A stretch of DNA of 33,784 nucleotides from Planctomycetaceae bacterium (GTDB taxonomy: Bacteria > Planctomycetota > Planctomycetia > Planctomycetales > Planctomycetaceae): NCBI GenBank assembly GCA_020426545.1, contig JAGQPV010000002.1, positions 1-33,784 on the forward strand. Direction: 5' to 3'. A program made the position numbers and the translations under genes. Under the pieces are notes generated by a model. It saw nothing but the letters and a program-made list of their open reading frames with translations. It made no database searches and was not told the origin of the DNA. This document shows positions 1-33,784 of this stretch, in pieces (positions within the stretch are counted from its first letter, which is position 1; every line of letters begins with the position of its first letter).

Positions 1-270
1 CGCAACGTGCTGATCTACTTCGATGTCCCCACCCGGACCAGGCTGCTCGACCGGCTGGTTGAATCCCTGAGCCACGATGGATATCTGCTGCTGGGGGCCT
101 CCGAAACTCTGCTGGGAGTGACCGACCACTTCGAGAAGTTCTCCCGCTGTCAGTCCCCTGTGTACGCACCGGCGACTTCAAAGAACGGTCCGCATGGAGC
201 AACGGTCGATACTGGAGCTCCCGGATTGGGCATCTCCAGAACGCCCGGCAGCTCCACCTCCCCCCGCTGA
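1..270 (+). CDS. CheR-type chemotaxis protein methyltransferase, C-terminal fragment (5' end outside window)
   Basis: The frame is open from base 1 and gives 89 residues. It begins with RNVLIYFD, the motif that closes the SAM-dependent methyltransferase core of CheR proteins, and continues with GYLLLGASETLLG, the usual C-terminal strand of that fold. CheR proteins methylate glutamates on chemoreceptors, with S-adenosylmethionine as donor. The last 35 or so residues are Ser/Gly/Pro-rich and look like a disordered tail. Because the N-terminus is missing, a CheR fused to CheB, PAS or kinase domains cannot be excluded. The family call is solid for the visible part; its partners lie upstream of the window. 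Confidence 0.85.
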   Translation, partial: RNVLIYFDVPTRTRLLDRLVESLSHDGYLLLGASETLLGVTDHFEKFSRCQSPVYAPATSKNGPHGATVDTGAPGLGISRTPGSSTSPR

Positions 271-1069
271 TTACCAGCCAGATGCCTGCCTCCAGCAGGG
301 GAAACCTGGTTCCCGAGTCCACCCCGGGACGCAGCCGGCCCTGCCTGATCACCGGATCATGCCTCTTCCGCCTGTCGGCCCTGCCTGCGGCTTCACGCCC
401 CGGCAGACCGCACTCCCCTGCAGCCAGTCCATCCGGTTGTGCCGGCCCCACGGACTCCGCTCCACGAATCCGGCCGCATTCCGGCCATTGCGGCGTTCGC
501 CGCTGGCGACCGGGGTGCGGGACGAATATGCTGTTGCTGCAATCGTTTCCGCGACAGGCTTGATTGTTCCGCTGCCGCGGGTATGAATGTCCAGAACAGG
601 GGTTGCCTGCCCGCAGCCGACAGTCGACCGCTGGCCCGGGCCTGCTCTCTCACCATGCGAATGGTCTGATCCGCGGGGCAGAACGGGCGAGGGGGATTGA
701 CTGCCGGAACCGGAACGGCCGGACCAGTGCCTCCTGTCGGCAGTCCACCGTGGCCTGCGGAACGGGGCAGGGGTTTAAGTCGGGTGAGGCAGAGAATTTT
801 CCCACACCTGGCATTTTCATTGCGTACAGCAGACTGGGGCACGATCCGGTTCGCCCCGTCCGTCATCCGTTGAACACAATACATCCATCGCATCGGCCCG
901 GCTTTCTGACGGGAACTGCTGATCAGCTGACTTCTCCGGGTGCCCGGTCTCACAGAGGCCCCCGTCGGAACGAAGCGGAGCTGTTCCTGACAGTCACACG
1001 GCCGGCCAGCGGAATGCAGTCGCCTGCAGAACCCGGAACGTGGTCTTCCGGATTGGTTAAGGGATCCTG
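271..1069. other. Long non-coding gap, no gene seen
   Basis: About 800 bp between the CheR gene and the ABC ATPase. Open frames on both strands here are rich in Pro/Arg/Ser/Cys with no recognisable motif, so they are taken as chance frames in GC-rich DNA. A weak sigma70-like pair occurs near 560-590 (TTGATT, 16-bp spacer, TATGAA), but it is too far upstream and too degenerate to assign. The only clear signal is the ribosome binding site AAGGGA (1059-1064), placed 5 nt before the ATG at 1070. Confidence 0.5.
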
Positions 1070-2005
1070 ATGCAGACCGAGAACGTGATCGAAATCCGCA
1101 ACCTCAGCAAGGTTTACCGGGACTTCTGGGGGCGGCGCAAGGTTCAGGCACTCAAATCCCTGAGCCTCGACGTGAAAAAGGGCGAGGTGTTCGGTCTGCT
1201 GGGGCCGAACGGCTCCGGCAAGACAACCACCCTCAAGCTGCTGCTGGGGCTGCTGTTCCCTTCCGACGGCGAAATCCGCGTGCTCGGCAAGCCCGCGGCC
1301 GACGTCGATAAGAACGAACGTATCGGCTATCTGCCGGAAGAATCGTATCTCTATCGATTCCTGAACGCGGAAGAAACGCTCGAGTTCTACGGCCGGCTGT
1401 TCAAAATGCCCGCCGAAGAACGCCGCAAACGGGCCGACGAACTGATTAAACAGGTCGGTCTCGATCATGCCCGCCGCCGCCAGCTGAAAGAATACTCCAA
1501 GGGAATGACCCGCCGGATCGGTCTGGCTCAGGCCCTGATCAACGATCCCGACCTGGTGATGCTGGACGAACCGACCAGTGGTCTCGACCCCATCGGCACC
1601 CGCGAAATGAAGGATATGATCATCCGCCTGAAGGAGCAGGGGAAGACGGTGGTCATGTGCTCTCACCTGCTGGCCGATGTGCAGGATGTGTGCGACCGGA
1701 TCGCCATTCTGTACGCCGGCGAACTGAAGGTGATGGGCCGGGTCGACGAACTGCTCAGCGAGCAGGATGAAACACAGCTGCTCACCAGCCGCCTGAACGA
1801 CGAGGCCCTGGCTGAAGTGCGGCAGGTGCTGGAACGGCACAACGCGAAGATGCTCAAAGTGGGCCACCCGACAGCCAGCCTGGAGGATCTGTTCCTCCGC
1901 ACGGTGGATGAAAGCCGGGCCCGGCCTGGCCGCCGCTTCATGCCGGGAGAGGACGGTGCCGCCGGCACTCCCGCTCCGGCACCGGCGGCAACTCCTGAAA
2001 GCTGA
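1070..2005 (+). CDS. ABC transporter ATP-binding protein (ABC-2 export type)
   Basis: A 311-residue ATPase subunit that powers an ABC-2 type exporter on the cytoplasmic face of the membrane. Visible motifs in order are Walker [10 protein letters not shown] (residues about 45-53), the Q-loop region around YLPEESYLY, the signature YSKGMTRR (a variant of LSGGQ, common in CcmA/NatA-like proteins), Walker [14 protein letters not shown], and the switch histidine in VVMCSHLL. The last 40 residues are Ala/Pro-rich and probably disordered. ATG at 1070 follows AAGGGA at 5 nt. The gene precedes an ABC-2 permease on the same strand, separated by 271 bp and a hairpin, so the two may have separate transcription or a processed message. 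The substrate is unknown. Confidence 0.93.
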
Positions 2006-2010
2006 TGCCG

Positions 2011-2026
2011 GACCGGGTTACCGGTC
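2011..2026 (+). terminator. Hairpin after ABC ATPase gene, possible terminator
   Basis: GACCGG (2011-2016) pairs perfectly with CCGGTC (2021-2026) across the tetraloop GTTA, starting 6 nt after the stop codon. No T-run follows. A 16-bp near-exact tandem duplication begins inside it (2019-2034 and 2035-2050, one internal mismatch plus the last base). Confidence 0.4.
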
Positions 2027-2276
2027 AACCAGTGTACCGGTCAAACAGTCAACGAGGCTTCCCGGCCAGCAGTCGCCACGGCGGCAGCCAGTCTCCGGAT
2101 CTGAGATCAACCCGTGAATTCTGCCGTGCGGCCGGATCATTCCAGACAGGCACCGACTGCCGGCCTGTTCTGTTTCCGGTGGCGGGCGGGTTCAATCAGA
2201 GTTCTACTCGCAGAGACTGTCTCATCAGAATCTGATTCTCATCATCACCTGAGGGTGTGACCAGGCTTCGCTTCCC

Positions 2277-3878
2277 ATGAATTTCAATCCCCTACCGTAC
2301 CCCATCGGCCAGGCAGTGATTTTCTGGCTGATTCTGTTTGGTTCTGTCACCGGAATCGTGCTGGCGATCGCCCTGTTCACCTCTCTGGTTGCCAGAGGCC
2401 TGAAAGGGCCGGCGGCCGTTCTGGGGCAGGTGCGGGATTTCGCGGTCGATATGATCCGGCTCTCCCCGCGGAGGGTGTTCGCGCTTTCCTCGCTGACCTT
2501 CAAGGAAGCCATCCGTCGCAAGGCGCTCCTGATTTTCGTCGTGTTCGCGCTGCTGTTCATGTTCGGCGGCTGGTTCCTCTCCGGGACCGGGGAACGCCCC
2601 GACGAACAGGCCCGGGTCTACATCAGTTTCGTGCTGCGGGTGATTGGCTGGCTGACGCTTCCCGTGGTGCTGCTGCTTTCCTGCTGGGGCATTCCGGAAG
2701 ATATCCGTGCCCGTTCGCTGCATACCGTGGTGACCAAACCGGCCCGCCGGAATGAAATTTTCCTCGGTCGTTTCCTGGGGTTCTCCGCGGTCGGCTCCAT
2801 CATCGTCGTCATCATGGGCGTGGTGGGTTACTTCTGGATCGTGCGGCAGACTCCTTCCGATCTGGTCGCCCGGGTTCCCCGTTACGGCGACCTGGCCTTC
2901 CTCGACCGCGAAGGAAACCCCGGCCGCGGCGTGAATGTGGGCGACATGTGGGAGTTCCGCTCCTATGTGGAAGGCGCCACCCGGGCACGGGGCCTGTGGC
3001 GGTTCAAAGATGTCTATCCCGGTGACAACCCGGATGAAGGGCTGGTCCTCGAGTCGCGGTTTGAAGCCTTCCGTACCCACAAGGGAGACATGGAGCGGGG
3101 CCTGCTCTGCGAGCTGAGCTTCTTCAACCCCGAGACCGAACTGCGGGTGCGGCACCGACCGTTCCAGGTGAAGGAATTCAGCCAGAACGAGATCAAAATC
3201 GACCGCAAGCTGTCGATGTACGACGAGGAAACCAATACCACGAAAGAAGTCGACCTGTTCGACGACCTGATCACCGACGGCACCCTGTATGTGGAAGCCC
3301 GGGCGATTGACCCGGGACAGTACCTCGGCATGGCCCGGCCGGATCTGTTCATCCGCATGGCGAACCGCCCCTTCTATGTGGGTTACGCCAAAGCGGTCTT
3401 CGGTATCTGGATGATGGCCATCCTGGTGGTGGCTCTGGGAGTCACAGCCAGCTGCTTCGTCAAAGGGCCGGTCGCCACCCTGCTGACGCTGACCTTCCTG
3501 ATCATCGGCCAGGGTTTCCGCGAATTCATGGACCGCATGGTCTTTCAGAACCTGAACAACGTGCTGGCGGGCGGTGGACCGGTCGAATCGTGGATCCGGC
3601 TGATTCGCCACATGAACCCCCAGGTGCCGATGGAGCCCGGTGTCTCCACCTCAATCATTCAGTTTGTCGATGCCCGCATGTTCGACCTGCTGTGGATTGT
3701 GCAGCATATTGTGCCTGACTTCCGGCACTTCCGCATGGCGCCGTATATCGCCAACGGATTCGATGTGAACTTCGAGTCAGCGATTGTCCCCGGACTTGCT
3801 GTGATGTTCGGCTATCTGCTGCCATGTCTTCTCCTGGGCTACTTCAGCCTCAAACTCCGCGAGCTCGAAGCGAAATGA
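2277..3878 (+). CDS. ABC-2 type transporter permease with large extracytoplasmic insert
   Basis: A 533-residue integral membrane protein. Hydrophobic segments are visible at roughly residues 15-40, 84-105, 120-142, 163-190, 372-396, 398-417 and 500-525. The stretch between about 190 and 370 is soluble, charged and Trp/Arg/Asp-rich, and probably lies outside the membrane between helices 4 and 5. The layout suits an ABC-2 permease of the NosY/Gld/YhfK-like group, paired with the ATPase at 1070-2005. The protein ends on the ATGA that also starts the next gene, so the two are translationally coupled. The start at 2277 is the ATG before the first helix; its ribosome site is weak (GAGG about 20 nt upstream), so the start is moderately certain. 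The substrate cannot be told from sequence. Confidence 0.85.
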   Translation: MNFNPLPYPIGQAVIFWLILFGSVTGIVLAIALFTSLVARGLKGPAAVLGQVRDFAVDMIRLSPRRVFALSSLTFKEAIRRKALLIFVVFALLFMFGGWFLSGTGERPDEQARVYISFVLRVIGWLTLPVVLLLSCWGIPEDIRARSLHTVVTKPARRNEIFLGRFLGFSAVGSIIVVIMGVVGYFWIVRQTPSDLVARVPRYGDLAFLDREGNPGRGVNVGDMWEFRSYVEGATRARGLWRFKDVYPGDNPDEGLVLESRFEAFRTHKGDMERGLLCELSFFNPETELRVRHRPFQVKEFSQNEIKIDRKLSMYDEETNTTKEVDLFDDLITDGTLYVEARAIDPGQYLGMARPDLFIRMANRPFYVGYAKAVFGIWMMAILVVALGVTASCFVKGPVATLLTLTFLIIGQGFREFMDRMVFQNLNNVLAGGGPVESWIRLIRHMNPQVPMEPGVSTSIIQFVDARMFDLLWIVQHIVPDFRHFRMAPYIANGFDVNFESAIVPGLAVMFGYLLPCLLLGYFSLKLRELEAK

Positions 3879-5233
3879 ACCGACTCAGCTCCCGTAACCG
3901 TAAAGTCGTGTACCTGGTCGGCATGATTGTGCTGCTGGTACCGATCATCGTTCTCGGCATGCCCGCCGCTTCCGGCGAAGGCTCTGGCGGGTACCTGGCC
4001 CGGCTGCGGCAGGAACACGACCTGGGCGAAACCAGCCTGGGCGAGGTGGATCCGTCCAGTGCCACCATGAACCTGGTGCTGCTGGGTCTGCGAGGCGTGG
4101 CCACGAACATCCTGTGGATGCAGCTGCAGGAGCAGAAGGAAACCAAGCAGTGGTTTCAGATGAAGGCCACGACGGATTCCATCACCCAGCTGCAGCCGCA
4201 CTTCCTCAAAGTCTGGCAGTACCACGGGTGGAACCTGGCCTTCAACGTCTCGGCCGAATGGGACCAGGTCGAGGACCGGTACTACTGGGTCAAGGAAGGC
4301 ACCAAGTTCACCATGCAGGGATCCCGGCGGAACGAGCGGTTCCCCGAACTGTACTGGGATGTGGGCAACATGCTGGGCAAGAAGATCGGCCGCTCCGACG
4401 AATGGCAGTTCTTCCGCAGGTTCTACAAGTCCGACCCGAACACCAAGCTCTTTGAAGGCGGCCCCGACCCGGAGATTTCCCGGTTTGGCGCCAGTGAGTT
4501 CGAAGACAACTATCTGGCCTCCAAGTACTGGTTCCATGTCGCCAACGACAAGGAAGAGTCTCAGGCGCAGCACATCATGATGCGGATGGTGTTCCGGCAG
4601 TATCCCGCACGGGCTCAGATGGATTATGCCGACGCCCTGCAGCGGGAAGGGCTGTTCGGCGAACGGACCGGCCAGGCCTGGGCGGAAGCCTACCGCGACT
4701 GGACCGAACAGTACCGCACCGGAGATCCCGGCTTCGGCCAGGAGATCTTCTACACACCGGCCGGTGGAGTCCGTCTGGAAGCCAGCGAAGCCGACATGCG
4801 GGAACTGGCAAAGAAGGACAGTGTCAGTCTGCGCGACAAGCGGACCTGGACCAGCCGGTACCAGGACATCGTCAGCTACCGGTACTGGCGAACCCGGTCT
4901 GATGCCGAATCCCGCGGCAAGACGGAAGCCGCCCACCGCGAAATCTTCGAAGGTCAGAAGCTGTTCCGCGAAGGACGGCTGCTGGAATCAAAGGAGATGC
5001 TGGAAGCCGGCATGGAGAAATTCGCCAGCCTGCTGGAAGACTACCCCTCTCTGACGAGCGACGACGGCTTCATCGAAGAAGGGCTGATGGCCGTGCTGTA
5101 CTGGCGGCACATCCACACCCTGCTGGAAATTCCCTTCCCGGAGAACTTCGCCCTCCGCAAGCTGTGGGAGAAGGAAGCCGCCCGCATTCCCTCGCTGGAG
5201 ATCGACTTCCGCCGCGACAACGGAATCGGCTGA
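3875..5233 (+). CDS. Membrane-anchored hypothetical protein coupled to ABC permease
   Basis: A 452-residue protein of unknown function. One hydrophobic helix at residues 9-29 follows a basic N-terminus (RNRK), so it is probably an N-in signal anchor with the rest outside the cytoplasm. The body is rich in Trp, Tyr, Glu and Arg and appears helical. It includes a segment around LKVWQYHGWNLAFNVSAEWD and a C-terminal stretch (FREGRLLESKEMLEAG, then LLEDYP) that resembles tetratricopeptide-type helices. The ATG at 3875 overlaps the permease stop by 4 bp, and this start puts the anchor at the N-terminus; an upstream in-frame start at 3824 would lie within the permease gene and is rejected. Coupling implies it works with the exporter, perhaps as a periplasmic partner. 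No catalytic motif is recognised. Confidence 0.85.
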   Translation: MNRLSSRNRKVVYLVGMIVLLVPIIVLGMPAASGEGSGGYLARLRQEHDLGETSLGEVDPSSATMNLVLLGLRGVATNILWMQLQEQKETKQWFQMKATTDSITQLQPHFLKVWQYHGWNLAFNVSAEWDQVEDRYYWVKEGTKFTMQGSRRNERFPELYWDVGNMLGKKIGRSDEWQFFRRFYKSDPNTKLFEGGPDPEISRFGASEFEDNYLASKYWFHVANDKEESQAQHIMMRMVFRQYPARAQMDYADALQREGLFGERTGQAWAEAYRDWTEQYRTGDPGFGQEIFYTPAGGVRLEASEADMRELAKKDSVSLRDKRTWTSRYQDIVSYRYWRTRSDAESRGKTEAAHREIFEGQKLFREGRLLESKEMLEAGMEKFASLLEDYPSLTSDDGFIEEGLMAVLYWRHIHTLLEIPFPENFALRKLWEKEAARIPSLEIDFRRDNGIG

Positions 5234-5293
5234 ACAACCTCCGGCCTCCCGGCCGGAGCAGGCCGCGATCATTGGCCGATGACCACGTTTCCC

Positions 5294-5325
5294 CACGACA
5301 TCCGTCAGCCATGACGGATGTCGTG
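5294..5325. terminator. Perfect 14-bp hairpin between convergent genes, bidirectional terminator candidate
   Basis: CACGACATCCGTCA (5294-5307) is the exact reverse complement of TGACGGATGTCGTG (5312-5325), with the tetraloop GCCA between them. It sits between the stop of the plus-strand ABC cluster (5233) and the stop of the minus-strand esterase (5345), where it could serve both. No strong T-run flanks it; GTTTCCCC lies on one side and CATTTCC on the other. Confidence 0.6.
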
Positions 5326-5344
5326 TGCATTTCCAGACGGTCAG

Positions 5345-6211
5345 TCAGTCGGCCCCGTCTTCGGTCGGAGCAGCCGCCTTCTTCTGCAGGGCGAGCATGG
5401 CCCGGGCATACCGCTGGCCGAACAGCCGGGCCGAAGCGGCATCAAAGTGAACCCCGTCGCTCTTCGCCCTGATCCCTTCCGCCGAGACACAACTGGCCTG
5501 CGGAATACTCCGCCCGGCTTCTCTCAGCGCCGCATTGACTGCGGCCGCATGAGGATATCGGTCCGACTGCTCGAGGAAATGTCCCAGTTCGCCACAGACG
5601 AACGGGACTTCTCCCGCCCCCAGATCCTCCCGCAGGTCGCGGACCATCCCCGCCAGCCGCTCGCCGTAGGTGGCGACCGACTCCGGATTCCTCGTGTCTG
5701 ACTCCCCCTGGTGCCACAGAATCCCCTTCAGCTGACCGCTCTCCATGCCGGCTTTTGCTCTCCGCAGCGCCGCAGCATACAGGTCGCCCCCTTTCTCCCA
5801 GCGGTTCAGTGGTGTGCCTCCCACGGCACAGGGGATGAGTCCGATCGTCACCTGCGGACTGGCTGCAGCCATCGCCGGACCAAACCCCGATCCCGGCCCC
5901 ACGCCCGCCACCCGGGGTTTGTCGAAATGCAGCGGGTCGGCCGCCGGCACCCAGGTTCCCTGCTTCGTGAACTTCAGCACGCGGGCGGGTGCTTTGCGGT
6001 CCCCCTCGGTCATCTTCCCCCGGCCGGCCATGTTTGACTGGCCGATCAGCAGGTACAGCGGAAACTTCTCCCGCTCCGGAACCGCAGTCGCCTCTGCTTC
6101 GGCAGGAGATCCCCCGGCACCTGCTGCTGGTTCGCTGGAGATGGCCGCCCCGGTGAATCCCAGCAGAAGCAACAGCAGCAGCCCCCCTGGAACCACCGAT
6201 TGAATTGCCAT
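5345..6211 (-). CDS. Secreted sialate O-acetylesterase-like SGNH hydrolase
   Basis: 288 residues with a signal peptide (MAIQS... then a run of seven Leu, ending near GAAISSE). The mature part shows SASA/DUF303 family marks: LLIGQSNMAGRG with the nucleophile Ser59 in GQSN, a Gly block around VGGTPLNRW, WHQGESDT with the conserved Gln-Gly-Glu, and DGVHFD near the C-terminus giving the catalytic Asp and His. Members remove acetyl groups from sialic acids or from plant and algal polysaccharides, which fits a planctomycete that scavenges glycans. The start at 6211 is chosen because the signal peptide begins there; a 14-residue upstream extension from 6253 would put Arg/Pro residues before it. The natural substrate is not known. 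Confidence 0.85.
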   Translation of the reverse strand: MAIQSVVPGGLLLLLLLGFTGAAISSEPAAGAGGSPAEAEATAVPEREKFPLYLLIGQSNMAGRGKMTEGDRKAPARVLKFTKQGTWVPAADPLHFDKPRVAGVGPGSGFGPAMAAASPQVTIGLIPCAVGGTPLNRWEKGGDLYAAALRRAKAGMESGQLKGILWHQGESDTRNPESVATYGERLAGMVRDLREDLGAGEVPFVCGELGHFLEQSDRYPHAAAVNAALREAGRSIPQASCVSAEGIRAKSDGVHFDAASARLFGQRYARAMLALQKKAAAPTEDGAD

Positions 6212-6520
6212 TCGCGCAGTCTGACATCGCGGAGCGGGCCGTCGAACAGTCATGGAGAACCTTGCTTTCCAGACAGAAATATGGAGTCGCGTGCTGCATA
6301 GGACCGGCAGAGCAGAAATTGTGCACGGAAAAACTTGCGGGTGTCAATCAGCAGCCGATCGTGGTTTTCAACCCGTTGAGACTTTCCAGCCCATGGGAGT
6401 CCTGTAAGAATATGGAGTTAGAGATGTGGCTTCGAAGAAGGTTGGCCTGACTGCCGGGAGGGCAGGTCGGGCCCCGCCGGACGAGACTCGCAGGCATCAT
6501 GCCGCTTGAGGATAACCAGC
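6212..6520. promoter_or_regulatory. Divergent intergenic region (esterase / CBS protein)
   Basis: 309 bp separate two genes read outward, so promoters for both must lie here unless transcription comes from further away. No convincing -35/-10 pair was found. The decamer AATATGGAGT occurs twice, about 130 bp apart (near 6281 and 6410). GAGG at 6508-6511 is the ribosome site for the CBS gene. Confidence 0.4.
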
Positions 6521-7006
6521 ATGGTTGACTCAGCCGATCAGCCGGAACTCCGCAGTATTCTGCTGTCGACAACTGTCGGCGAGCTGGTGCTGTCGACCCG
6601 GCCCACGCTCCAGCCGGATGATACGGTTGCCGCCGCCGCCGACGAAATGCGAAATGCCAGCCACGGGTGCTCCCTGATCTGCGAGCACGGACGGCTGGTC
6701 GGCATTTTTACCGAGCGCGATCTGCTCGGCGTGCTGGGCAGTGGCCGCGGCCTCGACACCGCTCTGCGGGATGTGATGACATCCGACCCGAAGACGGTGT
6801 CCACTCAGGACACGCTGTTCAACGCAATCCGCTGGATGGACCAGGGCGGTTACCGGCGGCTGCCGGTGGTCGATGCCAGCCAGCAGCCGGTGGGAATTGT
6901 GGACGTCAAAACCGTCTCGCACTTCCTGGTGGAACACTACCCCGCCGCTGTCTACAACCAGGCCGCCCACGCCCAGTTAATTGCGCGGCACAGGGAGGGA
7001 GCCTGA
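6521..7006 (+). CDS. CBS-domain pair protein
   Basis: 161 residues made almost entirely of two CBS motifs. CBS1 covers roughly residues 22-72 and ends in LVGIFTERDLLGVL; CBS2 covers roughly 83-137 (VMTSDPKTVSTQDTLFNAI, then YRRLPVVDASQQPVGIVDVK). Such stand-alone Bateman modules bind adenine nucleotides or S-adenosyl compounds and act as energy or ligand sensors. The ATG at 6521 follows GAGG at 9 nt; a TTG 15 nt upstream lies over that site and is less likely. A GC-rich hairpin follows the stop. The gene precedes korAB by about 300 bp on the same strand, so a link to that enzyme is possible but not shown. Confidence 0.88.
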   Translation: MVDSADQPELRSILLSTTVGELVLSTRPTLQPDDTVAAAADEMRNASHGCSLICEHGRLVGIFTERDLLGVLGSGRGLDTALRDVMTSDPKTVSTQDTLFNAIRWMDQGGYRRLPVVDASQQPVGIVDVKTVSHFLVEHYPAAVYNQAAHAQLIARHREGA

Positions 7007-7308
7007 CCCGTCATGACCGGCCGGCTGCCGGCCCCGGTTCATGGCAACAACCACCTGAATCCGCTTCTGTCACACGAGATTTCTGCCGGTGCCTTCTGAG
7101 GCAGGCCACAGTCTCCCAGCCGGTCAACAAGCAGGAATATCCGCCCGTTCGATACACTGACCAGACCGCCTGGTCCTCAAATCACCCTCATCAGGCCGGA
7201 CCTGTCACCGGGTCTCCTGAGCCTTCCGCCGCCTGCTTCCGTCCGCATGGCCTGCACACTCTGTCTGGCTGTCTGACCGAGCACAATTAAGAGGAACCAG
7301 AGACTGAT
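7007..7308. other. Intergenic region before korA, with hairpins
   Basis: 302 bp. Just after the CBS stop, GGCCGG (7019-7024) and CCGGCC (7028-7033) form a tight hairpin without a T-run, a likely transcript end. A second hairpin, GACCAG (7159-7164) with CTGGTC (7170-7175), lies 133 bp before korA, perhaps in its leader. GAGGA (7291-7295) is the nearest Shine-Dalgarno-like site to the korA ATG, at a long spacing of 13 nt. No promoter is convincing. Confidence 0.45.
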
Positions 7309-9189
7309 ATGTCCTCTTCCGATGTTGCCGCGCCGCATAGCAGCAATGGTAAAGATGTTGAGCAGCTGGAAACCGTTGTTATCCGCTTCTGCGGCGACAG
7401 CGGCGATGGCATGCAGCTGGCTGGTACCCAGTTTACGAATGTCTCCGCGACATTCGGCAACGACGTCAGCACTCTGCCCGACTTTCCAGCTGAAATCCGT
7501 GCTCCGGCCGGCTCGCTCAGTGGCGTCAGTGGTTTCCAGATCAGCTTTTCCAGCCGCGACATCTACACCCCGGGCGATGAAGTCGACACGCTGGTCGCCA
7601 TGAACCCCGCGGCGCTGAAAACCAACCTGGCCGACCTCAAACGCGGTGGAACGCTGATCGTCAACGAGGACGCCTTCGACAAGGGCAACCTCGGCAAAGC
7701 CAACTACGATCATAACCCGCTGGACGACAACGACGCCCTGGCCGGTTATCGCGTCCACAAGGTGCCCATGACCCGGCTGACCCGGGACGCCGTGGAAGGG
7801 CTGGGCCTGTCGCAGCGGGAAGCCGACCGCTGCCGGAACTTCTTCGCCCTGGGCCTGGTGTACTGGCTGTACGAGCGGGATGCGAAACCCACCGAAGAAT
7901 GGGTGAACCAGAAGTTCGCCCGCAACCCTTCCGTGGCGGAAGCCAACCTGCGGGCCATGCGGGCCGGGTCGAATTACGGCTTTTCCACCGAGACGTTCAC
8001 CGTCCATTACCATGTGGCTCCGGCCCAGCTGAAGCCCGGCCGTTACCGCAAAATCACCGGCAACGAAGCCCTGGCATTCGGGCTGGCCACGGTCGCCAAA
8101 CTCAGCGGCAAAGGCCTGTTCTTCGCCGGCTACCCCATCACGCCGGCCAGCGACATTCTGCATGAGCTGTCCAAGCTGAAGAACTTCGGCGTGCGGACTT
8201 TCCAGGCGGAAGACGAAATCGCCGCCATGGCCGCCTGCGATGGGGCTGCTTTCGCCGGCGAGCTGGCCGTCACTGCGTCCAGCGGCCCGGGCATCTGCCT
8301 GAAAGGCGAGGCCATGGGGCTGGGCATGATCACCGAACTGCCGATGGTGATCATCAACGTGCAGCGGGGTGGTCCCAGCACCGGCCTGCCCACGAAGACG
8401 GAACAGTCCGACCTGATGCTGTCCATGTTCGGCCGCAACGGCGAATCCCCGCTGCCGATTGTGGCGGCCTCCAGCCCGGCCGACTGTTTTGACGCCATTC
8501 AGGAAGCCTTCCGGATCGCCGTCACTTTCATGACTCCGGTGATCTTCCTGTCCGATGGTTACATCGGCAACGGGGCCGAACCCTGGCAGCTGCCAGAGAT
8601 TTCGGACCTGAAACCGATCACAGTCAGGCACCCTGAAGGTCCCAACGGTGAGAACGGCGAATTTCTGCCGTACCTGCGGGATGAAAACCTCGCCCGGCCG
8701 TGGGCCGTGCCGGGGACACCGAAGCTGGAGCACCGGGTGGGAGGTCTTGAGAAGGCTGACGTCACCGGGAACGTGGAATACAGCCCGACCAACCATCAGC
8801 ACATGACGGACGTGCGGGCCAGGAAGGTGGCGAAAGTCGCCGAATTCATCCCTGAGCAGGAGCTGGAAGGCCCCGACAGCGGTCGCCTGCTGGTTCTCAG
8901 CTGGGGTGGAACTTACGGGTCTGTGCGAACTGCCGTCCGGCGGGCCATCGATGCCGGTCATTCGGTGGCACATGCCCACCTGCGTCATCTCAGCCCGTTC
9001 CCGCGGAATCTGGGTGACATCATCAGCCGCTTTGACAAAGTGCTGATTCCCGAACTGAACACCGGTCAGCTGCGGTTTGTGATCCGGGCCACGTTCCTCG
9101 CGGACGCGGTCGGCCTGAACAAAGTTCAGGGCAAGCCATTCCTGATCAGCGAAATTTACCACAAGATCGAATCGCTTCTGGAAGACTGA
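7309..9189 (+). CDS. korA: 2-oxoacid:ferredoxin oxidoreductase, fused gamma-alpha subunit (2-oxoglutarate type, KorA)
   Basis: A 626-residue fused subunit. The gamma domain comes first (residues about 23-200, starting [17 protein letters not shown]), then the alpha/pyrimidine-binding domain from about residue 245 with [18 protein letters not shown] and [18 protein letters not shown], all typical of the OFOR superfamily. The enzyme oxidatively decarboxylates a 2-oxoacid, normally 2-oxoglutarate to succinyl-CoA, passing electrons to ferredoxin; the reverse reaction fixes CO2 in the reductive TCA cycle. The gene is 5 nt upstream of korB, so the two are an operon. The gamma-alpha fusion plus separate beta subunit matches two-subunit KorAB enzymes found also in aerobes. 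Substrate choice among 2-oxoacids is inferred from overall similarity. Confidence 0.92.
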
Positions 9190-9194
9190 ACCCG

Positions 9195-10214
9195 ATGAGC
9201 GTCGACCTCCCAGTTCTGTCACCGAAGGATTTTGCCAGCGATCAGGAAATTCGCTGGTGCCCGCGGTGTGGCGACTATTCCATCCTGGCACAGATGAAGA
9301 AGGTGCTGCCCACGCTGGGAATCCCGCGTGAGAAGTTCGTCTTCGTCTCGGGCATCGGCTGTTCCAGCCGGTTCCCTTACTACATGGATACGTACGGCTT
9401 CCACTCCATCCACGGCCGGGCTCCGGCGGTGGCTTCCGGGGTGAAGGTCTCCCGGCCGGATCTGCAGGTGTGGGTGATTACCGGTGACGGCGATGCGCTG
9501 TCCATCGGTGGCAACCACCTGATGCACGCCATCCGGCGAAACCTCAACATCAACATCATTCTGTTCAACAATCAGATTTACGGTCTGACCAAGGGACAGT
9601 ACTCTCCCACCTCACCGCTGGGTGCCCGCACCAAGAGCACACCCTACGGTTCGGTGGATAACCCCTTAAGCCCGCTGAGCGTGGCCATCGGTTCGGAAGC
9701 CACATTCGTGGCCCGTTCGGTCGATGTCGACATCAAGCACCTCACCATGGTGCTGGAACGGGCGGCTCAGCACCGCGGCACGTCTTTCGTGGAAGTCTAC
9801 CAGGACTGCAACGTGTTCAACTCGGGAGCGTTTTCCTACGCCACCAAGAAGGACACCAAGGCCGACAACGTCGTCTACCTGGAACACGGCAAGCCGCTGG
9901 TCTTCGGCAAGAACCGGGAGAAGGGCATCCGCGTTTCGGAAATGAGCCGGCCGGAAGTGGTCGAACTCGGCAACGGGATCAGCGAAGATGATCTGCTGTT
10001 CCACGACGAGCAGGCGGTGGAGCCGTCCCTGGCCTTCCTGCTGGCCCGCATGCGGTACCCGGAATTCCCCGAGCCGATGGGCATCTTCCGCGACGTCGAA
10101 CGGCCGGTTTACGAGGAAGAAGTTTCCCGTCAGCTGGAAGCTGTGATGGAGCAGAAGGGCGAGGGCGACCTCGAAGCCCTGTTCAATTCCGGCGACACGT
10201 GGACGGTGGAGTAA
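9195..10214 (+). CDS. korB: 2-oxoacid:ferredoxin oxidoreductase beta subunit (KorB)
   Basis: 339 residues. It binds thiamine diphosphate and one [4Fe-4S] cluster. The cluster ligands are probably Cys22 and Cys25 (WCPRCGDYSI), Cys56 (GIGCSSRFPYYM) and Cys205 (YQDCNVF), the four-Cys pattern of this beta subunit family. The TPP/Mg site is GDGDALSIGGNH (about residues 95-106) followed by NNQIYGLTKGQ. The first motif reads CPRC rather than the commoner CPGC, leaving both Cys in place. It starts 5 nt after korA, with GGAAG overlapping the end of that gene as ribosome site. The intrinsic terminator at 10279-10324 closes the operon. No ferredoxin-like or KorC/KorD subunit gene is adjacent. Confidence 0.93.
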   Translation: MSVDLPVLSPKDFASDQEIRWCPRCGDYSILAQMKKVLPTLGIPREKFVFVSGIGCSSRFPYYMDTYGFHSIHGRAPAVASGVKVSRPDLQVWVITGDGDALSIGGNHLMHAIRRNLNINIILFNNQIYGLTKGQYSPTSPLGARTKSTPYGSVDNPLSPLSVAIGSEATFVARSVDVDIKHLTMVLERAAQHRGTSFVEVYQDCNVFNSGAFSYATKKDTKADNVVYLEHGKPLVFGKNREKGIRVSEMSRPEVVELGNGISEDDLLFHDEQAVEPSLAFLLARMRYPEFPEPMGIFRDVERPVYEEEVSRQLEAVMEQKGEGDLEALFNSGDTWTVE

Positions 10215-10278
10215 CCGCCCCGGCGGCGCAGTCGACTTAACTCCTGAATCCGGCCGCCCCGGAATTCAGGTCCAGTAC

Positions 10279-10324
10279 ATCCCGCAGGTTTCTGTCATCA
10301 GGACAGAGACCTGTGGGATTTTTT
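10279..10324 (+). terminator. Intrinsic terminator of korAB
   Basis: An 18-bp stem (10279-10296 with 10302-10319; two positions pair only as G-U) with a 5-nt loop ATCAG is followed by a run of six T (10319-10324). It lies 65 nt after the korB stop. This is the only hairpin in the window with a clear T-run. Confidence 0.9.
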
Positions 10325-11465
10325 CATGGCAAGAGCCCGATTTCCTGCTTTCCGTACCCCGCGATGCCGGCCCGTGCTCCCGGGTGTCCGGCTGCTGCTG
10401 CCTGACACACTAGAAGCAGGCGGGCCTTTTTCGGGAAATTCAGAATTTTTGTGTTCCCCCTGCACAAGTTCTTCCTGTACGCTTGACGTCAGCGGTTTCA
10501 GTGGGCAAATTATTAGATTCACGCTTCCGCATACGTGGATACATTCTCCAGGAAATCGACTCTATTTCCTGCTGCCTCAGGATTCTCCCTGTGTCTCAAT
10601 AAAAGACCTGGCCGCTGCTTCCTCCCGTCTGCTGGAGGAGTCTGTTCCGAACTGATCACCCCCTCAAGGGACGGCCTCAGAGGGATCACACAGCCTGTTG
10701 CGCGGTTTTGCCGAGCAGACTGCTGACCGAACAGCCCACAGATTCCCGAGAGGGTAACTGCTGCGGACTGCCGACTATTCAAACCATAATCAACCTGATG
10801 ATCGCTCCGTCCATCAAGCGTCTCTGGCTGTGCTGTGACAGCACTTTGATCAGGGGCGGATGGGCCAGAACATACAGCGGCTTCCGTCATGTCGACCGAA
10901 AGCCGCCAACCCCTGCCGGGGCCTGATGAGTGGCCACCAGGAAACCGCACCATGCGGTCCTGCTCCACGAATCCCTGACAGATGTCCGACGAGTTCACAC
11001 TGCCCTGAAGAACCAGACCAACCCGCCAGCCTCATTCGCTGCATGCCCGACGACTGCCGGATTCATCCCGCCGCGTTAATGGCCAGCCACGCTGAACGTG
11101 TTTTCTTCCCCGCAGGATTCGCTGAGAAACGTGCTTCAATCCGTTGATCGCTGCACACCACAACCACTCCGCCAGACTGAACTCCGAATCGTTCCCCTGA
11201 AGATTCGGCACTCCGGAACCTGCTGCCTCATCGGTCCGCACCGGACTGACCGGGCAGGGTTCCAACCATGACCCGCTCCTGTCGGCAGGGCCGCCGACAC
11301 TTTCCGCCCGCAGCAGGATCAAGTATTCCGCTGCCTGTTATGAGAGGACGCTGCTCGAAGTCATTCATTCAAGGCCCGCTTACTGCTACAGATCCACGCC
11401 TGTTTTCTTCCGTAGTAATTACTCTGCGGAATCATTCCCGTGACAGACTTTGAAAGTCCTGCCTG
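10325..11465. other. Gap of about 1.1 kb with no gene
   Basis: Open frames here on either strand are short, Ser/Arg/Pro/Cys-rich and without motifs. I see no tRNA cloverleaf. Small structures include the hairpin GTGCTG-TGA-CAGCAC (10830-10844), a weak GCCTG/CAGGC stem before GGGCCTTTTT (near 10410-10440), and a possible -35 TTGACG near 10482 without a good -10. A small RNA cannot be excluded. Two palindromes near 11414-11458 are listed separately. Confidence 0.45.
11414..11458. promoter_or_regulatory. Two short palindromes upstream of first DUF1559 gene
   Basis: AGTAATTACT (11414-11423) is a perfect 10-bp palindrome. GACTTTGAAAGTC (11446-11458) is a perfect 13-bp odd palindrome whose end is 7 nt before the ATG at 11466. 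Either could be an operator or a leader element, and the second occupies the place where a ribosome site would be expected. No experiment or known consensus supports a specific factor. Confidence 0.3.
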
Positions 11466-12536
11466 ATGAAGCGTTCCCTCTCTGCCTCCGTGGACACCGT
11501 CCGCGCACGCCGTGGCTTTACTCTGATTGAACTGCTGGTGGTGATCGCCATCATTGCCATTCTGATCGCGCTGCTGCTGCCTGCCGTGCAGCAGGCCCGC
11601 GAAGCCGCCCGCCGCACCCAGTGCAAGAACAATCTCAAGCAGATTGGCATCGCACTGCATAACTTCCACGACACGCATCAGTTCTTCCCCGCCGGCATCG
11701 GCCGGCCCGCCGGCAGCACTGTCAGCACCACGGCTGCCTACGCCGGGCCCACCTGGATGGCCTATCTGCTGCCCTACATGGACCTGCCTTCGCTGGCTGA
11801 GGAAATCAGTGCCTACACTCTGCCCGGCCAGGTAACGACGGAAGCCGCCCTCGAAGTGCAGCGGGGCCGTGTCGTCACCACGTCCAGCCCGGTCGCCACC
11901 ACGGTCACCACCATCACTCTGGCCGACCCCACCGGTGCCGCCCTGCCGGCCAACTCCGGTCTGGAACTGTCCGCAAAGACTTCCATCCCCTCGTATATCT
12001 GTCCCTCGGCAGTCAACACCGAACTGACAACCTGGAACTTTGCCACAGCGTCCTATGCCGGCAGCTACGGCTGGACCGACACCTACGGTTTCTTCCGGGT
12101 GAATGGTGCCGTCGTTCGCCTCGGCGAAATCACAGACGGACTGTCCTACACCGTGGCCGTCTCCGAAGCGGGAGCCGTCAATCCGCCGGCCACGATGGGC
12201 TACACGCCCAACCTGGAGTACCAGCCGCAGTGGCTGGCCTCCCCCCATGGCAACTGGAACGCCTCCATGCGGTATGTGCGGTACGACAACCTGCCGAACC
12301 TGGGCAGCTCCGACGGCATGACCAGTGCCCACAATGGCGGGCTGCACTGCCTGGCCGGAGACGGCGCCGTGCATTTCGTCAGCCAGTCGGTGCACCCGCT
12401 GGTCTGGAGTTCGCTGGGAACCACCCGCAAGATACTCAACCAGGCGATGGCGGCTTACCAGCCGAGCGGCGTATGGAAGCCCAACGCCACGACTCCGGCC
12501 AACTACGACGAAATCCAGGCTCAGTGGAACGACTGA
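11466..12536 (+). CDS. DUF1559 family protein with prepilin-type N-terminus (copy 1)
   Basis: 356 residues. The N-terminus is basic (RARRG) followed by [32 protein letters not shown] in two overlapping blocks: a type IV prepilin signal, with prepilin peptidase cutting between Gly17 and Phe18 and Glu22 being the conserved +5 glutamate. The C-terminus has [12 protein letters not shown], the H-X9-DG motif that ends DUF1559 proteins. These are pseudopilin-like surface or periplasmic proteins greatly expanded in planctomycetes; their role is not established. A second copy follows at 12931. No good Shine-Dalgarno precedes the ATG at 11466; the site is filled by a palindrome. The start is fixed by the need for a short basic leader. 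Confidence 0.92.
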
Positions 12537-12930
12537 ACCCGCCGGACCTGCCGGACCTACCGGGCGAGCTGCCCGGGCTGAATCGTGCGAAGCCTTCACG
12601 ACGAGCTGCAGGACTTCTGCAGCTCTGACTGAGGCGGAACATGAGTCTGTAACCTGGCTCCGCGGCGAAGACACTGACCATGTCAGTTATGGTGCCTGGT
12701 CCTCGATTGATTGCGGAGTCTGACCGGCGGTGCTGTCCGATATTCAGGGGGATTGTCACACTTCCCCGGCAGTGCCTGTGGTCTCGCGGGAAGCTCCGAC
12801 CCTATTAGGCTGGCCGGTCGTGATCGGCCGACCCGATTCTGAACGGTGACTGTTAAGGAGCTGGTTTTTTGCCCTCCGGCCTGGTGGCCGGGTTCAAGCC
12901 CTTTCTAATTTCTGAAGACGGAGGCGTTAC
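12537..12930. other. Intergenic region between DUF1559 copies, with several hairpins
   Basis: 394 bp. It opens with a 9-bp tandem duplication GCCGGACCT (12541-12558). Three perfect hairpins follow: CCGGGC/GCCCGG (12560-12576), GAGCTGCAG/CTGCAGCTC (12603-12625) and CCGGCC/GGCCGG (12876-12891). The first two may end the message of copy 1; the third lies in the probable leader of copy 2, just after a run of six T (12865-12870). GGAGG before 12931 is a strong ribosome site. No coding frame is convincing. Confidence 0.5.
12603..12625 (+). terminator. 9-bp hairpin downstream of DUF1559 copy 1
   Basis: GAGCTGCAG (12603-12611) and CTGCAGCTC (12617-12625) are perfect reverse complements with loop GACTT, 66 nt after the stop codon. 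There is no T-run, so termination or RNA end protection is inferred from position only. Confidence 0.4.
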
Positions 12931-14061
12931 ATGAGAAGTGCTCGCTCACGTTCCGCAAATCGCCCTGAACGGCGGCGCGGATTCACTCTGATCGAACTGC
13001 TGGTCGTCATCGCGATTATTGCGATTCTGATTGCCCTGCTGCTGCCCGCCGTGCAGCAGGCCCGGGAAGCCGCCCGGCGGACACAGTGCAAGAACAATCT
13101 GAAGCAGATTGGTATCGCACTGCACAACTTCCACGATACCCACGGCCACTTCCCTTCGGCTCATGGTTACCCGTGGAACTTTACCGGCACGCCTCCCGCA
13201 CCGATTGCCACTGCCAACACGGGCGGAAACAATGACCTGATTGAGCGGAGCGGCCCCAGCTGGATGGCCTACCTGCTGCCCTTCATGGACCTGCCTTCGC
13301 TGCACGACGAAGTAGCACCGCTGCTGCGTGTGGGCATGAAGGGAAAAAACCAGGCCAACTACGAGGCCCAGCTGTCAGATTCCATCGTGGTGGATGCCTC
13401 CGCAATTGACACAACCGCCGCCCCCAACATGAATGCCACTCTGCTGCTGGTGGGTAAAAAGGAAATCCCCTCCTACAAGTGTCCCTCGGGGCTGAATACC
13501 GATGTCACCAGCTGGGGTCTGGGCACCGCGTCCTATGCCGCCAGTTGGAGCCTGGGCACCGCGTGGGGATTCTTTGACATCGAAGGACAGTTCCGCCGGC
13601 TGGGCGACATCACCGACGGGCTGACTTACACCATCGCCGTGGGCGAAGCCGGTGTCAGCACCCGCGGCGCGGCCTATCTGCCGACGCACCAGCATCAGCC
13701 CACCTGGCTGGGTTCGCCCTATGGCAACTGGACTGCCACGGCGCGGCACGTACACCCCTACACCGGGCGGGGCCAGCCAAACGGTGCCCCCACCTACAAC
13801 CGGACGGATGGTTTTGTCAGCGGTCACGCCGGTGGCATGCATGTACTGGCGGGCGACGGAGCCGTGCACATGCTGAGCGATGGCATGCATCCGCTGGTGT
13901 ACGCCTCCCTGGGAACCATCAAGCCGTGGGTGAATGCCGATTTCTCGGCTGACAACACCGGCTATGGCTACTTTAACTCGGGCATTGCTGCCGCAGCCAT
14001 CTGGAAACAGGGTGGCACGGCCACACAGTGGACCGAGATCCAGGGCCAGTGGGACGAATAA
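12931..14061 (+). CDS. DUF1559 family protein with prepilin-type N-terminus (copy 2)
   Basis: 376 residues, a paralogue of the gene at 11466. The leader [17 protein letters not shown] is cut before Phe18, followed by the same [13 protein letters not shown] helix and the block [20 protein letters not shown], nearly identical to copy 1. The middle region diverges in length and sequence. The C-terminal [12 protein letters not shown] fits H-X9-DG. Unlike copy 1 it has a strong ribosome site, GGAGG (12918-12922), 8 nt before the ATG. Codons of the shared helix differ at many third positions, so the duplication is not recent or the segment is held by protein-level selection. The function is unknown beyond the pseudopilin-like form. 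Confidence 0.93.
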
Positions 14062-14119
14062 TGATCCATGCTGACTGCTGATGCCGGCTGACCGGCGGAT
14101 GCAGCAGGATTTCCGGCCA

Positions 14120-14153
14120 GCGGCCTGCTCTGCAGCAATGCGGGGCAGGCCGC
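14120..14153. terminator. Hairpin between convergent DUF1559 and prfC genes
   Basis: GCGGCCTGC (14120-14128) pairs perfectly with GCAGGCCGC (14145-14153), with a 16-nt loop. It lies in the 168-bp space between two genes that end toward each other, so it could stop transcription from both sides. There is no strong T-run. Confidence 0.45.
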
Positions 14154-14229
14154 GTTCGTTTCATGTCGGCACGGAATCAGCGGGGCCGGGAATCGGCCTG
14201 CGGCTGCGGGCCGGGCTCCGGCGAGAGGG

Positions 14230-15960
14230 CTAATTCTGCTCGTCAGCCCCCTGACCGGGAATCTCGTGAAACTGCAGAGACGGATTCATCTCGCAGCAGT
14301 AATTCAGGTTCCACTGGCTTTGAAACAGGGCCACCGGAGAGCCGTCCTGATCCTGCAGCATGCGGGCCGCACTGGGAAGCTTAATCGCCGCCAGGTCCTG
14401 TGGACTGCCGGTCACCCAGCGGGCCACTTCATAAGGCAGCCGGTGAAGTGTGGTCTCCGTCCCGTATTCTGATTCGAGCCGGTACTGCACCACATCGAAC
14501 TGCAGCTCTCCCACCGCGGCCAGCACCGGTTCGCGAAACATGGCCTGCGGATCGGCCAGCACCTGAATGGCACCTTCTTCGATCAGCTGGCTCACGCCGC
14601 GTGAGAACTGCTTGCGGCGGGAAGTATCGTTACAGCGGAGCGTGGCGAAACATTCGGGAGGAAACTGCCACTGCCCGTCATACTGCAGCGGCGCTCCCTC
14701 ACAGAGTGTGTCTCCCAGACGAAACTGGCCGGGGTTCACCAGACCGATGATATCGCCGGGCCAGGCTTCATCCATCGTCTCCCGGCCCGCGGCAAACACC
14801 CGGTGCGACCGCTTGATGCGGATCTTCTCGCCGGTGCGGGCCAGCAGCACTTCCATATCGCGGGCAAACCGGCCCGCACAGACCCGCACATAAGCCACCC
14901 GGTCCCGGTGTCGCGGATCGAGGTTCGCCTGAATCTTGAACACCACGCCGGCGAACTCCGGTTTGTCCGGCGGGACTTCTCCCTGGTCGCTGTTGCGCGG
15001 GCCCGGTGGCGGGCTGATATCGAGGAACGATTCCAGAAACGGTTCGACACCAAAGTTGGACAGGGCACTGCCGAAGAACACGGGGGTAATCTCCCCCTTG
15101 AGGAAGCGTTCGTGGTCGAACGGTTCGCAGGCACCATCCAGCAGTTCCACATCTTCCCGCAGCTGGGCTGCCCGCTCCGGCGACAGCAGCCGCTCGCAGG
15201 CATCCTCCAGCGTGGCCCGGGTGGTGGGAACACGGACGGCCCCCCTGGTGACCGACTCAAACAGCAGCACCTGCTCCGCGGCGCGATCGTACACGCCCTG
15301 AAAATCCCGGCCCGTGCCGATGGGCCAGTTCAGCGGTACGGCCGCCATGCCCAGCACTTCTTCCAGGTGGCCCAGTGTCGCCAGCGGTTCGCAGCCAGGC
15401 CGGTCGAGCTTGTTCACGAACGTGACGATCGGGATTTTGCGGGCCGCACAGATGCGGAACAGTTTTTCCGTCTGGGCTTCGATGCCTTTGACCGCATCAA
15501 TCACCATCACCGCGCAGTCGGCAGCTGTCAGGGTGCGGTAAGTGTCTTCGCTGAAATCCTCGTGCCCCGGCGTATCGAGCAGGTTCATCCGCTGACCGCG
15601 GTGCTCGAATGTCAGCACGGTGGAGGTAATGGAAATTCCCCGCTCCCGCTCCATGGCCATCCAGTCGGAAGTCACAGCCCGCTGCGACTTCCGGCCGCGG
15701 ACTGCCCCGGCTTCCATCACCCGGCCCGAGTACAGCAGCAGCTTTTCGGTGAGGGTGGTTTTGCCGGCATCCGGGTGAGAAATGATGGCAAAGGTTCGGC
15801 GTTTCTGAATCTCCGCCCGCAGAACGCGTTCGGAAACCCCGCCGCCGTCCTGACTGGCACCGTCCTGACTAGCATTGTCCTGACTGGCGGGCTGACTGTC
15901 CCCGGCTGCGGGCTGCCCTGGCGGCTGCAGTTCCAGAGGTTCGTTTTCGGGGTTTGTCAT
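14230..15960 (-). CDS. prfC: Peptide chain release factor 3 (RF3) with N-terminal extension
   Basis: 576 residues from the ATG at 15960. RF3 is a translation GTPase that removes RF1/RF2 from the ribosome after termination. GTPase motifs are G1 SHPDAGKTTL (from residue 61), G2 within GISITSTVL, G3 DTPGHEDF, and G4 FVNKLDRPG. The middle and end match RF3 (for example RMKR-like IKRSHRVFAAGRETMDEAWPGDIIGL and the C-terminal LQFDVVQYRLESEY). E. coli RF3 has 529 residues; here about 45 extra residues precede the G domain and include SQDNA-SQDGA-SQDGG, encoded by three 15-bp repeats. The frame remains open upstream to 16308, but that part is Arg/Pro-rich with no family match, so 15960 is preferred. 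The ribosome site is weak. Confidence 0.93.
   Translation of the reverse strand: MTNPENEPLELQPPGQPAAGDSQPASQDNASQDGASQDGGGVSERVLRAEIQKRRTFAIISHPDAGKTTLTEKLLLYSGRVMEAGAVRGRKSQRAVTSDWMAMERERGISITSTVLTFEHRGQRMNLLDTPGHEDFSEDTYRTLTAADCAVMVIDAVKGIEAQTEKLFRICAARKIPIVTFVNKLDRPGCEPLATLGHLEEVLGMAAVPLNWPIGTGRDFQGVYDRAAEQVLLFESVTRGAVRVPTTRATLEDACERLLSPERAAQLREDVELLDGACEPFDHERFLKGEITPVFFGSALSNFGVEPFLESFLDISPPPGPRNSDQGEVPPDKPEFAGVVFKIQANLDPRHRDRVAYVRVCAGRFARDMEVLLARTGEKIRIKRSHRVFAAGRETMDEAWPGDIIGLVNPGQFRLGDTLCEGAPLQYDGQWQFPPECFATLRCNDTSRRKQFSRGVSQLIEEGAIQVLADPQAMFREPVLAAVGELQFDVVQYRLESEYGTETTLHRLPYEVARWVTGSPQDLAAIKLPSAARMLQDQDGSPVALFQSQWNLNYCCEMNPSLQFHEIPGQGADEQN
15849..15893 (-). repeat. Three 15-bp tandem repeats inside prfC
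   Basis: Three adjacent 15-bp units, each starting GTCCTGACT on the plus strand and differing at a few bases, encode the five-residue repeats SQDNA, SQDGA and SQDGG (residues 26-40 of RF3). A partial fourth unit (CTGACTGTCC) follows. A multiple-of-three unit keeps the frame when the copy number changes. Confidence 0.75.
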
Positions 15961-16843
15961 CGCCTGTCTCTGTCTGTCACTGGTTGAATCAATGTCGTCC
16001 GCGACCGCCGGGCAGGGCCACCGTCCCGGCATCGTCGACCCCGCGGAGCCTCTGTCTGTCGTTCCCCGGCGAACCGTTCGTTGCCGGGGCAGGGGTTCGT
16101 TCCCGCAGGGCGGAAGTCCCGTCGGCAGCCGCCGCTCACCCCGGCGGGGAAACCGTGCCTGCCCAACCCGCTGTCCGGGCTCTGGACTGCAGGAGCGTCT
16201 CCGGGGTCTTCGATCCTTTTGCCGGAAGGAAACCAGACCGCGGGAAGCTGGCGGTTCAGCAGGCAGAGCTCCACCCGGCGGAGCATTCGCGGCCGGTTTG
16301 AACTCCACCGCCTGCCGCTCAGGGGGGCGTGATGGCAGCCGGCAGCGAAGGATGCAGCCGCGAACTGACGGGGCGGATGGTATCGAACGGCCCGGACAAC
16401 TCAGAATTGCTCATACGTGCAGCAGGTGCGGGAGGGCGGTGCGGAGAGAAAAACCGGCTGATCTCCGGGGGACAGAGCAGATCGTAGCACGGCCAGCACT
16501 TGAGGAAAACCTGCTTTGCCCGGTCCCGCCGGTCGATTGGCGAAACAGCAGCCGGCCGTCTGTTCTGCAGGGAATCTGCCGGGCGGGCCTCTTCCGGGCG
16601 GGCCAGCTGCCCCTGACCCGCCGACTGGCTGCTTCCGGTGAACTCCCGCAGGTAAAAGCCGCCGGTGTGTCATTGGCAGCCTGGAGGTGCCGGCCTGCTG
16701 GTTGCAGCAAGGCCCGCCACCAGCCCGCCTGTTCTCCGTGCAGGGTGGCGGGACGACCGGACCGCGGCGGAACACGAAATCCGCCACCCACCGTCACGTC
16801 ACCAGCCACCGCACGGAGCCAGGTCCCGGGCCAGAACCCTGCG
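15961..16843. other. Long gap between prfC and DUF932-like gene, no gene seen
   Basis: About 880 bp upstream of prfC and downstream of the DUF932-like gene, both on the minus strand. Frames on both strands here are Arg/Pro/Gly/Ser-rich with no motif. A long plus-strand open frame (from 15992 to 18310) crosses it, but it runs antisense through two real genes. The prfC promoter should be here; I could not identify it. Confidence 0.45.
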
Positions 16844-17938
16844 TCAGTTCAGCGACGCACGGGGGCCGGGATCGGACGATTCAATGAACACATCCTGAAA
16901 CTCGGAACCGGCACCCGCGGTGCCCTCCATGTCGAACTCATCCGACAGCATCGACCCCACCAGCCCCTGCAGACGCCAGGCGGAATTCCAGCTCACACGG
17001 TGCGTGGCAATCTCGGTGGCGAAGTTCAGCAGATCGTACACCCGGCACCGGGCCGGCAGCACCCGTTGCCGTTTGATCGACAGAGCATCGAGATTGGCCA
17101 TGCCATACAACTCGTGGACCCGGCCCGTCATGCCGTAGAACCGTTCGAGCACCCGGCCCCGGCTGTAACTGTCGGAGTTGTCGATCCGCAGCAGTTCCCG
17201 GTACAGCCGGTTGCACTCGGCCAGCGAGGCCCAGGACGTCTGAGAACTCTCAAACCGCTGCCGCAATGCGGCGAAACCGTCGCTGTTGTCGTACGAATCG
17301 AGAGCCCGGCTGAGCGACCAGCCGATATCCTTCCCCGTGCTGACTTCGCTGCGGAACACGGGACTGTAGGCCACTGCACCGTTCGCGCAGATCATCCGCA
17401 GCAGCGACAGATAAATCCGCGGACTGCCGAAACCGTCGATCGGCGTTTCCAGCACGTACCGGTGCTGGAACACGTCTCCGCCGATCTGAAAATCCCCCGC
17501 GCCGGAGCGGGGCGTGTGTGTGGTCGTCACACAGCCGTTGCTGCAGGAAACCTCGCGGCAATCGTAACCGCTGGCGAGCGTCACCACTTCCTCGGGGCTG
17601 ATGACCGGCCGGCTCAGACGGCTGGCAGCCAGCAGGCGGGGCTCCTTCTTTCCGTCGTGTTCCAGGCAGAACCGGAACTGGTTGGCGCTGTCCTCCCGGG
17701 CAATCCGCTCGAACACTTCCTGGTGGCTGAAGTAGCGGAACACGCTGTCGCTGATGGCAAACCGATTGAACAGCGACTTCCAGAACCGGCGGGTGGGCTT
17801 TGCCCAGCGGTCGCCAATCTGGATCTTCTCGACCTCCGGGCGGCGGCTGCCGATGGCCGGGGCCGTCTGTACGGTCAAATCCCGGATGCTGGCGACTCCG
17901 TACTCGTAACGGCTGTTAATAGCGTTCATGCTGGTCAT
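16844..17938 (-). CDS. DUF932-like phage/plasmid-type protein
   Basis: 364 residues, no signal peptide, probably cytoplasmic. It resembles DUF932, a family known mostly from phages and plasmids and without a known activity: two core strand-turn segments carry Cys-Asn-Gly (SCSNGC at about 131-136 and MICANGA at about 182-188), and the C-terminal helix LLNFATEIATH with SIKRQRVLP upstream fits the family end. Cys127, Cys132 and Cys136 lie close together (spacing 4 and 3) and could bind a metal. The ATG at 17938 has AAAGG 6 nt upstream; an ATG 9 nt further in is an alternative. It follows the helicase gene on the same strand after about 195 bp that hold a strong hairpin, so they are likely co-transcribed with partial attenuation. 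The family call is moderately sure; the function is unknown. Confidence 0.75.
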   Translation of the reverse strand: MTSMNAINSRYEYGVASIRDLTVQTAPAIGSRRPEVEKIQIGDRWAKPTRRFWKSLFNRFAISDSVFRYFSHQEVFERIAREDSANQFRFCLEHDGKKEPRLLAASRLSRPVISPEEVVTLASGYDCREVSCSNGCVTTTHTPRSGAGDFQIGGDVFQHRYVLETPIDGFGSPRIYLSLLRMICANGAVAYSPVFRSEVSTGKDIGWSLSRALDSYDNSDGFAALRQRFESSQTSWASLAECNRLYRELLRIDNSDSYSRGRVLERFYGMTGRVHELYGMANLDALSIKRQRVLPARCRVYDLLNFATEIATHRVSWNSAWRLQGLVGSMLSDEFDMEGTAGAGSEFQDVFIESSDPGPRASLN

Positions 17939-18080
17939 AACTGGCCTTTCCACAAAGCTGGCTCCCGCTGTGTCTCACGTCTGTGTGAGCCCGGACAGGA
18001 GGAGGACAGAACATCCACGGGAATTGAAGAACCACAGGAAACAGAGCGAAATCTCAGGCACCACGATCACCGGGCACGTC

Positions 18081-18104
18081 CGCCACCTTCCCCGGAAAGT
18101 GGCG
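18081..18104 (-). terminator. Hairpin between helicase and DUF932-like genes
   Basis: On the minus-strand RNA, CGCCACTTTC pairs with GAAGGTGGCG (one G-U pair) around the loop CGGG, about 29 nt after the helicase stop. It has no T-run. It may lower expression of the downstream gene or stabilise the helicase message. A smaller stem, CTCAC/GTGAG, lies at 17974-17989 just before the DUF932-like gene. Confidence 0.4.
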
Positions 18105-18132
18105 ACTTCATTTCAGCCGGCGGGAACGGGAT

Positions 18133-19530
18133 TCACCGGGGAACCGCCGGATCGAAGCGGCGTTCTCTCCGGAACATCTCCAGCGAACTGCGGCTGCGCC
18201 GCTGGCTGACATACGAGGGAATTTCGACCGTGGCGCGGGCAATGGCCGCCAGAGACCGCTGCGAAATCTCACCGATGTGCCGGTTCAGCTTCAGCGACTG
18301 CCACTGCTGATCCATCCACACGTACTGTTCGTCGGGAGCCGCCGTGCGGGGGAACGGGTGCCGTGTTTCGCGGCACTGCACAATCTGTTTGAAGGGCAGA
18401 TCGGGGTGCAGGCGGAACACGCGGCCGGCCATCTGCACGGTGCAGCCACGGCCGGACGGGCGGCAGAACACGGTCTTCAGCCGGGGGCAGTTAAACCCTT
18501 CCGTCAGAATGGCCATGCTCAGCAGCACATCGCACCGGCCCTCCAGGAACGAGGCAATCTGGCGTTCGCGGTCGCTGGCAGCCGTCACCACTTCGCACCG
18601 CACGCCGTTCTGCCGCAGGTGGTCGGCACATTCAAAGCAGCTTTCACTGCGATGAAAAAACATCAGCGATTTACCCCACCGTTCCGGTTCCCGGCAGTAG
18701 CACTCGGCCACCGCCTCCGGCTTCCAGGCGGGGATGGTGTAGTGGTGATAGTGGCTGAGCCAGCCGTCCTGAATCAGCTGGTGAATGCCGGTATCCCGAA
18801 TCACATGATCGAAGCACAATCGCAGCCGATCCGTCCGGTAGGGGGTCGCTGTCAGGCCGAGAATCTGCTGCGGCCGCACCTCCGAGTGCAGCACGGCCAT
18901 GCTCATGGCGGCATCGTGCTGGGCCTCATCGACCACCAGAAAATCCACCTTCGGCGGGTTGCGGTCGAACATTGAAATCAGCTTGAAGTCCAGGCCAATC
19001 TGCCGCGAAACGTTTTCGGCCCGGGCCTGTGCCAGCAGGTTCCGCCGCATGGCCACCCAGCCCACGCGGCAGCCCGTCTGCCGCTGCACTTCCCGGGCAA
19101 TCAGCAGGCCCATCACCGTCTTGCCGCTGCCGGTGGGGCTTTCTACCATGACGGACGCAGCGGGCAGGTCGCTCGAGGAACCTTCGGGGGAACTCTGACC
19201 GCGAAAATATCCCACCGCCCGGGCGATAATCCGCTGCTGGTAAGGCCGGGTCTCCACCAGTGGTCCGGAGTCCACAGATTTCCCCACGGGCGAAGCGGAT
19301 TCCCGGGGCACAGCGGTCTTCTGCAGGGGAGGGCGGTTCACGGGGATCTCCTGTTTCTCGGCCGGGGAATTCAGTCGGGCGGCAATGGCCGTATTCTTCC
19401 GCGTGTCGCGGTCGCGGTCGCTGGCCGGACGACCGGAGGGAGTGGGAGCGGGCTGAGCGGGAGTGACGGGGAAGGCCCCCTGGACCAGAGCTGTTGTCAT
19501 CGAGTATCCATTCACGATTTCAGGCTGCAT
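18133..19530 (-). CDS. SF2 DEAD/DEAH-type helicase (ResIII-like)
   Basis: 465 residues. Superfamily 2 motifs are complete: a Q-like RPYQQRII (95-102), Walker A ESPTGSGKT (130-138), DEAQH (201-205, motif II), LTATPYR (226-232, motif III), TEGFNCP (343-349, motif V) and QMAGRVFR (366-373, motif VI with both arginines). The DEAQ-box and order suit the ResIII/RAD25 group, ATP-driven DNA translocases or helicases. The first 90 residues are Pro/Ser/Arg-rich and probably disordered. No nuclease or other extra domain is visible. The start at 19530 has a good AAGGA ribosome site; the frame is open upstream to 19938 but overlaps the divergent gene and lacks family features. Its neighbours are a DUF932-like gene downstream and a WYL regulator upstream on the other strand. 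Confidence 0.88.
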   Translation of the reverse strand: MQPEIVNGYSMTTALVQGAFPVTPAQPAPTPSGRPASDRDRDTRKNTAIAARLNSPAEKQEIPVNRPPLQKTAVPRESASPVGKSVDSGPLVETRPYQQRIIARAVGYFRGQSSPEGSSSDLPAASVMVESPTGSGKTVMGLLIAREVQRQTGCRVGWVAMRRNLLAQARAENVSRQIGLDFKLISMFDRNPPKVDFLVVDEAQHDAAMSMAVLHSEVRPQQILGLTATPYRTDRLRLCFDHVIRDTGIHQLIQDGWLSHYHHYTIPAWKPEAVAECYCREPERWGKSLMFFHRSESCFECADHLRQNGVRCEVVTAASDRERQIASFLEGRCDVLLSMAILTEGFNCPRLKTVFCRPSGRGCTVQMAGRVFRLHPDLPFKQIVQCRETRHPFPRTAAPDEQYVWMDQQWQSLKLNRHIGEISQRSLAAIARATVEIPSYVSQRRSRSSLEMFRRERRFDPAVPR

Positions 19531-19936
19531 GATGTTCTGTTCCTTCCTGGATTCCGCATGGGACAGGTGCCCTGATTCCTGGTGACTTCCAGGCTGGCCC
19601 GTTGCCCCTCTGCTGAGAAGGAAGATATTGAGGCCACCGGACACCTCTGGTCCGGTTCGAAAAACATTCCGGAAAATTTTTGGTGCGCCTGCTGTCGCAC
19701 GGACCGCCGCTCGCACGTAAACTCCTGCTCCTGTTCCCTTTGCGAATCGTCCCTTTTCCCGGCTCCATCTGCCTGGCGGGGAAAATTTTCCCGCCTTCCC
19801 GTCAGAAAGATCCGCCGACGAACGTCTTCCCTGGCAGTTTGCGACCGTTCGTCCCGTGCGGGAGGGCGGCCACCTGGCGACCACGCACACCACCGACCTT
19901 CGGTCAGTTTTTCTCAGGAAACATCGATAAGCAGCC
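19531..19936. promoter_or_regulatory. Divergent control region of helicase and WYL genes, with inverted repeats
   Basis: 406 bp. Four inverted repeats are visible: ACCGGAC/GTCCGGT (19636-19656, loop 7); GGGAAAATTTTCCC within 19775-19795, flanked by GGC and GCC with one extra G; GACGAACG/CGTTCGTC (19817-19853, spacer 21); and ACCGACC-TTC-GGTCAGT (19892-19908, one mismatch) followed by five T. The decamer GGAAAATTTT occurs twice, at 19671-19680 and 19780-19789. Any of these could be binding sites for the WYL regulator, but the choice is inference. No clean sigma70 pair is seen. Confidence 0.5.
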
Positions 19937-21013
19937 ATGCCCGAATCGCAGGAGCGCGCCCGTCAGTTTGCCCGCATACTCCGCGTACTGCAGATCCTCG
20001 ATCAGTCCCGTTATGGACGAACGACCACGGAACTGCGGGATGAAGTGGTGGACGTGATGGGGCTGACCAGCCTGACCACAAAATCCATCGAGCGGGACAT
20101 TCGCGCGCTGCAGGACCAGGGCTACCCCATCGAGCGGATCTCCACCGGAGACGGGCGGCGGCGGAAAGTGTGGAAGCTCGACCGGGCCGGCTTCCTGCGA
20201 ATCCCCGATCTGCCAATCTCGGTGGTGGAACTGCTGTCGTTTGCCGCCGGGCGGGAACTGCTGTATCCGCTGGCGGGGACGCCCTACTGGGAAGGCATCG
20301 AGTCGCTCTGGCGAAAAATGCGGGACAGCCTCTCGGAAGATGTATGGCAGCACTTCGAGAAGCAGCGCCCCGCGCTGGTGGTTCGCGGGCCGGCCCTCAA
20401 GAGCTACGCCGACCGCGAAGGCCAGCTGTCCGCCCTCAACCGGGCGATCCAGCAGCACCGGGTGGTGGAAGTCGCCTATCAGTCGGCCGGCAGTCAGCAG
20501 GCGGCCCCCCGGCTGGTGCATCCGTACGCGATTGTGATTTACGGCAACAGCCTGTACCTGCTGTGTGCCCGCGATGGCCACTCGGAAACGGACGCCGATG
20601 CCTGGCGATCCTACAAGCTGGACCGCATGTCGCGGGTGGTCCTGCTCGACCGGCGGTTCGCCCCGCGGGACGATTTCGACGCGGATTCACTGCTGAGCGA
20701 CAGCATTGGCGTGTTCAGTTCGGGCACGCCGCGTCGGTTTGTCATTCGCATTGGTGCCCGCTGCGCCGCCTGGGCCGTCGAGTCTCCGTTTCATCCGGCT
20801 CAGGAAGTCACTCACCTGGAAGATGGCAGCGTTCAGCTGGAGATCCCCACGGCCTACAGCGAGGAGATTCTCCCCCGCCTGCTGAGCCTGGGAGTCGACG
20901 CCGAACTGCTGGAACCGGCCGACTGTCGTGACCGACTCCGTGAAACCGCCCTGCGGCTGGCCAGTCTGTACGCTGCCGATTCCTCCGGCCCGGCCGATGC
21001 TCCTCCCGCCTGA
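19937..21013 (+). CDS. WYL-domain transcriptional regulator
   Basis: 358 residues. The N-terminal part is a winged helix-turn-helix of the DeoR/HTH_11 kind (residues about 10-80, with TTKSIERDIRALQDQGYPI as recognition helix and following turn). Residues about 165-240 form the WYL domain: LNRAIQQHRVVEVAY, then LVHPYAIVIYGNSLYLLCARD, where LYL replaces the name-giving WYL, then YKLDRMSRV. A C-terminal WCX extension (about 265-345) follows. WYL proteins sense nucleic-acid or other ligands and control DNA-repair, stress and anti-phage operons (PafBC, BrxR and CapW are examples). The divergent placement against the helicase gene makes that operon the likely target. A hairpin after the stop (21037-21062) may end the message. 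Confidence 0.9.
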   Translation: MPESQERARQFARILRVLQILDQSRYGRTTTELRDEVVDVMGLTSLTTKSIERDIRALQDQGYPIERISTGDGRRRKVWKLDRAGFLRIPDLPISVVELLSFAAGRELLYPLAGTPYWEGIESLWRKMRDSLSEDVWQHFEKQRPALVVRGPALKSYADREGQLSALNRAIQQHRVVEVAYQSAGSQQAAPRLVHPYAIVIYGNSLYLLCARDGHSETDADAWRSYKLDRMSRVVLLDRRFAPRDDFDADSLLSDSIGVFSSGTPRRFVIRIGARCAAWAVESPFHPAQEVTHLEDGSVQLEIPTAYSEEILPRLLSLGVDAELLEPADCRDRLRETALRLASLYAADSSGPADAPPA

Positions 21014-21036
21014 ACCAGCTGCGGCGGCTTTCCGCA

Positions 21037-21062
21037 CACCGGCCGATTCCTGCGGGCCGGTG
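21037..21062 (+). terminator. Hairpin downstream of WYL gene
   Basis: CACCGGCC (21037-21044) pairs perfectly with GGCCGGTG (21055-21062) around a 10-nt loop, 24 nt after the stop codon. No T-run follows. Confidence 0.45.
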
Positions 21063-21177
21063 ATTCGGCCAGCCCGCTCATCAGTCTGCCGTTCCGTCCA
21101 CTTCTGGAAAACATGGGCTTTTTCTGGAACTCGCCGGAAGAATCCGTACGGACCATCGTTTTCCGGGAAGGATATTG

Positions 21178-23850
21178 ATGCTGGTGGCCGGTCAGGCCGC
21201 AATGGACCTTGTCAACGCGCGTATCGGCAGAACAGAATGGCAGGAACAGACAATGAATAGTGAACTGTCGCTCGCTACCACGGAACCAGTCAGCACTCCG
21301 GCTGAGAAACCCCGTGGGGCACAGCAGTCCCCATCTGCCGGAGTCGCCTCTACTTCCGGCCCGGCGGGAAATGTGACAGCTTCACCAGTCCGTTCGAATC
21401 AGCAGACGACGGCCCGTTCTTCCTCAAGGCAGGGCGAGCTGCAGGGAAAGACGAAAACCGGCATGAGCCAGCCTGTATCGGCTTCAGATCAGCCTGAGCG
21501 GATTTCAGGCTGCGAACTGCTGTCCGTCGTGGGAGAAGGCCGCAGCAGTGTGGTGTACAGGGCCAGGTCGGCCGGTGGCCAGATTGTGGCCGTCAAAGTG
21601 CTGCGCAACCAGTTCTCCGGCGATGAACTCGTGGTGGCCCGGTTTCACCAGGAGGCGAAGCTGTCGAAGCAGGTGGAACATCCCAACCTGATGGAAGTCC
21701 ACGAAACCGGCGAGGAGAACGGCCGCCACTTCACGGTGATGGAGTACTTCCCGGCGACCAGCCTGCTGAAGCTGATCAAGGAACATAAGCGGCTGGATGA
21801 AGAGCAGGCGGTGACCATTCTGCTGCGGGCCGGTGAGGCCCTCGCCGCACTGCATTATGCGGGCATTGCCCATCGCATGATTAAACCGGGGAATGTCCTG
21901 GTCAGCGAAAGTGGTGCGATCCGGCTGGTCGGCCTGGATTATGCCCGGCTGATGACCGCACCCCACGACCTGCCCCGGTCCTCCATGTCGCTGGGCACGG
22001 TGCAGTATCTCTCGCCCGAACAGCTGAAAACCGCCGCCCACGCCAGCATCGCTTCCGATATTTATTCGCTGGGCGCCACGTTTTACACCATGATTACCGG
22101 GCGGTATCCGTTCGCCGGCCGCTCGATGCCGCAGATTCTGAATGAGAAACTGACCGACCGCTTTCACCCGCCGGAAGTCGCCGTTCCCGGCCTGAGCCGC
22201 GGCGCCGTCGAACTCATCCGGCGGACAATGGCCTCCAGCCCGACCCGTCGCCCGCAGAACCTGCGGCAGATGGCGGGCATCATTACCGGTGGCCGCGAAA
22301 AGCTGGGCCAGTACGAACTGCTGGAGCAGATCGGCCAGGGCCACACCGGGCAGGTTTACCGGGCTGAAGACGCCGAGCACAACATTGTCGCCGTCAAAAC
22401 CCTGTCCTCAGACATCGCGGAAGACCAGACCCGGCTGCTCCGGTTCTACCAGGAAGCCAAGCTGTCGATGCGGCTGAACCATCCGCACCTGGTGCAGGCC
22501 CTGGAAGTGGGTTCCGCGCATGGTCGGCATTTCATGGCGATGCAGTTCGTCGATGGAGACAACCTCGCCTGGCATATCAAATCGCACGGAGCCATGCCCC
22601 AGCAGCAGGCGATTGAAGTCGCCCTGCAGGTGGCCAGTGCCCTGCAGGCCATTCACGATGCCGGCATGATTCATCGTGATGTCAAACTGAGCAATGTCCT
22701 GCTGCACCGCGATGGAACGGCCAAACTGACCGACCTGGGCTTTGCCAAACAGCTGGATGAAAACCTCGACCTGACATTGCCCCAGCGGGGCCTGGGTACC
22801 CCGCAGTTCATGGCTCCCGAGCAGTTCCATAATGCCCGGGGCGTGGACCTGCGGGCCGATGTGTACGGGCTGGGCGTTACCCTGTATGGCATGCTCACCG
22901 GCCGGATGCCGTTCCGGGGAAATTCGCTGGTCGAGAAGCTGATTTCCAAATCCGAAAACCGCTTCGACCGCCCGGAAGATGTGGTTTCCGGCATCAGCCA
23001 GCGTCTGTCGGATATTGTCTGCACGGCCATGGCGTCTGATCCGGAAGACCGGCAGCAGAGCGTCGAGGAGGTGATCTCCCAGCTGGAGCAGTGTCTCGAT
23101 CCCGATGCGGCTTCCGCTCCGTCCGCTGCAGCGGCTGCTCCACCAGCCCCCGCACCACCCCGTCCGGCGGCAGCCGCACCGCAGGCCGAGTCCGCGGAGG
23201 AGGCCCCGGTCTATCGGCTCTCGCCCGAACAGACGGAACAGTCCGCCGCGCAGCCGTTCCGTCAGGCCAGCCTGCCCGAGCCTGCCGTCAGTACAACCCA
23301 CCTCGAAGAGCCATCCGGCGACGTGGAGCCGCTGTCCTCCTGGTACATCACCTGGCAGGATGCCGACGGAGCCAGCCGCCGGTTCATCGGTTCGGAAAGC
23401 GAAGTGGTAGCGGAACTGACTGCCGGCCGGATCGATGGACGGGCACAGGGTGCCCTGAACGGCCAGCTGCCGTTCCAGTCTCTGGCGGACATTCCCGCTT
23501 TCGCCCGGGTGGCCGCATCGAGCACCAGTGCACCACCCGTCGCCGCGGGCAACCCCGGTCCATCCGCAGCGGCCGGTTCCGGCATGGGACTGGCGGGTGC
23601 CGCCATCGACGGCGCGGGCCCGCCCCCACTGCTGGAGCAGACGGCCACTCCTCCTGTTCCGCCGCCTTCCTCCTCGGAATGGGATGTGGATCTGCAGCAG
23701 CCCTCGGCTTCTTCCATGGAAATTCCCACTGCCACCGAGGGCGGAATTTTCCGTTCGGCCGGTTTCCAGATTCTGATGAATGTGGTCGTGGGGGTCTCCG
23801 TGGCTGGCGGACTGTTCTGGCTGCTGAAACGCTTCGTGCTGACGGATTAA
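21178..23850 (+). CDS. Tail-anchored protein with tandem pseudokinase and Ser/Thr kinase domains
   Basis: 890 residues from the ATG at 21178 (AAGGA, 5-nt spacer); an ATG at 21253 (AGGA, 7-nt spacer) is nearly as good and gives 865. After a disordered N-terminus, kinase domain 1 (about 110-370) keeps the lysine (VAVK, K140) and SPE but reads HRM-I-K for HRD and GLD for DFG, so both catalytic Asp are gone: a pseudokinase. Kinase domain 2 (about 379-640) is complete: GQGHTG loop, K407, E426, HRDVKLSN (D501, N506), DLG (D519) and APE. A Pro/Ala-rich linker leads to a small Trp-Tyr module (about 718-780, possibly GYF-like) and a final helix (about 862-884) that anchors it in the membrane with the kinases in the cytoplasm. 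Partners are unknown. Confidence 0.9.
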   Translation: MLVAGQAAMDLVNARIGRTEWQEQTMNSELSLATTEPVSTPAEKPRGAQQSPSAGVASTSGPAGNVTASPVRSNQQTTARSSSRQGELQGKTKTGMSQPVSASDQPERISGCELLSVVGEGRSSVVYRARSAGGQIVAVKVLRNQFSGDELVVARFHQEAKLSKQVEHPNLMEVHETGEENGRHFTVMEYFPATSLLKLIKEHKRLDEEQAVTILLRAGEALAALHYAGIAHRMIKPGNVLVSESGAIRLVGLDYARLMTAPHDLPRSSMSLGTVQYLSPEQLKTAAHASIASDIYSLGATFYTMITGRYPFAGRSMPQILNEKLTDRFHPPEVAVPGLSRGAVELIRRTMASSPTRRPQNLRQMAGIITGGREKLGQYELLEQIGQGHTGQVYRAEDAEHNIVAVKTLSSDIAEDQTRLLRFYQEAKLSMRLNHPHLVQALEVGSAHGRHFMAMQFVDGDNLAWHIKSHGAMPQQQAIEVALQVASALQAIHDAGMIHRDVKLSNVLLHRDGTAKLTDLGFAKQLDENLDLTLPQRGLGTPQFMAPEQFHNARGVDLRADVYGLGVTLYGMLTGRMPFRGNSLVEKLISKSENRFDRPEDVVSGISQRLSDIVCTAMASDPEDRQQSVEEVISQLEQCLDPDAASAPSAAAAAPPAPAPPRPAAAAPQAESAEEAPVYRLSPEQTEQSAAQPFRQASLPEPAVSTTHLEEPSGDVEPLSSWYITWQDADGASRRFIGSESEVVAELTAGRIDGRAQGALNGQLPFQSLADIPAFARVAASSTSAPPVAAGNPGPSAAAGSGMGLAGAAIDGAGPPPLLEQTATPPVPPPSSSEWDVDLQQPSASSMEIPTATEGGIFRSAGFQILMNVVVGVSVAGGLFWLLKRFVLTD

Positions 23851-23894
23851 CTTCCGTCCCGCACAGGTTTCGCTGGCAGGCCTTCTCTTCGCAG

Positions 23895-23911
23895 TCCAGG
23901 CTGTGCCTGAC
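23895..23911. repeat. Hairpin repeat element, copy 1
   Basis: TCCAGGCTGTGCCTGAC contains CAGGC/GCCTG with a 3-nt loop. A copy at 27514-27530 differs at one of 17 bases (TCCAGGCTCTGCCTGAC), and similarity continues for about 10 more bases with a 1-nt gap. Both copies are intergenic. Confidence 0.45.
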
Positions 23912-24093
23912 AAATTCTCCTGCACCCGCCGGATGTCGGCTGTCCGCTGGAATGAGCCCCGCCGCCATTCAATCGGTGCGGGAGCGCAGCAGGCCACCGG
24001 GTTTCCGCGTATCATGCACCCGCAGCATGAGGAAAGACCCGCCCGGCCCGACAGGCAGGCGGGAGGTATGGCCCGGGGCAGGAGAGCATTCCG

Positions 24094-24891
24094 ATGGAGC
24101 GAGTTCAGGCGGGCGGAATCCAGCTGGCGGTGGAACGCAGAGGAAGCGGAGTTCCGCTCCTGTGCGTGCACGGGTTCCCGCTGAATCACAGGATGTGGAA
24201 CCCGCAGAGCGACGGGCTGGCCGACTGTTGCGAGGTGATTGCGCCCGACCTCCGCGGGATGGGGCAGAGCGAAGCCGCCAGCGGTACCATCACCATGGCG
24301 CAGTATGCCGACGACCTGGCCGCCCTGCTGGATGCGATGGGCATTACCGAACCGGTCGTGTTCTGCGGCCTGTCGATGGGAGGATATGTCGCCTGGCAGT
24401 TTGCCGAGCGGTACCCGGAGCGGCTTCGCGGACTGATTCTCTGTGATACCCGTGCCGCCGCCGACAGCGAAGACGCCCGCAACGGCCGGATGAAACTGAT
24501 TGAGCTGGTCGAACGGTACGGTGCGGAACCCGTGGCCAATACCATGGCGGGAAAACTGCTCGCCGAATCGAACGCTGCCGCCCGGCCCGAACTGGTGACC
24601 ATGCTGCGGGACATGATTCTGGGCACTGCTCCTTCCGGCATCACCGCTGCTCTGCGGGGTATGGCGGAACGGCCCGACATGACCGGCATGCTGAACACCA
24701 TCGGCGTGCCCGCCCTGGTGATCTGCGGCGACGAAGACGCCATCACCCCCGCCGACGAGATGGAACAGTTCGCCCGCCTCATCCCCGATGCCAGTTTCCT
24801 CCGCGTTCCACAGGCAGGGCACATGGCTCCGCTCGAACAGCCGGAGATCGTCAACCGGGCGATCCGTGAGTTTCTCGCCTGCCCCATGTAA
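24094..24891 (+). CDS. Alpha/beta hydrolase
   Basis: 265 residues, cytoplasmic, one alpha/beta-hydrolase fold. Motifs in order: HGFPLNHRMW (oxyanion hole, residues about 29-38), DLRGMGQSE, the nucleophile elbow GLSMGG, GDEDAITP with the probable catalytic Asp, and AGHMAPLEQP with the catalytic His. The core is similar to 3-oxoadipate enol-lactonase (PcaD) and related hydrolases, but no pathway neighbours support that activity, so only the fold is called. AGGAGA lies 8 nt before the ATG at 24094. A strong hairpin begins at its stop codon. Confidence 0.87.
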   Translation: MERVQAGGIQLAVERRGSGVPLLCVHGFPLNHRMWNPQSDGLADCCEVIAPDLRGMGQSEAASGTITMAQYADDLAALLDAMGITEPVVFCGLSMGGYVAWQFAERYPERLRGLILCDTRAAADSEDARNGRMKLIELVERYGAEPVANTMAGKLLAESNAAARPELVTMLRDMILGTAPSGITAALRGMAERPDMTGMLNTIGVPALVICGDEDAITPADEMEQFARLIPDASFLRVPQAGHMAPLEQPEIVNRAIREFLACPM

Positions 24892-24933
24892 GCTGGCTGC
24901 GGTGCTTTGCGGTTCCCCCGCCCGCACCAGCTT
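24890..24933 (+). terminator. Long hairpin starting at the hydrolase stop codon
   Basis: AAGCTGG (24890-24896) pairs with CCAGCTT (24927-24933); inside, after one bulged C, TGCGG (24898-24902) pairs with CCGCA (24922-24926). The left arm begins in the TAA. The 12-mer TGGCTGCGGTGC from this region recurs at 24957-24968. No T-run follows, so a terminator role is likely but unproven. Confidence 0.45.
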
Positions 24934-25032
24934 CCTCCCGCTGTACCGCGGGGAATGTGGCTGCGGTGCCGCTGCCGACCGTGAACAGCCTGTTCCGCTC
25001 TCACAATCCTCGCTGAGCCTTCTGGAGTGAAG

Positions 25033-26238
25033 ATGTTCAAGCCCTGCCGTATGAAGTCTGTTTTGCCCTGCCTCCTGGCCCTGCAGCTACTGCTGCTGTC
25101 GGGAGGCTGCGTGGAAGCAGCACAGCCGAAAGTCGAAGCCGACGCTGCTGCCGCTGACACCACTCCGGAAAAGTCGGCGGGCAGTGCGAACTCCACCACC
25201 GGCACCACCAGCGAACAGGCCCCTGCCGAAGACCTGCCGCACCTGTCGCTCGACCCGCAGCAGGAACTCAGCCGAATCCTGTTCGGCTCCTGCGCCAAGC
25301 AGAATCAGCCTCAGCCGATCTGGCAGGCGATCCTCGGCAGGAAGCCGCAGGTGTTCCTGTTCATCGGCGATAACATTTACGGCGATACTCAGGACATGCA
25401 GGAACTGCAGCAGAAGTGGAACCTGCTGGGCGCGCAGCCCGGCTACCGCAATCTGCTGGAAACCTGCCCCGTGCTGGCCACCTGGGACGACCACGATTAC
25501 GGAGCCGACGACGCGGGGCGAAACTACCCGAAACGGGAGGAATCGCAACGTGTGTTTCTGGATTTCTTCGGCGAGCCGCAGGATACCGCACGGCGGAAAA
25601 CTCCCGGCGTCTACGATGCGAAGCTGGTCGGCCCGCCAGGGAAGCAGGTTCAGCTGATTCTGCTCGACACCCGCTACTTCCGCGACGACCTGGTTCCCGG
25701 CCCGCCTGATGTCGAACCGGGCGAAGGAATTTCGGGCCGCTACCGTCCCAACCCGGACGAGGAAGCCACCATTCTGGGAGAGGCCCAGTGGAACTGGCTC
25801 AGGCAGCAGCTGAAACAGCCCGTGCAGCTGCGGGTGATCGCTTCCAGTATCCAGGTACTGGCTGACGGGCACGGCTGGGAATCCTGGAGCCGGTTTCCGC
25901 ATGAACGGCAGCGGCTGCTCGATGCGATTGACAGCTCGGCCGCCGGGGCAAATGTGATTATCAGCGGAGACCGCCACCAGGCGGAAATCTCTCAGGTAAC
26001 AACCGCAAGCGGGCGGGTTGTCTGCGATGTGACTTCCAGCAGTCTCAATGCCCCCGGTCGCTGGCGGAACGAACTGAACCCGCACCGGCTGGGTGTGATC
26101 TACTACGCCACGAATTTCGGCGTGATCGAGGTGGACTGGGCAGCCGACGACCCGGTGGTGCGGCTGCAGGTCTGCGGTGAGGACGGCAAGGTGAAACTGC
26201 AGCACCGGCTGCCATTGAGCGGTTTCGAACCCCGCTGA
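25033..26238 (+). CDS. PhoD-like metallophosphatase, secreted or lipid-anchored
   Basis: 401 residues. It starts with a basic N-terminus and a Leu-rich helix ending LLLLSGGC (Cys26): a Sec signal, and Cys26 may be a lipid site though the lipobox is imperfect. The catalytic part fits the PhoD/alkaline phosphatase D family: FGSCAKQN, GDNIYGD, WDDHDYGADD, LDTRYFRDDL, and SGDRHQAEIS as the C-terminal metal motif, with Asp/His residues binding Ca and Fe in known members. It probably frees phosphate from phosphoesters outside the cytoplasm. ATG at 25033 follows GGAG at 5 nt; a GTG two codons upstream is an alternative. The next gene encodes another secreted protein. No Pho-box was recognised. Confidence 0.88.
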   Translation: MFKPCRMKSVLPCLLALQLLLLSGGCVEAAQPKVEADAAAADTTPEKSAGSANSTTGTTSEQAPAEDLPHLSLDPQQELSRILFGSCAKQNQPQPIWQAILGRKPQVFLFIGDNIYGDTQDMQELQQKWNLLGAQPGYRNLLETCPVLATWDDHDYGADDAGRNYPKREESQRVFLDFFGEPQDTARRKTPGVYDAKLVGPPGKQVQLILLDTRYFRDDLVPGPPDVEPGEGISGRYRPNPDEEATILGEAQWNWLRQQLKQPVQLRVIASSIQVLADGHGWESWSRFPHERQRLLDAIDSSAAGANVIISGDRHQAEISQVTTASGRVVCDVTSSSLNAPGRWRNELNPHRLGVIYYATNFGVIEVDWAADDPVVRLQVCGEDGKVKLQHRLPLSGFEPR

Positions 26239-26338
26239 CGATCTGCCCTGGCCGCGTGTACGGCGGGGCGGCTTCCGGTATGATGTGACGGCCAGTGTGC
26301 CGCCTCCCGCAGCGGAAGCCCGCGCCTCAGCCAGACAG

Positions 26339-27454
26339 ATGAATAGAAAGCAAATCGGCATGATGTTCCGACTTCCCGTACCGCGCCTGCGTTTCGCCAC
26401 GAACTGTCTGCTGCCGGCCGCAGTCTGCTGTCTGCTGGCAGCCGGTTTGGCGCCGGTTGCTGCAGCCGCCGCGCCGGAAGCTGCTGGCAAGAAGACGGAA
26501 GCCCCGGTCAAGGAAGGGCCCGCCTGGGTGCGGGTCACGGAGAAAGCCGGCTGGCAGGCCCGCGATTCGCAGGGCGAACTGGCCTACCGCGACAAGCTGT
26601 GGATCTTCGGCGGCTGGTTCAGCTCCTACGCCGCCCCGCCACGCGATGTCTGGAGTTCTCCCGACGGCAAAGAGTGGACCATGGAGATCAAGAAGGCTCC
26701 GTGGAAGCACAGCGATCTGCCCATGACGGTCGTCTTCAAAGACCGCATGTGGCTGATGGGCGGCTGGTACAACGGCCGGCTGGAAGGTCACGAGGCCAGC
26801 AGCGAAGTCTGGTCGTCCACCGACGGAAAAGAGTGGGAACAGGCCACGGCGAAGGCCGGCTGGACACCGCGGCTGGCTGCCGGGCTGGTGACCTTCAAAG
26901 ACCGCATGTGGGTTCTCGGCGGAACGGAGAACTATTACTTCGGCGATGACTCCAGCCTGAAGAACGATGTGTGGAGTTCCGCCGACGGCAAAACCTGGCA
27001 GCAGGAAACAGCGGATGCCGGCTGGTCGCCCCGGTCTTATCATCAGGCCGTGGTCCTCAATGGCCGAATTTATGTCATGGGTGGTGGAAATTATGTGCCG
27101 AAATATCATGCGGTGAATGATGTCTGGAGTTCGGCCGACGGGAAAACCTGGAAGCAGGAAACCGAACACGCCCCCTGGCACGAACGGCTGTGGTTTTCCG
27201 CGGCCACTTATCGGGACCAGATCTGGGTCACGGGCGGGTGGTCCAACAATCCCTCAGTGAATCATGGTGATGTGTGGTATTCCTCGGACGGAGCCAGCTG
27301 GACCCAGCTGAAATCCCCTGAAATCTGGAAAGAACGTCACGAGCACTCGATGCTGGTGTTCCAGGACCAGCTGTGGATTCTGGGAGGCCACGCCCGCCCG
27401 CTGAGCAGTGAAGTCTGGTCGCTGTCGCTGCCGAAAGGCTGGCCCGGCCAGTAG
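26339..27454 (+). CDS. Secreted Kelch-like six-bladed beta-propeller protein
   Basis: 371 residues: a signal peptide (about 18-45, ending in a run of Ala) and then six repeats of about 50 residues. Each has a strand ending W-(I/V/L)-x-GG (about 88-92, 138-142, 191-195, 245-249, 296-300, 346-350), mostly preceded by KDRM or RDQ, and most end with a DVWSSADGKTW-type turn followed by about nine residues to another Trp. This is Kelch/galactose-oxidase propeller geometry, with the Asp-Gly turn typical of Kelch-like proteins. No enzyme site is visible, so it likely binds a ligand or partner outside the cell. Start choice: the ATG at 26339 has no clear ribosome site; ATGs at 26360 and 26363 are possible, and an upstream start at 26285 would add a non-signal segment. 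Confidence 0.85.
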   Translation: MNRKQIGMMFRLPVPRLRFATNCLLPAAVCCLLAAGLAPVAAAAAPEAAGKKTEAPVKEGPAWVRVTEKAGWQARDSQGELAYRDKLWIFGGWFSSYAAPPRDVWSSPDGKEWTMEIKKAPWKHSDLPMTVVFKDRMWLMGGWYNGRLEGHEASSEVWSSTDGKEWEQATAKAGWTPRLAAGLVTFKDRMWVLGGTENYYFGDDSSLKNDVWSSADGKTWQQETADAGWSPRSYHQAVVLNGRIYVMGGGNYVPKYHAVNDVWSSADGKTWKQETEHAPWHERLWFSAATYRDQIWVTGGWSNNPSVNHGDVWYSSDGASWTQLKSPEIWKERHEHSMLVFQDQLWILGGHARPLSSEVWSLSLPKGWPGQ

Positions 27455-27513
27455 CAGACTCCACAGCAGGTGGCACGTCCCGGAGGAACAACGGGCGCGA
27501 TCTTCTAATGTAA

Positions 27514-27530
27514 TCCAGGCTCTGCCTGAC
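27514..27530. repeat. Hairpin repeat element, copy 2
   Basis: TCCAGGCTCTGCCTGAC, a CAGGC-TCT-GCCTG hairpin, matches copy 1 at 23895-23911 in 16 of 17 bases. It overlaps the -35 part of the promoter candidate at 27526-27553. Confidence 0.45.
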
Positions 27531-27553
27531 GAATCTCATGCTCAATATATAAT
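27526..27553 (+). promoter_or_regulatory. Sigma70-like promoter candidate for the aminotransferase gene
   Basis: CTGACG (27526-27531, four of six bases of TTGACA), a 16-bp spacer and a perfect TATAAT (27548-27553) lie about 115 nt before the ATG at 27669. It is the best sigma70-like match noticed in the window, in an AT-richer patch, though it overlaps a repeat element. Confidence 0.45.
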
Positions 27554-27668
27554 CGGCCATTAAGATCCCGGAAGACACTGCCGCAGGAAGACATCAGGTC
27601 TTCATGCGGATCCCGGCGACAGTCATCCTCAGTTTAATGCCCCTCCCGGGCAGTAGAAGCATTTCGAT

Positions 27669-28853
27669 ATGAGCGACTGCAGCATCCAGCCCGTTTCCGC
27701 TCCGCGGCGGCTGCTGATGGGCCCCGGCCCCAGCGATATTTCTCCGCAGGTTCTCGCCCGGATGAGCGAAACGACGGTCGGCCACCTCGACCCGTACTTC
27801 CTGAAGATCATGGACGAAATGCAGTCCATGCTGCGGCAGATCTTCCGCACGAAGAACGAACTGACTCTGGCCGTCAGCGGGACCGGCAGTGCCGGCATGG
27901 AAGCCGCGGTGGTCAACCTGATCGAGCCGGGCGACCGGATGCTCGTCTGTCGCAACGGAGTCTTCGGTGGCCGCATGGCCGATGTGGCTGAGCGGGCCGG
28001 TGCCGAGGTCAAAGTGATCGACCGGGAGTTCGGCGAGGTCTTCACTCCGGAAGAAGTGGAGCAGGCCATCAAAGAGCATTCTCCGAAGGTCGTCGGCATT
28101 GTGCATGCGGAGACCTCGACCGGTGCCCGCCAGCCTCTGGAGGACATCTCCCGAATTGTGCACGGTGCCGGTGCTCTGCTGCTGGCCGATTGTGTGACTT
28201 CGCTGGGCGGCCTGCCGGTGGAAACCGACGGATGGGAACTGGATGCCGTTTACAGCGGCACGCAGAAATGCCTCAGCTGCCCGCCCGGACTGGCTCCGGT
28301 CACCTTCAGCAGCCGGGCTGTGGAAGTGATCGACGCCCGCAAGACGAAGGTCGCCAGCTGGTATCTTGATCTGACCATGGTCCGCAGCTACTGGGGTGGC
28401 GAACGGGCCTACCATCACACCGCGCCGATCAACATGAACTACGCGCTCCACGAAGCCTGCCGGCAGGTGCTGGTGGAAGGGCTGGAGAACCGCTGGGCCC
28501 GCCACGAACGCAATCATCTGGGCCTGGCAGCGGGCCTGCAGGCACTGGGCCTGGAATATGCCGTGGCGGAAAGTCATCGTCTGCCGATGCTGAATGCGGT
28601 TCGCATTCCGGAGGGCGTCGACGACGCAGCCGTGCGACGGCAGCTGCTGCAGGAATTCGGCATCGAGATTGGTGGCGGCCTGGGGCCCATGAAGGGCAAA
28701 ACCTGGCGGATTGGTCTGATGGGCGACACGTGCCGTGAAACCAGCGTGCTGCTGTTCCTGGCGGCGGTCGAACGCTGTCTGGCCGATCAGGGGCGGAGTG
28801 TCCCGGCGGGTGCCGGTGTGGCTGCCGCCAATGCCTTTTTCGGGTCTCACTGA
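27669..28853 (+). CDS. Class V aminotransferase, alanine/serine-glyoxylate type
   Basis: 394 residues, cytoplasmic, PLP-dependent. Family marks: [18 protein letters not shown] near the N-terminus, [13 protein letters not shown] (phosphate-binding loop), [29 protein letters not shown] with the PLP-binding Asp, and [13 protein letters not shown] with the Schiff-base Lys200. Enzymes of this group transfer the amino group of alanine or serine to glyoxylate, giving glycine. They detoxify glyoxylate and, in methylotrophs, serve the serine cycle. The next gene belongs to C1-cofactor chemistry, which makes a serine-glyoxylate role worth testing. Alternatives within the family (such as phosphonate or isoserine transaminases) cannot be excluded by eye. 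Confidence 0.9.
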
Positions 28854-28870
28854 CGGACCGTCCGGCAGTC

Positions 28871-28891
28871 AACCGGCCCCGTTCCCCGGTT
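28871..28891 (+). terminator. Hairpin downstream of aminotransferase gene
   Basis: AACCGG (28871-28876) pairs with CCGGTT (28886-28891) around a 9-nt loop, 18 nt after the stop. A second perfect hairpin GGCGGA/TCCGCC lies at 28911-28927. Neither has a T-run. Confidence 0.35.
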
Positions 28892-29087
28892 CAGCCGTCT
28901 CGCACCCTCAGGCGGACGCATTCCGCCAGCTGGTGAAATCTCACGGGAGACCAGCCGGGTGGGTGCCGCCGGTCAAACCGGGCGGGGCGAACTTCGGATC
29001 GCCGTCTGCGAATTTCGGACTGCGGGCCGGAGAACACCTTTGTCTCAGCTGTGAGGCTGCACTGGACTGCCAGAGGCGAAAGCCGCA

Positions 29088-30560
29088 ATGTCTGCCGAGC
29101 GGATCCTGCTGATAACCGGCAAACTGGCCGAACCGGCTCTCCGGCGCACCCTCAGCCAGGCCGGTGCCCCGGAAGGGCTGCAGTGGGAAGTGGCCGTACT
29201 TCGCATCAGTGTGGCGGCGCTGATGCACGCCGACTGGGTCGGCCGGCAGCTGCGTCGCGGGGCAAGTGCCGGCGAACCACTGCCGGAACCTCTGGCCGAC
29301 TTCAGCCGCGTGCTGCTGCCCGGCTGGTGCGAGGGTGACCTGGCTCCGCTGGAACAGGAATTCGGCGTTCCGTTCGAGCGGGGGCCGAAGGATCTGGCCG
29401 ACTTGCCGACCTGGCTGTGGGGCAGTTCCCGCCCGCCGGCCGACCTGTCCCGTTACGACATTGAAATCCTGGCCGAGATCAACCATGCCCCCCGCCTGAG
29501 CGAAACAGAACTCCTGGCAGCGGCCAGCAGCTATCGCACCAGCGGGGCCAATGTCATCGACCTGGGCTGCATTCCCGGTGAAACCTGGGCCGATGCGGGC
29601 CCGGCAACCAGAAGACTGCGGAACGAGGGTTTCCGCATCTCAATCGACAGTTTCAACAGAGCTGAAGTCGAAGCCTCGGTGGAGCAGGGGGCCGAACTGG
29701 TCCTCAGTGTGAACCAGTCCAACCTCAAGTGGGCCGCTCAACTGCCCGCGGAACTGGTCGCCATTCCCGATGACCCCCGCGATCTGGATTCTCTGGAACC
29801 CACAGTCGAAACGCTGCGGCAGCACCAGGCCCGCTTTCGTATCGACCCGATCCTGGAACCACTGGGCGTGGGCCTGGCGGAATCAATTGTTCGCTGCCAT
29901 GCGGCCGGCCAGCGGTGGCCCGATGTGCCGCTCATGCTGGGCGTGGGGAATGTCACCGAACTGGCCGAAGCCGACACGGCCGGCATGAGCCTGCTGCTGG
30001 CGGGACTGTGCCAGGAACTGAAGGTCACCTGCGTGCTGACGACCGAGGTGATTAACTGGGCCAGAACCGCCGTGCGGGAATTCGACCTCGCCCGCCGGCT
30101 GGTGCGTCATGCGGCCGAGAACCACACCGTGCCCAAGCATGTGGATTCCCGTCTGGTCATGCTGCGGGATTCGCAACTGCGGAGCCCGTCGCTTGCCGAA
30201 CTGACCGAACTGGCCGGGCAGCTGACGGATCCCAACTTCCGCCTGTTTGCCGCGGCCGGCCTGCTGCACATGATGAACGGTGATGGCTGGTGGCAGGGAG
30301 CCGATGCCTTTGGCGTCTTCCGGCAGATGCTCGCCCGATCAGACAGAACCCTGAAGCCAGACCATGCCTTTTACCTCGGTTACGAAATGGCCCTCGCGGA
30401 AACAGCTCTCAAACTGGGAAAAAACTATCGGCAGGATCAGCCGCTCCAGTGGGGACTGCTGACTGCCGACAATCAGGAGACAGCACCCGACCGAACCGGG
30501 AAGGCCACCCGGCCGGAGACACCCGACCACGGCAGTCACCATCCACCCCCGATTGAATAA
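29088..30560 (+). CDS. Dihydropteroate-synthase-like protein (DUF6513 type), probable tetrahydromethanopterin-related
   Basis: 490 residues. An N-terminal domain (about 1-120) that starts ILLITGKLAEPALRRTL has no enzyme motif I can name. From about residue 125 a TIM-barrel similar to dihydropteroate synthase follows: SGANVIDLGCIPGETWAD corresponds to the GAxIIDIGGEST segment, ISIDSFNRAEVEASVEQGAELVLSVN to the ISVDT segment, and RIDPILEPLGVG to a later strand. Proteins of this form occur with tetrahydromethanopterin-linked C1 genes in methylotrophs and planctomycetes. It probably acts on a pterin or p-aminobenzoate-derived intermediate, but the reaction is not established. pabB follows 83 bp downstream. 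The C-terminal 30 residues are charged and Pro-rich. Confidence 0.82.
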   Translation: MSAERILLITGKLAEPALRRTLSQAGAPEGLQWEVAVLRISVAALMHADWVGRQLRRGASAGEPLPEPLADFSRVLLPGWCEGDLAPLEQEFGVPFERGPKDLADLPTWLWGSSRPPADLSRYDIEILAEINHAPRLSETELLAAASSYRTSGANVIDLGCIPGETWADAGPATRRLRNEGFRISIDSFNRAEVEASVEQGAELVLSVNQSNLKWAAQLPAELVAIPDDPRDLDSLEPTVETLRQHQARFRIDPILEPLGVGLAESIVRCHAAGQRWPDVPLMLGVGNVTELAEADTAGMSLLLAGLCQELKVTCVLTTEVINWARTAVREFDLARRLVRHAAENHTVPKHVDSRLVMLRDSQLRSPSLAELTELAGQLTDPNFRLFAAAGLLHMMNGDGWWQGADAFGVFRQMLARSDRTLKPDHAFYLGYEMALAETALKLGKNYRQDQPLQWGLLTADNQETAPDRTGKATRPETPDHGSHHPPPIE

Positions 30561-30643
30561 CAGCTCGCAATCGTACAGCCGGAATTCGTGGCTGTCGCTT
30601 TTTCGCTGACTTCTCTTTTCTATTCACTGCAGGTCTGTGTTCC

Positions 30644-32188
30644 ATGTTTCCGCTGGTGCATGAACTCGATTCACCTCCCCGGCCGGCTGCCGCCCTGGCT
30701 GCCGTCTCGCACCTGCCGGGCGTGCTGCTGCTGGAATCCGTCCTGCAGACACCGGGAACAGGTCAGTTTTCGTTTCTCGTCGCCGAGCCCTGGCAGTGGT
30801 TTCAGCTGCAGCAGGCCGAGTACGGGCTCGACCCGTTTGCCGGGATCCGGGCGGCCATGCAGGGGATGGAAGCCGAACATCTCAGCGACCTCCCGCCCTT
30901 CCAGGGGGGCGCGGCCGGCCTGCTGAGTTATGAACTGGGCGGCTGTTTTGAACGGCTGCCCGTGCCGGCGGTTGATGAGTTTGCATTGCCGGTCCTGGCG
31001 GTCGGCCTGTATGACAGTGTGGTGGCCTGGAACCATCACACCGGCCAGGCGTGGATCATCTCCCAGGGTTTCCCCGAGATTTCGCCCCGCGCCAGAAAGC
31101 AGCGGGCCGAGGAGCAACTGCGGCGGTGGCAGGTCCGTCTGGATCACGTCAACAGCAGCGCGGACGGCAGCACCAGCCCTGACGGCCAGACCGCGGACAG
31201 TCCGAGTCGGCATGGTTCGTCCGCGAACCCGACAGCAGCGGCAGCGTCTTTGAAGTCTGACAGCGGGCGTGCCAGCAGAGCGGCCTGGCCGGTGGAGTCC
31301 CTGCCGGGCATCACCGTTCCCTCCGCGCTGTGCAGTAACTTCACCCGCCCCGCCTACGAGGCAGCGGTTGCCCGGGTGATTGAACACATCGCCGCGGGAG
31401 ATATTTTCCAGGCGAACCTCTCTCAGCGAATGTCTCTGCCGGTGACGGCCACACCGCTGGAACTGTATCAGCGACTGCGGGAAACCAACCCCGCGCCGCT
31501 GGCCGGCTACCTGAACAGGGGAGACTGGGCCGTGGTGAGTTCCTCTCCGGAACGCTTTCTGCAGATTCAGGGAACCACCGTCGAAACCCGCCCCATTAAA
31601 GGCACCCGCGGACGACGCCACCGCCCCGAGGCCGATCTGTTTTCCCTTGATGAACTCCGCGAAAGCAGCAAGGATCAGGCGGAAAACGTCATGATTGTCG
31701 ACCTGCTGCGGAACGATCTGTCGCGGGCCTGCCGGCCGGGCACTATCCGAGTTCCCCAGCTGTGCGAGGTGGAATCCTACCAGACCGTGCAGCACCTGGT
31801 TTCTGTCGTGACCGGCGAACTGCGGGAGGAGGCCACCGCGTGGGACCTGCTGGCGGCCACATTTCCCGGAGGGTCCATCACCGGGGCTCCCAAAGTCCGG
31901 GCCATGGAGATTATCGCCAGCCTGGAACCCACGGTGCGTGGCCCGTACTGTGGTTCGCTGTTCTACTGCGGGTTCGATGGCTGGATGGACAGCAGCATTC
32001 TGATCCGCACGCTCGTCCATCGCGATGGAATCGCGCACTGTTCCGCTGGCGGAGGAATCGTGGCCATGTCCAGCCCGGCCGATGAATACGAGGAAACGAT
32101 GCACAAGGCAGCCGGCATGCTGCAGGTGCTGGCCGATTTCTCTCCCGGTGCCCCGGCCAAGACCGCAGGACGGGAGCCGCAGCGGTGA
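30644..32188 (+). CDS. pabB: Aminodeoxychorismate synthase component I (PabB)
   Basis: 514 residues. The chorismate-binding domain starts near 225 (NFTRPAYEAAVARVIEHIAAGDIFQANLSQR) and ends in AGGGIVAMSSPADEYEE. The PIKGT motif with Lys319 is the mark of PabB, where this lysine attacks chorismate; anthranilate synthase TrpE has PIAGT instead. PabB with PabA makes 4-amino-4-deoxychorismate, the precursor of p-aminobenzoate. The N-terminal domain (about 1-150) is followed by a low-complexity linker of about 55 residues (rich in Ser, Asp, Gly, Ala) before the catalytic domain. The gene overlaps pabA by 4 bp. No aminodeoxychorismate lyase (pabC) gene is in the window. Confidence 0.92.
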   Translation: MFPLVHELDSPPRPAAALAAVSHLPGVLLLESVLQTPGTGQFSFLVAEPWQWFQLQQAEYGLDPFAGIRAAMQGMEAEHLSDLPPFQGGAAGLLSYELGGCFERLPVPAVDEFALPVLAVGLYDSVVAWNHHTGQAWIISQGFPEISPRARKQRAEEQLRRWQVRLDHVNSSADGSTSPDGQTADSPSRHGSSANPTAAAASLKSDSGRASRAAWPVESLPGITVPSALCSNFTRPAYEAAVARVIEHIAAGDIFQANLSQRMSLPVTATPLELYQRLRETNPAPLAGYLNRGDWAVVSSSPERFLQIQGTTVETRPIKGTRGRRHRPEADLFSLDELRESSKDQAENVMIVDLLRNDLSRACRPGTIRVPQLCEVESYQTVQHLVSVVTGELREEATAWDLLAATFPGGSITGAPKVRAMEIIASLEPTVRGPYCGSLFYCGFDGWMDSSILIRTLVHRDGIAHCSAGGGIVAMSSPADEYEETMHKAAGMLQVLADFSPGAPAKTAGREPQR

Positions 32189-32898
32189 TTGTGCTGATCG
32201 ACAATTACGACAGCTTCGTCTACAACCTGGCCCGGTATCTGGAGGAGCTGGGCCAGCCGACGACCGTGGTCCGCAACGATGCCATGACCGTGGCCGAACT
32301 GCGGCGCCTGCAGCCGGCGGCCCTGGTGCTGTCGCCTGGGCCGGGTACACCGGAAGACGCCGGCATCTGCATGGATGCCGTCCGCGAACTGGGGCCGGAA
32401 GTCCCGCTGCTCGGTGTCTGTCTTGGTCATCAGGCGATTGCCGCAGCCTCCGGCGGGCTGGTGGTGCGTTCCCCGCTGCCCGTGCACGGACGATCCTCCG
32501 AAGTGGTCCATCAGGGGCACCCGCTGTTTGCCGGCATGCCCTCGCCGTTTACAGCCGCACGGTATCATTCGCTGCTGGTCGATGAATCGACTCTGCCGGA
32601 TTCTCTGGAAATCATCGCCCGCACCACCGAGGGCCTGCCGATGGCGATTGCCCATCGCACGCACAGGGTGTTCGGGGTGCAGTTTCATCCGGAGTCGGTA
32701 CTCACCACGACCGGCCACCGGCTGCTGGCGGCCTTTCTGGGCCTGGCCGGACTGCCCTGCAGCTCGCTGCCCCCGGGCGACATGCCGGCTCCCCGTCAGC
32801 CGGAATCCTGGCCCCCCGTGCCGGATTCCTTCCCGCCCGCCGCTGCAGATCCCGGCGATCCGGCGGAGCCCACCGGCAACCTCCCCCTGCACTGGTAG
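32185..32898 (+). CDS. pabA: Glutamine amidotransferase of aminodeoxychorismate/anthranilate synthase (PabA/TrpG)
   Basis: 237 residues, class I glutamine amidotransferase that supplies ammonia to PabB. LIDNYDSFVYNL opens the fold; LSPGPGTPEDAG is the oxyanion-hole strand; Cys79 in GVCLGHQ is the nucleophile; His168 and Glu170 in FHPES complete the triad. It starts at GTG 32185, whose GTGA overlaps the pabB stop, so translation is coupled; GGGAG lies upstream. Family members often serve both PabB and TrpE; the neighbour favours PabA. The last 45 residues are Pro-rich and beyond the family's usual end. Confidence 0.93.
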   Translation: MIVLIDNYDSFVYNLARYLEELGQPTTVVRNDAMTVAELRRLQPAALVLSPGPGTPEDAGICMDAVRELGPEVPLLGVCLGHQAIAAASGGLVVRSPLPVHGRSSEVVHQGHPLFAGMPSPFTAARYHSLLVDESTLPDSLEIIARTTEGLPMAIAHRTHRVFGVQFHPESVLTTTGHRLLAAFLGLAGLPCSSLPPGDMPAPRQPESWPPVPDSFPPAAADPGDPAEPTGNLPLHW

Positions 32899-32904
32899 TC
32901 CTGT

Positions 32905-32928
32905 ACCGGTCGGGCAGACCCGACTGGT
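32905..32928 (+). terminator. Hairpin just after pabA
   Basis: ACCGGTCGGG (32905-32914) pairs with CCCGACTGGT (32919-32928) with one G-U pair and the tetraloop CAGA, 7 nt after the stop codon. No T-run follows. Confidence 0.5.
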
Positions 32929-33066
32929 CACAGCAGCTGCGGTGGCTGCGGAAAGTCTGGCTCCGGCACGACCCGTCTGTTCCGTGCTTTTCACACGGAC
33001 ACCCGTCAGCTGGCATTCCATGGCCGGTTTCAGAGTGGCTCCCGTGTCTGAAATTCCGATGACACC

Positions 33067-33126
33067 GAGAACAGGTGGCTGTTCCTGCCCTGTTCTCATT
33101 TCTCCCGCTCATGTCGTCAGCGGGAG
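33067..33126 (+). promoter_or_regulatory. Leader of thioredoxin gene with competing hairpins
   Basis: GAACAG (33069-33074) can pair either with CTGTTC at 33079-33084 (4-nt loop) or, extended to GAGAACAG (33067-33074), with CTGTTCTC at 33090-33097. Both cannot form together. A separate perfect 8-bp stem, CTCCCGCT (33102-33109) with AGCGGGAG (33119-33126), follows, about 33 nt before the ATG. The arrangement resembles an attenuator or structured leader but matches no riboswitch I know. Confidence 0.35.
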
Positions 33127-33159
33127 CAGACCGGACCCGCCGCGCCGTGAAGGCCCGCC

Positions 33160-33784
33160 ATGCGACGCCGCTGCTTTCTCAGCCTGCTGATGGTTGCCAT
33201 GGCCGGAACGCCATCGCTGGCAGCTGCAGCGAACACTCCCCCGCCAGTCCGCGGTTGGCACCACAATGTGGCCGATGCCGTCCGGGATGTCGAGCAGCTG
33301 GATGTGCCGCTGGTAATGCACTTTCACGCCTCGTGGTGTGGCCCGTGCAAACGGATGGACCGCGAAGTCCTCAGCTCCAGCGCACTGCGGGATCACCTGG
33401 GACGACGGCTGGTGGGCGTGAAAGTCGATGCCGACCAGCACCCGGAACTGCTGGAGAAATTCGGCGTGGGGTCGCTTCCCACGGATCTGATTCTCGACCC
33501 CAACGGCAAGGTGCTGGCCCGGATGAAGGGCTACCAGGAACCGAGGGAATACCTGGGCCGGCTGGCCCGCGCGGAGGCCAACTACGCCAGCGAACGGAAG
33601 GTTCGCATTGCCCGGCAGCGAAGCAGCGAACCCACCGAACTGCATCTTTCCCGCCGCAACACGCCTTCCTCCGTCGATAAACTGCATCCCGGCGAAGATC
33701 GCGAGTCCGCGGCGAATAACAAACCGCCCGGCGATGGCTCGCTCAATCTGCATGAAGGCATGCTGGTCGGGCTGGGCGGATACA
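33160..33784 (+). CDS. Secreted thioredoxin-fold protein (3' end outside window)
   Basis: 208 residues are visible and the frame is open at the window end. An N-terminal signal peptide (MRRRCFLSLLMVAMAG, cut near SLAAAA) exports it. The thioredoxin domain covers about 45-150: VMHFHASWCGPCKRMD holds the redox pair Cys60-Cys63, and GVGSLPTDLILDPNG contains the cis-Pro loop. It would reduce or isomerise disulfides, or act as a redox partner, in the periplasm. After a charged linker (about 165-200) the visible end reads LVGLGGY; this may open a second domain, which cannot be judged here. GAAGG, 6 nt before the ATG, supports the start. Confidence 0.87.
   Translation, partial: MRRRCFLSLLMVAMAGTPSLAAAANTPPPVRGWHHNVADAVRDVEQLDVPLVMHFHASWCGPCKRMDREVLSSSALRDHLGRRLVGVKVDADQHPELLEKFGVGSLPTDLILDPNGKVLARMKGYQEPREYLGRLARAEANYASERKVRIARQRSSEPTELHLSRRNTPSSVDKLHPGEDRESAANNKPPGDGSLNLHEGMLVGLGGY

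Follow-up and report, generated by a model that had tools for sequence, protein, structure and literature searches.

The locus analysed in this study probably carries a phage-type recombination gene pair placed within a DNA-damage regulon under the control of a WYL regulator, comprising an operator read by the WYL protein in response to single-stranded DNA (ssDNA), a helicase, and an ssDNA-handling DUF932-like protein. The pair would constitute a two-gene recombination and repair operon of the large-phage type resident on a planctomycete chromosome, and the locus suggests that phage repair machinery was absorbed into a DNA-damage control system not described before. The case is evenly balanced for a broader reading, in which Pirellulaceae and allied planctomycetes possess a WYL-based, LexA-independent damage and immunity regulon (recA, an AddA/Mre11/Rad50-like operon, an imuA-like gene and CRISPR cas3) that recruited a giant-phage-type pair with a new DUF932-class ssDNA protein. 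A recombination pair common to giant phages and host chromosomes is thereby described, and the analysis supplies an exactly defined operator, a candidate for its regulator and a list of targets, all open to immediate testing. The DUF932 superfamily, to which the papers found assign no function, here receives a constant partner and an initial, specific hypothesis of its role.

Organization of the locus

The window, meaning the whole 33.8-kb stretch of DNA that was analysed, belongs to a fragmented planctomycete assembly. The following features make up the locus:

16844..17938, minus strand: DUF932-superfamily protein, 364 aa, proposed ssDNA-binding partner of the helicase (predicted fold; DUF932 phage neighbours)
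18133..19530, minus strand: SF2 helicase, 465 aa, phage phrog_16 / UvsW-RadD-like (ATG at 19530; ResIII and Helicase_C)
19531..19936, no strand: divergent promoter region, the gap between the helicase and WYL genes (intergenic by ORF calls)
19637..19655, minus strand: candidate operator CCGGACCAGAGGTGTCCGG (core GAC-N7-GTC at 19640-19652; phylogenetic footprint)
19937..21013, plus strand: WYL+WCX transcriptional regulator, 358 aa, DriD/PafBC-like (PF13280, PF25583, DriD-type structures)

The three genes proposed in a first-pass annotation are real and lie where it had placed them, and its distance of 406 bp between the ATG codons of the helicase and WYL genes agrees with the ORF calls. The helicase frame stays open upstream to 19938; most homologues begin nearer the catalytic core, so the true start is perhaps somewhat inside 19530. 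The same annotation had described the gap as rich in repeats, which does not hold, as it contains only short repeats and nothing above chance. Its best perfect palindrome was equalled in 36 of 300 shuffles, and the palindrome GGGAAAATTTTCCC, considered as an operator, was dropped, being neither significant nor present in relatives. The one significant dyad in the gap is the operator at 19637-19655.

Genes for release factor 3 and a Ser/Thr kinase flank the locus, and the remaining window genes that were scanned belong mostly to ordinary metabolism. No nuclease, toxin or mobile gene was found beside the locus among these neighbours, as had been noted before.

The helicase possesses the ResIII (3e-11) and Helicase_C (1e-8) domains of Pfam. 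Its core, residues 87-402, is matched by the phrog_16 profile with an E-value of 5.8e-42, which places it with the phage UvsW/phrog_16 helicases; the RadD equivalog NF053632 gave 29.6 bits against a cut-off of 720.

Distribution of the helicase and DUF932-like gene pair

A total of 398 genomes of the class were surveyed, in which the DUF932-like protein was found in 33, the close helicase in 34, and both in 31, counts that are not phylogenetically independent. In nearly all of the 31 genomes the helicase gene is directly followed by the DUF932-like gene on the same strand; they lie apart in one genus (G007 and G137). Three genomes retain only a helicase of longer branch length. At the three loci L150, L151 and L152, the long-branched helicase occurs with the operator and without a DUF932-like gene, as if the partner had been lost.

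An orthologue of the WYL gene is present in 63 of the 398 genomes, mainly from one family including Blastopirellula, and adjoins the pair in only three genera. It is divergent from the pair in the window genome; G176 and four genomes belonging to a single genus have the order helicase-DUF932-WYL. Elsewhere the orthologue is independent of the pair and belongs to the core genes of one family, and some genomes with the pair have no close WYL orthologue. Of the trio expected from the first reading, the helicase and DUF932-like genes are widely adjacent and the WYL gene stands beside them only sometimes; the conserved unit is the pair rather than the trio. Most genomes with the pair have the WYL orthologue at another place or not at all, so that the WYL gene and the pair could be ordinary neighbours joined by chance with no functional link. 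We regard this as very improbable, because they are neighbours in three genera in two different arrangements and because the operator is common to both even when they are more than 200 kb apart.

Relatives in large phages

An alignment scan of IMG/VR for the DUF932-like family yielded 27 loci. Most of the closer loci have the helicase gene immediately before the DUF932-like gene and in the same orientation, and the nearest show about 40-48% identity. A terminase large subunit is encoded by 10 of 22 such records, contigs of 240 to 408 kb among them; those with the helicase adjacent include records of 111, 240, 274, 306 and 341 kb, and the 408-kb contig has a DUF932-like gene without a helicase match beside it. 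The phage link suggested earlier is thus right in spirit, the pair being a module of large phages in IMG/VR contigs. Plasmid control, suggested alongside it, found no support, the DUF932-like protein being unmatched in phage or plasmid collections: tblastn with this protein against phage and plasmid records gave no match, and a single-sequence viral scan found nothing. No gene labelled DUF932 was found near the helicase relatives of two isolated phages in either of the neighbourhoods inspected. Two phage contigs have in common a gene of about 500 aa upstream of the pair (L154:2919-4409 and L155:576-2192), with a weak Peptidase_M10 match in one contig only.

Trees of the helicase and of the DUF932-like protein display the same mixed clades, with phage and bacterial copies interleaved. 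The bacterial genomes G043, G007 and G190 fall among phages in both trees, and a single bacterial clade was rejected (p-AU 0.015). A role in replication or recombination is suggested, since large phages have the same two genes in the same order. The pair resembles the UvsX-UvsY-UvsW set of T4 and jumbo phages and the Sak4+SSB set of phages in joining a phage-type SF2 helicase with a putative ssDNA partner. A further likeness is seen in two more distant giant-phage lineages, where the DUF932-like gene follows a RecA/UvsX/Sak4-like ATPase instead of the helicase. The planctomycete pair differs from those sets in its place on bacterial chromosomes and in the partner, which belongs to the DUF932 superfamily rather than being UvsY, UvsW.1 or a classic SSB.

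The DUF932-like protein

The label 'DUF932-like' given in the first-pass annotation is right by the relatives and fold of the protein and weak by its own sequence, which scored against PF06067 with an E-value of 0.065 and 13.4 bits, below the gathering cut-off of 23. Among 20 members of the wider family, 13 match PF06067, with a best E-value of 4e-6. A profile comparison with canonical DUF932 aligned the same two motifs at low probability. AlphaFold gave a poor model when supplied with 3 sequences and a good one with 20 (pLDDT 86, pTM 0.81), and the closest structural neighbours of the latter in BFVD are DUF932 phage proteins, with E-values of about 1e-12 and a probability of 1.00. The 364-aa protein of the window is therefore predicted to possess the DUF932-superfamily fold together with its signature motifs. 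Canonical DUF932 / TIGR03299 proteins of phages and plasmids share with it this fold and the motifs DG..R..C.N and TE..tH; unlike them, the window protein is divergent, under the Pfam cut-off and tied to a helicase gene.

The whole fold of the model has no clear match among solved structures, and a PDB sequence search with the family returned chance matches only. Residues 6-111 of the model recur with the OB folds of RPA, Cdc13/Stn1, LEF-3 and RMI with Z-scores of only 3.4-5.1, and values of about 4-5 are at a level that may reflect a common arrangement only. This modelled resemblance of the N-terminal part is a lead, not proof. A Rad52-type annealase fold was also considered; it was met only in one match at chance level (8ril_A, E 2.7). 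Phage Sak4 genes usually adjoin an SSB gene (PMC5928155), and for giant phages the recruitment of single-strand binding proteins of their own, next to UvsW-type helicases, has been suggested (PMC7824862). By analogy with these arrangements, we infer that the DUF932-like protein handles single strands, and it may do so by binding ssDNA.

It is rather unlikely that the protein is instead an enzyme, a nuclease or a nucleotide-processing one, and not an ssDNA-binding or annealing protein. The residues R181, C184, N186, R211, E309, H313 and D336 are invariant over the planctomycete members, and most of these polar residues are also kept over the phages; the lack of a solved counterpart for the whole fold leaves room for such an activity. 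No enzyme family or fold stood out, however, and the N-terminal part repeatedly gave low-level matches to OB folds that bind ssDNA. An Asn residue ends 25 of 47 DUF932-like proteins, six phage ones included, against a background of 4%. Since the Asn-ended tail is of low confidence in the model, it may be a short partner-binding tail as in SSB.

The WYL regulator

The regulator is a WYL+WCX protein, as PF13280 gave 59.5 bits (cut-off 21.8; 3e-16) and PF25583 gave 54 bits (cut-off 23.9; 2e-14); its N-terminal wHTH was read from the sequence only. Its closest solved relatives in a PDB sequence search are DriD-type WYL structures and PafC. In PafBC, binding of ssDNA to the WYL domains turns the regulator on (PMC11804915). 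The residues R192, Y207, R224, K227 and R230 of the window protein are conserved in 25-26 of 26 homologues and were mapped by motif to R181/Y196/R208/R211/R214 of PafB, with K replacing R211. The window protein thus appears to retain the ssDNA-contact residues of the DriD/PafBC class.

Three known systems were compared with the locus. DriD, a DNA-damage activator of Caulobacter, has the same WYL+WCX composition and an operator core of GAC-N7-GTC as here, its full site being ATACGAC(X)7GTCGTAT (PMC12340889). Unlike in DriD, the box flanks here differ from ATA/TAT, the organism and gene pair are unrelated, and the genes linked to the box include recA, the AddA/Mre11/Rad50-like operon, an imuA-like gene and cas3. 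PafBC of mycobacteria senses ssDNA through WYL domains whose tested contact positions are mostly retained in the window protein, but it is a heterodimer acting in sigma adaptation, whereas the window regulator is a single gene with an invariant Lys at the place of PafB R211. The repressors BrxR and CapW share the arrangement of a WYL regulator divergent from the genes it probably controls. Unlike in these, no BREX, CBASS or other known system adjoins the window locus, and BrxR and CapW are absent from the solved relatives found for the window protein.

A shared operator

The shared candidate operator is TGACCAnACGTGTCA, a dyad of the GAC-N7-GTC type that has been reported for DriD. The footprint emerged from an alignment of the helicase upstream regions of one genus, in which the 15-mer TGACCCAACGTGTCA is invariant in 8 genomes. 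A related genus has GGGACCAATCGTGTCAC at a similar position upstream of the helicase, and both are GAC-N7-GTC dyads. A blind search of the upstream regions for exact 5-mer dyads gave nothing. The GAC-N7-GTC pattern occurs in 19 of 27 helicase upstream regions against about 3.7 in shuffles; judged by sequence, the target promoters would therefore carry the dyad of the DriD/PafBC class.

This box precedes the helicase in 21 of 23 genomes with a WYL orthologue and in none of the seven without one, counts that again lack phylogenetic independence, and it also precedes three helicase genes that were left out of matrix building. Three further genomes have it in front of the WYL gene itself. Every site of at least 18 bits in the matrix scan precedes either the helicase or the WYL gene, or lies at the gene that follows WYL; no strong site was found in 322 kb of phage-contig sequence or at the pair loci of genomes without a WYL orthologue. 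The best site of the window, scored with a matrix from which it had been excluded, is that at 19637-19655 with 17.3 bits, the next reaching 10.8, and one of 2000 shuffles of the gap attains the operator score.

Genes downstream of the box

Across 18 genomes that have the WYL orthologue, the 15-base pattern matched 169 times and the reversed control 36 times (135 and 34 without G401); in 10 genomes lacking the orthologue the figures were 13 and 21. Enrichment of the box across the genome is thus seen only where the WYL orthologue exists, and is strongest in one family. The window's own genome shows no excess, with 3 matches against 5 in the control, so its regulon may be this locus alone. G401 has about 34 matches, nearly all TGACCAGACGTGTCA, which may denote a large regulon or a repeat element. 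Several box matches lie inside long open frames, and not all are expected to be functional.

Counted by genera, the genes downstream of the box encode RecA (3), a mini-WYL protein (5), an AddB-like protein (5), a protein of about 410 aa (4) and an ImuA-like protein (2). The box also precedes Cas3 genes of two types in 4 genera and, further, genes for HsdM, CsrA and a DnaA-like protein. Pfam supports RecA, Cas3, HsdM and the RecA-like fold of the ImuA-like protein, and the mini-WYL protein falls just under its cut-off. In G068 and G118 the box heads an operon of AddB-like, AddA, Mre11-like, Rad50-like and GGACT genes convergent with the WYL gene. At the opposite flank of the WYL gene, G068 has the helicase-DUF932 pair with a box of its own. 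The AddB identity of the first gene rests on its position, with no confirmation from Pfam or the PDB. PDB sequence searches with two conserved box-linked proteins gave chance matches only. The idea of a DNA-repair module in the first-pass annotation is supported, as the association with repair genes is clear: the WYL orthologue lies beside AddA/Mre11/Rad50/UvrC-type genes in relatives, and the operator is common to the pair, recA and the imuA-like gene.

Planctomycete LexA does not read the E. coli motif and has an unconventional one (PMC3108266), which makes it the main rival reader of the box. On this view LexA or another regulator would read the box, which would serve these planctomycetes as their SOS box, and the WYL gene would simply be controlled or neighbouring; recA, the imuA-like gene and the AddA operon downstream are indeed classic SOS targets. 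We nevertheless consider this the less probable explanation by a clear distance, since the box tracks the WYL orthologue across families, matches the DriD dyad and is found before the WYL gene itself. Moreover, in the window genome, which is outside the main family, the only located site is in the WYL/helicase divergent promoter. We infer that the WYL protein, rather than LexA, binds the box.

In the mechanism that we propose for WYL control, DNA damage would lead to free ssDNA, which would be read by the WYL regulator as DriD and PafBC do; ssDNA as the WYL ligand is presumed by analogy with these proteins. The regulator would bind the GAC-N7-GTC operator at 19637-19655. Because this proposed binding lies in the shared promoter, it would control the pair operon and probably its own gene; self-regulation is plausible, and the regulator presumably activates rather than represses. 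As single strands accumulate, the helicase may remodel or branch-migrate DNA, and the DUF932-like protein may coat or anneal single strands meanwhile. In relatives, the WYL protein at the box would bring about expression of recA, the AddA operon, the imuA-like gene and cas3.

A defence role had also been suggested for the trio. Captured phage recombination proteins could have been turned against phages under a WYL control like that of the BrxR and CapW systems, in keeping with the patchy distribution of the pair and its exchange with phages, with the operator shared by cas3 and hsdM in relatives, and with an MTES_1575 nuclease-helicase beside the WYL orthologue in one genome. We judge an anti-phage module quite unlikely, because PADLOC at the locus gave no hit for the DUF932-like protein and weak or generic hits for the helicase and WYL proteins, because no defence gene lies beside the DUF932-like gene in the window, and because the carriage of the pair by large phages rather suggests replication or recombination. 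Defence is not borne out for the trio, cas3 and hsdM sharing the operator only in other genomes.

Several further genes are associated with the operator. The mini-WYL protein of about 90 aa (L279:1386-1655; also L241, L287, L292 and L296) has the operator just upstream in five genera and is possibly a modulator of the WYL regulator. The conserved protein of about 410 aa (L243:1855-3090; also L283, L289, L295 and L264) has it at the 5' side in four genera and no Pfam or PDB match; two copies are present in G348. The operator upstream of the two cas3 types in four genera (L222, L278, L294 and L297) suggests CRISPR interference under DNA-damage control. The MTES_1575 nuclease, of 1719 aa and with SF1 helicase domains (L136:9615-14774), is divergent from the WYL orthologue with the operator between them. 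In three genomes of one genus (L239, L255 and L258), the operator is followed after about 105 bp by a gene encoding a cytochrome-like CxxCH motif, which would be an unexpected member of a DNA-damage regulon.

Follow-up and report, generated by a model that had tools for sequence, protein, structure and literature searches.

A pseudokinase and an intact kinase in tandem in a predicted tail-anchored protein of a Planctomycetaceae bacterium

A gene of a Planctomycetaceae bacterium codes for a protein with two kinase domains in tandem, of which the first is supported as a pseudokinase by its sequence and the second looks active. The gene lies in the window – the whole stretch of DNA analysed here, 33,784 nucleotides of contig JAGQPV010000002.1 in GenBank assembly GCA_020426545.1. 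The two catalytic residues missing from the first domain are also missing in relatives from a second genus, so this dead domain probably still serves a purpose, such as control of the live domain beside it.

In JAK the first domain (the pseudokinase, JH2) controls the neighbouring kinase domain (JH1). The likeness of the window protein to JAK lies only in this order of a pseudokinase and then a kinase; JAKs are animal tyrosine kinases with FERM/SH2 domains, whereas the window protein belongs to a bacterial PknB-like branch.

Gene and protein organization

An initial annotation of this DNA had described an open reading frame for a tail-anchored protein with a pseudokinase and a kinase, and the frame was found where it had been placed. 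It is open from a TTG at 21175. An AAGGA sits just 5′ of the ATG at 21178, from which the protein is 890 aa long, and a second candidate ATG at 21253 gives a protein of 865 aa. From N- to C-terminus the protein has a Ser/Thr/Pro/Gln-rich stretch, kinase domain 1, kinase domain 2, an Ala/Pro-rich linker, a GYF_2-like domain and, at the C-terminal end, a hydrophobic segment. Two stretches of the protein match Pfam Pkinase, and the linker between domains 1 and 2 is of about 10 residues. The features, in window coordinates, are as follows.

21178..23850, + strand: whole gene, tandem pseudokinase–kinase (matches orthologues over both kinase domains)
21253..21507, + strand: N-terminal Ser/Thr/Pro/Gln-rich region, probably disordered (composition; without a Pfam match)
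21508..22272, + strand: domain 1, pseudokinase with a complete bilobal kinase fold (Pfam Pkinase, AlphaFold2 model and nearest solved structure)
21595..21597, + strand: beta3 Lys of domain 1 (VAVK), retained (alignment)
21871..21879, + strand: HRM replacing HRD, catalytic Asp lost (alignment)
21931..21939, + strand: GLD replacing DFG, metal-binding Asp lost (alignment)
22303..23085, + strand: domain 2, kinase with VAVK, HRD, DLG and APE intact (Pfam 354-602; motif alignment)
23335..23490, + strand: GYF_2-like domain (alignment; common to single-kinase relatives and tandem orthologues)
23770..23826, + strand: C-terminal hydrophobic segment, predicted tail anchor (mean Kyte–Doolittle 2.15 over 19 residues)

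Pfam GYF_2 is matched by two of the nine members that have the GYF_2-like domain (best E 7.4e-5), and a structure search gave no match of this domain to solved structures. The 19-residue hydrophobic segment stops 7 residues before the C-terminus. A tail anchor, taken as a lone transmembrane segment at the C-terminus that is followed by few residues, is predicted by hydropathy in the window protein and in its single-kinase relatives, in agreement with the initial annotation. By the same measure it is absent from the tandem orthologues of the other genus (L031 and L032, described below), and so is not conserved there.

No neighbouring genes are common to the window locus and the locus of the other genus. 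In the latter, the orthologous tandem gene lies within a Tad/Flp pilus locus (L059, about 2000-14000, G065) that includes a T2SSE ATPase, TadE-like and Tad-like genes and a prepilin peptidase, and a divergent kinase-PEGA gene adjoins it; Tad/Flp-type neighbours were not found in the window.

Several other genes in the window were recorded in passing. A WYL/WCX-domain regulator (19937-21013, + strand) and a helicase with ResIII and Helicase_C domains (18133-19938, − strand) are divergent, and their starts overlap by 2 bases. Neither of two adjoining long open reading frames of 394 and 772 aa (14803-18310) matches anything in Pfam, NCBIfam or PADLOC. At 11466-14061 lie two DUF1559 (SBP_bac_10) genes in succession, both pseudopilin-like and with N-methylation motifs, and a dihydropteroate synthase-like protein encoded at 29088-30560 matches DUF6513 and PterinBD-DUF4346, with TIGR00284 below its cut-off.

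Catalytic motifs of the two domains

Domain 1 alone matches Pfam Pkinase with 146.8 bits (E 1e-42), and AlphaFold2 models it as a complete kinase fold (pLDDT 89.7, pTM 0.88), to which the nearest solved structure is PknB 1O6Y (TM 0.85/0.89). We aligned it to domain 2 and to a further 47 kinase domains, taken from other proteins. Its motifs read VAVK (Lys kept), HQEAK (alphaC Glu kept), HRMIKPGN, VGLDY in place of xDFGx, and SPEQ; within HRMIKPGN the Asp is replaced by Met while the catalytic-loop Lys and Asn are kept, and in VGLDY the Asp is replaced by Gly. Domain 2 has every catalytic motif present (VAVK, YQEAK, HRDVKLSN, TDLGF, and APEQ). The alignment thus upholds the initial reading of both domains – an ATP-lysine kept in domain 1, with HRM for HRD and GLD for DFG, and an intact domain 2.

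The HRD and DFG Asp are kept in those single-domain family members and those other kinases of the window's genome that were aligned. A pseudokinase was taken to be a domain with at least one of the beta3 Lys, the HRD Asp and the DFG Asp substituted, and domain 1 falls in this class through HRM and GLD; we infer that it is catalytically dead. Nucleotide binding by domain 1 may nonetheless be possible, because the beta3 Lys, the alphaC Glu and the catalytic-loop Asn are retained. Domain 2 has the features by which a PknB-like Ser/Thr kinase was recognized, namely a Pkinase match with the Lys, HRD, DFG, and APE motifs, and its nearest structures are PknB.

Relatives of the tandem and selection on its domains

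We searched 170 genomes of the family, which were at the same time all the genomes of the order in the search set; the window's genus is represented by one species. The same tandem is present in only two more of the 170 family genomes, both from one other genus (L031 and L032), and one of these two orthologues is from a single-contig genome listed as 100% complete. Domain 2 is intact in both and the GYF_2-like domain is present. Their domain 1 has HRNIHPEN and ISFGF, so that both Asp are lost by other substitutions (HRN and SFG) than those in the window protein; the catalytic-loop Lys is also lost (HRNIH) and the glycine loop is degraded (SRGLGHTV). The initial annotation had proposed aligning domain 1 with its relatives, and both Asp losses prove to be conserved in the only two relatives of like architecture, in neither of which was the intact domain 1 found that would mark the loss as a local defect. 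Conservation among orthologues here means three sequences.

The double Asp loss is not an artefact, because one orthologue comes from a single-contig genome, and the orthologues with both losses, together with the selection estimate given below, rule out a local assembly error, a pseudogene or chance. The tandem gene is absent from a third species of the other genus and is therefore dispensable. In samples of 397 class genomes and 392 phylum genomes, the sole further tandem matches were two proteins with all domains intact, from two other planctomycetes (L093 in G555 and L094 in G623), which are tandems like the window protein but keep HRD and DFG in both domains. As a separate observation, L093 has an N-terminal array of about 12 repeats like DLRAARTFMDAGDE, each with a T-x-x-D pattern that we take to resemble FHA-binding sites when phosphorylated.

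Full-length alignment of the window protein with that of the other lineage covers domain 1 over 266 columns and domain 2 over 247, with identities between genera of 30.5% and 45.3%, respectively. Selection was estimated from one species pair, both members of the other genus. Their first domains differ at 17 of 266 amino acids (dN 0.030, dS 0.236, dN/dS about 0.13), and their second domains at 5 of 247 (dN 0.011, dS 0.31-0.44, dN/dS 0.02-0.03). Domain 1 is thus under purifying selection in the other genus, with weaker constraint than domain 2.

Origin of the tandem

Outside the tandem, the nearest kinases have a single kinase domain; they come from other families of the class and mostly have an open frame of 440-550 aa. 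These tail-anchored kinases of the Planctomycetia (L033, L034, and L045-L058) resemble the window protein in combining a kinase domain with a GYF_2-like domain and a hydrophobic anchor at the C-terminus, but have one intact kinase domain only, in which the aligned members keep HRD and D-x-G. In a tree of 53 kinase domains, the single-domain relatives and both tandem domains form one clade (100/100), with the first domains grouping at 97/91 and all six tandem domains weakly, at 80/72; the branches are long. Thirteen residues are common to the first domains and present in no other family member, and other pairings share 1-6.

One internal duplication and one loss of catalysis fit these tree clades and the 13 first-domain residues, and the tandem most likely arose by duplication of a kinase domain followed by loss of catalysis. 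The ancestor would have been a member of the family of single-kinase, tail-anchored planctomycete kinases, whose kinase domain was duplicated inside the gene; the N-terminal copy would then have lost both catalytic Asp while staying folded and under selection.

It is rather unlikely, in our estimation, that duplication of the kinase domain and loss of catalysis took place separately in each lineage, an alternative that concerns the origin of domain 1 and not its function. Separate duplications are compatible with an AU test (p 0.5 for grouping domain 1 of the window protein with domain 2 of the same protein), and the window's domain 1 is closer to domain 2 of the other lineage (41%) than to its domain 1 (30.5%). 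A single origin is favoured, however, by the 97/91 grouping of the first domains and the 13 residues that they alone share, by the similar order, length, and linker in both lineages, and by the presence of the tandem in only these genomes of the 170. When PglW domains are added to the tree the domain 1 clade is lost, and domain 1 of the other genus joins the long PglW branch at weak support, which we read as long-branch attraction.

Comparison with known systems

The initial annotation had suggested that bacteria offer no precedent for this order of domains, and here it has to be corrected. PglW of type-2 BREX systems and some DndF have an inactive and then an active kinase in one protein (PMC12839542), and planctomycete PglW proteins agree with the published description: domain 1 has lost the HRD Asp in 8/8 (to HRA, HRG, or HRS) and the DFG Asp in 6/8 (NWQ in 6/8 and DWQ in 2/8), and domain 2 has HRD and DFS. 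PglW and the window protein are alike in joining a pseudokinase and then an active kinase in one bacterial protein. However, PglW (NCBIfam NF033442) is 1400-1600 aa long, has a NERD nuclease and further domains, and is also without the beta3 Lys in its domain 1, whereas domain 1 of the window protein retains this ATP-binding Lys.

Identity of the window protein with PglW is rejected by a score of 118.7 bits against the curated NCBIfam cut-off of 990, by the lack of a NERD match in a Pfam scan, and by its place in another kinase family in the tree; PglW was not found in the window's genome. By these sequence comparisons the window tandem looks like one of separate origin from PglW, and this suggests that pseudokinase–kinase tandems arose more than once in bacteria. 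The PknB-PASTA kinase profile NF033483 is also matched, with 460.5 bits over 2 stretches and thus above its cut-off of 450, a score to which both kinase domains probably contribute; the protein is not such a kinase, having no PASTA match in Pfam and its hydrophobic segment at the C-terminus. The hits to PD-T4-6 and mad6 in PADLOC are explained by the generic kinase domain.

In its main text, a recent review of bacterial pseudokinase families makes no mention of tandems or of planctomycetes (PMC12599244). Those that it describes – MviN and the ActPs, GLW, CP1, DYD, and DLHK pseudokinases – are bacterial domains of the STK fold, several with C-terminal membrane segments, but are described as pseudokinase domains and have motif losses that differ from those of domain 1 in the window (PMC12599244). 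A lone kinase-like domain from a deltaproteobacterium (L036), with HRN, the beta3 Lys lost, and NDFVF, is apparently another pseudokinase.

Role of the first domain

Cis-regulation of domain 2 is the likeliest function of domain 1, a reading that we hold with about even confidence and draw from the conservation and constraint of domain 1, the short linker and the analogy with JAK. The protein would be a membrane-anchored Ser/Thr kinase in which domain 1 is the allosteric partner of domain 2, contacting it in cis and altering its activity. The effect could run in either direction: inhibition, as by JAK JH2 at rest, or activation, with domain 1 as a built-in dimer partner; the JAK-like restraint brought up in the initial annotation is a reasonable guess. 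In favour of cis-regulation, two genera have replaced both Asp, each with different residues, and have kept the fold, the linker and domain 2; against it, there are two sequence lineages only, domain 1 evolves faster than domain 2, and the gene is dispensable. The two-domain model (pTM 0.55) does not settle the domain arrangement and at this pTM is silent on contact between domains 1 and 2. More speculatively, JAK-style cis-control may have evolved separately in a bacterial kinase, independent of PglW, with a membrane-anchored kinase domain being duplicated and the first copy dying and being kept as a nucleotide-sensing allosteric switch on the second.

The main rival to cis-regulation, which we consider possible without favouring it, is that domain 1 is a docking or scaffold module that binds a substrate or an FHA-type partner and leaves the activity of domain 2 unaltered. 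Such a role is published for the pseudokinase domains of MviN – which in M. tuberculosis recruits FhaA – and of EssB/YukC (PMC12599244). It accords with a fold kept while the active site decays, and with the greater divergence of domain 1 between the genera (30.5% identity vs 45.3%), as expected for a partner-specific surface, but with so short a linker to domain 2, contact between the domains is the more likely. It is improbable that domain 1 is a relic – duplicated, deprived of catalysis, drifting, and tolerated as a spacer – for although it evolves faster than domain 2 and belongs to a rare gene that a sister species lacks, a dN/dS of about 0.13 with dS 0.24 indicates strong constraint, and there is a complete fold without stops or frameshifts, with both losses kept in two genera. 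Least probable of all, and very unlikely, is that domain 1 is not dead but has an atypical activity, of which AMP transfer (as in SelO) and metal-independent phosphotransfer would be examples: it retains the beta3 Lys, the alphaC Glu and the catalytic-loop Asn, and some pseudokinases have other chemistry (PMC12599244), but the HRNIH (Lys lost) and SRGLGHTV of the other genus leave no common alternative active site visible.

If domain 1 does control domain 2, bacteria would have in this protein a compact equivalent of the JAK arrangement. Single intact kinases like the putative ancestor persist in related families and, if this reading is true, would make it possible to study how a kinase, once duplicated, turns into an allosteric regulator.
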